Below, one piece after another: positions 1 to 64,000 of a DNA stretch of 64,000 nucleotides (positions within the stretch are counted from its first letter, which is position 1; each line of letters starts with the position of its first letter). Below the pieces are notes generated by a model, which was given only the letters and a program-made list of their open reading frames with translations, was not told where the DNA came from and ran no database searches. The stretch lies in contig MGYJ01000047.1 in the NCBI GenBank assembly GCA_001801685.1, positions 51,374 to 115,373 on the forward strand, given 5' to 3'. The DNA comes from Gammaproteobacteria bacterium RIFCSPHIGHO2_12_FULL_63_22. GTDB lineage: Bacteria > Pseudomonadota > Gammaproteobacteria > Xanthomonadales > Xanthomonadaceae. The position numbers and the translations under genes were made by a program.

Positions 1-1054
1 CAATCTTCAATCGTGACTGGGCCGCCAGCGTGCGCCGACGGCTGGCCTGCACTCGCTGGTCGGCGCCGCCGACCGCCTCGAGGACATGCAGGGCCGTATT
101 GCCATCGCTGCCGTCATTGCCGATGTAGGCGATGCGCTGGCCGTCGGGCGACCAGCGCGCATTGCGTCGCTCGCCTTCACCAAAGGTCAGCGGCAGGGGT
201 GCCGCACCCTGCATCGTGCCCAGCCACAACTGATGGGTCTGGCGACCGTGGTAACTGGCGAACAGGATGCGATTGCCATCCGGAGCCAACTCGGGACGCG
301 CGCTCCAGCTGGTCTCCTCGATGTGCACCGGTTTCGGGTTGCCGGGATCGTCGAGTGCAACTGAAAATATTCCGCCACTGCCCCACGCGATTTCAGGGTT
401 GGAGACGAACAACAGGCTCTTGCCATCGGGCGACCACGACGGATTGATCTGGTGGTCGAAAGGCGAATAGTAGTAGCGATCGATTCGTGTCTTGCGCTCG
501 TCCAGCACGGGGCGCGGATCATGCAACCCACCTGCGTCGATGCCGGCGACGAACAAGCGGAAGCGACCGCCGGCCTGCGTGGAAATCCACGCCAGTCGCG
601 TGCCGTCGGGTGACAGTCGCGGCTCGACATTGACTGCGCCGCCAGAGGTCAGCGCCGCCGATCTTCCAGTAGCAAGATCGAGGCGCCACAACTCCATCGC
701 CTTGCCGTCGTAACGGGTGAACACGACGCTGCGGCCGTCGCGCGATACATCGGGCTGGTAATCGTAGGCGCCCCGCGCATGGGTCAGCTCGATCGCTTCA
801 TTGTCGCCAATCGCCTGGCGCCAGAGCGATCCGGCCATGCTGTACACCAGCGACTTGCCGTCGGGCAGGAAGCTGGCCGACGACGGACCGGTCGTTAGCT
901 GAGGCAGGTACAGTTCGCGCCAGTAGTAGCTGTGTGGCACCTCCACCTGCTTCAACACCGGCTCGCGCAATGGCGGCGCGGCAGTTGCGGCGCTGGCCGG
1001 CGCCGGATTGAATCCAAGCAGCGAAAGGGCGAGCAGCCATCGGGGCGTGGTCAT
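1..1054 (-). CDS. Secreted PD40 beta-propeller protein, probably N-terminal part of a CehA/McbA-like hydrolase (partial)
   Basis: The gene enters from the left edge; 351 residues are visible and the C-terminus is missing. It begins with a signal peptide (about residues 1-22, ending in Ala-rich sequence). At least six TolB/PD40-type blades follow, with the (S/A)xDG core near residues 64, 105, 149, 209, 258 and 303. Such propellers precede catalytic domains in secreted metallohydrolases (CehA/McbA PHP family) and peptidases. The segment near residues 41-52 (HSYYWRELYLPQ) resembles the CehA/McbA type as I recall it, but the catalytic part lies outside the window. It starts 2 bases after the aminotransferase stop, so it should be the last visible gene of the catabolic operon. 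Signal peptide and propeller are seen; the hydrolase assignment is inference. Confidence 0.7.
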   Translation of the reverse strand, partial: MTTPRWLLALSLLGFNPAPASAATAAPPLREPVLKQVEVPHSYYWRELYLPQLTTGPSSASFLPDGKSLVYSMAGSLWRQAIGDNEAIELTHARGAYDYQPDVSRDGRSVVFTRYDGKAMELWRLDLATGRSAALTSGGAVNVEPRLSPDGTRLAWISTQAGGRFRLFVAGIDAGGLHDPRPVLDERKTRIDRYYYSPFDHQINPSWSPDGKSLLFVSNPEIAWGSGGIFSVALDDPGNPKPVHIEETSWSARPELAPDGNRILFASYHGRQTHQLWLGTMQGAAPLPLTFGEGERRNARWSPDGQRIAYIGNDGSDGNTALHVLEAVGGADQRVQASRRRTLAAQSRLKI

Positions 1055-1056
1055 GT

Positions 1057-2379
1057 TCAGGCTCCGGCCAAGGCTTCATCCAGACTGATGCGCAATAGTC
1101 CGACCGCCTCATCCACCTGCGCGGGGCTGACATTCAAGGGCGGCATGAATCGCACCGTGCTGGCGCCGCAGGAAAGCAGCAGCAAGCCATTGTGATAAGC
1201 GCGGGTAACCAGGTCGTCGCACAGCTTGCGCGCCGATCGCCTGCTGCCGTCGGTTTCGATCAGCTCCATGCCAATCATCAGGCCACGACCGCGCACTTCG
1301 CCGATACAGGGATAATCGCGCGCCATGTCCGCCAGTCGACTCATGAAGTGTTCGCCGGTAATGCGCGCCATGTCCATCATTCCCGACTCGACCAGCTGGA
1401 TGGTCGCGTTCGCCGCGGCGCAGGTCACCGGATTACCGCCATAGGTATTGCCGTGCGCGCCACGCTGCCACTTCGACATGAGCGACTTCTTCGCCACCAT
1501 CGCACCGATCGGCAAGCCCGAACCCATGCCCTTGGCCAGGGTCATGATGTCCGGACGCACGCCCCAATGCTCGCTGGCGAACATCTTTCCGGTGCGGCCC
1601 ACGCCCGACTGGACTTCGTCGAAGATCAGCAGGATGCCGTGCTCGTCGCAAATTTCGCGCAGACCGGCCAGGAAGCCATCCGGCGGCACGACATAGCCGC
1701 CCTCGCCCTGGATCGGCTCGACCAGGATGCCGGCCACTTCCGAGGGCGGCACGTTGCGTTCGAACAGCATGCGGATGTAGTCAAGCACCGCGCGCCCTTC
1801 GTCGGCGCCTGCAAACAGCGGCCGATACGGATTGGGATAAGGCACGTGCGTCACGCCGGGCATCGTCGCGAAGAAGCCCTTCTGCTGGGTGTATTTGCTC
1901 GAGGTGAATGACAGCGAGCCCATCGTGCGTCCGTGGAACCCACCCAGGAACCCGATGAAGCGTGGGCGACCGGTCACGTAACGGGCCAGCTTGATCGCGG
2001 CTTCCACCGCTTCGGTGCCGGACTGGCAGATGAAGCTCATCGCCGGTTCGCCGAAGGGTGCGAGGCGGGCCAGGCGTTCGCCCAGTGACACCATCTGCTC
2101 GTGCCAGTAATCGCTGGAGATGTGCAGGAACTGGTCGGCGGCATCCTTCACCGCCTGCACCACCGTCGGGTGGCAGTGGCCCGTGCTGCAGACCGCAATG
2201 CCGGCCATGAAATCAAGGAAGCGGTTGCCGTCCACGTCCCAGACTTCGGTGCCCCGGCCGTGCGACATCACGAACGGATAGTCGCGCGGATAGGACGGCG
2301 AGATGACGGCGGCATCGCGCGCGATCATCGCCCGTGATTTCGGGCCGGGCAGTTCAGTGATGATGTGGGAATTGGACAT
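1057..2379 (-). CDS. Class III (omega/beta) aminotransferase, acetylornithine/GABA aminotransferase-like
   Basis: A PLP-dependent class III aminotransferase of 440 residues, the usual length. The PLP Schiff-base lysine is K283 in LAKGMGSG, and the cofactor aspartate is D254 in FDEVQSGVGRTG. The start ATG 2379 (MSNSHIITEL) is preferred over an in-frame ATG 42 bases upstream because family similarity begins there. The closest groups are 4-aminobutyrate and acetylornithine aminotransferases, which move an omega-amino group to a keto acid and release an aldehyde. It lies 61 bases downstream of the CoA-transferase genes on the same strand, so it should be cotranscribed with them. Its substrate cannot be read from the sequence; context suggests an amine or amino acid that ends as 3-oxoadipate. 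Confidence 0.88.
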   Translation of the reverse strand: MSNSHIITELPGPKSRAMIARDAAVISPSYPRDYPFVMSHGRGTEVWDVDGNRFLDFMAGIAVCSTGHCHPTVVQAVKDAADQFLHISSDYWHEQMVSLGERLARLAPFGEPAMSFICQSGTEAVEAAIKLARYVTGRPRFIGFLGGFHGRTMGSLSFTSSKYTQQKGFFATMPGVTHVPYPNPYRPLFAGADEGRAVLDYIRMLFERNVPPSEVAGILVEPIQGEGGYVVPPDGFLAGLREICDEHGILLIFDEVQSGVGRTGKMFASEHWGVRPDIMTLAKGMGSGLPIGAMVAKKSLMSKWQRGAHGNTYGGNPVTCAAANATIQLVESGMMDMARITGEHFMSRLADMARDYPCIGEVRGRGLMIGMELIETDGSRRSARKLCDDLVTRAYHNGLLLLSCGASTVRFMPPLNVSPAQVDEAVGLLRISLDEALAGA

Positions 2380-2440
2380 GGCTGGTTCCGCCGTGATTGA
2401 AGTGGGCGTCAACTGACGCAATGGCTTGGGCGCGCGCCCA

Positions 2441-3238
2441 TCAAGCGTGGACCCATCCGGGAAGTTGTACCGGTCGCAGGTGCGCTTCGCGCGTGCGTGC
2501 GTGCAGTGCGCGCAAGGTATTCAGTTCGACCTGCGTCGGCGCGGCAATCCGCTCCACCTGCGGCGACACCTGCAGGTGCCAACCGACCGCGGCGATCGCT
2601 TCGGCCTGCGTCGCGTCCTCGAACAAGGCGGCCAACTGCAGTTCCTGGCTATCGGGATGCGGCCTCAGGATTCCAAAGTCGGTGATGACCGCGCCGGGAC
2701 CGCCGCCGGGCGCACCGCTGCGCGCGCGGGCGCCGTGGCCGTCGAGGAAGCCCGCGCAGGTCCGGAAATCCAGTTGCGCAACGAAGCTGCGCGGACTGGC
2801 CTTCAGCATGACGAAGGTCTGCCGCGCATGCGTGGCGATTTCGGGCGCGCCGCCGGCGCCGGGCAAACGCGTGGACGGATGCTCGTAGGGGCCGACCACC
2901 GTGCTGTTGAGATTGCCGAACCGGTCGATCTGCGCCGCACCGAGGAAGCCCACGTCCACGCGGCCTGCCTGCAGGTAGTGGCTGAAGATTTCCGGCAGGG
3001 GGACCACGTACGAGGCCGTCTCGGCGAGTTCGCCATCGCCGATGGACAGCGGCAGAACATTGGGCCGGGTGCCGATGGTGCCCGATTCGTAGATCAGCAC
3101 GATGTTGGGCGCATGCAGGAGCCGCGCAAGGTTGCAGGCGGCACTGGGCAGGCCGATCCCCACGAAGCACACGCAACCGTCGCGCAACATCCGCGCTGCG
3201 GCGATGGTCATGCATTCGTCGCGCGATGCGCCAGTCAT
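2441..3238 (-). CDS. pcaJ: 3-oxoadipate CoA-transferase subunit B (CatJ/PcaJ, glutaconate-type)
   Basis: The beta subunit (265 residues) of the glutaconate/CatIJ-type CoA-transferase, which with subunit A moves CoA from succinyl-CoA to 3-oxoadipate. The catalytic glutamate is E51 in VLIYESGTIG. The family blocks CFVGIGLPS, LSIGDGELAETA, VDVGFLGAAQIDRFGN and LPGAGGAPEI are all present. The start ATG at 3238 overlaps the TGA of subunit A (ATGA), which indicates translational coupling and rules out the longer upstream reading. The C-terminus is about as long as in Pseudomonas CatJ. With thiolase and a Pca-type regulator across the divergent promoter, a role in beta-ketoadipate breakdown is well supported; exact substrate range is not. 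Confidence 0.9.
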   Translation of the reverse strand: MTGASRDECMTIAAARMLRDGCVCFVGIGLPSAACNLARLLHAPNIVLIYESGTIGTRPNVLPLSIGDGELAETASYVVPLPEIFSHYLQAGRVDVGFLGAAQIDRFGNLNSTVVGPYEHPSTRLPGAGGAPEIATHARQTFVMLKASPRSFVAQLDFRTCAGFLDGHGARARSGAPGGGPGAVITDFGILRPHPDSQELQLAALFEDATQAEAIAAVGWHLQVSPQVERIAAPTQVELNTLRALHARTREAHLRPVQLPGWVHA

Positions 3239-4083
3239 GCGGCTTTCCATCCCAGGCTGCCGAGGAAGCCGTCGTGGTCCCGGGTATCGAGCACATGCGC
3301 CTGCATCCAGGCCATGAAGCTTTCGCGATGTCGCGAGATCGCATCCCAGCGCTGGTAGAAGGCGTTGTCGCGCGAATAGAAACCATGCGCGTACGACGGA
3401 TAGGCGCCGCCCGGGCAGTGCGCCACCGCCGTCACGACCCAATGCGGCAAGACGATGGCGTTCATCGACGGCGGCAGCTGGTCCACCACTTCCTCCACGG
3501 TGACCAGCAGCTTCTTCGCCGCCATCGCGGCTTCGGATTGCGCGCCAACGATGCCCTGCAGCGACACATTGCCGGCAAGGTCGGCGCGCTGCGCATGCAG
3601 GATGGTCACGTCGGGATTGATTGCCGGAACAGCAGCCAGCGTTTCGCCGGTGAAAGGACATTGCACGGATCGGATGGCCGTGTTGTGCGCCGGCAGGTCG
3701 GTGTTGGCGTAAGCACGCAACGCCCCGAACGGAAGCCGGGCCGCCCCGGCGCAGTACGCGGCAGCCATGCCGGCATGGCTGTGTTCGTCGAGTTCGAGCC
3801 GATGCGGCCAGCCGTTCTCCACGGCATCGCGCAGGCGATGAAGCGAGCCCACGCCCGGGTTGCCTCCCCAGGAAAACGTCAGGCGGCGTGCACAACCCAT
3901 GCCGATCAGTTGGTCGTAGATCAGGTCGGGCGTCATCCGCACCAGATGCAGGTCGCGCCGGCCCTGGCGAATGATTTCATGTCCCGCAGCAAACGGGATC
4001 AGGTGCGTGAAGCCTTCCATCGCCACGCAATCGCCATCGGCGACATGGTCGCGGATCGCATCGCCGAGCGACAGGATCGGCAT
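3235..4083 (-). CDS. pcaI: 3-oxoadipate CoA-transferase subunit A (CatI/PcaI, glutaconate-type)
   Basis: The alpha subunit (282 residues) matches CatI of pseudomonad chlorocatechol and beta-ketoadipate pathways closely by recall. It has EGFTHLIPFAAGHEIIRQG near the N-terminus, VRMTPDLIYDQLIG, FSWGGNPGVGSLHRLRDAVE and a PSYAHGFYSRDN block near the C-terminus. This glutaconate-CoA-transferase fold differs from the shorter SCOT-like PcaI of Pseudomonas putida. The gene starts 3 bases after the aldehyde dehydrogenase stop and its own stop overlaps the start of subunit B, so the three are one transcript. Usual reaction: 3-oxoadipate plus succinyl-CoA gives 3-oxoadipyl-CoA plus succinate. Confidence 0.92.
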   Translation of the reverse strand: MPILSLGDAIRDHVADGDCVAMEGFTHLIPFAAGHEIIRQGRRDLHLVRMTPDLIYDQLIGMGCARRLTFSWGGNPGVGSLHRLRDAVENGWPHRLELDEHSHAGMAAAYCAGAARLPFGALRAYANTDLPAHNTAIRSVQCPFTGETLAAVPAINPDVTILHAQRADLAGNVSLQGIVGAQSEAAMAAKKLLVTVEEVVDQLPPSMNAIVLPHWVVTAVAHCPGGAYPSYAHGFYSRDNAFYQRWDAISRHRESFMAWMQAHVLDTRDHDGFLGSLGWKAA

Positions 4084-4086
4084 CGC

Positions 4087-5655
4087 TCACTCCACCACGG
4101 TGCGCGACTGCTCGCGCAGGTATTGCTGGAGGTAGTAGAACGAGGCAATCGCCTTGCCGGTCGAGCCCGAGCCCTTCCATCCGCCGAAGGGCTGGTAGCC
4201 AGGCCAAGCGCCGGTGGTCGCGCCTTGCGGGCGATTGGCGTACGTAACGCCGGCCTCGATGTTTTCCTGGAACCACGGCACTTCGTCGCTGGCGCCATAA
4301 AAGCCCGCCGTCAATCCCATATTCGTCTGGTTGGAAAGCCGCATTGCCTCGTCGCGCTGCGCATAGCGATGCAGCATCACGATCGGCAGGAACATCTCGC
4401 GCTGCCACAAGGGATGCGACAGGTCGGCTTCGGCCAACACCGGTTCGACATAGTAGCCGCGCGCAAGATCGCCTTCGCGCAATTGCCGGCCACCGGAAAT
4501 CAAACGGGCGCCAGCAGCCTGGAGTTGCGATACGTAGCCGGCGTAGCTTGCGAACGCGCCCGCATTCACCACCGGGCCCAGCCAGTTCTCGCGCTTGCGC
4601 GCATCGCCTATGCGCACTCCGGCGACCTGGGTCGCCAGTTTTTCGATCAAGGCATCGGCCACGTCCTGATGGACATACAGCCGGGACAACGCGGAACATT
4701 TCTGCCCACCCATGCCAAAGGCCGAACGCACGATGCCGGCGGCCGCGCGGTCTAGGTTGGCGTGTTCGGTGACGATGCAAGGATTCTTGCCGCCCATCTC
4801 GGCGATGCAGGGCCGCGGCCACGCGCCACCCGCCATCTTCTGCAGCAACTGCGTGCCGACAGCGACCGAGCCAGTGAAGGTAATTCCCGCAGTGAGCGGA
4901 TGGCGAACCATTGCATCGCCTACGTCGCGACCGGAACCGGACAGGTAGTTGAATACGCCCGCGGGCAAGCCGGCATCGCGGATGCAGTCGGCCAGCAGCC
5001 GGCCCGACCACGGCGTGTCGCTTGCCGCCTTCGCCACAACCGTATTGCCCGTTACCAGCGCGGCAGCCACCGGACCGCCTGCCAGGGCAAGCGGAAAGTT
5101 GAAAGGCGCGATCACTACCCACACGCCATGGGGGCGCATCACGCTTCGATTGCGCGAGACCATGCCATCGAGCGGATCGTTCGGCAGCAGGTGTTCGTAG
5201 CCGGCGTTGCTTTCGAAGTCGTCGGCGTAGTGGTGGAAAAAGTCGACGGTTTCCTGTGCTTCGCCCAGGGCTTCCATTCGGTTCTTGCCGACCTCCAGCG
5301 TCAGCGCCGCGGCGATTTCATAGACGCGTTCCTCCATGATGTCGCCAACCCGGCGAATGAAGGCCGCGCGTTCGGCCACCGAAAGCGCGCGCCAGGCGGG
5401 GAACGCAGCTTGCGCCGCCTGCATCGCCGCCTCCACGTCTGCCGGATCCGCCAGGGCGAAGTCGCCAAGGTTCAGGTCGGTATCTATGGGGCTCGGTCGC
5501 GGCGCGTGATGGGTCGAGTCGCAGTCCCGGCCGTTGATGAAGAGGCCATGGCGTTCGCCAAGCTGCGCGGACACTTTCGCCAGCGCAGCTTCGAAGCGTT
5601 CGTGCATCGCCTCTGGCGGATTGAACATCGTGGCATAGGTCAGTCGAAAGCTCAT
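4087..5655 (-). CDS. Aldehyde dehydrogenase, 1-pyrroline-5-carboxylate dehydrogenase-like
   Basis: An NAD(P)-dependent aldehyde dehydrogenase of 522 residues. Catalytic Cys320 lies in FGMGGQKCSA and the general-base Glu286 in CIAEMGGKNP; N-terminal APFNFPLALAGGPVAAAL and the FTGS turn (260-263) are conserved. These blocks, the length and the C-terminal GATTGAWPGYQPFGGWKGSG resemble the RocA/PruA-type branch that oxidises glutamate semialdehyde formed from pyrroline-5-carboxylate. The start ATG 5655 has a perfect AGGAGG Shine-Dalgarno 6 bases upstream, so longer in-frame extensions are excluded. It follows the first aminotransferase by 26 bases and precedes pcaI by 3. In this operon it should oxidise the semialdehyde made by an aminotransferase to a carboxylate. 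The true aldehyde is unknown. Confidence 0.88.
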   Translation of the reverse strand: MSFRLTYATMFNPPEAMHERFEAALAKVSAQLGERHGLFINGRDCDSTHHAPRPSPIDTDLNLGDFALADPADVEAAMQAAQAAFPAWRALSVAERAAFIRRVGDIMEERVYEIAAALTLEVGKNRMEALGEAQETVDFFHHYADDFESNAGYEHLLPNDPLDGMVSRNRSVMRPHGVWVVIAPFNFPLALAGGPVAAALVTGNTVVAKAASDTPWSGRLLADCIRDAGLPAGVFNYLSGSGRDVGDAMVRHPLTAGITFTGSVAVGTQLLQKMAGGAWPRPCIAEMGGKNPCIVTEHANLDRAAAGIVRSAFGMGGQKCSALSRLYVHQDVADALIEKLATQVAGVRIGDARKRENWLGPVVNAGAFASYAGYVSQLQAAGARLISGGRQLREGDLARGYYVEPVLAEADLSHPLWQREMFLPIVMLHRYAQRDEAMRLSNQTNMGLTAGFYGASDEVPWFQENIEAGVTYANRPQGATTGAWPGYQPFGGWKGSGSTGKAIASFYYLQQYLREQSRTVVE

Positions 5656-5681
5656 CGCATCCCTCCTCATCCAATCGCGAA

Positions 5682-6995
5682 TCAGGGAAAAAACTTGGTC
5701 AGCAAGCGGTCCAGCAGCACGATGGCATCGGTGAGTTCCTCTTCGCCGATCACCAGCGGCGGCGCCAGCAGGATCAGGTTGCCGCGGGTGGCGAAGGAAA
5801 CACCCTGCGCCATCGCTTCGGCGACGAGCGCCTTCAGTTGTGGGGGCGTTGAGGGCCACGGCTGGTGCATGGCCCGCGTTTCGCGATCGGCCACCAGTTC
5901 GAGCACCGCGAACAAACCATGGCCGCCGCGCACGTCGCCAATCACCGGGTGTCGCGACTGCAATGCGCCCAGGCTCGCGAACAGCGACCTGCCCAGCGTC
6001 CTGGAACGCTCGATCAGGCCTTCCTCTTCGTACGCCCCCAGCGCCGCCAGGCCGGCCGCGCAGGACATCGGATGCCCGCAATAGGTCAGCCCTGCGTTCA
6101 ACATCCTGTGCTCGACACGCGCCGCCATTGCCGCACTCAGCACGACGGCGCCCAGCGGCAATGCGGCGCCGGTGAGCCCCTTCGCCAGGGTCATCATGTC
6201 GGGCCGTCCTGCTTCGCCAAAGCGCTGCCAGGCAAACCACTCGCCGCACCGACCGAAACCGCTCATCACTTCATCGGCGATCAGGCAGACCGAGCGCTGC
6301 GAGGTGATGTGGCGCAACTCGGGCCAGAAAGTGTCGGGCGCAACAATGCCATTGGTGCCGGCGTTGGGTTCCATGATGACGGCGGCCATGGTCTCGGCGC
6401 CGCCCGCATCGATCCTCGCGCCGACGGCGGCCGCGGCCCACTCGCCACATTCCTCGTCGCTGCGGCTGCCGAAGGGACAGCGGTAGGCATACGGCGGAGG
6501 GACGTGCTCGATGCCGAAGGCTTCCGGATCGACTTGCTCGCGCGTGCGGCTGTCGCCCGACAGCGCCATCGCGAGATGCGTTGCGCCGTGATAGGAACGG
6601 TCCCGGGCAATGATTCGCCCGCGCGGCTTGCCGGCGGCGAGCCGTGCGATCTTGACCGCATTTTCGTTGGCGTCTGCACCGCCGAGCGTAAAGAACACGC
6701 GTCCGCCGATGAAACCGGATTTTTGCAGCAATGCGTCGGCAAGGTCAGCGCGAACCTCGGCGCCCCACGCGCTGGTTACGAAGCACAATTTTTCCGCCTG
6801 CGCGCGGATCGCCTCGACCAGGCGTGGATGCTGGTGGCCGAGGTTGCTGCATTCGGCCAGGCTGCTGCAGTCGAGGATTTCGCGACCGTCGGCCAGGCGC
6901 AGTCGCGCGCCCTGGCCGCCAACCACGGTCGGGGCATTCCAATCGGCCTGGACGGTCCAACTGTGCAAGACACAATCGCGCTCGGCGATCGACAT
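5682..6995 (-). CDS. Class III aminotransferase, taurine/beta-alanine:pyruvate-type
   Basis: The first gene of the leftward operon, a 437-residue PLP aminotransferase. K272 in MTLAKGLTGAALPLGA is the PLP lysine and D241 in IADEVMSGFGRCGEW binds the pyridine nitrogen. The sequence resembles omega-amino-acid:pyruvate and taurine:pyruvate aminotransferases and is only distantly like the other aminotransferase of the operon. The start ATG 6995 (MSIAERDCVL) is chosen because the typical HSWTVQADW block follows at once; an in-frame ATG 39 bases upstream has no family sequence behind it. The promoter must lie in the 113 bases before the divergent regulator, where the 35-bp palindrome sits. Substrate unknown; two dissimilar class III enzymes suggest two amino groups removed in sequence. 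Confidence 0.87.
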   Translation of the reverse strand: MSIAERDCVLHSWTVQADWNAPTVVGGQGARLRLADGREILDCSSLAECSNLGHQHPRLVEAIRAQAEKLCFVTSAWGAEVRADLADALLQKSGFIGGRVFFTLGGADANENAVKIARLAAGKPRGRIIARDRSYHGATHLAMALSGDSRTREQVDPEAFGIEHVPPPYAYRCPFGSRSDEECGEWAAAAVGARIDAGGAETMAAVIMEPNAGTNGIVAPDTFWPELRHITSQRSVCLIADEVMSGFGRCGEWFAWQRFGEAGRPDMMTLAKGLTGAALPLGAVVLSAAMAARVEHRMLNAGLTYCGHPMSCAAGLAALGAYEEEGLIERSRTLGRSLFASLGALQSRHPVIGDVRGGHGLFAVLELVADRETRAMHQPWPSTPPQLKALVAEAMAQGVSFATRGNLILLAPPLVIGEEELTDAIVLLDRLLTKFFP

Positions 6996-7019
6996 CGGCG
7001 GCCCCTGCCTTATGTGATT

Positions 7020-7054
7020 GTGCGCAATGCGCACACGATGTGCGTATTGCGCAC
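7020..7054. promoter_or_regulatory. 35-bp near-perfect palindrome, candidate IclR-family operator
   Basis: The stretch GTGCGCAATGCGCAC-ACGAT-GTGCGTATTGCGCAC reads almost identically on both strands: 30 of 35 positions are self-complementary and the centre is at 7037. Each 15-base arm is itself close to a palindrome. It lies 25 bases before the leftward aminotransferase start and 55 bases before the rightward iclR start, the expected place for an operator that controls both directions. IclR proteins of the PcaR/PobR group bind such inverted repeats next to their own gene. The repeat is seen; binding is inferred. Confidence 0.75.
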
Positions 7055-7108
7055 CACTTTATGAAGCCGTACTCTCGCCGTCAAGCCCACGCCGGAGCGG
7101 AATCGGCA

Positions 7109-7924
7109 ATGCCAAGATCGGCCAAGAGCGAACCTCCTTTCGAAGACAGTCGCGACTATGTGCAGTCCCTCGCGCGCGGGCTGTCGGTGCTTCGCGCCTT
7201 CGATGGCGAACATTCACGACTGAGCCTGGCGGAAATCGCCACACGCTCGAATCTGTCCCGAGCTGCAGCGCGCCGACTGGTGCTCACCTTGCAACACCTC
7301 GGCTACGTGCGTGGCGGTGGACGGGAATTCGTGCTCAGCCCCAGCGTGCTGGAACTGGGATTCGGTTACCTCGATTCACTCAACCTGACCGAAATCGCCA
7401 CGCCACTGCTGGAAGAACTCGCGCGAAAGGTCGACCAGAGCAGCTCGATGGCGGTGCTGGATGGTCAGTCGATCGTCTATGTATTGCGCGTGCCCGGGCG
7501 CCGGATCATGAGCGTGCGACTGGGCGTGGGCGCCAGGCTGCCGGCCTGTTCTGCCTCGCTCGGCCGCGTGCTGTTGTCGGGCCTCACCGAAGACGGCTTG
7601 CGTGCGTGGATGCGCAACTGCCGGCCGACCCGATACACGGCCCACACCGTCGTGGACAAGGATGAATTGCTGCGCATCGTCGGCCAGGTGCGCAACCTCG
7701 GTTATGCCTACATCGAACAGGAACTCGAACTGGGCCTGTGCTCGATTTCCGTACCCGTGCGCAATGCGCAGGGCGAAATCGCCAGCGCCATCAATGTCAG
7801 CCTGCCCTTCCAGCCGCAGGCCAGGCAGCAGGCGATCAGCCAGGTCCTCCCGCAATTGCAGCGCACCGCGAAAGCTATCGAAGCCTGCGTACCCACCCAC
7901 CTGCTGCCCACGGTGTCGCCATGA
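7109..7924 (+). CDS. IclR-family regulator of the PcaR/PobR/CatR group
   Basis: A 271-residue regulator with an N-terminal winged helix-turn-helix (about residues 17-68; LSLAEIATRSNLSRAAARR is the HTH). The IclR effector domain follows, including SSSMAVLDGQSIVYVLRVP and VGARLPACSASLGRVLL. The opening DYVQSLARGLSVLRAFD and the effector blocks are characteristic of the beta-ketoadipate regulators PcaR, PobR and CatR, whose inducers are pathway intermediates such as 3-oxoadipate. ATG 7109 has GGAGCGG upstream; ATG 7061 is in frame but has no ribosome site and touches the palindrome. Its stop overlaps the thiolase start (ATGA), so regulator and thiolase are coupled. Likely role: control of this gene and the divergent operon. 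Confidence 0.9.
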   Translation: MPRSAKSEPPFEDSRDYVQSLARGLSVLRAFDGEHSRLSLAEIATRSNLSRAAARRLVLTLQHLGYVRGGGREFVLSPSVLELGFGYLDSLNLTEIATPLLEELARKVDQSSSMAVLDGQSIVYVLRVPGRRIMSVRLGVGARLPACSASLGRVLLSGLTEDGLRAWMRNCRPTRYTAHTVVDKDELLRIVGQVRNLGYAYIEQELELGLCSISVPVRNAQGEIASAINVSLPFQPQARQQAISQVLPQLQRTAKAIEACVPTHLLPTVSP

Positions 7925-9108
7925 ATGGTCGCGCCGTTTTCATCTGCGACGGACAACGCACGCCCTTCGGTCGTTTTCGCGGCGGCCTGTCGGCAATACG
8001 CACCGATGATCTCGCCGCGCTTCCGATTCGCCAGTTGCTGGTGAGGAATCCCGCGATCGATCCAGCCGCGTTCGACGAGGTGATGCTCGGCTGCGCCAAC
8101 CAGGCCGGGGAAGACAATCGCAATGTCGCGCGCATGGCCCTGTTGCTGGCTGGGCTTCCGGTTTCAGTTCCCGGCATCACCGTGAATCGTCTCTGTGCGT
8201 CAGGCCTGGAAGCGGTCGGCCTGGCGGCCCGGTCGATCGCCCTGGGCGATGCGGACCTGGTGATTGCCGGCGGCGTCGAGGGCATGTCGCGCGCGCCGTA
8301 CGTATTGGCCAAATCGGAGACGGCCTTCGGCCGAGAACAGAAACTCGAGGACACGACCCTGGGCTGGCGCATGGTCAATCCGGTCATGGCGGCCCTGCAT
8401 GGCGTGGACGCGATGAGCCAGACCGCTGAAAACCTCGCCCGCGAACACGGCATCAGCCGCCTGGACCAGGATGCGTTTGCCCTGCGCTCCCAGCAACGCG
8501 CCGAAAGTGCGCGCCTGGCGGGACATTTCGACGCCGAGCGCATGGCCGTCGGCAAGCTCGACGCCGACGAGCAACCGCGCCCTGACACCAGCGCCGCCAA
8601 ACTCGCGACCTTGGCGCCGTTGCTGGGCCCGGACGGCAGCATTACGGCAGGCAATGCGTCCGGCTTGAACGATGGCGCCTGCGCGCTCCTGCTGGCCTCG
8701 GAATCGGCGGTGGCGCGCTGGGGCCTGACACCCCGGGCACGGGTGCTGGGACTGGCAGCAGCCGGGGTGCCTCCACGGATCATGGGCGTCGGCCCGGTGC
8801 CGGCGATCGGGAAACTTCTGGCACGTCTCAAGCACCGGCTCGACGACTACGATCGGATCGAAATCAATGAGGCCTTCGCGGCCCAGGTCCTGGCGGTGAC
8901 TCGATCGCTGGGCCTGGCGGACGGTTCAACCCGGGTCAACCCGGACGGTGGCGCCATCGCCCTGGGCCATCCGCTCGGCGCAAGTGGCGCCCGACTGGCG
9001 CTGACAGCGGCCAACGGACTGGCCCGCGGCGATTCCCGGCTGGCACTGGTAACGATGTGCGTGGGCGTGGGACAGGGCGTGGCTCTGGCGCTGGAACGCC
9101 AGTCTTGA
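7921..9108 (+). CDS. pcaF: 3-oxoadipyl-CoA thiolase-like acetyl-CoA acyltransferase
   Basis: A 395-residue thiolase. The acyl-accepting Cys92 is in [11 protein letters not shown], His350 in [12 protein letters not shown] and the second catalytic Cys380 in [11 protein letters not shown]. The PRPDTS block, the [17 protein letters not shown] block and the MGVGPVPAI block are those of PcaF rather than of general beta-oxidation thiolases. The expected reaction is cleavage of 3-oxoadipyl-CoA with CoA to succinyl-CoA and acetyl-CoA, directly after the PcaIJ transferase step. The start overlaps the regulator stop by 4 bases. The next gene begins 39 bases later without a clear terminator between them. 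Confidence 0.9.
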
Positions 9109-9147
9109 TACAAACTTAACATCCGGCGGAAACTTCACGAATCCTTC

Positions 9148-11190
9148 ATGTCCATCGCGCCCGAACCGACCACCTCGCTCGCTTCCGCCCTCGACCATGC
9201 GTCGAAGCTGCTGCGCGTGGACCCGGCCCTGGCCGGCGAACAGGCCCGGGAAATCCTGCGCGTGGTGGCCGACCACCCCAACGCCATGATGCTGCTGGCC
9301 GCATCCCACGGGGCGCGCGGCGAATCCGCGGAAGCCGTGAAAGTCCTGCGCCGACTGGTCGAAACCCAACCCAACTCCGCGGTGGCCCATCTCGAACTCG
9401 GCCTCGCGCTGGGCCGCCTCGGTCAGGGCGAGGAGGCACTGGCCAGCCTGCGTCGCGCCGTCCGCCTCAAGCCCGGCCTGCCCAAGGCCTGGCTCGCCAT
9501 CGGCGACCACCTCAGCGCCGTCGGCGACACGCGGGGCGCGGACGAGGCCTACATTTGGCACATCAAGCATTCCAACCGCGACCCGGGCCTGATGGAAGCC
9601 GCGGCAGCCCTGGCTGAAAACCAGATTCCCCAAGCGGAACTGCGGCTGCGCGAACACCTGAAGAAATTCCCGACCGACGTGGCGGCCATCCGGATGCTGG
9701 CAGAAGTCGCCGCCCGCCTGGCGCGCGACGATGATGCGGTCAACCTGCTGGCGCGATGCCTCGAACTCGCGCCGAGTTTCCACGCCGCGCGACAGAACTA
9801 TGCGTTGGTCCTCAACCGCGCCGAGCGTCCCGCCGAGGCGCTGGTGGAAGTGGAGAAGCTGCTGGCGATGGAACCGGCCCACCCGGGCTACCGCAACCTC
9901 AAGGCCGTGATCCTGTGCCACGTCAGCGATTACGAGCCGGCGATCAAGATTTACGAAGGCCTGCTGCGCGAGTATCCCAACCACGCCAAGATCTGGATGA
10001 GCAACGGCCATGCGTTGAAGACCGCAGGCCACCAGGATCGCGCCATCCAGGCCTATCGCCGCAGCATCGAGCTCGATCCCGGCTTCGGCGAAGCCTACTG
10101 GAGCCTGGCCAACCTCAAGACCTTCCGCTTCAGCGCGGAAGAAATCGCGCAGATGCGCGAGCAACTCGCCCGCCCGGAACTGGGCTCTACCCATCGCCAC
10201 CATTTCGAATTCGCGTTGGGCAAGGCGCTGGAAGACGAAGCGCAGTACGCCGAATCCTTCCAGCACTACCTGGAAGGCAATACCTTGCGTCGCAAGACGG
10301 TGGTGTTCAGCGCGGAAGAAAACCACGCACGTACCGGCCGCGCGAAATCGCTCTTTTCACGGGAATTCTTCGAGCAGCGGGCGGGTTCGGGATCGAGCGC
10401 CGCCGATCCGATCTTCATCGTGGGCCTGCCCCGCGCGGGCTCGACGCTGATCGAGCAGATCCTTTCCAGCCACTCCGCCGTCGAAGGCACGATGGAGTTG
10501 CCGGAAATCATCACCATCACCCGGTCGCTGCGCAAACAGGCCGACGACCCGCAATCCACGACCTACCACGAGGTGCTGGCGACGCTTGGCCAAGCAGAAC
10601 TGCGTGAGCTGGGCGAGCGCTACATCGACCGTACCCGCATCCATCGCAAGTCCGATGCGCCCTACTTCATCGACAAGATGCCGAACAACTTCGCGCATGT
10701 CGGCCTGATCCACCTGGCCTTGCCGAATGCGAAGATCATCGATGCCCGCCGGCATCCGCTGGCCTGCTGTTTTTCCGGTTTCAAGCAGCACTTCGCCCGC
10801 GGCCAGAATTTCACCTACGACCTCGACGACATCGGTCGCTACTACCGCGACTACGTCGAGTTGATGGCGCACATGGACGAGGTACTTCCCGGGCGCGTGC
10901 ATCGGGTCATCTACGAAAACCTGGTGGATGACACCGAGGCCGAAGTGCGTCGCCTGCTCGACTACTGCGGCCTGCCCTTCGAGGAAGGCTGCCTGCGCTT
11001 CTTCGACAACGCGCGCCCGGTGCGCACCGCCAGCTCCGAACAGGTCCGGCAGCCGATCTATCGCGAGGGCATCGACCACTGGCGCAACTACGAACCCTGG
11101 CTCGGACCCTTGAAGCAGGCACTGGGGTCCGTGCTGGACAGCTATCCCGATGTACCCGAGTTCAACCCGTCACGCGACACTTCCAGGTAA
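9148..11190 (+). CDS. TPR-repeat sulfotransferase
   Basis: A 680-residue two-part protein. Roughly residues 15-400 are tetratricopeptide repeats (repeated AxxxLG...A...P patterns, for example around 50-115 and 255-325). From about residue 418 a sulfotransferase domain follows; its PAPS 5'-phosphosulfate loop is PIFIVGLPRAGSTLIEQIL (about 420-438), and MDEV...HRVIYENLVDD with the later dimer-side arginines follow. There is no signal peptide, so the protein is probably cytoplasmic. It would transfer sulfate from PAPS to an unknown acceptor presented by the TPR part. The gene ends 19 bases before a TonB-dependent receptor on the same strand, an arrangement common in Lysobacterales and sphingomonads whose meaning is not settled. 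Confidence 0.87.
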   Translation: MSIAPEPTTSLASALDHASKLLRVDPALAGEQAREILRVVADHPNAMMLLAASHGARGESAEAVKVLRRLVETQPNSAVAHLELGLALGRLGQGEEALASLRRAVRLKPGLPKAWLAIGDHLSAVGDTRGADEAYIWHIKHSNRDPGLMEAAAALAENQIPQAELRLREHLKKFPTDVAAIRMLAEVAARLARDDDAVNLLARCLELAPSFHAARQNYALVLNRAERPAEALVEVEKLLAMEPAHPGYRNLKAVILCHVSDYEPAIKIYEGLLREYPNHAKIWMSNGHALKTAGHQDRAIQAYRRSIELDPGFGEAYWSLANLKTFRFSAEEIAQMREQLARPELGSTHRHHFEFALGKALEDEAQYAESFQHYLEGNTLRRKTVVFSAEENHARTGRAKSLFSREFFEQRAGSGSSAADPIFIVGLPRAGSTLIEQILSSHSAVEGTMELPEIITITRSLRKQADDPQSTTYHEVLATLGQAELRELGERYIDRTRIHRKSDAPYFIDKMPNNFAHVGLIHLALPNAKIIDARRHPLACCFSGFKQHFARGQNFTYDLDDIGRYYRDYVELMAHMDEVLPGRVHRVIYENLVDDTEAEVRRLLDYCGLPFEEGCLRFFDNARPVRTASSEQVRQPIYREGIDHWRNYEPWLGPLKQALGSVLDSYPDVPEFNPSRDTSR

Positions 11191-11209
11191 ACAACAAGGG
11201 GAATACACG

Positions 11210-13780
11210 ATGCAGAAAACCAGAACTATCCAGCGCAGGCGCCCGGTGCTGACACGACTGCCCCTGGCGGCCGCGATCTGCTTCGCCATGAGCTCGGCCG
11301 CGTTTGCCCAGTCCGATCCCGCGGCGACGCCGGCCCCGGCCCCGACCACCTCGGAACAGGACAAGACTCCCACGCTGGGCGCGGTGACGGTGACCGCACA
11401 GAAGCGCGAGGAAAACCTGCAGAAGGTGCCCGTCAGCATCCAGGTGCTCGGCAACCAGCAGCTCGAGCAACAGAACATCAACGACTTCGAGGACGCCGCC
11501 AAGCTGCTGCCCAGTGTGGCATTCGCGCCGATCGGGCCAGGCTTCGGCCAGGTCTACATGCGCGGCGTCGCCAACGGCGGCGACGGCAACCACTCGACGT
11601 CGTTGCCCAGCGTCGGCATGTACCTGGACGAGCAGCCGATCACCACGATCCAGGGCTCGCTCGACATCCACTTCTACGACATCTCCCGCGTCGAGGCCCT
11701 GTCCGGCCCGCAAGGCACGCTGTATGGCGCCAGCTCGGAAGCGGGCACCATCCGCATCATCACCAACAAGCCCGATGCCAGCGCCTTCGCGGCCGGCTAC
11801 GGCGTCGAGGTCAACTCGGTTGGCAACGGCGGCATGGGCCACGTGGTGGAAGGATTCGTCAATGTCCCGCTTTCCGAGAGTACGGCCATTCGCGCCGTTG
11901 CCTGGGAAAAGCACGATGCCGGTTACATCGACAACGTGCTTGGCAGCCGGACGTACCCCTCCTGGGATGCCGACTCCGGCGGCAATGGCACGGTAACCAA
12001 TGCCGACGCAGCCAAGGACAACTACAACACGGCTGATACCTACGGCGCCCGAGTCGCACTCAAGGTCGACCTCAACGACAGCTGGTCGATCACTCCGACG
12101 GTGATGTCGCAGAAGCAGACCACCGATGGCGGTTTCAACTTCGACCCGGTCGTGGGTGACCTCGCCCTGACCCACTTCTATCCGGAAACCTCGGATGACC
12201 GCTGGACCCAGGCCGGTCTCACCGTTCAGGGCAAGATCGGCAACTTCGACCTGGTCTATGCCTTCGCCCATCTCAAGCGCGACGTCGATTCCGAGTCGGA
12301 CTACAACGACTATGGCTTCTGGTATGACACGGTGTACGGCTACGGCGCCTACTTCTATGACGACAATGGCGACCTGGTCAATCCGTCGCAGTACATCCAG
12401 GCCGCGGATCGCTACAAGAAGACCAGCCACGAACTGCGCATCTCCTCGCCGTCCGATGACCGCCTGCGTTTCGTGGCGGGTGTGTTCTGGCAAGACCAGT
12501 TCCATGACATCGAGCAGAACTACAAGGTCGACAACCTGGCCAGTGATCTCTCGGTTACCGGCACACCCAACAACATCTGGCTGACCAAGCAGGAACGCCG
12601 CGACCACGACGAAGCGGTGTTTGGCGAAATCACTTACGACATCACCGACAAGCTGACGGCGACGGGAGGCATGCGCTACTTCCGGGCGCACAACAGCCTG
12701 GAAGGCTTTTTCGGCTTCGCCCGCGGATATAGCGGCACACCGGTCCCGCCGGATCCCTCCGAGTACGACGGTGGCGTCAACGACCCGGACTACCTGGATG
12801 ACCTGGAGACTTACGAGCTGAGGGTGCTTCGGGCTTATGGCGAGGCCAAGTGCGAACTTCTCTACGGACCGGACTCGTCGCAGTGGGAGAAATTCAACGG
12901 CTCGCCCTGCAAGGTGTTCGACAAGGAGGTCAAGGAAAGCGGTTCGCTCGGTCGCCTCAACGTCACCTACAAGTTCGACGACCAGAAGATGTTCTACGCG
13001 ACCTGGTCCGAAGGCTACCGCCCGGGCGGCGTGCAGCGTCGCGGCATCCTGCCCAACTACAAGGCCGACTTCCTTACCAACTACGAGATCGGCTGGAAGA
13101 CCTCGTGGGCGGACAACCGCCTGACCTTCAATGGTTCGGTGTTCCGGGAAGAATGGAAGAACTTCCAGTTCTCCGTGCTCGGCCTGAATGGATTGACCGA
13201 CATCCGAAACGCGGCGCAGGCCGAAATCACCGGACTGGAGGCGGAAATCAATTTCGCGGCCACCTACAACCTGGTACTGAGCGGCGGCTTCTCGCTGTAT
13301 GACGCAAAACTTTCTGCCGATTACTGCGGAACGCTGGACAGCAATGGCGATCCGGAAACGGTCTGCGCCGATCCCGAGGCGCCCAGCGGCACGCAATTGC
13401 CGGTGACGCCGAAGTTCAAGGGCAACTTGAATGCGCGTTACACCTGGGACATCGGCAGCATGGAAGCGTACTGGCAGGCCACGTATGCCCACACGGGCAA
13501 ACGCACGACCGACCTTCGCATCTATGACCGCTCGATCTACGGCGACATGCCGGCCTTCGACACGCTGGATCTCGCCTTCGGTGTGAAGAGGAACAACTGG
13601 TCGCTGGACTTGTTCGTCAAGAATGTCACCGACGAACGCGGCCAGATGAACCGGTTCCTGCAGTGCGCCACCAGCGTCTGCGGGGCCCAGGGCTACGATG
13701 CGATGTATCCCAACGGCCAGATCTACATCACGCCGATCCAGCCGCGCACCTTCGGCGTGCGTTTCTCGCAAGAGTTCTAA
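11210..13780 (+). CDS. TonB-dependent receptor
   Basis: An 856-residue outer-membrane receptor. A signal peptide (about 1-34, ending SSAAFAQ) is followed by a Pro/Ala-rich linker. The TonB box/plug start is LGAVTVTAQKREENLQKVP; the plug contains YMRGV and RVEALSGPQGTLYGASSEAGTIRIITNKP. A 22-strand barrel is expected thereafter, ending in a terminal phenylalanine (FSQEF). ATG 11210 has AAGGGG 7 bases upstream. Cysteine pairs in barrel loops (GEAKCELL, SPCKVF, DYCGTL, QCATSVCG) suggest disulfide-bonded extracellular loops. The ligand is unknown; it may be a peptide, siderophore or sulfated compound given the upstream sulfotransferase and downstream secreted peptidase. A strong hairpin follows the stop. 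Confidence 0.9.
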   Translation: MQKTRTIQRRRPVLTRLPLAAAICFAMSSAAFAQSDPAATPAPAPTTSEQDKTPTLGAVTVTAQKREENLQKVPVSIQVLGNQQLEQQNINDFEDAAKLLPSVAFAPIGPGFGQVYMRGVANGGDGNHSTSLPSVGMYLDEQPITTIQGSLDIHFYDISRVEALSGPQGTLYGASSEAGTIRIITNKPDASAFAAGYGVEVNSVGNGGMGHVVEGFVNVPLSESTAIRAVAWEKHDAGYIDNVLGSRTYPSWDADSGGNGTVTNADAAKDNYNTADTYGARVALKVDLNDSWSITPTVMSQKQTTDGGFNFDPVVGDLALTHFYPETSDDRWTQAGLTVQGKIGNFDLVYAFAHLKRDVDSESDYNDYGFWYDTVYGYGAYFYDDNGDLVNPSQYIQAADRYKKTSHELRISSPSDDRLRFVAGVFWQDQFHDIEQNYKVDNLASDLSVTGTPNNIWLTKQERRDHDEAVFGEITYDITDKLTATGGMRYFRAHNSLEGFFGFARGYSGTPVPPDPSEYDGGVNDPDYLDDLETYELRVLRAYGEAKCELLYGPDSSQWEKFNGSPCKVFDKEVKESGSLGRLNVTYKFDDQKMFYATWSEGYRPGGVQRRGILPNYKADFLTNYEIGWKTSWADNRLTFNGSVFREEWKNFQFSVLGLNGLTDIRNAAQAEITGLEAEINFAATYNLVLSGGFSLYDAKLSADYCGTLDSNGDPETVCADPEAPSGTQLPVTPKFKGNLNARYTWDIGSMEAYWQATYAHTGKRTTDLRIYDRSIYGDMPAFDTLDLAFGVKRNNWSLDLFVKNVTDERGQMNRFLQCATSVCGAQGYDAMYPNGQIYITPIQPRTFGVRFSQEF

Positions 13781-13792
13781 ACCCGCGTAACG

Positions 13793-13820
13793 CCGGCGGC
13801 AGCCATCGGGCTGCCGCCGG
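13793..13820 (+). terminator. GC-rich 12-bp perfect hairpin after the TonB receptor
   Basis: CCGGCGGCAGCC pairs with GGCTGCCGCCGG around an ATCG loop, beginning 13 bases after the receptor stop. No T-run follows, so it is not a classic intrinsic terminator. It may pause or attenuate transcription, or protect the 3' end of the receptor mRNA, before the peptidase gene 33 bases on. Confidence 0.5.
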
Positions 13821-13853
13821 TTCCGGCGCAAGCCGCCCCCTCATGAGAACCCC

Positions 13854-15263
13854 ATGAACAAATTCCTGTTGGCCGCATTGCTGGCCCTGTCTTCGTCGTC
13901 GGCGTTCGCCGCGGATGCGCGAACTGCGGAAGAACTGCGCGCCCGCGAAATCTTCGCCAAGCTCATCAGCTACAAGTCCTCCGTGGGTCTGGGCCAGGTG
14001 CCGGCCATGGCGGGCTACCTCGCCGATCAGTTCCGTGCTGCCGGATTCGCCGAGTCCGACATCCATGTCCTGCCCCTGGGCGAAACCGCGTCGCTGGTCG
14101 TGCGCTATCCGGGCGACGGTACTGGCGGCAAGCCGATCCTTCTGCTCGCGCACATGGACGTGGTGACGGCCAAGCCCGAGGACTGGAAACGCGACCCCTT
14201 CACCCTGATCGAGGAAGACGGCTACTTCTTCGGTCGCGGCACGTCCGACGTAAAGGACGGCATCGCAACGCTGACCGCCACCTTCCTGCGCCTGAAGGCC
14301 GAAGGCTTCAAACCCACACGCGACCTGGTCATCGTCTTCAGCGGCGATGAAGAAACCGAGATGGCGACCATCCAGGACCTGGTCAAGAACCATCGCAATC
14401 TGATCGAAGCCGAATACGCGCTCAACAGCGATGGCGGTGGCGGCAACCTCGACGAAGCCGGCAAGCCCGTGATCTTCGGCGTGCAGGCGGCCGAAAAGAC
14501 CTACGCAAGTTTTGAACTGACCGTTCGCAACGCGGGTGGACACAGTTCACTGCCGCGGGCCGACAACGCAATCTACGAACTGGCCGATGCGCTCAAGCGC
14601 GTGCAGGCCTACCAGTTCCCGGTGTCGTGGAATGAAATCACCCTGGCCGCATTCAGCGCGGCAGGAAAAGCCACGGCCGGCCCCCTCGGCGCGGCCATGA
14701 CCCGATTCGCTTCCGACCCGACGGATGCGTCCGCCATCGCCACGCTGTCAGCCGAACCCAGCGAAGTCGGCCGCATCCGCACCACCTGCATTCCTACCCT
14801 GCTGCGCGGCGGCCACGCCGACAATGCCTTGCCGCAGTCGGCCACCGCCACCGTGAACTGCCGCATCTTCCCGGGCGTGGCGGTGAAGACCGTACTCGAT
14901 ACGCTGCAAGAAGTTGCAGGCAAGAACGTGGAAGTGGTTTCCATTGGCGCGCCGACCGCCAGCGACGCCTCGCCATTGCGCGCCGATGTGATGGCCGCCG
15001 TGGCCAAGGCCGTGCATGCCCGTTATCCCGGCACGCCGATCGTGCCGACGCAGGAATCCGGTGCGACCGACGGCCTCTACCTTCGCGCCGCCGGCATCCC
15101 CACTTATGGCGTCAGCGGGATGTTGATGAAGGAAACCGATGCCTTCGCCCACGGCTTGAACGAACGCATCCCGGTGCAGGGCTTCTATAACGGCTTGGAG
15201 CACTGGCACGTGCTGGTGTCCGAACTCGCCGGCCCCGGCGCACGCGCTGCCGGGAAGCGCTGA
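13854..15263 (+). CDS. Secreted M20-family metallopeptidase
   Basis: A 469-residue zinc peptidase of the M20/ArgE-DapE-CPG2 family. A signal peptide (about 1-20, ending SSAFAADA) predicts export. Zinc-site motifs are LLLAHMDVV (about residue 98), RGTSDVKDGIA, FSGDEETEM (general-base Glu near 165), a conserved NSDGGG and FAHGLNERI near the C-terminus. The lid/dimerisation domain with NAGGHSS lies in the middle. M20 enzymes of this layout remove amino acids from peptides or act as carboxypeptidases. Its place after a TonB receptor suggests it trims imported peptides in the periplasm; this is inference. The start ATG has GAGAAC upstream. Confidence 0.88.
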   Translation: MNKFLLAALLALSSSSAFAADARTAEELRAREIFAKLISYKSSVGLGQVPAMAGYLADQFRAAGFAESDIHVLPLGETASLVVRYPGDGTGGKPILLLAHMDVVTAKPEDWKRDPFTLIEEDGYFFGRGTSDVKDGIATLTATFLRLKAEGFKPTRDLVIVFSGDEETEMATIQDLVKNHRNLIEAEYALNSDGGGGNLDEAGKPVIFGVQAAEKTYASFELTVRNAGGHSSLPRADNAIYELADALKRVQAYQFPVSWNEITLAAFSAAGKATAGPLGAAMTRFASDPTDASAIATLSAEPSEVGRIRTTCIPTLLRGGHADNALPQSATATVNCRIFPGVAVKTVLDTLQEVAGKNVEVVSIGAPTASDASPLRADVMAAVAKAVHARYPGTPIVPTQESGATDGLYLRAAGIPTYGVSGMLMKETDAFAHGLNERIPVQGFYNGLEHWHVLVSELAGPGARAAGKR

Positions 15264-15269
15264 CGCCAC

Positions 15270-15587
15270 GTGGGCGCCACGCACACGCTGAAGGCTGATG
15301 ATGGCGGCATGATCGCCTGCAGCGAGTGCCCGGCGATTTGCTGCCAGCTGAAAGTCGTGCTGATCGCCGGCGATGATCCGCCACAGCAATTCATCGACCT
15401 CGACGACGACGGTCACGAGATCATGGGCAAGGGCGACGACGGCTGGTGCGCCGCCCTCGATCGCGACGGGATGAAGTGCAGCATCTACGAGCAACGCCCG
15501 TTCGTTTGCCGCGAGTTCGAGATGGGTGGCGGCGATTGCATCGATGAGCGCGCCAACTGGCGTCGCATTGCGTTGTCACTGTTGTGA
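15270..15587 (+). CDS. YkgJ-family cysteine-cluster protein
   Basis: A 105-residue protein of the UPF0153/YkgJ family. The cysteine cluster CSECPAICCQ (about residues 17-26) is followed by WCAAL, KCSIYEQRPFVCREFEMGGGDC, giving the CxxCxxxCC...C...C...C spacing expected to bind a metal ion or Fe-S cluster. The function of the family is unknown. Its last codons overlap the start of the GIY-YIG gene (GTGA), so the two are translationally coupled, and it starts 6 bases after the peptidase stop. Confidence 0.82.
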   Translation: MGATHTLKADDGGMIACSECPAICCQLKVVLIAGDDPPQQFIDLDDDGHEIMGKGDDGWCAALDRDGMKCSIYEQRPFVCREFEMGGGDCIDERANWRRIALSLL

Positions 15588-15907
15588 CCGCCGCAAAGCC
15601 ACCAACCTGGTATGTGTACGTGCTCGAGTGCGTGGATGGCAGCCTGTACACGGGCATCGCCATCGACGTCGCCCGCCGCTACGCGTCCCATGCCGTGGGC
15701 AAGGGCGGCCGTTATACGCGCTCGCATCCACCCAAGCGCGTCTTGTCGGTGATGCCCTTCCCCGACCGCTCCAGCGCCTCGCGCGAGGAATACCGCATCA
15801 AGCAATTGCCCCTGGCCGAAAAGCGCGCCTTGTGCTCGCGCTACCCTGCACCTTCGCTGCACGTCCTGGCCTCCCGGCCACGAGGCAAGCCCACTGCCAC
15901 TGGCTGA
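15584..15907 (+). CDS. GIY-YIG nuclease-superfamily protein (YhbQ-like)
   Basis: A 107-residue single-domain GIY-YIG protein. WYVYVLECVDGSLYTGIA carries the two motif halves (here YVY...YTG), followed by the conserved Arg in VARRYASH and the catalytic-type Glu in SASREEYRIKQL. It starts with GTG overlapping the ykgJ-like stop by 4 bases. Bacterial stand-alone proteins of this size are called YhbQ/UPF0213 and have a proposed but poorly defined nuclease role. The C-terminal tail after about residue 90 is basic and Pro-rich. Confidence 0.82.
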   Translation: MTAAKPPTWYVYVLECVDGSLYTGIAIDVARRYASHAVGKGGRYTRSHPPKRVLSVMPFPDRSSASREEYRIKQLPLAEKRALCSRYPAPSLHVLASRPRGKPTATG

Positions 15908-15998
15908 ACGGCGGCAATATTCGAACCACGCTGCCAGGCGACGGGTAAAAATCATTGACCTATGCTCTGACGCAAGACAATCGACTGCGTGCATCGCC

Positions 15999-17192
15999 AT
16001 GACCGTCACCGACGACGAACTGCTGGCCGCGAAGATACTGGTCGTGGACGACCAGCCGGCCAACCTCGAGTTGCTGGCGCACGCGCTTGCGATGGCCGGT
16101 TACACGGATGTCACGACCACCACCAAGCCGCGGGAGGTTGCCGGCCTGTATCGCGCCCATCGCCATGACCTGATCCTGCTCGACCTGCAGATGCCTGATA
16201 TGGACGGCTTCCAGGTGATGGAGGGCTTGAAGGAAATCGAACGGGGCGGCTACCTGCCGGTGCTGGTCATCACCGCACAACCTTCGCAGAAATTGCGTGC
16301 ATTGCAGGCCGGGGCCAAGGACTTCATCAGCAAGCCCTTCGATGTGCTGGAAGTGCAGACGCGCATCCGCAACATGCTGGAAGTCCGCCTGTTGTACAAG
16401 CGGATCGAGGCCAGCAAGCGTCAGCTCGAACAGATCGTGCTCGAGCGGACTGCCGAGCTGCGCGAAAGCGAGGCGCGCTTCCGCGGCCTGGTGGAACTGG
16501 CGTCGGACTGGTACTGGGAACAGGACGAGCACGGCAAGTTCACCCGCGTGTCGGGCCCCGCCCTCGAGATGCTGGGACTGGGCGAAGCGACCGGTGCCGA
16601 CAGCGACGCACGGCCGCGCTGGAACGAGGCGGACCGCGCGATGCTTGGCGAAAAGCTCGCGACGCGCAAGCCATTCCTGGATTTCGTCTATCGCCGCGTG
16701 AATGCCGACGGCAGCGAACAATTCCTGCAGACCAGCGGTGAGCCGAAGTTCGACGAAGCCGGACGCTTCCGCGGCTACCGCGGCATCGGCATGGACGTGA
16801 CCGGCCGGATGGCTGCCAGCGGCCAGGTTGCCGACAAGGCACTCCGACGATTCCGGGATGCGATGGATACGACGACGCAGGGCGTGTTCCTGCTCGACCG
16901 GGCCAGCATGCGGTTCGTGGATGCCAATGCGGCTGCGTGCCGGCTGTCCGGCTACCGACGCGAACAATTGCTCGAGCTCGGGCCTGCCGCACTGAGCGAC
17001 GATCCGGGCCGCGACCACGAGGCGGACTTCGACCAATTGATCGCCAGCGGCGCCGGGGACATTTCGCGACCAGGCACCCTGGTGCGCAGCGACGGCGCCA
17101 GGATCAAGGTGGAGATACAACAGCACGCCAGCCCGACCAGCGATGGCTGGCTGCGCGTAGACGTCGTGCGCGAGCTGGACCCGGGCAATTGA
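15999..17192 (+). CDS. Response regulator with REC domain and two PAS domains, no output enzyme
   Basis: A 397-residue signalling protein. The REC domain spans residues 10-130 (acidic pocket DDQ, phosphoacceptor Asp in LILLDLQMPDMDG, TAQP and the switch lysine in FISKPFD). A coiled coil follows at about 135-165 (KRIEASKRQLEQIVLERTAE), then two PAS folds (about 165-275 and 285-395; SDWYWEQDEHGKFTRVSG and GVFLLDRASMRFVDANAAA). There is no kinase, GGDEF, EAL or DNA-binding part, so it must act through partner proteins, or its output domain has been lost. The Crp-like regulator starts 6 bases after its stop. Start ATG 15999 fits the REC domain boundary. Confidence 0.83.
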   Translation: MTVTDDELLAAKILVVDDQPANLELLAHALAMAGYTDVTTTTKPREVAGLYRAHRHDLILLDLQMPDMDGFQVMEGLKEIERGGYLPVLVITAQPSQKLRALQAGAKDFISKPFDVLEVQTRIRNMLEVRLLYKRIEASKRQLEQIVLERTAELRESEARFRGLVELASDWYWEQDEHGKFTRVSGPALEMLGLGEATGADSDARPRWNEADRAMLGEKLATRKPFLDFVYRRVNADGSEQFLQTSGEPKFDEAGRFRGYRGIGMDVTGRMAASGQVADKALRRFRDAMDTTTQGVFLLDRASMRFVDANAAACRLSGYRREQLLELGPAALSDDPGRDHEADFDQLIASGAGDISRPGTLVRSDGARIKVEIQQHASPTSDGWLRVDVVRELDPGN

Positions 17193-17197
17193 GCCCC

Positions 17198-17962
17198 ATG
17201 GGATTCCGCTCCCCGCCAGGCAACGGCGACTTCCACGTGGCCCGGCGCAATCGCATCCTTGGCGCCCTGCCCGAGGCCGATTTGTTGCGCCTGCAGCCCG
17301 ACCTGGAGCCGATGCAGGTGTTGGTTGGCGATGTGCTGTGCGAGTCCGGCGCACAGATGACGCATGCCTTCTTCCCGACCACGTCCATCGTGTCCTTGCA
17401 GTACGTCATGGAAAACGGGTCGTCCGCGGAGATCGCGGGCGTGGGCAATGAAGGCGTGCTCGGCGTGCCCTTGTTCATGGGTGGCGAGTCCATGCTCAGC
17501 CGATCGGTGGTGCAAACCGGGGGCGCGGGCTTTCGCCTCCGCCAGTCGGTGCTGGTGGAACAGTTCAACAGCGCGGGCCCACTGATGCGCGTGCTCTTGC
17601 GCTACACGCAAGCATTGATCACCCAGATGTCGCTGACTGCAGCCTGCAACCGAAAGCACACGCTCGAACAGCAGTTGTGTCGCTGGCTGCTGTTGACGCT
17701 CGACCGCATGTCGGGCAATGAACTGATCATGACCCAGGAACTCATCGCCTCGATGCTGGGCGTGCGCCGCGAGGGCGTCACCGAGGCCGCCGGCCGCCTG
17801 CAACGGGCCGGTGTCATCAGCTATCGCCGCGGCCATATCACCGTGCTGCATCGCGAGGGACTGGGATCACGCGTATGCGAATGCTACGAGGTGGTGAAGC
17901 GTGAATTCGACCGTCTGGTCCCCGACACGGTGGAAAGGGCAGCGATCTTGAACGCGAAATAA
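17198..17962 (+). CDS. Crp/Fnr-family transcription regulator
   Basis: A 254-residue regulator with a cNMP-binding-like N-terminal domain (about 20-145). The C-terminal helix-turn-helix is TQELIASMLGVRREGVTEAAGRL (about 190-212). The N-terminal part lacks a clear cAMP phosphate-binding RxS motif and the Fnr cysteines, so cAMP or iron-sulfur sensing cannot be claimed. In this subgroup (with FFPTTSIVSLQYVMENG and AEIAGVGNEGVLGVPLFMGGE) the ligand is generally unknown. ATG 17198 is 6 bases past the REC-PAS-PAS stop, so the two genes form an operon and may act in one pathway. Confidence 0.84.
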   Translation: MGFRSPPGNGDFHVARRNRILGALPEADLLRLQPDLEPMQVLVGDVLCESGAQMTHAFFPTTSIVSLQYVMENGSSAEIAGVGNEGVLGVPLFMGGESMLSRSVVQTGGAGFRLRQSVLVEQFNSAGPLMRVLLRYTQALITQMSLTAACNRKHTLEQQLCRWLLLTLDRMSGNELIMTQELIASMLGVRREGVTEAAGRLQRAGVISYRRGHITVLHREGLGSRVCECYEVVKREFDRLVPDTVERAAILNAK

Positions 17963-18051
17963 GCGCCCGGACGCTATGTGCGCTGCCGCACCGAGCGCGC
18001 GTGCTGGCCGCCGTACCTTGGTGGCGAACTATCCACCGGGAGTCAATTAAA

Positions 18052-18498
18052 ATGAAAATCGGAATCATCTTCGCCGCAGCTGCGGCCCTCGCCCTGTCCG
18101 CGTGCAGCAGCTACGGTGGCAACGACAGCTACCGCAGCTCGAGCTACAACAACGCGCCAACCAACTGCTACGACTGCGGCGTGGTGCAGCGCATCGAAAG
18201 CTACACCGGCGAACAGCGCCGTACCTCGGGCGCAGGCGCAGTTGCCGGCGCGTTGATCGGCGGCGCATTGGGCAACCAGGTCGGATCGGGCGACGGCAAG
18301 AAGGCCGCGACCGTAGCTGGCGCAGTTGCCGGCGGCTTCGCGGGCAACGCCATCGAGAAGAACATGGACAAGACCTGGCATGAAGTCACCGTTCGCATGA
18401 ACGATGGCCGCACGGTCGTGCTGTCGCAGGACGACTTGAATGGCGTGCGGGAAGGTTCGCGCGTGATTATCCGGAACGGCCGCGCGCAACTAAATTGA
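18052..18498 (+). CDS. Glycine-zipper lipoprotein (17-kDa antigen/SlyB-like)
   Basis: A 148-residue lipoprotein. The signal peptide ends in the lipobox LSAC (Cys18). After a Ser/Asn/Tyr-rich linker, a glycine zipper (GAGAVAGALIGGALGNQVGSG and AGAVAGGFAGNAIEKNM, about 62-103) can form a membrane hairpin. A small C-terminal beta domain (HEVTVRMNDGRTVVL...GSRVIIRNGRAQLN) follows, as in SlyB/PcP outer-membrane lipoproteins. ATG 18052 with GGGAG upstream is preferred over earlier in-frame starts. Its last 32 bases overlap the convergent yaeQ gene. Confidence 0.86.
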   Translation: MKIGIIFAAAAALALSACSSYGGNDSYRSSSYNNAPTNCYDCGVVQRIESYTGEQRRTSGAGAVAGALIGGALGNQVGSGDGKKAATVAGAVAGGFAGNAIEKNMDKTWHEVTVRMNDGRTVVLSQDDLNGVREGSRVIIRNGRAQLN

Positions 18499-19012
18499 CG
18501 GTAACGGTGATGGCGTCGTCCATGAACTGGACTTCGCCATCCTGCACGAAGCACTGAAGCGACATGTTTCGCTTGCACAGGGCCGCGATCGCCTGGCTGG
18601 TGTCCGACGGCACGTCGAACACCTCCAGGTTGCGGCAGCGCTCCAGCGCCTGCGCGTTCTTTTCCCACCACAGCGCGGCGCTGCGACCGCTGAAGTTGTA
18701 GACACGGACCTTGCCCGCGCGGCCGCAGGCCTTGCGGATCCGCTGCTCATCCGGTTGTCCGACCTCGATCCACAGGTCCACCTGCCCAGTCAGGTCCTTC
18801 AGCCACAAGTCCGGTTCGTCGTCCGTGCTGATGCCGCGGCCGAAGGCCAGGCCCTCGTCGGCATTCAGCGCGAAGGCCAGCAGGCGGATCATCAGCCGCT
18901 CCTCGGTTTCGGACGGATGCTGGGCCAGGGTCAGCGAATAAGCCTGGTAATGATTGCGGTCCATGTCGCTGACCTGCAGTTCCGCCTTGAAGATGGTTGC
19001 CTTGACGGCCAT
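18467..19012 (-). CDS. yaeQ: YaeQ family protein
   Basis: A 181-residue YaeQ protein of PD-(D/E)XK-like fold. It has the family start MAVKATIFKAELQVSDMDRNHYQ, then RLLAFAL, GRGISTDDEPDLW and WIEVGQPDEQRIRKACGRA, where the E and K-type residues of the nuclease-like core sit. The function is uncertain; in Escherichia coli it was once linked to suppression of rfaH loss. The start ATG 19012 is set by the family N-terminus. It converges on the lipoprotein gene with a 32-base overlap of 3' ends. Confidence 0.9.
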   Translation of the reverse strand: MAVKATIFKAELQVSDMDRNHYQAYSLTLAQHPSETEERLMIRLLAFALNADEGLAFGRGISTDDEPDLWLKDLTGQVDLWIEVGQPDEQRIRKACGRAGKVRVYNFSGRSAALWWEKNAQALERCRNLEVFDVPSDTSQAIAALCKRNMSLQCFVQDGEVQFMDDAITVTVNLVARGRSG

Positions 19013-19095
19013 GGTTGCGTCCGTGCCTTGTGTGCGGTCGCGCATGATCGCACGGGGCCCGGCCCGGGGCCGGGGCGGCCGAATTGAAGGCCGGA

Positions 19096-19101
19096 TATAA
19101 T
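19096..19101 (+). promoter_or_regulatory. Perfect -10 hexamer before bcp
   Basis: TATAAT stands 51 bases upstream of the bcp ATG in the divergent yaeQ/bcp region. No good -35 is seen. Transcription from here would begin near 19108, which excludes the in-frame TTG at 19084 as a start codon. Confidence 0.55.
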
Positions 19102-19152
19102 GCCCCCATCTATCCCTTTCCAGCCCGTCCGGGCCGACCAGGAACCGCGATC

Positions 19153-19650
19153 ATGCTCAAGGCCGGCGATGCCGCCCCCTCGTTCAAGCTCGCCGCCGAC
19201 GGCGGTAGATCCTTCGACAGCAGCAGCCTGAAAGGCCGCCGTTACCTGCTGTACTTCTACCCGAAGGACAACACGCCCGGTTGCACGCGCGAGGCCTGCG
19301 GCTTCCGCGATGCCATGCCTGCTTTCGATCGACTCGGCGTGCCAGTGTTCGGCGTCAGCGCCGACAAGGCGGCGGCCCACGACCGCTTCGCCCTGAAGCA
19401 CGGCCTGAACTTCCCGTTGCTGGCAGACCCCGACCACGAACTGCTTGAAGCCTATGGCGTGTGGGTGGAAAAGAGCCTGTACGGGCGCAAGTATTTCGGC
19501 GTGCTGCGCTGTACCTACCTCATCGGCAGCGATGGCAATATCGAGAAAGTCTGGGAAAAAGTGAGTCCTGACGCGCACGCCGCCGAAGTGCGCGATTACC
19601 TCGCAGGCACCGTGCCCAAGGCGAAAGCGAAGAAAGTCGCGGCTCGATGA
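19153..19650 (+). CDS. bcp: Thioredoxin-dependent peroxiredoxin, Bcp/PrxQ type
   Basis: A 165-residue peroxiredoxin. The peroxidatic Cys lies in YPKDNTPGCTREACGFRD, with a second Cys five residues on, as in atypical 2-Cys Bcp enzymes. The later GVSADKAAAHDRFALKH and GVWVEKSLYGRKYFGVLR blocks are typical. It reduces H2O2 and organic peroxides at the expense of thioredoxin in the cytoplasm. A Lys/Ala-rich tail (PKAKAKKVAAR) extends the usual C-terminus. ATG 19153 is chosen because a TATAAT at 19096 lies downstream of the alternative start. The EamA gene follows after 4 bases. Confidence 0.92.
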   Translation: MLKAGDAAPSFKLAADGGRSFDSSSLKGRRYLLYFYPKDNTPGCTREACGFRDAMPAFDRLGVPVFGVSADKAAAHDRFALKHGLNFPLLADPDHELLEAYGVWVEKSLYGRKYFGVLRCTYLIGSDGNIEKVWEKVSPDAHAAEVRDYLAGTVPKAKAKKVAAR

Positions 19651-19654
19651 GCCG

Positions 19655-20572
19655 ATGACCCCGACGCGGAAAGCCCACTGGCAGATTCATTTCTGCGTCC
19701 TGCTCTGGGGCTTCACCGCCATCCTCGGGAAACTGATCACCCTGCCCGCGCTGGCGCTGGTCTGGTGGCGCATGTTGCTGGTTGCTGCGGCGCTGTTGCT
19801 GGTGCCCAGGGTCTGGCGCGGACTGCGTGGACTTCCGCCGAAGCTGCTGGTGTCCTACGCCGGCATCGGCATCCTGGTCGCGCTGCACTGGCTGACGTTC
19901 TACGCGTCGATCAAACTTTCCAACGCCTCGGTCGCGGTGAGTTGCATCGCGCTTGCGCCGGTCTTTCTTGCCCTGGTCGAACCCGCCATCGCCGGACGAC
20001 GAATGGACCCACGCGAACTGGTGCTGGGTGTCGCTGTCGTGCCGGGTGTCGTCCTGGTCGTCGGTGGCGTGCCGAGTGGAATGCATTGGGGCATCCTCGT
20101 TGGCGTCGCATCCGCCCTGCTGGTGGCCCTGTTTGGCGCGTTCAACAAACAACTGGTGGAGCAGGCCGATTCGCTGACGGTGACCTGCGTGGAGCTCGGC
20201 GCCGGCATGCTGTTCCTGGGCGCGGTGGGATTGCCGCTGGCGCTGCTGGGCGCCATCGATTCCAGTGCCGCCGCCCTACTGCCCGGCGCCCGCGACGCCG
20301 CGCTGCTGTTGCTGCTGGCCATGGCCTGTACCCTGCTTCCATTCGCGTTGTCATTGAAGGCGCTGCGCAATCTTTCCGCCTTCCAGGCGCAGCTGGCCGT
20401 CAACCTCGAACCGGTCTACGCGATTGCGCTGGCCATCGTGCTACTGGACGAGCATCGGGAACTGGGCGCCAGTTTCTATTTCGGCGTGGCCATCATCCTA
20501 TTGGCCGTATTCATCCATCCCTTCATGGTACGACCGCCATCGCCGCCTTCACCGCTGGCAACATCTGGATGA
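19655..20572 (+). CDS. EamA/DMT-family transporter
   Basis: A 305-residue membrane protein with about ten hydrophobic segments in two EamA repeats (first half about 8-135, second about 145-290). The inner repeats have the usual features LLWGFTAILGKLI, WWRMLLVA and AFQAQLAVNLEPVYAI with LLDEHRELG. Family members export amino acids or other metabolites or take up nucleotide-like compounds; the substrate cannot be told. It follows bcp by 4 bases. Its final 50 bases overlap the convergent DUF2785 gene, so its C-terminal PSPPSPLATSG tail is encoded in the overlap. Confidence 0.85.
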   Translation: MTPTRKAHWQIHFCVLLWGFTAILGKLITLPALALVWWRMLLVAAALLLVPRVWRGLRGLPPKLLVSYAGIGILVALHWLTFYASIKLSNASVAVSCIALAPVFLALVEPAIAGRRMDPRELVLGVAVVPGVVLVVGGVPSGMHWGILVGVASALLVALFGAFNKQLVEQADSLTVTCVELGAGMLFLGAVGLPLALLGAIDSSAAALLPGARDAALLLLLAMACTLLPFALSLKALRNLSAFQAQLAVNLEPVYAIALAIVLLDEHRELGASFYFGVAIILLAVFIHPFMVRPPSPPSPLATSG

Positions 20573-21434
20573 GTTTTTCATCCTTGCTGTCGGCGATTTC
20601 GGAATAGACGACCAGAAGGAAGGCGCGCGCATTGTGGCGACGGGCCAAGCCGGCGTTGTCGCGAAATGCATCCGGCCATTTCGCCAGCGGTGCGGGGTCG
20701 GAAATCTTCTTGAAGAATGCGTCCCAGTCGGCGGCGGTGTGCAGGCCGCGCAATGCGGCATACAGCACCGGCCGGGCCAGTCGCGCCGATTCGCCGTACA
20801 CGTAGAACTGCTCGCCTGGTGGTGTTACCTGCGTGGCGACTGCGGTAAACATCCGGTCGAGTTGCGCCTTGTCCAGCGCAGGATTCAACGCCAGTTGCAG
20901 CATCAGGTCGGCGCCGTGGGCCACGCCATGCCGCCAGCCTTCGCGCGCATCGAAGCCGCGGTAGTCGCGAACGTCTTCCAGGTATCGCGCGCCGCCCTCA
21001 AGCAGTTGCGCGCGTTGTTCGGGCGACAGGTAGGGCGACTTGCGATCGGCGCGGGCCAGTTCCGACAAGACCAGGGCGGCGAACGGTTTTCGAAAGCCGT
21101 CCGGATCCGGGGCATCGGACTGCAGCGCCGGCAACAACTCCGCCGCGGCGGCAAGCCGGGCCTCGACGCTGATCTTGTCCGCGCGCAACCACGTGGACCA
21201 GGCTTCGAAGGCGATGCCATCGCGCAGCTCGGGGTCTGGATCGGCGAGACAAGCGAGCAGTCCTGCGGCAAGTTGCGCCCGGCGCGCATCGTCGTCCAGC
21301 TTGAAGCCCTCCGCCTTCAATGCCTTCAGCTGGTCGCCCGTCCAGTCGGCCGGCGGACAGTCCGCCAGGGCCATCGACGGCAGCACGAGCGCGGCCAGCA
21401 CCACCGCATGAAGGAATGTTTTCGCCGTCGCCAT
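20523..21434 (-). CDS. Exported DUF2785 family protein
   Basis: A 303-residue protein with a signal peptide (about 1-24, ending SMALADC) and an all-helical remainder. The YLEDVRDYRGFDAREGWRHGVAHGADLML block (about 150-178), with its conserved Gly-Trp-Arg-His and His-Gly-Ala-Asp, marks the DUF2785 family, whose function is unknown. The cysteine just after the signal (ADC) lacks a good lipobox. ATG 21434 has GGGGAGAGG upstream. The gene overlaps the EamA gene by 50 bases at the 3' end and is divergent from the zinc-linked outer-membrane gene. Confidence 0.78.
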   Translation of the reverse strand: MATAKTFLHAVVLAALVLPSMALADCPPADWTGDQLKALKAEGFKLDDDARRAQLAAGLLACLADPDPELRDGIAFEAWSTWLRADKISVEARLAAAAELLPALQSDAPDPDGFRKPFAALVLSELARADRKSPYLSPEQRAQLLEGGARYLEDVRDYRGFDAREGWRHGVAHGADLMLQLALNPALDKAQLDRMFTAVATQVTPPGEQFYVYGESARLARPVLYAALRGLHTAADWDAFFKKISDPAPLAKWPDAFRDNAGLARRHNARAFLLVVYSEIADSKDEKLIQMLPAVKAAMAVVP

Positions 21435-21514
21435 CGTCGCCTCTCCCCTGGATTCGGGCTGAGTCTAGGACAGCCCCCGGCCCTTTGCCCCTGCCGTATT
21501 GCATGGTCCGGTAG

Positions 21515-21533
21515 AACGTTATAATGTAACGTT
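21515..21533. promoter_or_regulatory. Zur-like box overlapping a -10 element
   Basis: AACGTTATAATGTAACGTT is a perfect 7-base inverted repeat (AACGTTA / TAACGTT) around TAATG, with the GTTATAATGTAAC core of gammaproteobacterial Zur boxes. It contains a TATAAT hexamer (21520-21525) and lies 25 bases upstream of the outer-membrane gene start. Repression by zinc-loaded Zur would block this promoter. A zur gene is present at 51004-51525. Site seen; binding inferred. Confidence 0.75.
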
Positions 21534-21558
21534 AGCTCAATTTACGGACTTCCGACCC

Positions 21559-22932
21559 ATGCGTAGCCCCCTCCTCGCCCTGGCCATATCGCTTGCCTTC
21601 GCGCAGGCGGCCCAGGCTGCCGCGCCCGCAGCCCCGGCCACGGCCGGTGCGCAAAGCCGCATCGAAGCACTTGAAGCCCGCATACAGGCGCTCGAAGCCA
21701 ACGCGGAGGCAATGCGCCAGCAAGCGGAAGCGGCGACGCTCGCACTGGAAGCCACCCGCGCGGAAATGGAAGCGATGAAATCGTTCGCGCTGGCCGGCGC
21801 GCAGTCCACGGCTTCGGCAGATGCGGGCGAAGCCACCCCGGCGGCCGCGCCTGAAAGCGCCAACGGGAATGCGTTCAATCCCGCCATCACGCTCATCCTC
21901 AATGGCAGCTACAGCGGCCACTCGCTCGACCCCGATGCCTACCAGCGCAGCGGCTTTCCGCTGGTTGGCGAAGGCGCTCCCTCGGCAAGAGGGTTCTCGC
22001 TGGGTGAAAGTGAACTCGCCATGTCTGCCAACATCGACGACAAGTTCTACGGCCAGTTGACGCTTGCCATCGGCAGCGAGGATGGTGAAACGGAACTCGG
22101 CATCGAGGAAGCCTTCGTCGATGCAACCGCCCTGCCGGGCGGCATGGCGCTGCGCCTGGGTCGGTTCTTCTCCAACATCGGCTATCTCAACAGCCACCAT
22201 GCGCACACCGACAAATTCTTCGATCGCCCGCTTCCTTACCAGGCCTTCCTGGGCAACCAGTACGGCGATGACGGCGTGCAGTTGCGCTGGGTCGCGCCGA
22301 CCGAGCTATTCATCGAAGTAGGCGCCGAATTGTTCCGCGGCCAGAATTATCCCAGCGGCGGCGCCGCGAATTCCGGCGCGGGCGTGCGTACGCTGTTCGC
22401 GCACGCGGGCGGCGATGTCGGCACTGAGAGCGAATGGCTGGCCGGCGTCTCCGTCCTGGATTCGCGCAGCGAAGGCAGCGAAGACGGATTCGTCGGCGAC
22501 AACCGGTTGTACATTGCGGACGCCACCTGGAAATGGGCGCCCGGAGGCAACTTCAAGGATGGCGGCGTGACCGTGCGCGGTGAGTATTTCCTCGATGATC
22601 GCGATGGAGATTTCGTCGATCCGGAAGATTCGTCCATCAGCCAGGCCTGGAAAGGCACGCGGCGCGGCGCCTATGTGGAAGGCGTGTATCGCATCAATCG
22701 CAATTGGGAAACCGGCTATCGCTACGACCGCCTGTGGGCCGACAACGATGGCCCATTGGCCAGCGACTTCGATCCCGTGCGCCACAGCGTGATGCTGTCG
22801 TGGCTCAACAGCGAATTCAGCCTGGTGCGTTTGCAGTACAGCCACGACCGCCCCAATCCGGACGACACCGACAACGCCATCACCCTGCAGTACCAGATGA
22901 ATCTCGGTGCGCACGGCGCGCACAAGTTCTGA
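21559..22932 (+). CDS. Zinc-linked outer-membrane barrel protein with N-terminal coiled coil
   Basis: A 457-residue exported protein. The signal peptide covers about 1-20 (ending AAQAA). A heptad-like coiled coil follows (about 32-75, SRIEALEARIQALEANAE...), then an Ala-rich linker. The long C-terminal part is Gly- and aromatic-rich, with alternating beta-strand patterns and a terminal Phe (HKF), as in trimeric porins. Repeated acidic loops (GSEDGETELGIEE, DDRDGDFVDPEDSS) and the histidines SHHAHTD and AHGAHKF could bind metal. The gene stands behind a Zur-like box and 9 bases before a metal-binding protein gene. Zinc passage across the outer membrane is inferred from context; the family is otherwise uncharacterised to me. 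Confidence 0.8.
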   Translation: MRSPLLALAISLAFAQAAQAAAPAAPATAGAQSRIEALEARIQALEANAEAMRQQAEAATLALEATRAEMEAMKSFALAGAQSTASADAGEATPAAAPESANGNAFNPAITLILNGSYSGHSLDPDAYQRSGFPLVGEGAPSARGFSLGESELAMSANIDDKFYGQLTLAIGSEDGETELGIEEAFVDATALPGGMALRLGRFFSNIGYLNSHHAHTDKFFDRPLPYQAFLGNQYGDDGVQLRWVAPTELFIEVGAELFRGQNYPSGGAANSGAGVRTLFAHAGGDVGTESEWLAGVSVLDSRSEGSEDGFVGDNRLYIADATWKWAPGGNFKDGGVTVRGEYFLDDRDGDFVDPEDSSISQAWKGTRRGAYVEGVYRINRNWETGYRYDRLWADNDGPLASDFDPVRHSVMLSWLNSEFSLVRLQYSHDRPNPDDTDNAITLQYQMNLGAHGAHKF

Positions 22933-22941
22933 GGAAACAAG

Positions 22942-23841
22942 ATGAAAGCCCTGCTCGCCACCGCTACCCTTGCCCTTGCACTAAGCACCTCGCCCGCGCA
23001 CGCCAAACTGCGCGCCTTCGCCTGCGAACCCGAGTGGGGGTCCTTGCTGAAGGAACTGGGCGGCGACCAGATCGACATTGATGTGGCCACGTCGGCTCTG
23101 CAGGACGTGCACCAGATCGAAGCGAAGCCGAGTCTGATCGCAAAAGTCCGCCGCGCCGACCTGACTGTGTGTTCCGGAGCGGACCTGGAGATCGGCTGGT
23201 TGCCGCAATTGGTCAGGCAATCGGGCAACCGGAAGATCGCAGGTGGCGACGGCGCCTTCTTCGCCGCGAGCCAGGTGGCTACGCTGCAGAAGCCGACGCA
23301 ACTCGATCGCGCAGCCGGCGATGTCCATCCGCAAGGCAATCCTCACGTACAGATGGATCCCTATCGCCTGCTGGCCGTAGCCAAGGCGCTGGCTGCGCGC
23401 CTGGCGAAACTCGATCCGGCCAACGCGGCGGTATACCAGCAACGCCTCGCTGCGTTCAGCACGCGCTGGACTGCCGCGACCAAACGATGGGAAGCGAAGG
23501 CGGCGCCCTTGAAAGGCCGCAACATCGTCGTGCACCACGACAGTTGGATCTATCTCACGCAATGGCTGGGGATGAAGCAGATCGGAGCGCTCGAACCCAA
23601 GCCCGGCGTGCCACCGACCAGCGGCCACCTGGCGGCACTGGTGCAAACGACAAAGGCGTCCAACACCCTGGCCATCGTCAGGGGCGCCTATCAGGACGCC
23701 AAGGCGAGTGAGTGGCTGAGTTCGCGCACCGGCGTTCCCGCGATCAGCCTGCCGTTCACGGTGGGCGGCGACGCTACATCGAAGGACCTGTTCGGCATGT
23801 TCGATTCCACGTTGGACAAATTGCTGGGGGCCGCGAAGTGA
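22942..23841 (+). CDS. Zinc-type ABC transporter substrate-binding protein (cluster A-I)
   Basis: A 299-residue periplasmic protein of the ZnuA/TroA family. The signal peptide ends at about residue 21 (SPAHA). Metal-site candidates are His in ALQDVHQIEAKPS (near residue 56), His in QGNPHVQMDP (about 135), His in VVHHDSW (about 198) and Asp/Glu near the C-terminus. The Asp/His-rich flexible loop of many zinc binders is absent. ATG 22942 has GAGGAAACAAG upstream. The stop overlaps the permease GTG (GTGA). Presumed role: capture of Zn2+ for the permease encoded next; manganese cannot be excluded by sequence alone. Confidence 0.88.
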   Translation: MKALLATATLALALSTSPAHAKLRAFACEPEWGSLLKELGGDQIDIDVATSALQDVHQIEAKPSLIAKVRRADLTVCSGADLEIGWLPQLVRQSGNRKIAGGDGAFFAASQVATLQKPTQLDRAAGDVHPQGNPHVQMDPYRLLAVAKALAARLAKLDPANAAVYQQRLAAFSTRWTAATKRWEAKAAPLKGRNIVVHHDSWIYLTQWLGMKQIGALEPKPGVPPTSGHLAALVQTTKASNTLAIVRGAYQDAKASEWLSSRTGVPAISLPFTVGGDATSKDLFGMFDSTLDKLLGAAK

Positions 23842-24650
23842 GCCTGCAGATCCACTGGGAAGGCCTGGATGCCAGCATCCTCGGTCCCGCCTGCGTGGCC
23901 GGTTTGATCGTGCTGGCCACGCACGTGCCGCTGGGCAAGCAAGTGCTCGCGCGCGGGATCATCTTCATCGACCTTGCGATCGCACAGATCGCTGCCCTTG
24001 GCGTGATCGCCGCCGGTTTTTTCGGCGTGGACGAACACGGCTTCGGCGTGCAGGTTGCCGCTGCCATCGCGGCATTGCTTGGCGCCGCGTTGCTGGCCTG
24101 GACGGACCGTCGCTGGCCCGACTACCAGGAGCCCCTGATCGGGACCCTCTTCGTGTTGGCGGCAACGGGCGCCTTGTTGTTGCTGAGCAACAATCCGCAA
24201 GGCGGCGAACACCTCAAGGACCTGTTGGTCGGGCAAATCCTTTGGGTGAGCTACGCGCAGTTGCTGCCCGCAGCAATCCTTTCGGCGCTGTTGCTCGGCT
24301 TCATGTGGTGGCGTCGTGGGCGCCTGGCGGGCCTGGCGTTCTACGCGCTGTTCGCACTGGCCATCACCACTTCCGTGCAACTGGTCGGCGTCTACCTGGT
24401 TTTCGCGAGCCTGATCGTGCCTGCGCTGGCCACGGCAGGCATGCGCGGCAAGCATCGCTTGCTCGCCGCTTATCTCGTGGGCATTGCCGGCTACGCATCG
24501 GGACTGGTCTTGTCGGCAGTGCTGGACCTTCCCAGCGGCGCCCTGATCGTCTGGACACTGGCCGCGTGTGCGCTTGCCGCACAACTGGTCCCGTCAGTGC
24601 GTCGGTCGCATCCGGCGCAGTCCGCACCCGAGGCCGTTTTCGAGGGTTGA
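23838..24650 (+). CDS. ZnuB-type ABC metal permease
   Basis: A 270-residue ABC-3 family integral membrane protein with 7-8 hydrophobic segments. It has LGKQVLARGIIFIDLAIAQIAALG near the N-terminus and the family VGVYLVFASLIVPALAT motif around residue 190. The start is GTG 23838, which overlaps the binding-protein stop; longer in-frame readings run through the previous gene. No ATP-binding cassette gene adjoins, so the ATPase (ZnuC) must be encoded elsewhere or shared. A DUF885 lipoprotein gene follows after 77 bases. Confidence 0.88.
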   Translation: MSLQIHWEGLDASILGPACVAGLIVLATHVPLGKQVLARGIIFIDLAIAQIAALGVIAAGFFGVDEHGFGVQVAAAIAALLGAALLAWTDRRWPDYQEPLIGTLFVLAATGALLLLSNNPQGGEHLKDLLVGQILWVSYAQLLPAAILSALLLGFMWWRRGRLAGLAFYALFALAITTSVQLVGVYLVFASLIVPALATAGMRGKHRLLAAYLVGIAGYASGLVLSAVLDLPSGALIVWTLAACALAAQLVPSVRRSHPAQSAPEAVFEG

Positions 24651-24727
24651 ACAAAGCGCGCGCGAAGTCAGGACGAAGTATCCTAGGTGCGCCCGCTGCC
24701 GGCGCCCCACTACCCGGATACCCCATC

Positions 24728-26536
24728 ATGTCCCGACTCCTCCTTCCGCTCGTTTCGCTGATCGTCGTGTTGGCCGCCTGCTCGCCCAAGGCACCGGAGC
24801 CCGCGCCGCCCGCGACAACCAGCACGACACCCGCCGTGTCGGAAGCGGACACGCAGTTCAACGACCTTTCGGCGCGCTGGCTCGATGGCGCGATGCGTCT
24901 GAGCCCTGTGTTCGCGACGCAAATCGGCGACCATCGCTTCGACGCCGAGCTCGATGACCTCAGCCCCGAAGGCCGCGCCAAGAGCCTGGCTTTCTCCAAG
25001 TCGCTGCTGGCCGACCTGGAAAATATCGATCGCAGCAAGCTGTCGCGGGAAAACCAGGTAGACGCATCGGTCTTGCGCAACCAGTTGCGCTACGACATCT
25101 GGGGCTACGAAAGCCTGCAGTCCTGGGCCTGGGATCCGATGATGTACAGCCAGTTGGCCGGTGGCGCGATCTACTCGCTGGTTGCCCGCGATTTCGCGCC
25201 GTTGCCCGACCGCTTGCGCAATGCCACGCTGCGCATGGAAAAGATCCCGATGCTGTTCGCGCAGATGCGCGCCAACCTCGATCCGGCGCGCGTGCCGCAA
25301 ATCCACGCGCAAACGGTAGCCAAGCAGAACAAGGGCATCCTCAGCCTGATCGACGAACTGATCGTGCCGCATGCGGGCGACTTGGCGTCGGCCGACCGGC
25401 AGAACCTGGAAGCAGCCATCGCCACCTTGCGCAAGGCCGTGGACGAGCACCAGGCGTGGCTGGACAAGACCCTCGTGCCGAAGGCAAAAGGCGATTTCCG
25501 CATCGGCCAGCAGTTATACGACCAGAAGCTCGCTTTCGCCCTCGATTCCCAGCTGTCACGCGCTGACATCCGCAGCCGCGCCGAAGCCGAACTGACCCGC
25601 GTGCGCGCCGACATGTACTCGGTGGCGCGTGGCGTCCTGGCCGGGCGCGAAGGCGCGCCGGAAACCCCCGAGGCGCCCTCGGCCGCGCAGCGACAGGCTG
25701 CGATCCAGGCAGCATTGGAGCTGGCCTATGCCGACCGTCCGACCCGCGACAAGGTGGTTGAAACCGCCAAGTCCACGCTCGCCACCGCGACCGATTTCGT
25801 GCGCGCCAAGGACCTGATCACGTTGCCTGACGCGGCGGTGAAGGTGATCCTGATGCCCGAGTTCCAGCGTGGCGTTTCGGTAGCGTATTGCGATTCGCCC
25901 GGGCCGCTCGACAAGTCCCTGGATACTTTCTACGCCGTATCGCCGATTCCCGACGACTGGACCGACGAGCAGACCACGTCCTACCTGCGTGAGTACAACA
26001 CCCGGTCCATCGACGAACTGAGCATCCACGAAGCGATGCCCGGCCATTACGTGCAGATCTGGCATTCGAATAAATATCCGTCCGTGCTTCGCGCCGTGCT
26101 GTCGTCGGGTTCTTTCGTCGAAGGTTGGGCCGTGTACGCCGAGAAGGTGATGGTTGACGCCGGTTACCGCGACAACGATCCGCTGTACCACCTGATCCAG
26201 TTGAAGTGGTACCTGCGCGTCATCACCAACGCCATCATCGACCAGGCCATCCACGTCGACGGCATGAGCCGCGACGATGCGATGAAGCTGATGACCGAAA
26301 TGGGCTTCCAGGAAGAGCGCGAAGCCGCCGGCAAGTGGGTGCGTGCGCAATTGAGTTCCACGCAGTTGCCGACCTACTTCGTGGGCGTGCAGGAACACTA
26401 CGACCTGCGTCGCGCCGTTGAGGAAAAACAGGGCGACGCCTTCAAGCTCAAGGACTACCACGACAAGGTGTTGTCGTTCGGATCGCCATCGGGTCGCTAC
26501 GTACGCGCCCTGATGCTCGACCAGCCGATCGAATAG
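24728..26536 (+). CDS. DUF885 family lipoprotein, probable metallopeptidase
   Basis: A 602-residue lipoprotein with lipobox LAAC (Cys18). A Pro/Thr-rich tether follows, then the DUF885 domain from about residue 45 to the end. The motif HEAMPGH (about 433-439) with the downstream FVEGWAVYAEK resembles zinc-peptidase HExxxxH plus glutamate arrangements, and DUF885 proteins are widely regarded as putative peptidases. The preceding GVSVAYCDSPGPLD and YAVSPIPDDW strands are typical. Substrate unknown. The start ATG 24728 is set by the lipoprotein signal; the open frame extends far upstream through the permease gene and is not coding there. Confidence 0.86.
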   Translation: MSRLLLPLVSLIVVLAACSPKAPEPAPPATTSTTPAVSEADTQFNDLSARWLDGAMRLSPVFATQIGDHRFDAELDDLSPEGRAKSLAFSKSLLADLENIDRSKLSRENQVDASVLRNQLRYDIWGYESLQSWAWDPMMYSQLAGGAIYSLVARDFAPLPDRLRNATLRMEKIPMLFAQMRANLDPARVPQIHAQTVAKQNKGILSLIDELIVPHAGDLASADRQNLEAAIATLRKAVDEHQAWLDKTLVPKAKGDFRIGQQLYDQKLAFALDSQLSRADIRSRAEAELTRVRADMYSVARGVLAGREGAPETPEAPSAAQRQAAIQAALELAYADRPTRDKVVETAKSTLATATDFVRAKDLITLPDAAVKVILMPEFQRGVSVAYCDSPGPLDKSLDTFYAVSPIPDDWTDEQTTSYLREYNTRSIDELSIHEAMPGHYVQIWHSNKYPSVLRAVLSSGSFVEGWAVYAEKVMVDAGYRDNDPLYHLIQLKWYLRVITNAIIDQAIHVDGMSRDDAMKLMTEMGFQEEREAAGKWVRAQLSSTQLPTYFVGVQEHYDLRRAVEEKQGDAFKLKDYHDKVLSFGSPSGRYVRALMLDQPIE

Positions 26537-26562
26537 TCGCAGTTGCCGGGAGGGGCGAGACC

Positions 26563-27105
26563 ATGGATTTCTTCAATCGCATCAGGGCCTGGTGGCGCCC
26601 CGCGCCGGAACCAGAAAAGGTGTTCGAACCCGAGGTCGAGAGCACCGACCGCCGCGTGAAGGAACGGCGCAATGCCGCGCCGGGCACGCGGGTGCTGATC
26701 ATCGACGACTCGGCAACCATCGTCGCGTTGTTGCGAAGGATGATGCGGCAGAACGACCTGGTCACGCTGGAGGCCGGCGATGCAGAAGCAGGCATCGAGA
26801 TTGCCCGCGGCCAAGTTCCGGACCTGATCTTCCTGGATATCGTATTGCCCGGGATGAATGGTTTCGCCGCGCTTCGCGCATTGCGCCGCGATCCCATCAC
26901 GCGCGACATCCCGATCATCATGATCAGCGGCAACGAGCAGGCCACCGAAGAGTTCTACGTGCAGCGCATCGGCGCCGACGATTTCATGAAGAAGCCGTTC
27001 TCGCGCGCGGAAGTTTTCGCCCGCATCGAACGCCTGCTCGACGACGAGCAGAAGCCCCGGCGCATCAACCCCGTGGCGACGGGCGCCGAACCGGAAACCG
27101 TTTGA
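26563..27105 (+). CDS. Single-domain response regulator with N-terminal extension
   Basis: A 180-residue protein. An N-terminal basic/aromatic stretch (MDFFNRIRAWWRP, possibly membrane-touching) and the linker TDRRVKERRN lead to a REC domain (about 43-165). It has the acidic pair IIDDSAT, phosphoacceptor Asp in LIFLDIVLPGMNG, IMISGN and the lysine pair DDFMKKPFS. It has no output domain, so it should act through protein contacts, as PilG/CheY-like proteins do. It follows the DUF885 gene by 26 bases and converges on the GFA gene with 6 bases between stops. Confidence 0.85.
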   Translation: MDFFNRIRAWWRPAPEPEKVFEPEVESTDRRVKERRNAAPGTRVLIIDDSATIVALLRRMMRQNDLVTLEAGDAEAGIEIARGQVPDLIFLDIVLPGMNGFAALRALRRDPITRDIPIIMISGNEQATEEFYVQRIGADDFMKKPFSRAEVFARIERLLDDEQKPRRINPVATGAEPETV

Positions 27106-27111
27106 CCCCCA

Positions 27112-27459
27112 TCAGTGGCTGAGCCCGTCGTAGGGCGTGACCACCAGGGAAGACAAGTCCACGCCGTCAAGGCAACGCACGTTGACCGCGGCCGACATCG
27201 GCTTGTCCGCATCGGCGCTTTCGCTGAAGGGCGAAATTCCGCAGGTCATGCAGAAATGGTGGTGGATGGCGTGCTTGTTGAAGGTGTAGGTGCCGAGGTC
27301 GCTGACGGCGGTGAGCAGGCGCAGGTTGGCGCGCGGCACGAACCACAGCAGCCCGCCCCGCTTCTTGCAAAGCGAACAGTTGCAGTCGACGACGGGGCCG
27401 ATTTCCCCGTCCACTTCGAAGCGGATCTTGCCGCAGTGGCATCCACCGGTGTAGGTCAT
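27112..27459 (-). CDS. GFA-family (glutathione-dependent formaldehyde-activating-like) protein
   Basis: A 115-residue zinc-binding protein of the GFA/Mss4-like fold. Cysteine pairs are GGCHCGKIRFE, CNCSLCKKRG and FCMTCGISPF, giving structural and site zinc ligands. The family includes S-(hydroxymethyl)glutathione synthase, but most members have no known reaction, so only the fold is claimed. GGGGAG stands 7 bases before ATG 27459. Confidence 0.87.
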   Translation of the reverse strand: MTYTGGCHCGKIRFEVDGEIGPVVDCNCSLCKKRGGLLWFVPRANLRLLTAVSDLGTYTFNKHAIHHHFCMTCGISPFSESADADKPMSAAVNVRCLDGVDLSSLVVTPYDGLSH

Positions 27460-27732
27460 GGCAGGCTCCCCGAGCGTCTGAAGGCCCTATTAAAGCCCTG
27501 AACGGCCCAAATAACCGAATATTCATGTCCGGTTTGTTAATATTTGCCCACTTCATGAATCCCGGCCCCGGCTCCTGCCCCCAGGAGCCAGCGTAGAGCC
27601 TTTGCGCCACGTCCCGGGCGGATGCCGGACTGCACCCGCCCCGACCTGCCCGCCGGGTCCAATCGACCAGCCAGTCCACCGGACAGCCTTTGCTGCCCGC
27701 CGACCGGCGCCGCTACAGTACAGGAGCGTCCG
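27460..27732. other. Intergenic region between gfa and the DUF2383 gene
   Basis: 273 bases. The segment 27490-27548 is unusually AT-rich for this window and includes AACCG and CGGTT inverted about AATATTCATGTC, followed by GTTAATATTT. It is a plausible divergent promoter/operator area. The rest (27550-27732) is GC-rich and shows no gene; a CAGGAG ribosome site stands at its end. No RNA gene was recognised. Confidence 0.4.
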
Positions 27733-28170
27733 ATGAGCGAAACCGCCTGCTTCCTCCATGACCTGATCCAGATCAGCCGCGATGGCACTGAATTCTATGA
27801 AGAGGCCGCGCGAACGGTTTCCGACAAGAAGCTGAGCCGGGTGTTCACGGACATGGCCAAGGCCAAGACGACGCTTGCCGACAACCTGCTGGTGGAGCTC
27901 AAGCCCGGCACCAAGCCCGGCGCCAAGTCCATCGACCTGGTGAGTGACGTCGTGCAGACCTACGCCGGCATCGGCCGCGGCTTCAAGGCCGTCAACTCCG
28001 CGCACATCACGGCGATGGAACAGAGCGAAACCCAGATCCAGGGTTCGCTGCAGAAGGTCGTGATGGACCGTGACAACAGCTTCGTCATCCGCGTACTCGC
28101 CAAGCAGTACGTGCACACCGCCGAAAACCTCAAGGCCGAACTGCGCAGCCGCAAGCGCTCCCTGGCCTGA
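27733..28170 (+). CDS. DUF2383 four-helix-bundle protein (PA2169-like)
   Basis: A 145-residue, all-helical ferritin-like protein of the DUF2383 family. Two antiparallel helix pairs can be seen (residues 5-55 and 75-140). Acidic and His residues include DGTEFYEEAAR, NSAHITAMEQSETQ and KQYVHTAENLKAE, in positions where ferritin-like proteins bind metal. The family is often linked to stress response but has no settled function. ATG 27733 with CAGGAG is chosen over an earlier in-frame ATG because the domain begins here. It is followed by srkA after 13 bases. Confidence 0.82.
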   Translation: MSETACFLHDLIQISRDGTEFYEEAARTVSDKKLSRVFTDMAKAKTTLADNLLVELKPGTKPGAKSIDLVSDVVQTYAGIGRGFKAVNSAHITAMEQSETQIQGSLQKVVMDRDNSFVIRVLAKQYVHTAENLKAELRSRKRSLA

Positions 28171-28183
28171 TGCAGGACCCGGG

Positions 28184-29179
28184 ATGCGCGCTGAAACGCC
28201 CGCTCCCTTCGGTGACCTGACGCCCGAGGCGATCCTCGCCTCGGTCGAAAGCCTCGGACTGGCCACGGATGGCCGCGTCCTGGCACTGAACAGTTACGAA
28301 AATCGCGTTTACCGGATCGGCATCGAAGACAGCGCACCTCGCGTGCTCAAGTTCTATCGCCCGGGCCGCTGGTCCGATGCGGCCATCCTCGAAGAACACC
28401 GCTTCAGCCAGGAATTGCTCGACAACGATCTTTCCGTCGTCGCGCCGGAAGTATTGGCCGGAACCACCCTCCATCACCACGCCGGGCATCGCTTCGCGAT
28501 CTTCCCGATGCAGGGCGGGCATGCGCCCGAGCCGGGCGACCGCGAAACGCTGAAGCAGATTGGTCGAACGCTCGGCCGCATGCATGCCGTTGGTGCACGC
28601 ACGTCGTTCTCGCATCGCGGCACGCTCAACGTCCAGCAGCACGCGATCGACTCCGTGTCCTACCTGCTCGATGCCGACTGGCTGCCTGCCGAACTCGAAG
28701 AAAACTTCGAAGCGCTCTGCCACCTGCTGCTCGACCAGATCGAGGACGCGTGGGCGGACTGCGGCGAGTTCAAGACCTTGCGCCTGCATGGCGACTGCCA
28801 TCCGGGCAACATCCTGTGGCGCGACGGCCAGCCGCATTTCGTGGACCTCGACGACACGATGATGGGTCCAGCGATGCAGGACCTGTGGATGCTGTGCACC
28901 GGCGACGCCGCTGCCCGCGGCGAACAGATGGGCTGGCTGCTGCAGGGCTACGAACTCTTCCACGAGTTCGATCATCGCCAGCTGGGCCTGATTGAAGCCT
29001 TGCGCGCCATGCGCCTGCTGCACTTCCACGCCTGGATCGCCCGTCGCTGGTCGGACCCGGCTTTTCCCGCGGCCTTTCCGTGGTTCGAATCGCCCCGGCA
29101 CTGGGAAGGCGTGATCGTGCAGCTGCAGGAACAACTGGTCGCGATGCGCGAACCGGTGCTCGAACTTCCGCGAGCCTGA
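28184..29179 (+). CDS. srkA: Stress response kinase A (YihE family)
   Basis: A 331-residue aminoglycoside-phosphotransferase-fold Ser/Thr kinase, equal in length to E. coli SrkA (about 328). The catalytic [11 protein letters not shown] loop (about 203-213) and the Mg-binding [16 protein letters not shown] follow the usual order; the N-terminal lobe has [11 protein letters not shown] and LKFYRP. SrkA protects cells from stress-induced death in E. coli, where it neighbours dsbA; here it lies between a DUF2383 protein and the Msr genes, which also suggests stress protection. Translation from ATG 28184 gives the family N-terminus. Confidence 0.9.
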
Positions 29180-29315
29180 ACGGCTGGCAACAAGAACGGA
29201 GCCGCGTGGATCGACCGCCCCTCCGCCGGACTCTTTATCGGCAAGCCGGTCCCCTTCTTCACTCCATGCTGCGCAGGGGTCGGCCTATCCTTTGCCCGAA
29301 CCCGGAGATTCGTCG

Positions 29316-29909
29316 ATGTCGTCCCAAACCAATCACTCCATCAACCTGTCACGTCGCCGATGGCTGGGCGGTTCCGTACTGGCGCTTGCCGGCATGGGCC
29401 TGGCCTGCTCGCGGCAAGGCGCCGCGGCGGGTGCGATCGCCGCGGCGGGACCGCCCGCGATGGTGGACATCCTGGCCGTGGACAACAGCGGCAAATCGCG
29501 CAAGATCCTGCGCGTGCCCAAGGTGGTGAAGCCGCTGGAAGAATGGAAGAAGTTGTTGTCGCCGAAATCCTTCTACGTCGCGCGTGAAGGCGGCACCGAG
29601 CGGCCTTTCAGCGGTGAATACAACGACCTGCACGACAAGGGCATCTTCCGTTGCATCTGTTGCGGAACCGCCCTGTTCGATTCTGCGACGAAGTTCGACT
29701 CCGGCACGGGCTGGCCCAGCTTTTGGCAGCCGATCGCGCCGCAGAACATCGTCGATCGCGAAGACCGGACCTTCGGCATGGTGCGCACCGAAACCCTGTG
29801 CCGACGCTGCGATGCGCACCTGGGCCACGTGTTCGACGACGGACCGCGTCCCACCGGCTTGCGCTATTGCATGAACTCGGTTGCCTTGCGCTTCATTCCC
29901 CTCGCCTGA
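29316..29909 (+). CDS. msrB: Peptide-methionine (R)-S-oxide reductase MsrB, Tat-exported
   Basis: A 197-residue MsrB. The N-terminus has a twin-arginine signal ([21 protein letters not shown]) with a lipobox-like Cys, so the folded enzyme is probably exported by Tat and may be lipid-anchored. The MsrB domain starts near residue 75: zinc cysteines FRCICCG and [16 protein letters not shown], substrate pocket [10 protein letters not shown], and catalytic Cys in [12 protein letters not shown] (about 185). It reduces methionine-R-sulfoxide in proteins. The exported MsrA follows 16 bases later. The start ATG 29316 has CGGAG upstream. Confidence 0.92.
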
Positions 29910-29925
29910 CCAGAGAACGCATCCC

Positions 29926-30657
29926 ATGATCTCCCCTTCGATTGAAAAACACGGAACCCTGTTTCGCGCAGCGGCGATTGCCATGCTGATGCTGGCGGCG
30001 GCGACAAGCTCCGCATCGGGCGGCCAGGACAATGCCGTCGCGTCCAGAGCCACGCCGCAAGCACGTCCTGCGCTGCAAACTGCAGTCTTCGCCGGCGGCT
30101 GCTTCTGGGGCGTCGAGGCCGTGTTCGAACATGTGCGCGGCGTGATGGACGTCCGGTCCGGCTATGCGGGCGGCAACGCCATTACCGCCAATTACGACAC
30201 CGTCGTCGGCGGCCGGACCGGCCATGCCGAGGCCGTGCAAGTCGTGTACGACCCGGCGGTCATCAGCTACGGGCAATTGCTGAAGGTATTCTTCTCGGTC
30301 GCCCACGACCCGACCCAGTTGAATCGCCAGGGCCCGGACCGCGGCACGCAGTATCGATCAGCCATCTTCTACGCCAACGCCGCGCAGCAGCGCGCGGCCA
30401 CGGCTTACATTCGCGAAGTCGGCAAGGCTGGCGTTTTCGGCACCAAGCCGATCGTCACGCAGGTGACGCCGTTGGTGAAGTTCTTCCCGGCCGAGGACTA
30501 CCACCAGGATTTCGCGCGGCTCAATCCGAACCACCCGTACATCCGCTATTGGGATGCGCCGAAGGTCGCGCATCTCAAGCGCGACCTTCCCGAACTTTTC
30601 GTGGTTCAGGACATGCAGAAGAAACTGAGCTTGTTGCCGTCGGGATCGCGGAAATAG
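29926..30657 (+). CDS. msrA: Peptide-methionine (S)-S-oxide reductase MsrA, exported
   Basis: A 243-residue MsrA with an N-terminal hydrophobic signal (about 16-40). The catalytic motif is GGCFWGVE (Cys59), then GYAGG, the GRTGHAEAVQVVYDP block, HDPTQLNRQGPDRGTQYRS and KFFPAEDYHQDF. It reduces methionine-S-sulfoxide; with MsrB just upstream the pair covers both stereoisomers in the periplasm. The final 52 bases overlap the convergent VOC gene, and the C-terminal tail (LPSGSRK) is encoded in the overlap. Confidence 0.93.
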   Translation: MISPSIEKHGTLFRAAAIAMLMLAAATSSASGGQDNAVASRATPQARPALQTAVFAGGCFWGVEAVFEHVRGVMDVRSGYAGGNAITANYDTVVGGRTGHAEAVQVVYDPAVISYGQLLKVFFSVAHDPTQLNRQGPDRGTQYRSAIFYANAAQQRAATAYIREVGKAGVFGTKPIVTQVTPLVKFFPAEDYHQDFARLNPNHPYIRYWDAPKVAHLKRDLPELFVVQDMQKKLSLLPSGSRK

Positions 30658-30974
30658 CCCGCATGGAAATTGTCACCGCGGGGGCCCGCCGGGCCCTCGT
30701 CGGTGGCGCCGAGCGACATGGCCTTGTTGTACATGCGGTCTACCATCGCCGGATCCTTCGCTTCCAGCGCCACCATCACGCCATTTCCGACCGTGGCCGC
30801 ATTGCCGTCGAAAGGCTTGGTCAGGGCAATGCCCGGCGACTCGGGCGTTACGGTCCAGGCGATGAAGGTGTCGAACTCCATGAAGCGCTTTGCGCCCATC
30901 TCGGCCAGCAGCGCATCGTAGAAGGCAGCTGCACGCGGCAGGTCGTTGGTGCCCAGGGTCACATAGCCAATCAT
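30606..30974 (-). CDS. VOC/glyoxalase-fold protein
   Basis: A 122-residue protein of the vicinal-oxygen-chelate superfamily. IGYVTLGTNDLPRAAAFYDALL opens the first beta-alpha-beta-beta-beta module, and FHAGYFRDPDGNKLSFFC closes the second, with the usual final metal-ligand Glu replaced by Ser (KLSFF). The reaction is unknown; members are often hypothetical glyoxalase or resistance proteins. GGAG precedes ATG 30974. It overlaps msrA tail to tail and is divergent from pyrC. Confidence 0.85.
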   Translation of the reverse strand: MIGYVTLGTNDLPRAAAFYDALLAEMGAKRFMEFDTFIAWTVTPESPGIALTKPFDGNAATVGNGVMVALEAKDPAMVDRMYNKAMSLGATDEGPAGPRGDNFHAGYFRDPDGNKLSFFCMS

Positions 30975-31016
30975 CGGGTTGCTCCGTCGGTAGGTCCGCG
31001 AAGTGTAATCGTGCAT

Positions 31017-31022
31017 TAAACT
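31017..31022 (+). promoter_or_regulatory. Candidate leaderless -10 element of pyrC
   Basis: TAAACT ends 6 bases before the pyrC ATG, and no Shine-Dalgarno sequence lies between. A transcript from here would begin at or next to the start codon. No clear -35 is seen. The same spacing recurs at other genes in this window. Confidence 0.4.
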
Positions 31023-31028
31023 GCCGTC

Positions 31029-32078
31029 ATGAGCCCCGATACCCTGACCCTCGCCCGTCCCGACGACTGGCACCTGCACCTGCGCGATGGCGACAGCCTG
31101 GCCGCAGTGCTGCCCGATACCGCGCGCCGTTTCGGCCGCGCCATCGTCATGCCCAATTTGTTGCCGCCCGTGCGCAATGTCGACGACGCGATGGCCTATC
31201 GCGGACGGATCCTGGCGTCGCTGCCCGCCGGCATGCGCTTCGAGCCCCTGATGACGCTATACCTGACCGAGGCCACCACGCCGGCCGATGTTCGCGCGGC
31301 CAAGGCCAGCACCCACGTGCACGCCGTGAAGTATTACCCCGCCGGCGCAACCACGAATTCCCAATCGGGCGTCACCGACCTTGCCCGTTGCGATGCCGTG
31401 TTCGAGGCGATGCAGGAAATTGGCCTGCCCTTGCTTTTGCATGGCGAAGTGACCGATGCCGACGTGGACGTGTTCGACCGCGAAGCGGTCTTCATCGAAC
31501 GCCATCTGCAGCGCCTGGTGGATGCCTTTCCGCGCCTGAAGATCGTGCTCGAGCACGTGACCACGCGCGAAGGCGTCGACTTCGTGACCAGTGCAAGGCC
31601 GGGCGTGGCCGCGACGCTGACCGCGCACCACTTGCTGCTCAATCGCAATGCCCTGTTTCGCGGCGGGCTGCGGCCGCATGCGTATTGCCTGCCGGTGGTG
31701 AAGCGGGAACGGCATCGGCAGGCGTTGATGGATGCAGCCACTTCCGGCAACCCGCGTTTCTTCCTCGGCACGGACAGTGCGCCGCACGCGAAAAGCGCCA
31801 AGGAATCGGGCTGTGGTTGCGCCGGAATCTACACGGCGCACGCGGGCATCGAGCTCTACGCCGAAGCATTCGACGCCGCCGGCGCGATCGATCGGCTCGA
31901 GGCGTTCGCCAGTTTCCATGGGCCTGACTTCTACGGGCTCGCTCGCAATACTGAGACGATCACCCTCACCAGGCAGCCATGGCAGGTGCCGGACGAGCTG
32001 CCTTTGGGCGCAGTGGCGCTGGTGCCGATGCGCGCAGGCGAGACGATTGGCTGGCGCCTGCAGGACACCCAGGCATAG
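31029..32078 (+). CDS. pyrC: Dihydroorotase, homodimeric class II
   Basis: A 349-residue PyrC that cyclises N-carbamoyl-aspartate to dihydroorotate in pyrimidine synthesis. Zinc-binding DWHLHLRDG, carbamylated-lysine segment [39 protein letters not shown] and the catalytic Asp in [10 protein letters not shown] are all present, and the length equals E. coli PyrC (348). The divergent VOC gene leaves only 54 bases for a promoter; the start has no ribosome site (see 31017). Confidence 0.96.
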
Positions 32079-32168
32079 GCCTGGACGGAGTCCGAAGTCC
32101 GCCTCCGATTGCGTTCATCTAGACGGGGGTAACCGTCCGGCTACCCGAGCGCCAAGGGAACACCGTCC

Positions 32169-32690
32169 ATGCCATCGGTACATGTCGGCGCGGCTTCCGG
32201 GGCATCCGGCGTTCCCGCGGACTTCCAGGAAAAACTTCCCGAACTTCCGGTCAGTCCGCACGACAACTTCGTGACGGCACGTGGCCTTGGGCAACTGCAG
32301 GCGCGCCTGGCCGACGCCGAGTCACGCCTGGTGCACCTGGACCCGGACGCGGGACTGGAACGCGATTACCTCGAGCGACATGTTCGCTGGCTGCGTTCGC
32401 GGCTCGATTGCGCCATTCCCGTCAGCCCGCGTGACGCGGTGCGCGACCGGGTCGGATTCGGCGCCATCGTGGAGGTGCTGGAAGAAGACGATCGGCGCAG
32501 TCGCTATCGCATCGTCGGCGAAGACGAGGCCGATCCGGATCGCGGCTTGCTTAGCTGGGTCTCGCCCCTCGCACGTGCCTTGGCGGGCGCCCGGGTTGGC
32601 GACCACGTCTCCTGGCGACGTGCCGACGGAGACGCGGACGTGGAAATCACCGAGATCGATTTCGGCCACGACGCGCCATCTTCCCGGTAG
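32169..32690 (+). CDS. GreA/GreB/Rnk-family RNA-polymerase-binding protein with short coiled coil
   Basis: A 173-residue protein. After a 35-residue leader, a short helical hairpin (about 38-82: GLGQLQARLADAESRLVHL, then a DxxxGLERDYLER turn and second helix) leads to the C-terminal Gre fold (about 90-165: VGFGAIVEVLEEDDRRSRYRIVGEDEADP, SPLARALAGARVGDHVSW). The hairpin is some ten residues per arm shorter than in GreA and lacks the GDLxENxEY tip, as in Rnk-type proteins. It should bind RNA polymerase near the secondary channel; transcript-cleavage activity is doubtful. AAGGGAA precedes the start. Confidence 0.78.
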   Translation: MPSVHVGAASGASGVPADFQEKLPELPVSPHDNFVTARGLGQLQARLADAESRLVHLDPDAGLERDYLERHVRWLRSRLDCAIPVSPRDAVRDRVGFGAIVEVLEEDDRRSRYRIVGEDEADPDRGLLSWVSPLARALAGARVGDHVSWRRADGDADVEITEIDFGHDAPSSR

Positions 32691-32720
32691 GGATTTGCCT
32701 GCGCCGAAACCAGAGCTGCG

Positions 32721-33623
32721 TCAGCGCTTCGCCTGAGTCAACGCTACGCTGCCCAGGATCAATGCGCCGGCCACCAGCATCGGCAGCGTCGGTTGCTCGC
32801 CCAACAACAGCCACGCCCACAGCACCGCGAACAAGGGCACCAGGTAGGTAACGGTGACTGCACGGGTGCCGCCCACGCGCTGGATCAGGCGGTAATACAG
32901 CGCATAGGCGATGCCCGAGCAGACCACGCCCAACGCGACGGCAGCAAGCCAGGATGTTGCCGGAATCGGGGAAGTCGGCCAGGTCGCGATGGCGAATGGC
33001 AACAACACCACGGCCGCGGTGGATAGCGTGGCCGCAGCCAATGCGATGGGAGGCAGGCCGGCGAGCTTGCTGCGAATCAGGTTCACGCCGATGCCGTACA
33101 GCAGCGCAGCGCCGACACCGGCCATCACCGCCCAGCCCGTGCTCAGGCCGGCCGTCTTCGCGCCCGCCAGGATCACCACGCCGGCAAAGCCAGCCGCCAG
33201 CGCCAGTGTCTGTCGGCCACTGATGCGTTCGCCGTAGAAGGCGAAGGCGACCAGAGCGGTGAACAACACGGCGGTGCTGTTGGTGATGGCAATCACGCCC
33301 GCAGGCGCGTGCTGCGAGGCCCAGGCGAACAGCGCGAAGGGCACGGCCGAGTTGATCGCGCCGATCAGCGCGAGCACCGGCCAGAGCCGGATCGGGAAAC
33401 TGGCGCGGTCGCGCCAGAGGAAGGGCAACAGCACGAGCGCGCCCAGCGCCAGCCGCAGCTCGCCCAGGGGGAAGGCGCCGAAATGCGGTGCCGCCACGCG
33501 CTGGAACATGAAGGACGCCCCCCAGATGGCCGCCAGCAGACCCAGTTCAAGCGGGGTCACCCAGTCGCGAAGGACCTTGCTGGGTACCGGCGCGGATATG
33601 ACGATGTCTGCAACCCTGTTCAT
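32721..33623 (-). CDS. EamA/DMT-family transporter
   Basis: A 300-residue integral membrane protein with ten predicted helices in two EamA repeats (about 28-155 and 165-295). Conserved parts include AAIWGASFMFQRVAAP, LRLALGALVLLPFLW, AITNSTAVLFTALVAF and TYLVPLFAVLWAWLLLGEQPT. The substrate is unknown. It is transcribed away from a LysR regulator with 102 bases between, so control of the transporter by that regulator is likely. Confidence 0.87.
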   Translation of the reverse strand: MNRVADIVISAPVPSKVLRDWVTPLELGLLAAIWGASFMFQRVAAPHFGAFPLGELRLALGALVLLPFLWRDRASFPIRLWPVLALIGAINSAVPFALFAWASQHAPAGVIAITNSTAVLFTALVAFAFYGERISGRQTLALAAGFAGVVILAGAKTAGLSTGWAVMAGVGAALLYGIGVNLIRSKLAGLPPIALAAATLSTAAVVLLPFAIATWPTSPIPATSWLAAVALGVVCSGIAYALYYRLIQRVGGTRAVTVTYLVPLFAVLWAWLLLGEQPTLPMLVAGALILGSVALTQAKR

Positions 33624-33725
33624 GACTCAAGCTCATTTCGTGTCTGGCCGCCATTTTCCTCTCCCCTCAGCGCCTTACAAGCGCATACTTTCGCGGTCAG
33701 CCACAAATTTCGCTTGGGTCAAGAC

Positions 33726-34619
33726 ATGGCATTGCGACCGGACTTCCTTTCCGCCCTGGCCGCCTTCGAGTCGGCTGCCAGGCACCAGAACTTCGCCCAT
33801 GCGGCGGAAGAACTGCATCTCACCGCCAGCGCGGTCAGCCACCATGTGCGGAAACTCGAGGCCAGGCTGGGCGTTGCCCTTTTCCAGCGCCATGCACGCG
33901 GCGTGTCCCTGACGGCGGAAGGCCGGCAGCTTGCCGATTCGGCAAGCAGCGCCATGTCGGACATGGAATCGGTACTGGGCACGCTGCGCGCGAACGAGGA
34001 TGGCCGCGGGCACCTGCGCATCAGCACCCTGCATTCGCTTACCTACACCTGGCTGCTGCCGCGCCTGCCGCGCTTCAACGCGCTGCATCCCGGCCTTCGC
34101 ATCAGCGTGGACACTGAAGTGGGCCTGACGCGCTTCGACGAAGGCGGCGCCGATCTTGCGGTTCGCCATGGACCCGGGCACTGGGCCGGACTGACTGCGC
34201 ACCACCTGATGGACGACGCCCTGTTTCCGGTGGCGTCGCCGGGAATGGCGACACGGCACGCGATCGCCGAAGCATCCGACATCACCCGCCTTCCATTGAT
34301 AAGCGACCTCGCAAGACAGGGCTGGCACGACTGGTTTCGCGCTGCCGGCGTGCATGGCGCAGGACTCGACGAACGCTATGTCTTCAGCGACACCACCGAC
34401 GCGCTCAAGGCGGCCGTGCATAGCTTGGGTGCAGCGCTGGCGCGGCAGAAGATCGTCATTCCCTATCTCGCCGACGGCAGCCTGGTGCGACTGCCCGGGC
34501 CGCAGGTGGCAACGCGCTGGAATTATTACGTGGTCTATCCTGCGCACCGGCGGCTCAAACCCGCGGCGCGGGCTTTCGTGGAATGGATCCTCGCGGACGC
34601 GAAGCAGTCGCCGGATTGA
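33726..34619 (+). CDS. LysR-family transcriptional regulator (GcvA-like)
   Basis: A 297-residue regulator. The N-terminal helix-turn-helix (about 18-60) is FAHAAEELHLTASAVSHHVRKLEARLG, and the substrate-binding fold spans about 90-290. LRISTLHSLTYTWLLPRLPRF and the closing YYVVYPAHRR are as in GcvA/AmpR-type proteins. ATG 33726 places the conserved LxAFxxxAR at residue 8. Its neighbour across the divergent gap is the EamA exporter, the usual partner of such regulators. The inducer is unknown. Confidence 0.88.
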   Translation: MALRPDFLSALAAFESAARHQNFAHAAEELHLTASAVSHHVRKLEARLGVALFQRHARGVSLTAEGRQLADSASSAMSDMESVLGTLRANEDGRGHLRISTLHSLTYTWLLPRLPRFNALHPGLRISVDTEVGLTRFDEGGADLAVRHGPGHWAGLTAHHLMDDALFPVASPGMATRHAIAEASDITRLPLISDLARQGWHDWFRAAGVHGAGLDERYVFSDTTDALKAAVHSLGAALARQKIVIPYLADGSLVRLPGPQVATRWNYYVVYPAHRRLKPAARAFVEWILADAKQSPD

Positions 34620-34637
34620 ACAGCGCGATGCGCGCGG

Positions 34638-35381
34638 CTATTGCCGACGCAGCGTCACGACCAGCACGTCACGATAGGCGGGCAGCGACGGGTCGAGCGC
34701 TTCCACTGCCGTCACACCGTGATAGACGCGGTGGTCGTCCACCAGAGCCGCGTCGAAGGCATCCACCAGGGTGAAGCTGCTTTCGAAGGCGCCCGAAGGA
34801 TTTCCGACCAGCGTCGTCCCGCTGTCGATGTTGGTGCGCCTGACCAGCAACACCAGGACGTAGTCCACGCCATCGCGATGCATTCCCTCGGGCGTCGGCA
34901 GGCCCGGTACGCCTGCCTGCGCCTCGATCCGGAACTGATGCACCTCGACTTGCCACGCGATCGAGTCCCGGGCCGCGACCGCGCCGAATATCTCCTGGCA
35001 GAAATGCAGCACTGCCCGCATCGATTCGCTGGCGCCGATGTCTGGCAGGATCGGCTCGAACCAGCGTTCGATGCCACCGTTCAAGGGGTTGTAGTCGATG
35101 GCCTGGAAGTGCGGCTGGTGCGGTCGGCGTTCGATGTTGCCTTGTCCATCGATCGCGTAGACGGCATGGCGACGACGCCGGTAGCGACCCTGGTCTGCCA
35201 TGTAGGTATCGACCGGCAACTGGTTCCAGCTATCGACGAATGCCGGCCAGTCCTGCAGCGTGCCACAGGCCTCCAGGCGCGCGCGCACGGCCGCCGCGGG
35301 CACGAAGGCATAGCCGAGGTCGGCAACCCCGGCAGCGATCGGGTCATCGTGGATGTTGGGGGATTCAGGCGACGTTTCCAT
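34638..35381 (-). CDS. 2OG-Fe(II) dioxygenase of the isoleucine-4-hydroxylase (2OG-Fe_Oxy_2) type
   Basis: A 247-residue protein that resembles the small 2-oxoglutarate/iron dioxygenases acting on free amino acids, such as Bacillus L-isoleucine 4-hydroxylase. Iron ligands are probably His and Asp in PEGMHRDGVDYV (about 168-179) and His in DDHRVYHGVTAV (about 218-229); a late Arg in YRDVLVVTLRRQ would hold 2-oxoglutarate. The central YNPLNGGIERWFEPI block is also typical. Free L-amino-acid hydroxylation is the best guess; the substrate is not predictable from sequence. It converges on the LysR gene with 18 bases between stops. Confidence 0.78.
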   Translation of the reverse strand: METSPESPNIHDDPIAAGVADLGYAFVPAAAVRARLEACGTLQDWPAFVDSWNQLPVDTYMADQGRYRRRRHAVYAIDGQGNIERRPHQPHFQAIDYNPLNGGIERWFEPILPDIGASESMRAVLHFCQEIFGAVAARDSIAWQVEVHQFRIEAQAGVPGLPTPEGMHRDGVDYVLVLLVRRTNIDSGTTLVGNPSGAFESSFTLVDAFDAALVDDHRVYHGVTAVEALDPSLPAYRDVLVVTLRRQ

Positions 35382-35446
35382 GGCCCGCGACTCTAGCAGT
35401 CCGGCAAGGGTTTCGTCCTTTTCGGGGCGTCGGTCCGCGCCACGAA

Positions 35447-35472
35447 AAAACGCCCGGCGAGCCGGGCGTTTT
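35447..35472 (-). terminator. Intrinsic terminator of the Tyr/Arg-rich protein gene
   Basis: A 12-base stem (AAAACGCCCGGC / GCCGGGCGTTTT) with a very short loop lies 35 bases past the stop of the leftward gene at 35507. On the minus strand it ends in six T's. The other face also carries four T's, so it may act both ways. Confidence 0.85.
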
Positions 35473-35506
35473 CCTGTTTCAGGTGACTTGCTTGCCTGCG
35501 AACCGA

Positions 35507-36763
35507 TCAGTAGCGATACGGCTGCAGGTTGAGGATCAGCGACAACACCGTGCCCAGCAATGCGTCCGAGCCGTTGTACTGGCGACCGTAGCGGCGACGA
35601 CCGTAGTAACCATCCTCGTAGCCACGCTGGAAGCCCTGGCGGAAGTAGTACTGGTAGTCGAACTGGCTCACGTACATGCCGCGGTAACCGTAGCTTGCGT
35701 CGATGTAGGCGAACGAATCACGGTAGCTGTAGCGCCAGCGGTCGTAGCGGTCGGCACGGCCGGCACGGATGCCTTCCGCGTAACCGTAATTGATGGCCTG
35801 CTGCAACATGTCCGCCGCGTAGCGGTTGATGTTGTAGTACCTGCCATCACGCTGGTAACGATAGCTCGGGGCCGTATAGAAGTACGGGTCGTTGTTGTAG
35901 TCGTAACGCTGCCAGTCGTAGCGCTGGTTGTACTGCCTCAGGCGCGAGTAGTAGTCCTGATGGTAGCGATACTGCGACGTACGACGTTGGTTCTGCAGGT
36001 TGATCGCATCGCGGCGGGCACGCTCCTGTGCAGCCTGCTGTGCACGCTGGTAGCGCTGGGCCTGGTTGCGTTGTTCATCGATGCGACGACGGCGTTCGGC
36101 GTCATTGCCCCAGTCGCCACGACGGCTTCCGTCCTGGTTGCGGGCAGTGTCGTCGCTACGATCGGCTCGATCACCACGGGTCGCGGTGCCGGACTGGTAG
36201 CGCTCGGCATCCGTACGAACCTGCGGAACGGGCGTGTAACGCTCCTGGCGATCGCGGGTGCGCTCCTGTTGCTCGATGGCCTGGCGTTCGCGTTGCTCAC
36301 GTGCCTGTTCAAGGCCACGCTCGCGCTGTTCCCGCGCCTGCGCAACATTGCGCTCGGCCTGCTCGGCCTGCTGCGCCTGCTGCTGGCGATAGTCTTCCTG
36401 GCGTGCGTCCCGACGGGCATCACGTGCCGCGTCACTGGTGCGCTCGGCTTGCTGCGCCGCCTGGCGTTGCTCGTTTTCGCGCATGCGGGCCTCTGCCTGC
36501 GCCCGGCCGCGATTCTCTTCGGCTGCCGCACGATTGGCGGCGGCATTCGCGCGGTTGGCTTCGGCCACCTGCGCGGCTTCTGCCTCCCGTTGCTCGCGAA
36601 CCTTGCGGGCACGTGTCTTGTCGGACGGTTCCTCGTCGCTGGTCTGCTCGCCCTGCGTTGCCTGGTCCTGCGCGCGTGCACTGGAAGGTGCACCCAAACC
36701 GAACCCAAGCACCGAGCCGATGACGGCGGCCAGGACTGTCCGATTGAGAATGGTGGCGTTCAT
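35507..36763 (-). CDS. Secreted low-complexity Gln/Arg/Tyr-rich protein
   Basis: A 418-residue protein with a signal peptide (about 1-31, ending SSARAQ). Residues about 40-190 are a highly charged Gln/Arg/Glu/Ala-rich stretch with coiled-coil character (QQAQQAEQAERNVAQAREQ). Residues 190-280 are Arg/Gln/Asp-rich, and 285-418 are extremely rich in Tyr and Arg (QYRYHQDYYSRLRQYNQRYD; RYAADMLQQAINYGYAEGIRAGRADRYDRW). A short hydrophobic end (DALLGTVLSLILNL) closes it. No enzyme domain is seen. GAGGAAACAA precedes ATG 36763. A surface, envelope-scaffold or nucleic-acid-binding role is possible, but no function can be assigned. It has its own terminator and a 300-base upstream region. Confidence 0.82.
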   Translation of the reverse strand: MNATILNRTVLAAVIGSVLGFGLGAPSSARAQDQATQGEQTSDEEPSDKTRARKVREQREAEAAQVAEANRANAAANRAAAEENRGRAQAEARMRENEQRQAAQQAERTSDAARDARRDARQEDYRQQQAQQAEQAERNVAQAREQRERGLEQAREQRERQAIEQQERTRDRQERYTPVPQVRTDAERYQSGTATRGDRADRSDDTARNQDGSRRGDWGNDAERRRRIDEQRNQAQRYQRAQQAAQERARRDAINLQNQRRTSQYRYHQDYYSRLRQYNQRYDWQRYDYNNDPYFYTAPSYRYQRDGRYYNINRYAADMLQQAINYGYAEGIRAGRADRYDRWRYSYRDSFAYIDASYGYRGMYVSQFDYQYYFRQGFQRGYEDGYYGRRRYGRQYNGSDALLGTVLSLILNLQPYRY

Positions 36764-37063
36764 TTGTTTCCTCGTGGTGTGGGCAAGGAAAGTCTTGCCG
36801 CGAGTGCAGTACAAGGCACAGGCGCTGAATGAAATATGAGTGCAAAAAACCCGATTGCCTTGCATTCAGCAATGCACTGCAGCGGTGCCGGGGCACGTCG
36901 CGAGGGCGGGCCGGCCAACGCGGGCCGAGGCTTAATGCTTCCGCATCATGAAGTTAAGCGCGTGTTCCTTCACTTTCAGGCTCAGTGTCGATACAGGCAA
37001 ACAACGTCACTGTGCTGCTCGCCCCGCATGAAGCGGCGCTACATTCAATCCAAGGAGACAACC
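36764..37063. other. 300-base divergent intergenic region with hairpins
   Basis: No gene is seen here. It carries two inverted repeats: TGCATT-CAGC-AATGCA (36861-36876), and a longer one in which GCTTAA (36930-36935) and CTTC (36938-36941) pair with GAAG (36950-36953) and TTAAGC (36954-36959) around an 8-base loop. It should hold promoters for both the Tyr/Arg-rich and the EF-hand gene. Its right end carries the AAGGAG ribosome site of the EF-hand gene. Confidence 0.45.
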
Positions 37064-37768
37064 ATGCAAGTACTCAATCGCAACCTGATCGCGCTGGCCC
37101 TCGGCGCCGCGCTCGTCGCGCCTGCTGCATTTGCCCAGGCCAAGTTGGGCCCGGTAGCCACCCCGTCGGTGCCAACCACGTCCGCAGGCCAGGCCACCGC
37201 CCAATCGGCGATCTCGGCCGAACGCCCGACCGTGCCGACGCTGCCGACCCAGGCCGACACGCGCGCCTCCGACGCCGTGACCAACAAGACCACTGAAGCG
37301 ACGACCGATGCCGCCAAGGCAGCAGGTTCGGCGAACATGACTTCGTCCACCGCAGCAACGCAGAAGACGATGGGCGCAGACACCAATCCCGGCAAGGGCA
37401 ACTGGTGGCAGGCTGCCGACACCGATGGCGACGGCAAGCTCAGCACCACCGAGGCCAATGCCAACGCCGGCCTCGCCTCGCGCTTTGCGACGATTGACGC
37501 CAACAAGGACGGCTTCGTCAGCAGTGACGAGTACCGCGTCTTCTACGCCGCCAACGCCAGCCAGGGCGAGCAGCACGCGGCCGCCCATTCGGCCGTGGTC
37601 ACGCGCGATGTATGGGTGAAGCTCGATGCCGACGCCGACAGCCGCATCAGCCTGGCTGAAGCTGCCGGCAACGCCAGCCTGACCACGTCCTTCGCGACCA
37701 TGGACAGCAACGGCGATGGCTTCGTGACGCAGGACGAGTACACGGCGTACACCAAGACCCACAAGTAA
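37064..37768 (+). CDS. Exported EF-hand calcium-binding protein
   Basis: A 234-residue protein with a signal peptide (about 1-25, ending APAAFAQ). A Thr/Ala/Ser-rich disordered stretch (about 30-110) and four EF-hand loops follow: DTDGDGKLSTTE, DANKDGFVSSDE, DADADSRISLAE and DSNGDGFVTQDE. All except the third keep the Asp/Asn/Gly/Glu ligand pattern; the third has Ser in place of the usual Gly. It should bind calcium in the periplasm or outside the cell. AAGGAG precedes ATG 37064. A strong terminator follows. Confidence 0.88.
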   Translation: MQVLNRNLIALALGAALVAPAAFAQAKLGPVATPSVPTTSAGQATAQSAISAERPTVPTLPTQADTRASDAVTNKTTEATTDAAKAAGSANMTSSTAATQKTMGADTNPGKGNWWQAADTDGDGKLSTTEANANAGLASRFATIDANKDGFVSSDEYRVFYAANASQGEQHAAAHSAVVTRDVWVKLDADADSRISLAEAAGNASLTTSFATMDSNGDGFVTQDEYTAYTKTHK

Positions 37769-37788
37769 TTCAGGCAACGAGTGATTGA

Positions 37789-37821
37789 AAAAAGGGACGG
37801 CCCGCGAGGCCGTCCCTTTTT
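37789..37821 (+). terminator. Bidirectional intrinsic terminator between convergent genes
   Basis: AAAAAGGGACGGCC-CGCGA-GGCCGTCCCTTTTT: a 9-bp GC stem flanked by matched A5 and T5 runs, 20 bases after the EF-hand stop. The last T is the first base of the stop codon of the leftward Calx-beta gene, so it can end both transcripts. Confidence 0.9.
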
Positions 37822-39617
37822 CATTTCCGCACGGCCCCAGGGGCGTTCGGCTCCATTTTCGCGCCGCGCTTGCGCTCGGGTTTTCCATTGGCCCCCTGCA
37901 CGCGCACGGCTGCACCATCATCGTTGCCGATACTGCCAATGGCCGTCCCATCGAGCAGCGATGCTCCCGCCACGTTTGCCACGGTCACCGAGAAAGTCTC
38001 GGTCGGCTCCGCCGTCGCATCGCCCTGCACCGCCACTTCGAACAGCACGCGAGTCCTGCCCGGATCGACAATGCGACCAGTCTGGCCGCGCGCCTGGTAG
38101 TCACTGCCCGCCTGGGCACTGCCATTGCTCGTGGCGATGTCGAAACTGACCGGGCCGGAACTGGGCGCCGAGAGCTGCACGACGAAGGTTGCCGTCGTAA
38201 TGCCGGAATTTCCCTCGACCACCGACGCGTCGACGATGGAAAGCGAAGGCAGGTCGTCGTTGACGATCCGGCCCTGCGCCTTGGCGACACTCATCGTCGC
38301 CATCGAGGGGTTGGCCAGGTTGACCGTGAAGGATTCATTCGACTCGATCGTGGTATCGCCGTGGATGGTGACCGGAAATGTCGTGCTCGACTGGCCCGCT
38401 GCAATGGTCTGGCCGATGATGGCGTTCGCCACGTAGTCACTGCCCGACGCAGCGCTCCCGTTTTCGGTGAAGACGTCAAAGCTGATTGGGCTGGTGCTGC
38501 TTTCCGACGACTTCACCACGAAATCGAGCACCTTGTCGCCGGCATTGCCCTCGGCAACACTGGTGCCAGCCACCGCCAGCATCGGCGGATTGCGCACGCA
38601 GTCGTAGGTCTCGACGATTCGCGGGCCGGTATCGAGCACGACGAAATCCTGCGCTTGCACCGGGGCGGACGGAACCGCCTGGTCGAAAATGCGCGAGTTG
38701 ATGCCGAGTTCGGCCCAGGTATGCGTGGTGAAACGATCACTCTCGGCGGTGAGTGCGATGTTGCCGCCATCGGCAAGCACGATGCCGTAGCGCTGCATGG
38801 TGCGAAGGATTACCCGGGCCGATGCCGGATAGAGCTGTACGGGGAAATCGCGACGCAGGCGCAGTCGTGAACCATAGGGAACACTCGCCTCGGGCCCGCT
38901 GGGCCCTCCGGCATGGCTGGCCGGCCGCACGTAGAACTTTGTTCCCGATGCCGACGCCATGCGTGCATTGGGCAGGATGAAGCGGATGGCATGGCCGAGG
39001 TCGCCTTCCACGCCTTGCATCGCCGCAAACACCTCGTCGGCGTTGAACAACAGCGGCGCGATCGGGAAACCCGCCGCATCGGCGCTGGTGCAATGATCGC
39101 CGCGGTTGTCGCCTGGATAGTCGAAATCGAGTTTCCACAATGCCAGGCATTGCGCTTGCAAGCCGCTGCCGCCGCTGGCGTTGGCCCGGTAGGCTTCGTA
39201 GAGATTCGTGCCCTGCACCACCAGCAGGTGGCAGTCATCGCTGGCATTGGCGCAGGACAGTCCGGTGTTGCCCTCGATCGCCGCATTCACCGGCACCGGC
39301 ATCGTGCTGCCGACCGGCTCGCAATCGGGCGAATAATATTCGCCGGTCGTGGGATAGCCGACGATGGTGCGGGTGGGCGCGTCGCCCGGCGCGTTGACCA
39401 CATGCATCGAGAAATCGATCTGCATGCGGCCGTAGCCGAATCCACCGGCGGCAACCAGGGTGGAAATCATCGTCGCCGATGAAGGATGCACGCTGGCCTG
39501 GCTGATGTCCCGGTTCCACACGGCCTGCGCGGGAAACCGGGGCAGGTAATTGGCGGTGGCCGCATGTGCAGCCAGGACGGCCAATGCACAACAGCAAGTG
39601 GCCGCCATCCGCCGCAT
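37821..39617 (-). CDS. Secreted protein with N-terminal unknown domain and two Calx-beta domains
   Basis: A 598-residue exported protein with signal peptide about 1-22 (HAATA). The N-terminal 320 residues (VWNRDISQASVHPSSATMI, GDHCTSADAAGFPIAPLLFN) form a domain I do not recognise; it contains several Cys pairs. Two Calx-beta repeats follow (about 350-450 and 455-560), each with VxEGNxG, FDxxTxNGxAxxGSDY and GDxxxExxExFxVxxAN motifs that bind calcium. The tail is basic. It is 27 bases downstream of the subtilase and has Calx-beta domains much like it, so both are likely coexpressed and secreted. Confidence 0.83.
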   Translation of the reverse strand: MRRMAATCCCALAVLAAHAATANYLPRFPAQAVWNRDISQASVHPSSATMISTLVAAGGFGYGRMQIDFSMHVVNAPGDAPTRTIVGYPTTGEYYSPDCEPVGSTMPVPVNAAIEGNTGLSCANASDDCHLLVVQGTNLYEAYRANASGGSGLQAQCLALWKLDFDYPGDNRGDHCTSADAAGFPIAPLLFNADEVFAAMQGVEGDLGHAIRFILPNARMASASGTKFYVRPASHAGGPSGPEASVPYGSRLRLRRDFPVQLYPASARVILRTMQRYGIVLADGGNIALTAESDRFTTHTWAELGINSRIFDQAVPSAPVQAQDFVVLDTGPRIVETYDCVRNPPMLAVAGTSVAEGNAGDKVLDFVVKSSESSTSPISFDVFTENGSAASGSDYVANAIIGQTIAAGQSSTTFPVTIHGDTTIESNESFTVNLANPSMATMSVAKAQGRIVNDDLPSLSIVDASVVEGNSGITTATFVVQLSAPSSGPVSFDIATSNGSAQAGSDYQARGQTGRIVDPGRTRVLFEVAVQGDATAEPTETFSVTVANVAGASLLDGTAIGSIGNDDGAAVRVQGANGKPERKRGAKMEPNAPGAVRK

Positions 39618-39644
39618 CAGTGCGCTTGCCCCGCGCGCAGGCGC

Positions 39645-42545
39645 CTAGTGCTGGACGGGCTTGCGGCAGTGGGCGACGGACTTGCCACGACGGCGTGCCT
39701 CGGCCTTCGACTTGGCAGATTTGCAATCGATTTCCGACGCTTCGGCTTCGTCCCAGGACGAAGCGCCCGAGACCAGCACCGGTGCGGTGGAATAAGCCTG
39801 GGCAGAGAACGAACCCGGCACCGGCGCAGCCGTCGAATCATCATTGCTGATCAGCGCAACTGCGCTGCCATCGGCCAGCGTGGCGCCAGTGACGCCGCTG
39901 ATCGTTACGTTGAACTGCTCCGTGGACTCGACTGTGGTATCGCCATTGATGACCACGTCGAAGGCCTGCGTCGTGCGGCCGGCGTCCATGAACTTTCCAG
40001 TCTGTGAACGAGCCACGTAGTCGCTGCCCGCCGTGGCCGTGCCGTTGCTGGTGGCGATGTTGAAATAGACCGGATTGGGCACGGGTGCGGACAAGCGCAC
40101 GATGAAGGTCGCCGTACCGGTTCCGCTGTTGCCCTCATTCACCAGCACGTCGCCAATGCTCAGCGATGCCTGGTCGTCATTGTTGATGCGGCCTTGGCCC
40201 TGGCCCTTGCTGACAGCGGCGCCCGAGGCATTGACCAGGTTGACGGTGAAGGTCTCGTTGTTCTCGATGGCGGTATCGCCATTCACGCTGACCGTGAAGT
40301 TCAACAGCGTCTGCCCCGCGGCAATGGACTGACCCTGCAAGGCCTTGGCGACATAGTCGCTGCCTTCGGCCGCGGTGCCGTTGTCGGTGTACACGTCGAA
40401 CGTGACCGGTGCGCCCAGGGCCTGCGTCAGCGTGATCGGGAAGGTAGCCAGCGTGGTGCCGGCATTGCCCTCGGTGACCACCACGTCGCCCACGGACAGT
40501 GTGCCGGCATCGCCAGGCTGGTATTGCCCCGTAAACGTAACCCCGCTGAAGGTGGAGTAGGCGTAGACCAGAACGTAGTAAGTACCTGCCACCGGGTTGG
40601 GTATGGTGCACGTTTCGACGGTGGTCACGCCTTCGGAAGCACAATCGGCGTCCGACGTGGTCGGAATGGACCCGAGCTTCGCGTAGACATCGGCATCACC
40701 GGTGCCGCCCACCGTGCTGAAGGCTACGGATGTCTTGCCTGCCGGCACGACCAGCGAATAGAGGAACTGGGTGCCACCGGGACCCGCGAGCGGTCCGACC
40801 GGCACGCCATTGGAAAGCACGGTGACATCGTCGTTGAGGATGATTCCCGCGCCCTGGGTTTTCGCAGCGGAAATGCCCACGACGTTGCTGACGTTCACCG
40901 AGAAGGTCTCATCGGCTTCCGGCGTCGTATCGCCGTTCACCGTCACTGAAAAAATCTTGCTGGTGGCGCCGGCTGCGATGCTCTGGCCCGGGAGATTGAG
41001 CGCCACGTAGTCGCTTCCCGCGGTGGCCGTGCCGTTGGCAGTCGCGACGTCGAACGTCACCGGCACGCCCATCGCCTTCGACAGGTTGACGGTGAAGTTG
41101 AAGGTCTTCGTTCCCGCATCGCCTTCGGACATGGTCTGGTCGCTGATGGTTAGCACGCCGCTGGTGACCCCGGCGACTGCGTTCAGGGCGTTGATGATGC
41201 CCGCGCCGCAGCCCTGCCCGCAGGGAACAGGCAGCGCGCGCGCGGTGCTCTTGAGCACGCTTTCGACTGCCGCCGGCGAACTGGCCGCCAGGCTCTGCAT
41301 CAGCGCCACGGTGCCGGCCACGTGTGGTGCCGCCATGGAGGTGCCCTGCCAGCCGGCGTAAGCCGCGGCGATCGGTCCGGTAGTGCCAGTGTTATAGGTG
41401 GACCAAATGAAGCTGCCGTCGCCTCCACCCGGCGCCGACACATCCACTGTGCTGCCATAATTGGAGAAGTCGGCCAGGGCGCCCGTGCGCGTGGTCGCAC
41501 CGACCGCAATCACGTTCGCGCAGTTGGCAGGCTCGTACAGGCTGGTGTCGGCAGTGTCATTTCCGGCCGACACCACCACGACCACGCCCGCGGACACCGC
41601 GAAATTGATCGCCGCTTGGGTGCTGGGGCCGCAGGCGCCTTCACCGCCGAGGCTCATGTTGATCACCTCCACGGGGTTGGCGTTGTTCGGCACGCCCGCA
41701 ATCGCCCCGCCGGCAGCCCAGGTGACGGCGTTGGCGATGTCGGAGCTGAAACCGCCGCAGCGGCCCAGTACGCGGATCGGCATCACCTTCGCGTTGTAGG
41801 CGATACCCGCGACGCCTTTATTGTTGTTGGTGACTGCGGCGATGGTCCCCGCCACATGGGTGCCGTGCCAACTCGAGTCTTCGGCCTGGTCCGGGCCGCC
41901 GCCATCACAACCATTCGCCTCGACCCAGTCGCCGGGATCGCTCGGGTCGGCGTCGCGGCCATCACCGTCGCGCGCGGTGGTGATGTTCGTGATGAAGTCG
42001 TAACCGGGCACGAGGTTCGCAGCCAGGTCCGAGTGCACGGTGATGCCGGTGTCCAGCACCGCGACCACCACGCCGCTACCCGTGGACAAGTCCCAGGCTG
42101 CGGGCATGTCGATACCGCCGGTCGGTTCGAAGTAGTGCCACTGGTTGTTGGCGTAGAAGGAATCGTTGGGCACGAAGGTGGGACGCAGGATCCGGTCGAT
42201 CTCCACGTACTTCACGTCCGGGTTGCGGCGCAGGCGATTCATGTACGCCTCGGCCGCCCGATAGTTGAGCCGGCGATTGAGCTTGATGACATCGGCGCCG
42301 ATGCCCATGCGATGCAGGTGGCTGACGGCCAGCCCTTGTCCCTGGACCGACGCGGCGAGCGCGCGCTGTCGCGCCGCGGCGTTGGCGAATGCCCGCGACC
42401 CCGGTTCGAACTGCACGATGAACTGGTCGAAGGTCTTCTGCTTGCCGCCGTCGATCGAATTGGCCTGGCCGGTGCCGACCAATCCAAGCAGGGCAATCAG
42501 GGCAAAGGCGAACTGCAGGACGCGACGCAACGGCAGTGTGGACAA
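39645..42545 (-). CDS. Secreted subtilisin-like (S8) protease with Calx-beta repeats
   Basis: A 966-residue preproprotease. The signal peptide spans about 1-29 and an I9-like propeptide about 35-120 (QFIVQFEPGSRAFANA). The S8 catalytic domain runs about 140-460: Asp in VVVAVLDTGITVHSD, His in SSWHGTHVAGTIA, oxyanion Asn in SAGNDTADT, and Ser in GWQGTSMAAPHVAGT. Then come Calx-beta repeats, a pre-peptidase C-terminal-like domain (QFLYSLVVPAGKTSVAFS...GDADVYAKLG), and two further Calx-beta repeats. The C-terminal tail carries two Cys (DCKSAKSK, AHCRK). This is the exoprotease layout common in Lysobacterales; substrates are environmental proteins. Confidence 0.92.
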   Translation of the reverse strand: MSTLPLRRVLQFAFALIALLGLVGTGQANSIDGGKQKTFDQFIVQFEPGSRAFANAAARQRALAASVQGQGLAVSHLHRMGIGADVIKLNRRLNYRAAEAYMNRLRRNPDVKYVEIDRILRPTFVPNDSFYANNQWHYFEPTGGIDMPAAWDLSTGSGVVVAVLDTGITVHSDLAANLVPGYDFITNITTARDGDGRDADPSDPGDWVEANGCDGGGPDQAEDSSWHGTHVAGTIAAVTNNNKGVAGIAYNAKVMPIRVLGRCGGFSSDIANAVTWAAGGAIAGVPNNANPVEVINMSLGGEGACGPSTQAAINFAVSAGVVVVVSAGNDTADTSLYEPANCANVIAVGATTRTGALADFSNYGSTVDVSAPGGGDGSFIWSTYNTGTTGPIAAAYAGWQGTSMAAPHVAGTVALMQSLAASSPAAVESVLKSTARALPVPCGQGCGAGIINALNAVAGVTSGVLTISDQTMSEGDAGTKTFNFTVNLSKAMGVPVTFDVATANGTATAGSDYVALNLPGQSIAAGATSKIFSVTVNGDTTPEADETFSVNVSNVVGISAAKTQGAGIILNDDVTVLSNGVPVGPLAGPGGTQFLYSLVVPAGKTSVAFSTVGGTGDADVYAKLGSIPTTSDADCASEGVTTVETCTIPNPVAGTYYVLVYAYSTFSGVTFTGQYQPGDAGTLSVGDVVVTEGNAGTTLATFPITLTQALGAPVTFDVYTDNGTAAEGSDYVAKALQGQSIAAGQTLLNFTVSVNGDTAIENNETFTVNLVNASGAAVSKGQGQGRINNDDQASLSIGDVLVNEGNSGTGTATFIVRLSAPVPNPVYFNIATSNGTATAGSDYVARSQTGKFMDAGRTTQAFDVVINGDTTVESTEQFNVTISGVTGATLADGSAVALISNDDSTAAPVPGSFSAQAYSTAPVLVSGASSWDEAEASEIDCKSAKSKAEARRRGKSVAHCRKPVQH

Positions 42546-42680
42546 GATAAATCTCCGAAAGGCCTGGGGCGATCAAACGTGCCGCCCGGACCTGCCAAGG
42601 CGAGGAAGGTCCAATGCCCCGAGAATATCATTCGTGGCCAGCAAGGGCGTGAGCAGCTTCCCAGAAAACGCAGCTGCGGC

Positions 42681-42700
42681 AACGCCGGTTGACCGGCGTT
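42681..42700 (-). terminator. Hairpin after hutU
   Basis: AACGCCGGT and ACCGGCGTT pair with a tiny TG loop (effectively an 8-bp stem with TTGA), 14 bases past the hutU stop on the minus strand. No T-run is visible, so it is a weak terminator candidate. The rest of the 42546-42714 gap shows nothing else. Confidence 0.4.
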
Positions 42701-42714
42701 GGGGTCGCCCTGTC

Positions 42715-44388
42715 TCAATCGATCATGGGCAGGTGCAGGCCCTGTTCCCGCGCGCAGTCACGGGCGATCTCGTAGCCCGCATCGGCATGCCGCATCACGC
42801 CGGTGCCCGGGTCGTTCCAAAGTACGCGCGCCAGGCGCCGGTCGGCCGCCTCGGTCCCGTCGGCCACGATGACCACGCCGCTGTGCTGGCTGTAGCCCAT
42901 GCCCACGCCGCCGCCATGGTGCAACGACACCCAGGTCGCGCCGCCGGCGACATTCAGCATCGCATTCAGCAAGGGCCAGTCCGACACGGCGTCCGAGCCA
43001 TCCAGCATCGCTTCGGTCTCGCGATTGGGGGACGCGACCGAACCGGAGTCGAGATGGTCGCGCCCGATCACGATCGGCGCCGACAACTCACCGTCACGCA
43101 CCATCTGGTTGAAGGCCAGCGCCAGGCGATGGCGATCGCCCAGGCCGACCCAGCAGATACGGGCGGGCAAGCCCTGGAAACTGATGCGCTCGCGCGCCAT
43201 GTCCAGCCAGCGATGCAGGTGCTTGTCGTCGGGCAGCAATTGCTTCACCCGCGCGTCGGTCTTGTAGATGTCATCGGGGTCGCCACTCAGGGCCACCCAA
43301 CGGAACGGGCCCACGCCGCGGCAAAAAAGTGGACGGACATAAGCCGGCACGAAGCCCGGGAAATCGAAGGCATCGTGGCAGCCGACATCCTTGGCCATCT
43401 GCCGGATGTTGTTGCCGTAGTCGAAGGTGGGAATGCCCTGGTCTTCGAAATGCAGCATCGCTTCCACGTGCACGCGCATGGAATGCTTCGCGGCATCGAT
43501 CACCGATTGCGGATCGGAAACCTGGCGATCCCACCACTGTTCCAGGGTCCAGCCGGCCGGCAGGTAGCCATGCAAGGGATCGTGCGCCGAGGTCTGGTCG
43601 GTGACGGCATCGGGACGGACGCCACGTCGAACGAGTTCGGGCAGGATTTCCGCGGCATTGCCGAGCAAGGCCACCGAAATCGCCTTGCCTTCGGCGCAGT
43701 GGCGCTCGATGCGGGCGAGCGCGTCTTCAACGTCGCTTGCCTGCTCGTCCACGTAACGGGTCTTCAGGCGCATGTCGATGCGGCTTTGCTGGCATTCGAT
43801 GTTCAGCGAGCAAGCACCTGCCAAGGACGCCGCCAGCGGCTGCGCGCCGCCCATGCCGCCCAGGCCGGCGGTGAGTATCCACTTGCCGCGCAGGTCGCCG
43901 CCGTAATGCTGGCGGCCCATCTCGACGAAGGTTTCGTACGTGCCCTGCACGATGCCCTGCGAGCCGATGTAGATCCAGCTGCCGGCCGTCATCTGGCCGT
44001 ACATCATCAGGCCCTTGCGATCGAGCGCGTTGAAGTGTTCCCACGTCGCCCAGTGCGGCACCAGGTTCGAGTTGGCCAGCAGCACGCGCGGCGCATCGGG
44101 ATGCGACGGGAACACGCCGACGGGCTTGCCGGACTGGATCAGCAGGGTCTGGTCGTCTTCCAGCGTACGCAGGGTCTCCAGGATCTTGTCGTAGCTGGCC
44201 CAGTCGCGCGCGGCGCGGCCGATGCCGCCATAGACCACCAGTTCCTGTGGGTTTTCGGCGACTTCCGCGTCCAGGTTGTTCTGGATCATCCGGTAGGCAG
44301 CTTCGGTCAGCCAGCTCTTGCAGCTGAGGGTCGTGCCGCGCGGTGCGCGGATGTGGCGGCTGGAATCCTTGCGGCTGTGTGCGGACAT
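42715..44388 (-). CDS. hutU: Urocanate hydratase
   Basis: A 557-residue urocanase, the NAD-dependent second enzyme of histidine degradation, converting urocanate to 4-imidazolone-5-propanoate. Typical parts are QGKPVGVF-like [45 protein letters not shown], the NAD-binding [31 protein letters not shown], and the active-site Cys in [28 protein letters not shown] is near the C-terminus. The length matches E. coli-type HutU. It has its own promoter (TATAAT at 44413-44418, minus) and GGAG before the ATG. Confidence 0.96.
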
Positions 44389-44412
44389 GTCTGGCTCCGG
44401 AGTCTTCCCGCA

Positions 44413-44418
44413 ATTATA
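44413..44418 (-). promoter_or_regulatory. -10 element of hutU
   Basis: On the minus strand CCTATAATTG gives a perfect TATAAT, 24 bases before the hutU ATG with a GGAG ribosome site between. No clear -35 is recognisable. The divergent TSUP gene shares the 76-base region. Confidence 0.5.
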
Positions 44419-44464
44419 GGATGTGCGGCTCCGCTAGACTTCACCCGAACCGGGGAGGCTGGGA

Positions 44465-45202
44465 ATGCAGGTCGAATATCTGGCGGTGTTGGTGCTGGCG
44501 ATCGGCGTGGTCGCGTTCCTGTATTCCTCGGTCGGGCATGCCGGCGCATCCGGCTACATCGCGGTGATGACGCTCGCTTCACTGTCCCCGGCAGTCATCA
44601 AGCCCAGCGCGCTGGTTTTGAACATCCTGGTCGCCAGTATCGGCAGCTGGCAGTTCTACCGCGCTGGCCACTTTCGTTGGAGCCTGTTCTGGCCCTTCGC
44701 GCTGCTCTCGATCCCACTCGCATTCCTGGGCGGATACCTCGACCTGCCGAGCCATCTCTTCAAACTGCTGGTCGGCATCGTGTTGCTGGTGTCGGCCCTG
44801 TATTTCTTCTGGCGCCCGGACAACGACGATGTCGGACCGGCGCCGGCCCTGCCGATCGCGATTGCGTCGGGCGGCATGCTCGGCTTCTTCGCGGGCCTGA
44901 CCGGCACCGGCGGCGGCATATTCCTCACGCCCCTGCTGCTGGTGATGCACTGGGCGCGGACGAAGGAGGCCGCGGCGGCGGCGGCGCTTTTCATCCTGGT
45001 CAACTCCATCGCCGGCCTGGCCGGCAATGCGACCAGCGTCGGCTTCGTTCCCTCGCTGGTGTGGCCGCTGGCCATCGCCGCCGTGGTCGGCGGAAGCGCC
45101 GGGTCCTATTTTGGAAGCCGCCGCTATCCGGCGGCCACCATCAAGCGGCTGCTGGCGGCCGTGCTGGTCATTGCGGGGCTGAAACTCCTGCTTACCGCCT
45201 GA
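44465..45202 (+). CDS. TSUP (TauE/SafE)-family membrane permease
   Basis: A 245-residue inner-membrane protein with about eight hydrophobic segments in two halves. The first half has YSSVGHAGASGYIAVM and the second GMLGFFAGLTGTGGGIFLTPLLL, the paired TSUP signatures. The family exports or takes up sulfite, sulfoacetate and other organosulfur anions; the actual substrate is unknown. GGGGAGG precedes the ATG. It is divergent from hutU, and a homoserine dehydrogenase gene follows 121 bases later. Confidence 0.87.
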   Translation: MQVEYLAVLVLAIGVVAFLYSSVGHAGASGYIAVMTLASLSPAVIKPSALVLNILVASIGSWQFYRAGHFRWSLFWPFALLSIPLAFLGGYLDLPSHLFKLLVGIVLLVSALYFFWRPDNDDVGPAPALPIAIASGGMLGFFAGLTGTGGGIFLTPLLLVMHWARTKEAAAAAALFILVNSIAGLAGNATSVGFVPSLVWPLAIAAVVGGSAGSYFGSRRYPAATIKRLLAAVLVIAGLKLLLTA

Positions 45203-45251
45203 TCGCCACCGGCCACCGGGCCGCCCGGCGCTTGACAGGCATGGGAAATCG

Positions 45252-45283
45252 TTATATCTCTGTATCGCGATGAAGGTATATAA
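45252..45283. promoter_or_regulatory. 32-bp imperfect palindrome centred on CGCG, candidate operator
   Basis: TTATATCTCTGTAT-CGCG-ATGAAGGTATATAA: 10 of 14 arm positions pair across the CGCG centre, with the outer six (TTATAT/ATATAA) perfect. It lies 40-72 bases before the GTG start of the homoserine dehydrogenase gene and just after a TTGACA (45232-45237), so it overlaps the likely -10. An ArsR-type regulator of methionine metabolism such as SahR would be a fitting binder, but that is inference. Confidence 0.5.
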
Positions 45284-45323
45284 CTCTCGCGCCCTACCCC
45301 TTTACGGTCCAGAGGATTTTCCA

Positions 45324-46478
45324 GTGAGTGCTGCCCTGCACGCCGGCGCCAACGCGCCCCGAAGCGATCGCCCCGCCGTTCCTGCCGTGTTTGCCGCGCC
45401 TGGTGAATCGGTTGCGCGCATCGACCTGGTGCTGGTGGGCGCGCGCGGCCAGGTCGGCAGCGCGCTTCGCCGCCAGCTCGATAGACGGCGCCATTGGCTG
45501 CGCGAACACACCGGCGTCGATTACACGCTGCTGGCCGCGTTCGACCGCCGTGGATTCGCGCACGACCTGCAGGGCCTGCAACTGGAAAGCTTCGAACAGG
45601 ACCTGCAGCCGCGTCGTGACAACGACCTGGAGCTGCTGCTCGCGCGCCTGACCCGGCCCGGCGCAGCGCCAGCCGTTTTCATCGACTGCACGGCCAGCGA
45701 CGAAGTGGCCGACTGGTATCCGCGGCTGCTGTCCGGTGGCGTAGGCGTGGTCGGCGCAAACAAGCGCGCCAATGCGCGCAGTCTCTCCCACTTCCACGAA
45801 TTGCAGCGGCTGTCGCGTCGCCATGGCGCTCCGTATCGCTATGAGACGACCGTGGGTGCGGCGATTCCCGTGCTCGGTCCGATTCGCGACGTACGACTTC
45901 GCGGCGAGACCATCCGTTCGCTGCAAGGCGTGCTGTCAGGATCGCTCAGCCACATCCTGCATCGCCTTCACGAAGGTTGCCTGTTTTCCGACGCCGTCGC
46001 CGAGGCCAGCGCCCTGGGGCTGACCGAGCCGGATCCTTTCGAAGATTTGCGCGCAGAGGACCTGGCGCGCAAGTTGCTGGTGCTCGGCCGCGAGGCAGGC
46101 TTTGCGCTTGAATTGGAATCAGTGGCCATCGAGTCCCTGGTGGACGACGCGAACGATGCCTCGGGCACTCTGCGCGAGCGGCTCCGCGCGCAAGACGCCC
46201 GCTGGCAAGCGCGGATTTCCGAGGCACTCGGCCGTGGCGAGCGGCTGGTGATGGTGGCGCAAGTGGATGCGGACGGCGGACGCGTCGGCATCCAGTCCCT
46301 GCCCGTGGCGTCGCCCTTCGCGCAACTCAAGCCTGGCGAAAACCTGGTGCTGGTACACACCGACCTGCAGGCGACCACGCCACTGGCGCTGGGTGGCAAG
46401 GGCGCGGGCGCGGAAATTACCGCCGCAGGCGTCTTCAGCGACATCGTCGCCGCCGCGAACCAACTGCTGCGCCGTTGA
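45324..46478 (+). CDS. Homoserine dehydrogenase
   Basis: A 384-residue homoserine dehydrogenase that reduces aspartate semialdehyde to homoserine for methionine, threonine and isoleucine. The nucleotide-binding motif LVLVGARGQVGSALRR, the ANKRAN block, YRYETTVGAAIPVLGPI (catalytic-site region) and LQGVLSGSLSHIL are present; the C-terminal ACT domain of long forms is absent. GTG 45324 with AGAGGA upstream is preferred. An ATG at 45270 is in frame but lies inside the palindrome, has no ribosome site and adds a non-conserved tail. It resembles the enzyme placed in methionine operons of Xanthomonas rather than the ThrA fusion. Confidence 0.87.
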   Translation: MSAALHAGANAPRSDRPAVPAVFAAPGESVARIDLVLVGARGQVGSALRRQLDRRRHWLREHTGVDYTLLAAFDRRGFAHDLQGLQLESFEQDLQPRRDNDLELLLARLTRPGAAPAVFIDCTASDEVADWYPRLLSGGVGVVGANKRANARSLSHFHELQRLSRRHGAPYRYETTVGAAIPVLGPIRDVRLRGETIRSLQGVLSGSLSHILHRLHEGCLFSDAVAEASALGLTEPDPFEDLRAEDLARKLLVLGREAGFALELESVAIESLVDDANDASGTLRERLRAQDARWQARISEALGRGERLVMVAQVDADGGRVGIQSLPVASPFAQLKPGENLVLVHTDLQATTPLALGGKGAGAEITAAGVFSDIVAAANQLLRR

Positions 46479-46512
46479 GTGCAGTCTTGCGTCGTTGAGT
46501 CCAGGCTCGCGT
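46473..46512 (+). repeat. Small 20-bp tandem duplication at the homoserine dehydrogenase stop
   Basis: CGTTGAGTGCAGTCTTGCGT is followed at once by CGTTGAGTCCAGGCTCGCGT, 17 of 20 bases identical. The first copy contains the stop codon of the gene, and the second ends 9 bases before hutF's stop. It is probably a local slippage duplication. Confidence 0.6.
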
Positions 46513-46520
46513 CGCTGGCC

Positions 46521-47744
46521 TCAGCTATCGCTGAGCAGCCCGCGCATCGAATCCCGGAACCGCTGGCGGATGCGTTCGCCGTGCACATGCCGGCCGGATT
46601 CGATGACCCGCCTACCCTGTACGAAGACATCCTTCACCGGGCAGCCATTGCCCGCGAACACGAATCGATCGTGCAGGTCCATCGCTGATACGCCGCACAT
46701 CGAGGCCGACTGTTCGTCCAGCACCAGCAGGTCATCTTCCTGCAGCCCATGGCCGTTGGACTGGCGTCCCCCGGCGATGGCGCGCATCACCAGGCTTTCG
46801 CCGCTGCTGGGCAATTCGCGCGTCGCGGCAATATTGCGCTGCCGGGAAACCAGTCGCTGGCCGTATTCGAGCCAACGCAATTCTTCGACCGGCGACACCG
46901 ACACGTTGGAGTCCGAACCGATTCCGATGCGACCGCCGCGCGCGATGAAATCGCGAAGCGGAAAGACACCGTCACCCAGGTTGGCCTCCGTGGTTGGACA
47001 CAGGGCTACCACCGCCTTGCTCGAGGCGATGCCGACCAGCTCCGACGCCTGCACATGCGTTGCGTGCACGAGGGTCCAGGCATCATCCACCGCGGCGTTG
47101 GCCAGCAACCACTCCACCGGGCGCGCACCGCGCGAGGCAATGCATTCCTCCACTTCGGCGGTCTGTTCGGAGATATGGATGTGGATCGGGCGCAGCGCGC
47201 CGACCTGCGGCGCGGCGAGCACGTCGCGCATCGCATCGGCGGGCACGGCGCGCAGGCTGTGCAATGCGACTCCGACCCGCAGCATCGGATCTTCCTGCGC
47301 CACGAGGGTATCGAGCAGGGAAAGATAGGCATCCACGTCGTGGCCGAATCGCCGTTGCCGGTCGGACAGTTCGCGACCGTCGAATCCACCGGTCATGTAC
47401 AGCACGGGCAGCAAGGTCAGGCGGATTCCCGTTTCGCGCGCGGCGGCAATGATCGCCTGCGACATGGCGGCGGGGTCGTCGTAGGGCTGGCCGCCGGCCT
47501 GGTGGTGCAGGTAATGGAATTCGCAGGTGCTGGTATATCCGGCCTGCAGCATCTCGACGAACAATTGCGCGCTGATGTCATGCAGCGATTCCGGCGTAAG
47601 CCGGCCGGCAAAGCGATACATCAGCTCGCGCCAGGTCCAGAAGCTGTCCGCGCGTTCCGATCCGCGCTCGGCCATGCCCGCCATTGCGCGCTGGAACGAG
47701 TGGGAGTGGATATTGGGGATGCCAGGTAACGAAAGCGGGTCCAT
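46521..47744 (-). CDS. hutF: Formimidoylglutamate deiminase, N-terminally short
   Basis: A 407-residue amidohydrolase that matches HutF, which deiminates N-formimidoyl-L-glutamate to N-formylglutamate. Metal ligands and signatures: PNIHSHSFQRAMAGMAER, DSFWTWRELMYR, CEFHYLHHQAGG, HIHISEQTAEVEEC, LVHATHVQ and GSDSNVSVSPVEELRWLEYGQR. HutF is usually about 450 residues; the first 40 or so, which build half of the small beta-sandwich domain, are missing. An in-frame TAG stands 12 bases upstream of ATG 47744, and TAGAAT 6 bases upstream suggests a leaderless start, so the short form is likely the real product. Activity is plausible but untested. Confidence 0.87.
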   Translation of the reverse strand: MDPLSLPGIPNIHSHSFQRAMAGMAERGSERADSFWTWRELMYRFAGRLTPESLHDISAQLFVEMLQAGYTSTCEFHYLHHQAGGQPYDDPAAMSQAIIAAARETGIRLTLLPVLYMTGGFDGRELSDRQRRFGHDVDAYLSLLDTLVAQEDPMLRVGVALHSLRAVPADAMRDVLAAPQVGALRPIHIHISEQTAEVEECIASRGARPVEWLLANAAVDDAWTLVHATHVQASELVGIASSKAVVALCPTTEANLGDGVFPLRDFIARGGRIGIGSDSNVSVSPVEELRWLEYGQRLVSRQRNIAATRELPSSGESLVMRAIAGGRQSNGHGLQEDDLLVLDEQSASMCGVSAMDLHDRFVFAGNGCPVKDVFVQGRRVIESGRHVHGERIRQRFRDSMRGLLSDS

Positions 47745-47750
47745 GGGCGA

Positions 47751-47756
47751 ATTCTA
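47751..47756 (-). promoter_or_regulatory. Candidate leaderless -10 element of hutF
   Basis: On the minus strand TAGAAT ends 6 bases before the hutF ATG, with no ribosome site between. It lies back to back with the element of the divergent CoA-transferase gene in a 38-base gap. Confidence 0.42.
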
Positions 47757-47769
47757 AACCCGGGCCGCA

Positions 47770-47775
47770 TACAAT
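47770..47775 (+). promoter_or_regulatory. Candidate leaderless -10 element of the CaiB/BaiF gene
   Basis: TACAAT ends 7 bases before ATG 47783 and no Shine-Dalgarno sequence intervenes. No convincing -35 element is seen. Confidence 0.42.
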
Positions 47776-47782
47776 CGTGCCC

Positions 47783-48943
47783 ATGCATTCCCTTTCCGGC
47801 CTGGTCGTCCTCGAATTCTCGCGCGTGCTGGCCGGCCCCTGGTGCGGCATGATGCTGGCCGACCTGGGCGCCGACGTGCTGAAGATCGAAGGCTTCGACG
47901 GCGATGAGACGCGCGGGCTCGGTCCGCCCTTCAAGGATGGTCTCTCGGCGTACTTCGCCTGCTGCAATAGAAACAAGAAGTCACTGGCTCTCGACTTGCG
48001 CCATCCGCAGGCGCGCCAGCTGGTTGAAGCACTGGTGCGACAGGCGGATGTCGTGATCGAGAATTATCGAACCGGCACGGCGGAATCGCTCGGCCTGGGC
48101 TACGCCGAACTGTCGGTGATCAATCCGCGGCTGGTTTACTGCTCGATCTCCGGTTATGGCCGCACTGGTCCCGATGCCCTGCGCCCCGGCTACGATTTCG
48201 TCGTGCAGGCCGAGTCGGGGCTGATGTCCATCACCGGTCCCGCCGACGGCGAGCCGCAGAAGGTGGGCATCGCCATCGCGGACCTCGCCACGGGCCAGAA
48301 TGCCGCCATCGCCATCCTGGCCGCGCTGCGCCACCGCGATGCCACCGGCCAGGGGCAACAGATCGACGTGTCGCTGTTCGACACGCAACTGAGCTGGCTG
48401 GTCAATGTCGGCAGCAATGCCCTGTTCACCGGCGAGGACGCGCCCCGCTACGGGAATTCGCACGCCAGCATCGTGCCTTACCAGGCCTTCGCGGCAAGCG
48501 ACGGCCAATTCGTGCTGGCCATTGCCAGCGAGAAATTGTGGCGCCTGGCCTGCGATGCCTTGCAGCGTCCGGACTGGGCCGACGATCCGGATTTTCGCGA
48601 CAACGCATCGCGCGTGCGCAACCGCGTTGCGCTGTGCGAATCGCTCGCGGCGATCTTCGCGCAACAGCCCTTGCAGCATTGGCTTGATCTCTTCGCCGCT
48701 GCCGGCGTGCCGGCTGCACCGATCCATTCCGTGTCGCAGGCCCTGCGCTCACCGCTCGCTGCCGCGCGCGGCATGACAATGACCCTGGGCGGCGTGCCGA
48801 TGGTCGCCAGCCCGCTGCACCTGTCCGCCACGCCCGTGGACTACCGCCAGCCGCCACCGAAGCTGGGCCAGCACAGTGATGAAATCGTGCATCGCGCCGG
48901 CTGCGATCCTGATGCCCTGCGCGCCGCCGGCGCCATTCGTTAG
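47783..48943 (+). CDS. CaiB/BaiF (class III) CoA-transferase family protein
   Basis: A 386-residue class III CoA-transferase. The N-terminus LVVLEFSRVLAGPWCGMMLADLGADVLKIE, the NRNKKSLALDLRHP block and the KVGIAIADLATGQNAAIAILAAL block (with the catalytic Asp in IADLATG) are all typical. Such enzymes move CoA between carboxylic acids by an anhydride with this Asp. The substrate is unknown; it lies between hutF and hutI, though no CoA step belongs to the known histidine pathway. HutI begins 12 bases after its stop. The start codon has a TACAAT hexamer just upstream. Confidence 0.88.
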   Translation: MHSLSGLVVLEFSRVLAGPWCGMMLADLGADVLKIEGFDGDETRGLGPPFKDGLSAYFACCNRNKKSLALDLRHPQARQLVEALVRQADVVIENYRTGTAESLGLGYAELSVINPRLVYCSISGYGRTGPDALRPGYDFVVQAESGLMSITGPADGEPQKVGIAIADLATGQNAAIAILAALRHRDATGQGQQIDVSLFDTQLSWLVNVGSNALFTGEDAPRYGNSHASIVPYQAFAASDGQFVLAIASEKLWRLACDALQRPDWADDPDFRDNASRVRNRVALCESLAAIFAQQPLQHWLDLFAAAGVPAAPIHSVSQALRSPLAAARGMTMTLGGVPMVASPLHLSATPVDYRQPPPKLGQHSDEIVHRAGCDPDALRAAGAIR

Positions 48944-48949
48944 TACGAT
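48944..48949 (+). promoter_or_regulatory. Candidate leaderless -10 element of hutI
   Basis: TACGAT begins on the base after the upstream stop codon and ends 6 bases before the hutI ATG, which lacks a ribosome site. HutI could also be translated from the CaiB/BaiF transcript. Confidence 0.35.
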
Positions 48950-48955
48950 GCCGCG

Positions 48956-50203
48956 ATGAGCACTCGCACCGAACCGGAAATGCCACCTCGCTGGGACGGC
49001 CTGCTGTTCGATTGCCGGCTGGTAACGATGGACGGCGACAGCGCGGACGGCTACGGCTGCATCGACGACGGCGCCATCGCCTGGAAAGACGGCCTGCTGG
49101 CCTTCGTCGGCCGGGAGAGCGATCTTCCCGGACCCACCGCATCGCTTGCGACGTCGGTGCGGCGCGCGCACGGCGTGCTGGTCACGCCGGCGCTCATCGA
49201 TTGCCACACGCATCTGGTGTTCGCCGGCAATCGCGCGCGCGAATTCGAACAGCGGCTGCTTGGCGCGAGCTACGAGGACATCGCCCGCGCAGGCGGCGGC
49301 ATCCTTTCGACCGTGCGCGAAACCCGTGCCGCGGGCGAGGATGAATTGTTCGAACAATCCCTGGCGCGCGCCGAAGCCCTGCTGGCCGACGGCGTGGCGA
49401 CCATCGAGATCAAGTCCGGTTACGGCCTGGACCTCGAAAACGAGGCCAAGATGTTGCGCGTCGCGCGCCGGATCGGCGCCGAACTCGGCATCACGGTGCG
49501 CACGACCTTCCTGGGCGCCCATGCCTTGCCCCCGGAATTCGCCGGCGACCCGGACGCCTACATCGGCGCCTGCTGCTTCTGGTTGCGCGAGTTGCACAAC
49601 CTTGGCCTGGTCGATGCGGTGGACGGATTCTGCGAGGGCATCGGCTTCAGTCCCGACCAGATTCGCGTCATCTTCGAAGAGGCCCGCGCGCTGGGACTGC
49701 CGGTGAAGTTGCACGCGGACCAGTTGAGCGACCTGGACGGCGCCGCGCTGGTGGCAGATTTCAACGGCTTGTCGGCAGACCATCTGGAATACAGCAGCAA
49801 CGATGCCGTGCGAGCGATGGCATCGAACGGCACCGTAGCAGTGCTATTGCCCGGCGCCTTCCATGTGTTGAGGGAAACCCGTTTGCCACCCGTGCAGGCG
49901 CTTCGGGATGCCGGTGTCGCGATGGCCGTATCCACCGACCTGAATCCCGGCACTTCGCCATTGCAGTCACTGCGCCTGGCGATGTCCCTGGCCTGCACGC
50001 ACTTCAAGCTGACGCCCGCCGAGGCCTTGCGCGGCGCGACGGAGCATGCGGCACGCGCGCTCGGTCTCGACGACCGCGGCTGCCTGCGCGTGGGCATGCG
50101 CGCCGACCTGGCGCTGTGGGATCTGGACCATCCCGCCGAACTCAGCTACTGGCTCGGCGGAAACCCGTTGCGTTCGATGGTCATCGGCGGCCAGGAACGA
50201 TAA
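48956..50203 (+). CDS. hutI: Imidazolonepropionase
   Basis: A 415-residue amidohydrolase, third enzyme of histidine degradation, hydrolysing imidazolone-5-propanoate to N-formimidoyl-glutamate. Metal-binding DCHTHLVFAGNRAREFE, GGGILSTVRETRAA, IEIKSGYGLDLENE, TTFLGAHALPPEF, KLHADQLSDLDGA and VSTDLNPGTSP are the family blocks. The length is normal. It follows the CaiB/BaiF gene by 12 bases and is followed directly by a terminator hairpin. Confidence 0.95.
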   Translation: MSTRTEPEMPPRWDGLLFDCRLVTMDGDSADGYGCIDDGAIAWKDGLLAFVGRESDLPGPTASLATSVRRAHGVLVTPALIDCHTHLVFAGNRAREFEQRLLGASYEDIARAGGGILSTVRETRAAGEDELFEQSLARAEALLADGVATIEIKSGYGLDLENEAKMLRVARRIGAELGITVRTTFLGAHALPPEFAGDPDAYIGACCFWLRELHNLGLVDAVDGFCEGIGFSPDQIRVIFEEARALGLPVKLHADQLSDLDGAALVADFNGLSADHLEYSSNDAVRAMASNGTVAVLLPGAFHVLRETRLPPVQALRDAGVAMAVSTDLNPGTSPLQSLRLAMSLACTHFKLTPAEALRGATEHAARALGLDDRGCLRVGMRADLALWDLDHPAELSYWLGGNPLRSMVIGGQER

Positions 50204-50224
50204 AGCCCCGCCAAGGCGGGGCTT
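50203..50224 (+). terminator. Hairpin terminator between hutI and THX genes
   Basis: AAGCCCCGCC and GGCGGGGCTT pair around a tiny AA loop, starting in the last base of the hutI stop. On the minus strand the stem is followed by TTTA, so it may also serve the leftward THX gene ending at 50250. Confidence 0.7.
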
Positions 50225-50249
50225 CGGGACTTCGGAAAAACCTGGCGAA

Positions 50250-50414
50250 TTACTTCGCGGCGGCTTTCTTTGCCGGTGCCTTCTTCGCAACCACAGGCGC
50301 CTTGGCCTTGGCCGCAACCTTGGTGACAGCCTGCTTCACCGTGGTGGCACGGGCATTGCCGTAGCTGGAAATATTGCGCTTGCCCTTGGTCGTCTTGCGA
50401 TCGCCCTTGCCCAT
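50250..50414 (-). CDS. 30S ribosomal protein THX-like with Lys/Ala tail
   Basis: A 54-residue basic protein. MGKGDRKTTKGKRNISSYGNAR matches the THX (Thx) ribosomal peptide family, which binds at the top of the 30S head. The remainder (about residues 23-54) is a Lys/Ala/Pro-rich tail like those of histone-like proteins. ATG 50414 with AAGGAA upstream is the family start; a longer in-frame reading adds 20 unrelated residues. Confidence 0.85.
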   Translation of the reverse strand: MGKGDRKTTKGKRNISSYGNARATTVKQAVTKVAAKAKAPVVAKKAPAKKAAAK

Positions 50415-50482
50415 GTCGATTCCTTGAGAAGTGTGTTTTGCAGGCGCGTAGCCTATCACCCGCGGCCTGACCAACCAAGGGA

Positions 50483-50917
50483 TCAGGGCGAATGCGAACA
50501 GTTGGCGTCGTGTACGTGCAGGTCGGTAAGGCGCAAGTTGACCAGGTGCGCGGCCCCGACCAGTACGCCGCCCGCGCTCATCATCAGTGCATGCACGAGG
50601 GCTGTTTCATGGATGAACGGAATGAACACGCCCGCCCACAGCGCAAGCAGTCCCGGCAGCAGGATGGCCATCGCGTGGTAGCCGCGGTGACGCAGGTAGC
50701 CATTCCACAAGCTGGCGATCGCCAGGGCGGTAGCGAACAGCACGAATCCGATCTCGAAGGCCGGGGAGGCCAACATGCCCAGCCCGACCACAGGCAGCAG
50801 CACCAGCGCGAACGGCAGCAGCGCGCAGTGCACGGCACAGATCACGGCTCCGACGCTGCCGAGCGAATCGACCCAGCGGTGAAGGGACCATCGAAGTGGG
50901 GACGGTTGGCTGGACAT
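50483..50917 (-). CDS. MerC-domain membrane protein
   Basis: A 144-residue inner-membrane protein with four hydrophobic helices. DSLGSVGAVICAVHCALLPF (about 14-33), with Cys and His in the first helix, is the MerC signature, and a His-rich end (DLHVHDANCSHSP) could bind metal. MerC of mercury operons imports Hg2+; chromosomal homologues of this kind are often found in Zur regulons and may move zinc. A Zur-like box covers its promoter and zur itself lies 86 bases upstream. Confidence 0.83.
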   Translation of the reverse strand: MSSQPSPLRWSLHRWVDSLGSVGAVICAVHCALLPFALVLLPVVGLGMLASPAFEIGFVLFATALAIASLWNGYLRHRGYHAMAILLPGLLALWAGVFIPFIHETALVHALMMSAGGVLVGAAHLVNLRLTDLHVHDANCSHSP

Positions 50918-50940
50918 CGGGACCTGGGCTCGGCGCGGAA

Positions 50941-50960
50941 TTGATACAGTATAACATTGC
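50941..50960. promoter_or_regulatory. Zur-like box before the MerC-domain gene
   Basis: On the minus strand GCAATGTTATACTGTATCAA: the left half AATGTTATA equals the Zur consensus half-site, and the repeat is GTTATAC-T-GTATC. It contains a TATACT -10 hexamer with TTGCCC 15 bases upstream, the same short spacing as at 21515. It lies 24 bases before the MerC start. Confidence 0.68.
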
Positions 50961-51003
50961 GCCCGACCGGGCAATTGGCTTGGAAGCGTCTGTCCGCCTT
51001 TGT

Positions 51004-51525
51004 TCAGCCAGCCGGCAGGGCCTGGCAGTTGGCGCAGAGTCCATGCACTTCCAGGGTCTGCGCGCGCGGCGTGAAGCCCAGCGCCTTGGCCTGCTGGTCC
51101 AGAAGGTCGGAAATCCGCTCGTCTTCAAGTTCGATCGCGTTCTGGCAGTTGTCGCATATCAGGAAGGGCACCGAGTGCCGCACCTGCGGATGGTGGCAAC
51201 TGACGAAGGCGTTCACCGAAGCCAGACGGTGGATGAAGCCTTGCTCGAGCAGGAACTCGAGCGCGCGATAAACCGTGGGCGGCGCCGTGCTGCCGCTTTC
51301 CGATTTCATCAGGTCGAGCAGGTCGTAGGCCTTGATCGGCTTGCCCGCTGCCGCCACCAGCCCGAGGACCTGCGCGCGCAACGGTGTCAGGCGAAGCCCG
51401 CGAGTGCCACAGGCTTGCTCGACCGCGTGCACGTAGGCGCGCGCGTCGTGCACATGGTGCTTGGGATCGGTACACGGATCCACCCCGGTCGAGACGTGGT
51501 CGTGCGCATGCTTCGGCTTTGCCAT
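51004..51525 (-). CDS. zur: Fur-family zinc uptake regulator
   Basis: A 173-residue Fur-superfamily repressor. A His-rich N-terminus (AKPKHAHDHVS, DPKHHVHD) precedes the winged helix (about 40-100; RLTPLRAQVLGLVAAAGKPIKAYDLLDLM and APPTVYRALEFLLEQGFIHRL). The dimer domain has HHPQVRHSVPFLICDNCQN and the second cysteine pair LCANCQ, together the structural zinc site. The pattern matches Zur better than Fur (no HHDH of Fur; CxxC at the very end). With two Zur-like boxes in the window, Zur is the best assignment. It starts 32 bases after gltX on the same strand. Confidence 0.87.
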   Translation of the reverse strand: MAKPKHAHDHVSTGVDPCTDPKHHVHDARAYVHAVEQACGTRGLRLTPLRAQVLGLVAAAGKPIKAYDLLDLMKSESGSTAPPTVYRALEFLLEQGFIHRLASVNAFVSCHHPQVRHSVPFLICDNCQNAIELEDERISDLLDQQAKALGFTPRAQTLEVHGLCANCQALPAG

Positions 51526-51557
51526 GTCCACTAGGTTGGGCCCTGGCACCGGGTGTT

Positions 51558-52967
51558 TCAAGCGCTGCGCGCCTCGATCATGGCCAGCGCTGCATCGATT
51601 CGCGCCAGCGCCTGGTCGCGGCCGGCCAGGAACACCGTATGTTCGATGGACGGCGACACCTGGGTGCCGGTGATGGCGACGCGCAGCGGCTGCGCGATCT
51701 TGCCCAGTCCAACGCCCAGTGTCTCGCCAGTCGCCGCGAGGGCCTCATGCACGGCCTGCGCCGACCAGTCCGATAGCGTCTCCAGCTTCCCTCGAATCGT
51801 TGCCAACGGCAGTTTCGCCGCCGCAACCAGATGCTTGGCCACGGCGGCCTCGTCGTACATCGTCAACGGCAAATACCAGACCGCCGCACGCGCCGCCATG
51901 TCCTTCAACGTCTGTACGCGGTCACGCAAGGCCAGCACCACGTCCGCGGGCGCTGGGCCCTTTGCCAGATCGTAGCCGGCGGCTTGCAGATGCCAGAGCA
52001 GGTGCTCGCCGACATCCGCCGGGTCGTCACTCTTGAGGTAATGCTGGTTGAGCCAGGAAAGTTTTTCGACATCGAAGCGCGACGCGGACTGGTTGACGTC
52101 CTCGATGCGGAACAGCTTGGTCATTTCTTCGCGGCTGAAGATTTCCTGGTCGCCATGCGACCAGCCCAGGCGCACCAGGTAATTGAGCAGCGCGTGCGGC
52201 AGGAAGCCGTCGTCGCGATACTGCATCACGCTGACCGCGCCATGGCGCTTCGACAGCTTGGCGCCGTCGGGGCCGAGGATCATCGGCATGTGCGCGAAGT
52301 GCGGGACCGTCGCCCCGAGCGCGTTGTAGATGTTGACCTGGCGCGGCGTGTTATTGACATGGTCGTCGCCACGGATCACGTCGGTGATGCCCATGTCGAT
52401 GTCGTCGATGACGACAGCGAAGTTGTAGGTCGGGAAGCCGTCCGAACGGAAGATGACCAGGTCGTCGAGTTCGGTATTGCTCCACTCGATGCGGCCCTTG
52501 ATCTTGTCCTCGAACACGACCGTGCCGGTCGGCGGATTCTTGAACCGGATGACCCGATTCGGGTCTTCGCGGAAAGGCGCGCCCAGGTCGCGGTAGTGGC
52601 CGTTGTAGCGTGGCTTTTCCTTGGCAGCCAACGCGGCATCGCGCATGGCCTCGAGTTCCTCGCGGGTCTCGTAGGCGTAATAGGCCAGGCCGTCGGCGAT
52701 CATTTTTTCCGCGACTTCGCGGTAACGATCCAGGCGGTCGGTCTGGTAGATCGGACCCTCGTCGTATTCCAGGCCGAGCCAATCCATCGCATCCAGGATG
52801 GCCTGGACGTTTTCCTGGGTGGACCGTTCGCGATCGGTATCCTCGACCCGCAGGATGAACTTGCCGCCGCGCTGGCGCGCTTCCAGGTAGCAGTACAGCG
52901 CCGTGCGGGCGCCGCCGATATGCAGGAAGCCGGTGGGACTGGGAGCGAATCGGGTGCGGTAGGTCAT
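51558..52967 (-). CDS. gltX: Glutamyl-tRNA synthetase
   Basis: A 469-residue class I synthetase charging tRNA-Glu. The HIGH-like motif is [17 protein letters not shown] (about 7-23) and the KMSKS-like motif is [14 protein letters not shown] (about 235-248). Between them are [12 protein letters not shown] and [10 protein letters not shown]. The length equals the usual bacterial GltX (465-475). The start ATG is fixed by the [12 protein letters not shown]-terminus. Zur follows downstream and is probably partly cotranscribed. Confidence 0.97.
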
Positions 52968-53028
52968 CGGGGAAGGCTCGGCAATGCTTGACCGGTCATT
53001 TTACCGGAGCCCTCGCTGCCCTGCCCGG

Positions 53029-53457
53029 CTACTTCACCGTGATCGTGATCCGCTTCGACAGCACCGGGGGCTGGTGCGGGATGTGGTTGGCGTCGCCCAG
53101 CACCAGTTGCAGGGTGTGCTTTCCCGGGGCGAGGACCACGGTGGCCTCGGTCTGGCCCTTGCCGAAGTGCAGGTGCTTGTCGTCCTTGGGCAGCGGCATG
53201 TCCAGCGCCGGCTGCGGCGAATCGATGATCAGGTGATGGTGTCCCGTACCTTCAGCCACGATGCCGGCCGGCGCGACGCCCATTTCCTGCAGTCCGAATC
53301 GCACCGTCACCGGCCCCTTCAGCACCTGGCCGTCGCTGGGGCTGATGAAATACAGGCGCGCCTTGGCCGGGGAAGCCGTCCGGGGCAAGTCAACGGCCGC
53401 CGCCTGGGGCAGCACGGCCAGTGCCAGGGCAAATGCAAACGCGACGTGCCGGACCAT
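53029..53457 (-). CDS. Exported DUF4399 family protein
   Basis: A 142-residue protein with a signal peptide (about 1-21, ending QAAA) and one DUF4399 beta domain. FISPSDGQVLKGPVTVRFGLQEMGVAPAG, EGTGHHHLIID and the HLHFGKGQTE and HTLQLVLGDANHIPHQPP blocks are typical. The many histidines may bind metal. The function is unknown. AGGAG precedes ATG 53457. It is divergent from the cyclophilin gene. Confidence 0.85.
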   Translation of the reverse strand: MVRHVAFAFALALAVLPQAAAVDLPRTASPAKARLYFISPSDGQVLKGPVTVRFGLQEMGVAPAGIVAEGTGHHHLIIDSPQPALDMPLPKDDKHLHFGKGQTEATVVLAPGKHTLQLVLGDANHIPHQPPVLSKRITITVK

Positions 53458-53540
53458 CGGATTCTCCTCGTTTCGGGAACGCCACCTTACTACCGCGCGA
53501 GATTCCTGGCACGCGGCCCGTCGCCGCGCACTTCGGCTGG

Positions 53541-53546
53541 TAAAAT
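53541..53546 (+). promoter_or_regulatory. Candidate leaderless -10 element of the cyclophilin gene
   Basis: TAAAAT ends 6 bases before ATG 53553 and no ribosome site lies between, so the transcript may start at the codon. Confidence 0.45.
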
Positions 53547-53552
53547 GACGGT

Positions 53553-54197
53553 ATGAAGACTTTTGCGTTCACCTCCGCCTTCCTGCTGATTGCCGCCCTC
53601 GTGGGCTCGCCCGCCCTTGCGCAGACCCAGAGCAGCGCGGTCGCGCTGCCCGACCAGGTCCCGGACCAGCCCGCAGCCGTGGCAGGTCCGCGCGTATTGC
53701 TGGAAACGAGCATGGGCCGGATCGTGGTGGAGCTGTATCCGGAAAAATCCCCGCGCACGGTCTCCAATTTCCTCTCCTACGTTCGCGACGGCCATTACAA
53801 CGGCACCGTCTTCCACCGCGTCATTTCCGACTTGCTGGTGCAGGGCGGCGGCTACACGCCGGACCTGGAGATCAAGCCTGAGCGCGCCGGCATTCCCAAT
53901 GAAGCCAACAACGGCCTGTCCAACCTGCGCGGCACCATCAGCGCGGCGCGCCGCCCGGGTGACAAGGATTCGGCGCGCGCCCAGTTCTTCATCAACACCG
54001 TGGACAACCGCCAGTTCGATTTCCGCAACGACAGCACGCCAGCCCTGACCGGATATTGCGTGTTCGGACGTGTAGTGGAAGGCATGGACGTCATAGACAA
54101 GATCCGCCTGGTCCCCACTGCCGCGCGCGCACCCTTGCCGGGTGACGTCCCGGTAAGCCCGGTCGTGGTCGAGCGCGCCGCCGTCCTCGAACCCTGA
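53553..54197 (+). CDS. Periplasmic cyclophilin-type peptidyl-prolyl isomerase
   Basis: A 214-residue exported isomerase. Signal peptide about 1-23 (ending PALAQ), a short linker, then the cyclophilin domain (about 46-205): TSMGRIVVELYPEKSPRTVSNFLSYV, YNGTVFHRVISDLLVQGGGYTPD with the catalytic Arg in FHRVI, SARAQFFINTVDN and GYCVFGRVVEGMDVID. It would catalyse proline isomerisation during folding of exported proteins (PpiA-like). LpxH begins 2 bases after the stop. Confidence 0.92.
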   Translation: MKTFAFTSAFLLIAALVGSPALAQTQSSAVALPDQVPDQPAAVAGPRVLLETSMGRIVVELYPEKSPRTVSNFLSYVRDGHYNGTVFHRVISDLLVQGGGYTPDLEIKPERAGIPNEANNGLSNLRGTISAARRPGDKDSARAQFFINTVDNRQFDFRNDSTPALTGYCVFGRVVEGMDVIDKIRLVPTAARAPLPGDVPVSPVVVERAAVLEP

Positions 54198-54199
54198 TC

Positions 54200-54931
54200 G
54201 TGTCGATCCTCTTCGTCTCCGACCTGCATCTGGATCCGTCGCGCCCCGCGATCACGATGCAGTTCCTGCATTTCCTGCGCACGCAGGCCCGCCGGGCCGA
54301 AGCGCTGTACATCCTGGGCGACCTGTTCGAGGCCTGGATTGGCGACGATGAGGACAGCGAACTGGCCAAGGCCGTGCGGGCAGGCCTGCGCGAACTCACC
54401 GACTCCGGCGTTCCCGTCTACGTGATGCGCGGCAATCGCGATTTCCTGCTGGGCCCGGCGTTTGCTGCGGCAACCGGCGCAACGCTGCTGCCAGACCCTT
54501 GCGTGGTGATGCTGGAAGGCGAGCCGACCTTGCTGATGCACGGTGACCTCCTGTGCAGCGACGACACGGCCTACCTCGCCTTCCGACGCGAGACTCGCCA
54601 ACCACAGTGGCGCGAGCGTTTCCTTGACCAGACACTCGAAGCCCGCCGGGAATTCGCCGACAAGGCGCGCGAAGCCAGTCGCGGCCACCAGCAGGGCCTG
54701 CGCGACGAAGGCAAACTCGAGGCGATTACCGACGTCAACCAGGCCACCGTGGAAGCGGCACTCGAACGCCACGGCGTGCGGCGCATGATCCACGGCCACA
54801 CCCACCGGCCCGCCATCCATTCACTGCAATCGAACGGGCACACGGCGCAACGGATCGTGTTGGGCGACTGGTATCAGCAAGGCTCCGTGCTGCGCATGAC
54901 AGCGGACGGGCTGGAGCTTTCCGCGCTCTAG
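54200..54931 (+). CDS. lpxH: UDP-2,3-diacylglucosamine diphosphatase
   Basis: A 243-residue calcineurin-fold hydrolase of lipid A synthesis, converting UDP-2,3-diacylglucosamine to lipid X. Metal motifs SDLHLDP (start), YILGDLFEAWIGDD, MRGNRDFLLG, LMHGDLLCSDD and IHGHTHRPAIH are all present, and the length is that of E. coli LpxH. The start is GTG 54200, 2 bases after the cyclophilin stop, with the protein beginning MSILFVSDLH. It converges on the lipoprotein gene with 3 bases between stops. Confidence 0.95.
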   Translation: MSILFVSDLHLDPSRPAITMQFLHFLRTQARRAEALYILGDLFEAWIGDDEDSELAKAVRAGLRELTDSGVPVYVMRGNRDFLLGPAFAAATGATLLPDPCVVMLEGEPTLLMHGDLLCSDDTAYLAFRRETRQPQWRERFLDQTLEARREFADKAREASRGHQQGLRDEGKLEAITDVNQATVEAALERHGVRRMIHGHTHRPAIHSLQSNGHTAQRIVLGDWYQQGSVLRMTADGLELSAL

Positions 54932-54934
54932 GCC

Positions 54935-55651
54935 TCAGGGGTTTTCGTAACGCGCCGCGTCAAATCCGGACACCTCGAACACCAGCGATGAAGCGCTGCC
55001 ACTGCCTTTGGGCAACTGGATCCGCACTTCGCGCGCGTCCGACATCTGCTTGATGAAACGCGCCTCGTCCTCGATGAACAAGGCCGGGCCCTTGCCCGAA
55101 TCCGCCTGCTTGCCGGCGAAGGATTGCACCGCAGCGCCGTCGAAACTGATGTCCATCCGGCAAGGCGGGCCGCATTGGAATTTCGACTGTGCGAACAGCA
55201 AGTACGAGCTTCGTCCCCATTCCGGATGGTCGCGCAATACCAGTTGCGCATCAGGCTGGATGGCCAGTTCGCCCTCTTCCACCACCGGCGTGCGGCTGTA
55301 GATGGTTGCGGTGCGCTGCATTCCCTTGCCCTTCGCCACGGCCTGGTAATCCCACAGGTCGCGCAAGCGCCGCACATCGCGCTGCTGGTCGGCCTGCTTG
55401 CGCACCGCGTCCAGCGTTGGCGCCAGCTTGGCTGCGAATTCGCTGCTTGGGAAGGCGGCACGCAAGGTATCGGCATGGGCTTCCGCCACTTCCCAGTTCT
55501 TTTCCTTGCTCGCGCTTTCGTAGGCGCTGAGCATTTCCGCAGCGCGCGCCTGATCGGCAACCGATAGCTCGCCTTCGGTATCCGCGTCCTGCGCGCAACC
55601 GACGGCAAGGATGAGTGACAAAAGAATCGTCGAGGCTAAGCTGAACTTCAT
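54935..55651 (-). CDS. Lipoprotein of unknown function
   Basis: A 238-residue lipoprotein with lipobox AVGC (Cys19). The first half is helical (about 30-105, QARAAEMLSAYESASKEKNWEVAEAH). The second half is beta-rich (about 110-235, ATIYSRTPVVEEGELAIQPDAQLVLRD and PPCRMDISFDGAAVQSF), with one Cys pair CGPPC. I do not recognise a named family. It overlaps the end of the upstream DUF455 gene by 4 bases (ATGA), so it is the last gene of the purF block. Confidence 0.75.
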   Translation of the reverse strand: MKFSLASTILLSLILAVGCAQDADTEGELSVADQARAAEMLSAYESASKEKNWEVAEAHADTLRAAFPSSEFAAKLAPTLDAVRKQADQQRDVRRLRDLWDYQAVAKGKGMQRTATIYSRTPVVEEGELAIQPDAQLVLRDHPEWGRSSYLLFAQSKFQCGPPCRMDISFDGAAVQSFAGKQADSGKGPALFIEDEARFIKQMSDAREVRIQLPKGSGSASSLVFEVSGFDAARYENP

Positions 55652-56505
55652 GGCATGGAATCCGCCAGGCTGGCGATCAGCCGAAGTTCCTCATCGCCAA
55701 ATCCCGCCTCGCGTCGCGCAGGCAGGTTGAACGGGCCGCGAATCGAGCCCTTTCCCACGCCACGGATGAGGTCGATGAACGTCGTATCGGGATCGAGTTG
55801 CCCGCGCTCGCAGCACCAGGCAAACCAATGGCTGCCAATGGCCACGTGCCGCACTTCTTCGGCCAGGATGATCTCCAGGATGTCGGCGGACCGGTCATCG
55901 CCCAGCGCGCGCAGGCGCTTGATCATGCCCGGCGTCACGTCCAGCCCACGCGCCTCCAGCACGCGTGGCACCAAGGCCATTCGTGCGAGCACGGACCCGG
56001 CCGTACGCTCGGCCATCGCCCACAGGCCATCATGCGCATCGAAGCCGCCGTAGCGGTGGCCGAGTTCCTCCAGGCGCGCCGACAGCAGGCTGAAATGCCG
56101 CGCCTCGTCCACCGCCACGCTGATCCAGTCTGCAATGAATTGCTCCGGCATGGCGCGAAAGCGATAGGCGGCATCGAGCGCCAGGTTGATCGCGTTGAAT
56201 TCGATGTGAGTGACCGCGTGCAACAACGCGGCGCGGCCGTCCACGCTGCCCAGGCCGCGTTGCGGCAGGTCGCGCGGCGATACCAATTGCGGAAGAGCGG
56301 GACGGCCAGGCCTTTCCAGCGAGACGGGGGCGCCGTCGTCGCTGCGGTCCATCGATTCGAAACTGGCCGCCAGGGCATTGACGCGATCGATCTTTTCGCC
56401 CGGGTCGCTGGCCTCGATGCAACGCCGCAACGCGTCGTAAATGTTTCCCGCGCCGCTCACCGCAGGCGACTCACGACGCGCGACGCTTGAGCTTGGACTC
56501 GTCAT
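55648..56505 (-). CDS. DUF455 ferritin-like protein
   Basis: A 285-residue, mostly helical protein of the DUF455 family (related to ferritin-like di-iron proteins such as MiaE). The iron-ligand motifs are [15 protein letters not shown] (about residue 100), [16 protein letters not shown] (about 132) and [16 protein letters not shown] (about 218), the paired ExxH pattern of di-iron carboxylate proteins. The reaction is unknown. From ATG 56505 the first 12 codons overlap purF by 35 bases; a GTG at 56457 would avoid the overlap and still keep the domain. The stop overlaps the lipoprotein start. Confidence 0.84.
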
Positions 56506-57940
56506 TGCGCGCCTGCTGCAGGCTTTCCAGGTAACCGGGCTCGACGCCCGTCACGTATTCGCCGTTGAAGCACGACGAATCGAAATTCGACAACTTGTGC
56601 TTGGGCCCGGACACCGCTTCTTCCAGATCGGCCAGGTCCTGGTAGATAAGCCAGTCACAGCCCAGCAGTTCCTGGATTTCCTGTTCGCTGCGGCCATGCG
56701 CCACCAGTTCGCTGGCGGCCGGCATGTCGATGCCGTACACATTGGGGAAGCGCACCGGCGGCGCGGCCGAGGCCAGGTAAACCTTGCGCGCACCGGCGTC
56801 ACGCGCCATCTGGATGATTTGCTGCGAGGTGGTACCGCGAACGATCGAATCATCCACCAGCAACACGACGCGCCCCTTGAATTCCAGCGGAATGGGATTG
56901 AGCTTGCGGCGCACGGACTTCACCCGCTGGCCTTGCCCCGGCATGATGAAGGTGCGGCCGATATAGCGGTTCTTGATGAAGCCTTCGCGGTACTTCACGC
57001 CAAGCAGGCTGGCGATTTCCAGCGCCGCGTCGCGCGAGGTATCGGGAATCGGGATCACCGTGTCGATGTCGTGGTCGGGGCGCAGGCGCAGGATTTTTTC
57101 GCCCAGCTTCACGCCCATGCGCATGCGCGCCTTGTGCACCGAGACATCGTCCATCATCGAATCGGGCCGCGCGAAATACACGTATTCGAAAATGCAGGGC
57201 GTGTGCAGCGCCGGCGGCGCGCAGACTTCGGCGTGCAGTTCGCCGCGTGAGGTGATCACCACGGCCTCGCCCGGCGCAACGTCTCGCACGCGGGCAAAGC
57301 CGAGGATGTCGAGCGCCACCGATTCGGATGCCACCGCGTATTCGACGCCGGACGGCGTTTCGCGCTTGCCCAGCACCAACGGACGGATGCCGTGCGGGTC
57401 GCGGAACGCGACCAGGCCCAGGCCCAGCACCAGCCCGACGATGGCATAGCCGCCCTTGCAGCGGCGGTGCACGCCGGCAACGGCGGCGATCGCGGCACGC
57501 GGCGTCAGTGCGCCTTGTTCGCGCAGCTCATGCGCGAAGACATTCAGCAGCACTTCGGAATCGGATTCGGTATTGATGTGGCGACGATCCTGTTCAAACA
57601 CTTCGCGGCGCAGCGCATCCATGTTGATCAGGTTGCCGTTGTGCGCCAGCGCGATGCCGTAGGGCGAGTTCACGTAGAAGGGCTGCGCTTCGTCGGACCC
57701 GGCGGAACCTGCGGTGGGATAGCGGCAGTGGCCGATGCCGACGCGCCCGGTCAGCATCTGCATCGGGCCCGGCTGGAATACGTCGCTGACCAGGCCGTTG
57801 CCCTTGTGCAGGCGAACCCGGCTGCCATCCACGGTGGCGATGCCGGCTGCATCCTGGCCGCGATGCTGGAGCACGGTCAGCCCGTCGTAAAGCGCCGCCG
57901 CAACGTCACTCTGGCCGACGATTCCAATGATGCCGCACAT
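56471..57940 (-). CDS. purF: Amidophosphoribosyltransferase
   Basis: A 489-residue PurF, first committed enzyme of purine synthesis (PRPP plus glutamine gives phosphoribosylamine). Cys2 (MCGIIGIVG) is the glutaminase nucleophile. [13 protein letters not shown] and HNGNLIN lie in the glutaminase part, and the PRPP loop is [19 protein letters not shown] (about 362-380). The length is that of E. coli PurF (505) within 3 percent. GGAG precedes ATG 57940. The SPOR gene lies 52 bases upstream with no cvpA between, unlike the E. coli order. Confidence 0.96.
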
Positions 57941-57992
57941 CCGCGTTTCTCCAGTGGATCAGTAGCTGGCGGGCCGCCATCGGCGGCCTGCC

Positions 57993-59003
57993 TCAGGGAT
58001 TGGGGACGACGATGCCGCCGGTGCCGAGTTTCGAATTGACCTCGTCACGCAATGTGGTGGCGGCGGCGCGATCTGCAACCGGCCCAACGCGCACGCGGAA
58101 GCGCGTGCCATTGGCCGTCTCGATGCGCTGCACGAACGAGCTGAAACCGGCAGTGCGCGCCTTGTCGCGCAGCGCGATGGCGTCTGCTTCCACGCTGGGC
58201 GCAGACAGCTGCACGGCAAAGCCCGAGGCGATCGCGGCGGGTGCCGGCGTTGCGCTGGTCGTGGCAACGACGGTCGGCGACTTTGCGGGCGCGGCAACGG
58301 GCGCAGGCTGGGTTGCCGGCGTGCTGGAGGCGGCCGGCGCATCGAGCACGATCACCGTGCTGCGAGTGCCTGTGGCCTGGTCGACCCGCAGCCGCGCTGC
58401 TTCGGCGGAGGCGCGGGTGGCGAAGGGCCCGACGCGCAGGCGCATGGCGGTGCCGGCGGCCAGTGAAACGCGTTCGGCGATGACCGGCAAGCCCGCGGCG
58501 CGGAGCTTGGATGCGAGGGCGTTGGCGTTGATCAGATTGGCGAACGTGCCGACGTTCACGACGTGCCGCCCGGCACCGACGCGTGCGGCTTCTGCGGGTG
58601 GAAGCGGCGCTTCCACGACCGCCGGCTTGACCGGAACGGGAGCAACGGGAGTCGCGGTGGCAGGTCTTGGCGCGACGGTGGCGGCATCGCCGTCATCCGA
58701 TGGACTCGGCGGGGCGACATCGGCTACTGCGGAATCGGGAACGGGCTGTTCGGGTCCGGACGGCGGCGTCGAGCCCGGCGCCATTCCCAACGCGCCGCCC
58801 GGGGGCGGGACGGCATCGGGAACCGTCAGCGGCAATTCGCGGGTTTCGAAATCCTGGTTGGGCGTGGCCGGCATGCTGAGCGGCACTTCAGCCGCATCGG
58901 GCTCCCGGACGTCCGGCCCTTTCAACAACATGGGCAGGAAGATGATGGCCAGCGCAGCCAGTACGGCGGCGCCGATCAGGCGTTGTTTGAGCGTGGAGTC
59001 CAT
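57993..59003 (-). CDS. SPOR-domain membrane protein (DedD-like)
   Basis: A 336-residue protein. An N-terminal transmembrane helix (about 8-27; LIGAAVLAALAIIFLPMLLKG) is followed by a long Pro/Ala-rich periplasmic linker and two SPOR domains (about 145-222 and 261-336: HVVNVGTFANLINANALASKL and FAVQLSAPSVEADAIALRDK). DedD carries one SPOR domain and binds denuded glycan strands at the division septum; the double SPOR is longer than usual. FolC is upstream and purF downstream on the same strand, echoing E. coli folC-dedD-cvpA-purF. Confidence 0.86.
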   Translation of the reverse strand: MDSTLKQRLIGAAVLAALAIIFLPMLLKGPDVREPDAAEVPLSMPATPNQDFETRELPLTVPDAVPPPGGALGMAPGSTPPSGPEQPVPDSAVADVAPPSPSDDGDAATVAPRPATATPVAPVPVKPAVVEAPLPPAEAARVGAGRHVVNVGTFANLINANALASKLRAAGLPVIAERVSLAAGTAMRLRVGPFATRASAEAARLRVDQATGTRSTVIVLDAPAASSTPATQPAPVAAPAKSPTVVATTSATPAPAAIASGFAVQLSAPSVEADAIALRDKARTAGFSSFVQRIETANGTRFRVRVGPVADRAAATTLRDEVNSKLGTGGIVVPNP

Positions 59004-59033
59004 GCGACAACCCGGGCGCGGAGGAGACCCGAA

Positions 59034-60302
59034 TTATACCCCGGCGACCGCCCCGGCATCGGCTCGCATCGCATCGGCCACGGTGTGGAAGGAGCCAAAC
59101 ACCAGCACCCGTTCATCCTGGCCGCTCTGCGCCAGCGCCGCCGACATGGCCTGTGCCACGGACTCGTGGACATGCAGCTTGCCCGGGGCCACCCGCGGCG
59201 AAAGTCGCGAGCCGAGTTCCTGCCCGGTCATCCCCCGTGGGCCGGCGTCCGCGATGCCCGCGACATGCCAGCTTTCCAGGTGCGAATCGAGGCGTTCAAC
59301 CAGGGCTTCGATGTCCTTGTCGCGCAGCGCGCTGAAAACTGCCCGCGTGCGCCGGGGATGCGCCTGCAACCAGGCGGCCACCTGGTCTGCGGCCTGGGGA
59401 TTGTGGCCGACGTCCAATATGAGTTCCGGGTTATCGCGCAGCACTTGCAGACGTCCGGGAGCGCGCGCCTTGCCAATGCCGCTCGCAATCGCCTTGTTGC
59501 TGATGTCCAGCGGAAGCGCGCGCAACGCGGCGATGGCGGCGGCGGCATTTTCGATCTGCGCAGGAGCCGACAGCAGGGGCATGGGCAGGTCGATTTCGTA
59601 GCCGGGTTCGCGCCAGGTCCAGCCGTGCGCGCGCATGTCGATCAGGTAATCGGCGTGGGCGCGGATGGCGAAGGCGCCAATTTCATAAGCATGGCGCAAT
59701 ACCGAGGACGGCGGATCGCGCTCGCCCAGCACGCAGGGCTTGCCTGCGCGGAAAATGCCGGCCTTGTCGGCGCCTATCGCTTCGCGGTCGGGGCCCAGGT
59801 ATTCCTGGTGGTCCAGGTCCACGGTGGTGATCACCGCCACGTCCGCATCAATGATGTTCACCGCGTCGAGCTTGCCGCCCAGCCCGACTTCAAGCACGGC
59901 CAGGTCAAGGTTCGACTGTTCGAACACCAGCAACGCCGCAAGTGTTCCGAATTCGAAATAAGTCAGCGGAATTTCCGCGCGCGCGTCCTCGATCCTTTCG
60001 AATGCATTGACCAGCGCGGCATCGCTCGCTTCCTCGCCCTGGATCCGGACACGTTCGTTGTAGCGCAACAGATGCGGCGAAGTGAATGCCCCCACGCGCA
60101 AGCCCGCCGCCAGCGCGATGGCCTCGATGAAAGCGACGGTGGAACCCTTGCCATTGGTTCCACCGACCGTTATCACCTGCATTCCCGGATGGCCGAGGCC
60201 AAGTCGCTGGGCCACGGCCTGGACACGGTCCAGCCCCATCGCGATGGATTGCGGATGGGTCCGCAACTGGTAGTCGAGCCATTCGTCGAGCGACAGCGCC
60301 AT
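59034..60302 (-). CDS. folC: Folylpolyglutamate synthase / dihydrofolate synthase
   Basis: A 422-residue Mur-ligase-like enzyme. The ATP-binding P-loop is VGGTNGKGSTVAFIEA (about 46-61). FTSPHLLRYNERVRI, LEVGLGGKLDAVN, TTVDLDHQEYLG and LDVGHNPQAAD (about 297-307) follow the expected order. It adds glutamate to dihydropteroate and folates. AAGGAA precedes ATG 60302. It is 30 bases upstream of the SPOR gene. Confidence 0.94.
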   Translation of the reverse strand: MALSLDEWLDYQLRTHPQSIAMGLDRVQAVAQRLGLGHPGMQVITVGGTNGKGSTVAFIEAIALAAGLRVGAFTSPHLLRYNERVRIQGEEASDAALVNAFERIEDARAEIPLTYFEFGTLAALLVFEQSNLDLAVLEVGLGGKLDAVNIIDADVAVITTVDLDHQEYLGPDREAIGADKAGIFRAGKPCVLGERDPPSSVLRHAYEIGAFAIRAHADYLIDMRAHGWTWREPGYEIDLPMPLLSAPAQIENAAAAIAALRALPLDISNKAIASGIGKARAPGRLQVLRDNPELILDVGHNPQAADQVAAWLQAHPRRTRAVFSALRDKDIEALVERLDSHLESWHVAGIADAGPRGMTGQELGSRLSPRVAPGKLHVHESVAQAMSAALAQSGQDERVLVFGSFHTVADAMRADAGAVAGV

Positions 60303-60338
60303 CGGGACTTCCTTGTACGGACTCTCCCTTGGATTTTA

Positions 60339-60983
60339 CTACAGCGCCCGGTGCACGGCCTCGCCGAACAACGCCGTGTGATGGTTGCAGTCGTTGAGTC
60401 GAACCACTTCAAGCAGATCAGCGTTGGGGCCTTCCAGCAGGTTGATGGTGGTGGGCGCCTGGCGGAAAGACCAAAGTCGCGGCAGCGGCAATCCGAGTAT
60501 CCGGCACAGCAATACGCGGTTCACTGCATCGTGGGCGACGATCAGCAAGGTATCGTCATCGCCCAGCCCTTCCATCGCCCGCACCAATGCCGGCCAGGCG
60601 CGATCGAGCACTTGCTGCAGCGATTCGCCGCCCGGCATCTGGACGGTATCCGGCGCTTCACGCCAGGCGCCGAGCCGCTCGGGATCGCGCTCGCGGATTT
60701 CACTCGCGAGCAAGCCTTCCCATTCGCCATGCGCGATTTCCTGCAGGTCCGGATCGAGCAGCAAGCTGCCCGCGCGAAGGTCCTGCAATGCCAGTTCCGC
60801 CGTCAACTTCGCGCGCAACAGCGGCGACGCCACCGCGCGGGTGATGTGCACATCGCGCAGTCGTTCACCCAGCAGCCTCGCTTGCTGCTCGCCCACCGGC
60901 GACAAGGGAATGTCCATCTGTCCCTGGTATCGCCCTTCCGCGTTCCAGCGGGTCTCACCATGTCTTGCCAGCAATATCTTCAT
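60339..60983 (-). CDS. Histidine phosphatase family protein (phosphoglycerate-mutase-like)
   Basis: A 214-residue branch-1 histidine phosphatase. The catalytic motif is LARHGETRWNAEGRYQG (His8), followed by the second Arg in VASPLLRAKLTAE, the Glu in EIAHGEWEG, and His in IVAHDAVNRVLL. Such proteins include GpmB-like and CobC-like phosphatases; the substrate cannot be set. It lies 7 bases after serA on the same strand, so a role in serine/phosphoglycerate metabolism (phosphoserine phosphatase, as shown for some members in other bacteria) is possible. Confidence 0.85.
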   Translation of the reverse strand: MKILLARHGETRWNAEGRYQGQMDIPLSPVGEQQARLLGERLRDVHITRAVASPLLRAKLTAELALQDLRAGSLLLDPDLQEIAHGEWEGLLASEIRERDPERLGAWREAPDTVQMPGGESLQQVLDRAWPALVRAMEGLGDDDTLLIVAHDAVNRVLLCRILGLPLPRLWSFRQAPTTINLLEGPNADLLEVVRLNDCNHHTALFGEAVHRAL

Positions 60984-60990
60984 GGTTGGC

Positions 60991-62553
60991 TCACATCATC
61001 TCGAGGGAAACGATGCCGGGAATCTTGCGCAGTTCCTGCAACTGCGCACCCGACACCTCGCGGTCCACGGTGATGGCTGCCACGGCTTCGCCATCACCCT
61101 TCGCGCCCAGCGAGAAGTTGATGATGTTGACGCCTGCGGCGCCCAACTGCGAGCCAATCTGGCCGATCACGCCGGGCTTGTCTTCGTTGCGCATCAACAG
61201 GATGTGCGCACCCGGATCGAAGTCGAGCTCGACGCCGTCAAGCCGCACGACGCGCGGCCCGCGATGCAAGGTCGCTTCGATTTCGCGAACGCCCGCCGCG
61301 CCTTCCACGCGGATGCGCAGCAATCGGTCGAATCCGTCGCCGTCGCCACCAAGGGTCTCCGAGACTTCCAGTCCGCGTGCGGCAGCTTCATGCAATGCAT
61401 TGACGGGCGTGACGCGACCGGATGCCGATCCCAGCATCGCGGCTACCAGCAAGCGGGACAAAGGCCGCGTGTCGAGCGCTTCGGTACGACCCGCATAGGT
61501 AATCTGCAACTTGCTCGCTGCGGGCACCAGGCGCGCAGACAACTTGCCAAGCGCCGTCATCAACGGCATCCACGGCCCCACTTCGCGCGCGGCTTCGGCG
61601 CTGAGTGGTGGCAGGTTGACGCAGCCGGCAACCGCACCGGTCTTCAGGAAATCAATGATCTGTCGCGCAAGGATGGTGCTGACGGCCTGCTGCGCTTCGC
61701 TGGTGGATGCGCCCAGGTGCGGGGTCAGGATCAGCTTCGGGTTGTTGCGCAGCGGCGATTCTTTCTGCAGCGGCTCGGTAACGAAGGTGTCGAGCGCTGC
61801 ACCGGCCAGGTGGCCCTCTTCCAGCAATCGCAGCAGGGCTTCTTCGTCCACCAGACCGCCACGCGCGGCATTGATCAGGTAACTGCCCTTCTTCATCTGG
61901 CGCATCTGCGCCTCGCCGATGAGGTTGGTGGTTTCCTTCGTGCGCGGGATATGCAGCGTGATGATGTCGGCCCAGGCCAGCAACTCGTCGAGCGACTTCA
62001 TCGGCAGGCTCAGGCGGCTGGCGGCGGATGCGGGCAGGAAGGGATCGAACGCGGCCACTTCCATGCCAACGCCCGCAGCCTTGCGGGCGACGGTCGAGCC
62101 AATTCGGCCCAGGCCGATCACGCCGAGGCGCTTTCCTTCGACTTCAAAACCGGTCAGGCCGGCCTTGGGCCACTCGCCTGCCTTCATGCCGGCGTCGGCC
62201 TTCGGGATATGGCGCGCCAGCGCGAACAACAACGAGATCGCATGCTCGGCGGCGGCCAGCGTGTTGCCATCGGGCGCATTCATCACGGCGATGCCGCGTT
62301 CGGTCGCTGCGTCCACGTCGATGGTATCGACGCCGGCGCCGGCACGACCGATCACCTTCAGGCGGGTCGCCTTGGCGAGTGACGCCGCAGTGACTTGCGT
62401 TGCGGACCGAACCAGGACGGCGTCGAAATCTGCGAGCTTTTCGGCGAGCGCTGCGGGGTCCTTGATCGGTTCGCCAGTCTCGACGTACCAGCCAGCATCA
62501 CGGAACAGGGTCAAACCGTCGGCATGGATGCCGTCGAGTGCAAGGATTCGCAT
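60991..62553 (-). CDS. serA: D-3-phosphoglycerate dehydrogenase, type 1 with ASB and ACT domains
   Basis: A 520-residue SerA, first enzyme of serine synthesis. The NAD motif is LGVIGLGRIGSTVARKA (about 143-159), and the catalytic His is in LILTPHLGASTSEAQ (about 278-292). The C-terminal third holds an intervening ASB domain and an ACT domain ending GIVSLEM. E. coli SerA (410 residues) lacks the ASB domain. GGAG stands before ATG 62553. The 226 bases upstream (62554-62779) show no other gene, only an AT-rich patch near 62755-62780 that may hold the promoter. The phosphatase gene follows after 7 bases. Confidence 0.94.
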   Translation of the reverse strand: MRILALDGIHADGLTLFRDAGWYVETGEPIKDPAALAEKLADFDAVLVRSATQVTAASLAKATRLKVIGRAGAGVDTIDVDAATERGIAVMNAPDGNTLAAAEHAISLLFALARHIPKADAGMKAGEWPKAGLTGFEVEGKRLGVIGLGRIGSTVARKAAGVGMEVAAFDPFLPASAASRLSLPMKSLDELLAWADIITLHIPRTKETTNLIGEAQMRQMKKGSYLINAARGGLVDEEALLRLLEEGHLAGAALDTFVTEPLQKESPLRNNPKLILTPHLGASTSEAQQAVSTILARQIIDFLKTGAVAGCVNLPPLSAEAAREVGPWMPLMTALGKLSARLVPAASKLQITYAGRTEALDTRPLSRLLVAAMLGSASGRVTPVNALHEAAARGLEVSETLGGDGDGFDRLLRIRVEGAAGVREIEATLHRGPRVVRLDGVELDFDPGAHILLMRNEDKPGVIGQIGSQLGAAGVNIINFSLGAKGDGEAVAAITVDREVSGAQLQELRKIPGIVSLEMM

Positions 62554-62779
62554 GGGAAGCTCCAGGTGGTTGAAGGGTCGTGGTGCGCCGGAGAATTCAC
62601 GGACGCGGGGACCCCATGCACGAGGAGATGGCCCTGGATAAGGCCTTTGACTTTCACGTGTTTCACTTGGGCAACCGAAACGAAACCGACTGTTGCGGTG
62701 GCCAGGAGACGGGGCGTCATGCGCATGGGAGTCCTGTTACCAACGACACAACGGTAGCACAGAAATATTTGAATAGTCT

Positions 62780-64000
62780 TCAGCTTTCGCCGGCGACGTT
62801 CATCCCGGCAACCTTGCGAATCGGCTGCACCTGCCAGCGCGTCAGCGACCGCCACAGCCATTCCATCGGCCCGTACTGGAAGCGCGCCAGCCACAGCGGG
62901 CTCCAGGCCAGCTCCATCGCCCAGATCCCGAGCACCACGTAATACAGCTCGTAGCGCTGCAGCTGCCCGAACCAGCCCAGGCCCAGGCCGGTGAACAGGA
63001 ACAGACTGATCACGCTCTGCGCCAGGTAGTTGCTGAGCGCCATTCGGCCGGCCGCCGCAAAAGGCGCCAGCAGGCCGCGAAACCAGCCGCTGCGGATGAC
63101 CAACATCGCCAGCGCGACATGGCCGAGCGTGGTCGGTATGCGACCGAGATCGTAAGTCAATGTCCACGGCAGCATCGCGGCTACCGGGTCGCCCGGGTGG
63201 GACAGAACATGGCGGATTTCGAGCGCATTCACCGTCAAGCCGAATCCATAACCCGCCAGCAACAAGGCGAGGTAGGTGCGCGTGCTCCAACCCAGCGTCA
63301 AGGCCCCGGATTTGAACAGGGCCATGCCCACCAGCATCATGCCCAGGCATTCCCAAAGGCCCATCATCGCGAAGAATTCGGTTTCGAAATGCCAGACGTG
63401 GTTGCGCACCCGGTAGGCTGCGGTCTGATAGCCGCCGCGCATCTGCCGGTTCGCTTTTTCGACCTGCGCCATGTCGGGCTTCACCTCCTTGAAGCTGTCC
63501 CGATAGTCCTCGAGCGTCGCTTCCTCCCTCTTGCTCAGCGCCTGCCCTGCCTTCTCTTTTTCGATAAGCGCGGGAGCCTGCGCGTGCGCGCCTGCAAGCG
63601 CCTGGTAGTCTCGGATGCCCACGATCGGCTGGATGCAAAGCAGCAAGGCAGCCCACAACAGCAACTTGCGGACAGGCAAGTTCCTGAAGACGAACAGGAA
63701 CAGGGCAGCGAGCCCATAGAAATAGAGGATGTCGCCCTGCCACAACAGGATCCACGCGTTGAACAGGCCGAATACCCAAAGCCACAAGTTGCGGCGGAAA
63801 TACAGGTCGGCCATGCGCAGGCCGAGTCCAGCCTTCTCCAGCCGCGAGGTGTAAAGGATGACGCCAGCCCCGAACAGCAGGGTGAACAGGCCGCGCATCG
63901 TGCCCTCGAAGTAGAACATCTCGGCCAACCAGGCCCAGTGATTGAGTCCGTCCGCGCCGCCAACCTCGGCGGTTGCACTGGTGTAGGCCGGGCCGGTCAG
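62780..64000 (-). CDS. DUF418-family membrane protein, YeiB-like (partial)
   Basis: A multi-pass membrane protein that continues past the right edge; 406 codons are visible and the N-terminus is missing. FEGTMRGLFTLLFGAGVILYTSRLE near the visible start and the RRNLWLWVFGLFNAWILLWQGDILYFYG block are YeiB/DUF418 features. The C-terminal DUF418 domain (about 250-390: FAAAGRMALSNYLAQSVISLFLFTG and YGPMEWLWRSLTRW) closes the protein. Function unknown. About ten hydrophobic segments are visible, with a polar insert (about residues 145-200). Confidence 0.85.
   Translation of the reverse strand: MTGPAYTSATAEVGGADGLNHWAWLAEMFYFEGTMRGLFTLLFGAGVILYTSRLEKAGLGLRMADLYFRRNLWLWVFGLFNAWILLWQGDILYFYGLAALFLFVFRNLPVRKLLLWAALLLCIQPIVGIRDYQALAGAHAQAPALIEKEKAGQALSKREEATLEDYRDSFKEVKPDMAQVEKANRQMRGGYQTAAYRVRNHVWHFETEFFAMMGLWECLGMMLVGMALFKSGALTLGWSTRTYLALLLAGYGFGLTVNALEIRHVLSHPGDPVAAMLPWTLTYDLGRIPTTLGHVALAMLVIRSGWFRGLLAPFAAAGRMALSNYLAQSVISLFLFTGLGLGWFGQLQRYELYYVVLGIWAMELAWSPLWLARFQYGPMEWLWRSLTRWQVQPIRKVAGMNVAGES

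Follow-up and report, generated by a model that had tools for sequence, protein, structure and literature searches.

The window, as the whole analysed stretch of 64,000 nucleotides is called here, carries two divergent transcription units near its left end. The reverse strand encodes a class III aminotransferase, probably of the taurine/beta-alanine type (AT2; 5682-6995), an aldehyde dehydrogenase resembling P5C dehydrogenase (ALDH; 4087-5655, best PDB match the P5C dehydrogenase 3qan), the CatI-like subunit A (3235-4083) and CatJ-like subunit B (2441-3238, best PDB match 1poi_B) of a 3-oxoadipate CoA-transferase, and a second class III aminotransferase, this one of the omega-amino-acid (ornithine/GABA) type (AT1; 1057-2379). 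The forward strand encodes an IclR-family regulator of the PcaR/PcaU/PobR subfamily (7109-7924) and a PcaF-type 3-oxoadipyl-CoA thiolase (7921-9108). The preliminary description of this DNA had joined these seven genes in one cluster and was borne out, as all of them are present within positions 1-9108, where it had placed them, with start codons picked by eye. Between the two units lies a candidate double PcaR-type operator (7019-7054), recognised by sequence match, and next to it a putative sigma-70-like promoter of the AT2 operon on the reverse strand (7056-7084; TTGACG, 17 bp, TAAAGT), recognised by eye. Positions 1-1054 hold the start of a further reverse-strand gene, absent from the earlier account, which encodes a PD40-propeller (PF07676) and CehA/McbA metallohydrolase protein and extends past the window's left edge, with a run of N immediately beyond that edge. 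The thiolase gene is followed on the forward strand by genes encoding a TPR-sulfotransferase protein (9148-11190; PF13469 and TPR repeats), a TonB-dependent receptor (11150-13780), named by eye from its sequence, and an M20-type peptidase (13854-15263) with an N-terminus that looks signal-like by eye.

The reverse-strand gene order AT2-ALDH-CatI-CatJ-AT1 was found on one strand, at 60-85% identity, in 45 of the 66 loci fetched with ALDH as the query, two of these complete loci (L041 and L048) being partly cut. It spans genomes from Lysobacter to Verrucomicrobia and Holophagaceae MAGs, thus reaching other phyla, and this recurrence exceeds chance. Incomplete versions also occur: L029 and L071 retain AT1 and lack CatI and CatJ between ALDH and AT1, and in L053 no AT2 was seen within the 1.2 kb available upstream of ALDH. 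Near the operon, no regulator was found for 14 of the 45 complete loci and no PcaF for 17, which is partly explained by contigs that stop short.

The regulator scores 291 bits against a cut-off of 284.75 for TIGR02431 (PcaR/PcaU/PobR). The double operator, situated between AT2 and the regulator gene and just downstream of the AT2-operon promoter, matches without mismatches, occurs once in the entire genome and is conserved in relatives. According to one report, GTTCGATAATCGCAC is bound by PcaR of P. putida (PMC12455658). Locus L078 contains the P. putida PcaR box letter for letter, and PcaR-type boxes also precede the CoA-transferase A gene in the pca loci L082 and L083. A strict box stands upstream of AT2 in 27 of the 31 complete loci that have a regulator and in none of the 12 without one; L024 and L041 were excluded from this count since their contigs end there, although L024 does have the box, and L051, L054 and L055 possess a regulator and lack a box of the strict type. 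Moreover, TTGAC is invariant in all 15 aligned regions upstream of the AT2 operon. The regulator is predicted to bind positions 7019-7054, with 3-oxoadipate as its predicted inducer, and one double operator might govern both transcription units. Another PcaR-type box, at 24567-24583, was dismissed as a second target, as it falls within what seems to be the last part of a coding frame upstream.

Both CatI and CatJ match PF01144, as the two subunits of an enzyme in the glutaconate-CoA-transferase group. CatI shares 69% identity with CoA-transferase A in the pca loci of Azospirillum lipoferum and Sinorhizobium meliloti, the two neighbourhoods inspected out of 157 matched records; in the former the gene sits with pcaF, pcaD, pcaC, pcaB, pcaH and pcaG, and in the latter with an IclR gene and pcaF. 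CatJ is 52% and 60% identical to the matching region of the pca loci L082 and L083, respectively, and CatIJ is predicted to act on 3-oxoadipate. The thiolase, at 605.6 bits, is the only protein encoded in the genome that exceeds the TIGR02430 cut-off of 597, and shares 59% identity with E. coli PaaJ, which performs the same reaction, and 58% with S. meliloti PcaF. Judged from sequence, the lower half of the pathway is well supported by the identity of CatIJ and PcaF, the type of regulator and the operator.

The upper enzymes can be placed by class. AT1 exceeds the NF004426 cut-off (571 versus 552 bits) and has 7vno as its best PDB match, and its residues R151, E226 and R410, which we take to be the Arg/Glu/Arg set of omega-aminotransferases, do not vary among any of the 29 sequences aligned; AT1 is predicted to be the omega-transaminase of beta-lysine. 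ALDH fails the NCBIfam equivalog and subfamily cut-offs for P5C dehydrogenase and is P5CDH-like only: its best family scores are 396 against a cut-off of 648 and 385 against 660 bits, and it lies under the cut-off of every family among the best 25 of the 41 matched. It retains the GQKCSA and TGA elements, presumably the catalytic and anchor elements of P5CDH, which are kept in at least 90% of 61 aligned rows, and beside TGA it is three residues longer than P5CDH. The loop in which it departs from P5CDH, TTGAWPG, is present in all 61 rows, and since ALDH relatives without the operon also carry it, the loop is by itself no marker of substrate. Such operon-less relatives occur in 11 loci (L058-L062, L065-L068, L073 and L077), and the four inspected gave no clue to a substrate. 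The predicted activity of ALDH is oxidation of 3-aminoadipate 6-semialdehyde or its pyrroline form. The best solved relative of AT2 is taurine aminotransferase (6jix), but structural comparison gave ties within 1 Z that reflect the fold only, and hence no specificity from structure. Methylmalonate-semialdehyde-type dehydrogenases adjoin plasmid-borne AT2 relatives of 42-44% identity in all three neighbourhoods inspected, out of 574 matched records. These neighbours may resemble those of beta-amino-acid aminotransferases, and AT2 is predicted to perform the beta-transamination of 3-aminoadipate to 3-oxoadipate.

A peptide-digestion set surrounds the operon and extends about 8 kb to the left beyond the window. 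It comprises an outer-membrane receptor, apparently exported hydrolases of the S9, M20, CehA/McbA and Xaa-Pro types, and an S58 aminopeptidase of the BapA/DmpA type, which lies near the operon in 29 of the 45 complete loci. The organism's own S58 copy (G000:C47:46856-47827, a PF03576 match) is 73% identical to the island peptidase L015:12149-13330, which aligns along its entire length with the DmpA-type structures 5tzb and 1b65 and with BapA (3n2w); the S58 peptidase is predicted to free N-terminal beta-amino acids. Homologues of the CehA/McbA metallohydrolase were found in 28 of the complete loci (one relative, L049:14560-17079, matching NF038032), of the TonB-dependent receptor in 24, of the TPR-sulfotransferase protein in 23 and of the M20-type peptidase in 22 (the window protein being 41% identical to L027:5166-6557, itself a PRK09133/PF01546 protein). 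The receptor is a possible route of outer-membrane uptake for an oligomeric source, and the island as a whole suggests that the substrate comes from outside. An AdiC-like transporter near 17 of the 45 operons, which scores under the NCBIfam cut-offs of basic-amino-acid antiporters, was considered as a clue to a dibasic substrate and dropped, as the window genome has no homologue at E 1e-20.

Taken together, we put at roughly one half the probability that the operon catabolises a C6 amino acid with beta- and omega-amino groups, most likely exogenous beta-lysine, via 3-aminoadipate to 3-oxoadipate. AT1 would remove the omega-amino group of beta-lysine to give 3-aminoadipate semialdehyde, in equilibrium with a pyrroline ring, which ALDH would oxidise to 3-aminoadipate; AT2 would then remove the beta-amino group to yield 3-oxoadipate, which CatIJ would convert to 3-oxoadipyl-CoA and PcaF would cleave to succinyl-CoA and acetyl-CoA, with the PcaR-type regulator sensing 3-oxoadipate. 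The preliminary description had proposed this chemistry of omega-transamination, aldehyde oxidation, beta-transamination and thiolysis; it gains support from the operator, the relatedness of the CoA-transferase to that of pca loci and the gene surroundings of AT2 relatives, while we infer the order of the upper-half steps, the inducer and beta-lysine as the substrate. A lysine 2,3-aminomutase, which the same description had suggested looking for nearby, showed no link to the operon: no relative was detected in any fetched locus with the organism's own EpmB-like protein as the query, and the single KamA-family member of the window genome looks like EpmB. Of 39 genomes searched, 12 have no KamA-family match, and two members each occur in the genomes that carry L013 and L043. 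With no linked aminomutase, the substrate probably comes from outside the cell. That the entire island is a scavenging system for natural peptides containing beta-lysine is a doubtful extension of this proposal. No report joining beta-lysine to 3-oxoadipate or ketoadipate degradation was found in the openly accessible literature searched, and a search on 3-aminoadipate likewise gave no paper that appeared to address this route.

A different amino compound, such as pyrrolidine-2-acetate, a substituted beta-lysine or another C6 beta-amino acid, could reach 3-oxoadipate through the same three upper enzymes. The lower half pins down only 3-oxoadipate as the meeting point, AT1 and AT2 can be assigned substrates by class only, and Rieske-type oxygenases (near 19 of the 45 operons) or M14/AstE-type hydrolases (near 4) could first modify the substrate. 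However, AT1, of a type acting on free omega-amines, is by definition part of every one of the 45 complete loci and occurs in L029 and L071 as well, and a cyclic amine would have to be acted on by an oxidase beforehand; no such enzyme was conspicuous among the conserved neighbouring genes that were examined. This explanation is possible, if rather unlikely.

Degradation of 6-aminohexanoate or a nylon-type monomer to adipate, with CatIJ making adipyl-CoA and PcaF ending a beta-oxidation encoded elsewhere, appears improbable. PcaF-type thiolases and CoA-transferases serve adipate in the dca genes of Acinetobacter, and the S58 family is akin to the nylon hydrolase NylC, both of which would suit such a role. 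A single aminotransferase would suffice for it, yet two are kept, and AT2 is just 28% identical to 6g4b/6g4c, presumably the caprolactam omega-transaminase of P. jessenii. Furthermore, E. coli queries (E 1e-5) detected neither acyl-CoA dehydrogenase nor hydratase in any of the 45 complete loci or within the window's first 20 kb, although they did pick up acyl-CoA dehydrogenases (L058, L059) and hydratases (L058, L065) elsewhere; for hydroxyacyl-CoA dehydrogenase the E. coli query had no match anywhere, that is, no positive control. In favour of the adipate route, the P. putida study describes a PcaR that responds also to other dicarboxylates, for example succinate (PMC12455658).

Aromatic degradation, in which CatIJ, PcaF and PcaR would handle 3-oxoadipate from ring cleavage, or PcaF would serve phenylacetate, and the aminotransferases and ALDH would be unrelated, is very improbable. 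CatIJ, PcaF and the regulator are of the types found in pca operons, and the thiolase is equally near PaaJ and S. meliloti PcaF. Intradiol dioxygenase (PF00775) is matched in 7 of the 39 other genomes, four of these strongly, but is missing from the remaining 32 and from the whole window genome, which is 99.5% complete, and the aromatic pathway was rejected for the latter on this ground. Azospirillum queries for pcaD, pcaC, pcaB and pcaGH likewise found none in the first 20 kb or the 45 complete loci, and PaaA was not found in the fetched loci, which were what that search covered. In addition, 45 loci have CatI and CatJ embedded in the operon, flanked by ALDH and AT1, and a PcaR-type box precedes AT2. 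As far as these searches reach, the earlier statement that the cluster lacks genes for ring cleavage, acyl-CoA dehydrogenase and hydratase holds, and the window genome does not present a context in which the 3-oxoadipate genes serve ring cleavage only. Finally, degradation of L-lysine or L-ornithine via 2-aminoadipate or glutamate, in which other acids would be the substrates of the CoA-transferase and thiolase, would fit the resemblance of AT1 to ornithine and acetylornithine aminotransferases and of ALDH to P5C dehydrogenase, but is hardly credible, as a 2-oxoadipate or glutamate product would provide no role for CatIJ, PcaF, AT2 or the PcaR-type operator.

The 3-oxoadipate pathway is chiefly known as the final stage of the breakdown of aromatic compounds. 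Should the proposed breakdown of beta-lysine via 3-aminoadipate be correct, it would represent a new entrance to this pathway, by two transaminations and one oxidation, in which the regulator and operator are reused, and genes loosely annotated as CoA-transferase, acetylornithine aminotransferase and aldehyde dehydrogenase would become a testable pathway in many soil bacteria; a natural role of S58 beta-aminopeptidases would also become open to direct test. If the scavenging extension applied as well, it would describe the full aerobic breakdown of beta-lysine via 3-aminoadipate and 3-oxoadipate and provide a physiological role for S58 beta-aminopeptidases in these bacteria.

With the lower branch of the beta-ketoadipate pathway (pca/cat), the window operon shares a CatIJ/GCT-type CoA-transferase, a PcaF-type thiolase, and a PcaR-type regulator with its operator, whereas it joins these to two aminotransferases and an ALDH and has no pcaD, pcaC, pcaB or pcaGH nearby. 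The acetyl-beta-lysine route of Pseudomonas (Barker and co-workers) reportedly begins with N-acetylation and runs via 4-acetamidobutyrate and 4-aminobutyrate without 3-oxoadipate; what it would share with the window is aerobic beta-lysine breakdown, if beta-lysine is the substrate here. AT2 appears to group with the beta-alanine/taurine aminotransferase pathways by its best match and the neighbourhoods of three relatives, but the adjoining gene in those pathways encodes a CoA-acylating semialdehyde dehydrogenase, in contrast to the P5CDH-like ALDH of the window. AT1 and ALDH are one-for-one analogues of ornithine omega-aminotransferase and P5C dehydrogenase, although the proposed product would be one carbon longer with its amino group at C3, and ALDH scores far under the P5CDH cut-offs. 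Finally, the S58 peptidase of the island, as seen in L015, resembles BapA and DmpA over its full length, and differs in its association with an operon that presumably catabolises a beta-amino acid.

Family assignments with NCBIfam and Pfam confirmed the two-unit divergent cluster that the preliminary description had placed at window 1-9108. The leftward unit (-) comprises a class III aminotransferase (AT2), an aldehyde dehydrogenase (ALDH), subunits A and B of a 3-oxoadipate CoA-transferase (CatI and CatJ), and a second class III aminotransferase (AT1), and the rightward unit (+) encodes an IclR regulator and PcaF; AT2, AT1, ALDH, CatI, and CatJ were also assigned by their best solved relatives. 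Curated NCBIfam cut-offs were passed by PcaF, the IclR regulator, and AT1. The earlier designation of ALDH as P5CDH-like, and nothing narrower, was upheld, with GQKCSA and TGA being kept and the score falling below the cut-off of all 25 families listed of the 41 matched. The general scheme, in which a C6 amino compound is converted to 3-oxoadipate, is likely, and the odds that beta-lysine is the substrate, passing through 3-aminoadipate, are about even. Elsewhere, the window contains histidine utilisation genes (42715-50203), namely hutU (42715-44388), hutF (46521-47744), and hutI (48956-50203), all above their NCBIfam cut-offs.

Scanning of genome contigs with the ALDH protein yielded 66 loci, 45 of which carry AT2-ALDH-CatI-CatJ-AT1 in this order on one strand, at 60-85% identity to the window's proteins. 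These complete loci include L041 and L048, though some of their matches are cut. The other 21 loci consist of seven that end at a contig edge (L031, L056, L063, L069, L072, L076, and L078), three that differ (in L029 and L071, AT1 directly follows ALDH and CatI/CatJ are missing; in L053, AT2 is missing from the 1.2 kb upstream of ALDH), and 11 with an ALDH relative but no aminotransferases, one of which (L068) has a CatI relative. The regulator matched in 31 of the 45 complete loci and PcaF in 28. The system is patchy, since at E 1e-100 the ALDH protein matched in 7 of 250 genomes of the host's order and in none of the five same-genus genomes listed. In the ALDH tree, all 46 operon rows (window included) lie inside one 51-row branch (support 98/90), and operon/non-operon labels change 5 times versus 13.6 in shuffles; the five non-operon rows of this branch are contig-cut or differing loci. 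Several distant rows are MAGs, binned as Myxococcaceae, Verrucomicrobia, and Holophagaceae. Over 44 rows, the identities that AT1, AT2, and ALDH show between pairs of rows are correlated (0.68-0.76), which is consistent with inheritance as a set, short of proof.

A double PcaR-type box is located at window 7019-7054, between AT2 and the regulator gene, and the strict two-box pattern recurs in 27 of 34 intergenic regions. Counting single strict boxes, 28 of the 45 complete loci have one no more than 220 bp upstream of their AT2 match; elsewhere, seven were found in 872 kb, of which the one in L048 is really upstream of AT2. Strict boxes upstream of AT2 were present in 27 of 31 loci with the regulator versus 0 of 12 without (Fisher p about 1e-7, kinship uncorrected), setting aside L024 and L041, whose contigs end there (L024 does have the box). 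In the whole genome the double box occurs once at 0 mismatches, and up to 3 mismatches gave 4 rows versus 4 for the reversed control. According to an excerpt of PMC12455658, P. putida PcaR binds GTTCGATAATCGCAC, which L078 carries letter for letter. Strict boxes also precede the CoA-transferase A gene in the Sinorhizobium meliloti (L082) and Azospirillum lipoferum (L083) pca loci, and L082 has one further strict box, inside repA.

The reported lack of ring-cleavage and of acyl-CoA dehydrogenase or hydratase genes was borne out within the scope of the searches. Intradiol dioxygenase (PF00775) had no match in the window organism's genome, nor in 32 of 39 other genomes searched (38 with the complete operon plus that of L071; the genomes of complete loci L024, L033, L035, L040, L041, L048, and L074 are outside this set), and matched in seven. 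At E 1e-5, neither the 45 complete loci nor the window's first 20 kb had a match to E. coli PaaF, PaaG, PaaH, PaaA, CaiA, or CaiD, to Azospirillum PcaG, PcaH, PcaD, PcaB, or PcaC, or to the EpmB-like protein of the organism itself. The queries for hydratase, acyl-CoA dehydrogenase, and Pca proteins were able to detect such genes, because matches were obtained in four loci that lack the operon (L058, L059, L060, and L065) as well as in those of Azospirillum and S. meliloti; PaaH, PaaA, and the EpmB-like query matched in no locus at all. The suggestion of a nearby lysine 2,3-aminomutase accordingly received no match near the operons with the EpmB-like query, itself matching nowhere. Of the 39 genomes, 27 have a KamA-family match. 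Those of L013 and L043 (G250 and G273) have two family members each, one of which may be a genuine lysine 2,3-aminomutase, and the other matching genomes have a single member.

The organism's own locus (L001) extends left of the window, where the PD40-CehA/McbA gene continues; it also encodes an S9 peptidase, an aminopeptidase of family S58, an Xaa-Pro-type dipeptidase (510 bits for NF051886, against a cut-off of 500), and another TPR-sulfotransferase. A run of N (L001 about 13356-13375) lies inside the PD40-CehA/McbA gene, just left of window position 1. Signal-like N-termini seen by eye make the S9, M20, CehA/McbA-type, and Xaa-Pro-type hydrolases candidates for export. Within the sequence retrieved around each of the 45 complete loci, S58 was found in 29 (in both orientations, at variable distance), CehA/McbA and S9 in 28 each, a TonB-dependent receptor in 24, TPR-sulfotransferase in 23, M20 in 22, an AdiC-like transporter in 17, and the Xaa-Pro-type dipeptidase in 15. 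Across the 250 genomes, S58 occurred in 41, comprising 6 of 7 with ALDH versus 35 of 243 others (p 9e-5, kinship uncorrected); in one of the six (G055) the match is weak and on another contig. The single S58 gene of the window organism is the island copy. S58 is common in genomes without the operon, and DmpA-type enzymes act on alpha-peptides too. The S58 enzymes DmpA and BapA are reported, in an excerpt of PMC9235088, to act on carnosine and in beta-peptide chemistry, so peptides may be a source from which the island provides a beta-amino acid.

Several further features accompany the island. Two TPR-sulfotransferase genes, about 60% identical, occupy its flanks (window 9148-11190 and L001 5311-7308), and in relatives one is often beside the TonB-dependent receptor. 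The fusion of a PD40 propeller to a CehA/McbA metallohydrolase (e.g., L049 14560-17079) is conserved; among the island genes queried, it comes first after AT1 in 27 of the 45 loci with the complete operon. In 19 of these 45, the peptidase genes have close by a GbcA-like Rieske oxygenase that scores under the GbcA cut-off (e.g., L057 20399-21466); L001 and the window's first 20 kb gave no match to this query. In 4 of the 45 (L032 12303-13298, L035 9015, L040 16043, and L055 14582), AT1 or the AdiC-like transporter is followed by an AstE/AspA-type (M14-like) hydrolase, which may deacylate an N-acylated substrate.

The upper-half steps and their order are inferred from the enzyme classes of AT1, AT2, and ALDH. 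Arg151 (HGR), Glu226 (EGG), and Arg410 of AT1 do not vary across the 29 sequences aligned; by alignment to 7vno and 6wj8, they coincide with Arg141, Glu211, and Arg398 in the GABA aminotransferase of E. coli, the set of omega-amino-acid enzymes. AT2 lacks this set: the residue after HG varies, AGxNG is present, and the invariant Arg405 is placed elsewhere. Among solved relatives, taurine:2-oxoglutarate aminotransferase matches AT2 best, and it is top by structure too, but tied with others. Among 574 plasmid records matched by AT2, three neighbourhoods of 42-44% relatives were inspected; a methylmalonate-semialdehyde-type dehydrogenase adjoins the AT2 relative in all three, a pattern as would be expected of a beta-amino-acid aminotransferase, and a Zn-dependent hydrolase is nearby in the two that are from Deinococcus. 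ALDH shares GQKCSA and TGA with P5CDH but is three residues longer beside TGA, where its TTGAWPG stretch is common to all 61 relatives, with or without the operon.

The lower, 3-oxoadipate half is well supported. CatI matched in 157 plasmid records, two of which were inspected for their gene neighbourhoods. The one from Azospirillum lipoferum has pcaF, pcaD, pcaC, pcaB, pcaH, and pcaG after the CoA-transferase pair; in the one from S. meliloti, subunit A has a divergent IclR gene on one side and pcaF on the other. Identities to the S. meliloti and Azospirillum counterparts are 69% to both for CatI, 52% and 60% for CatJ, and 58% and 61% for PcaF. E. coli PaaJ, an enzyme that carries out the same cleavage, shares 59% identity with the window's PcaF.
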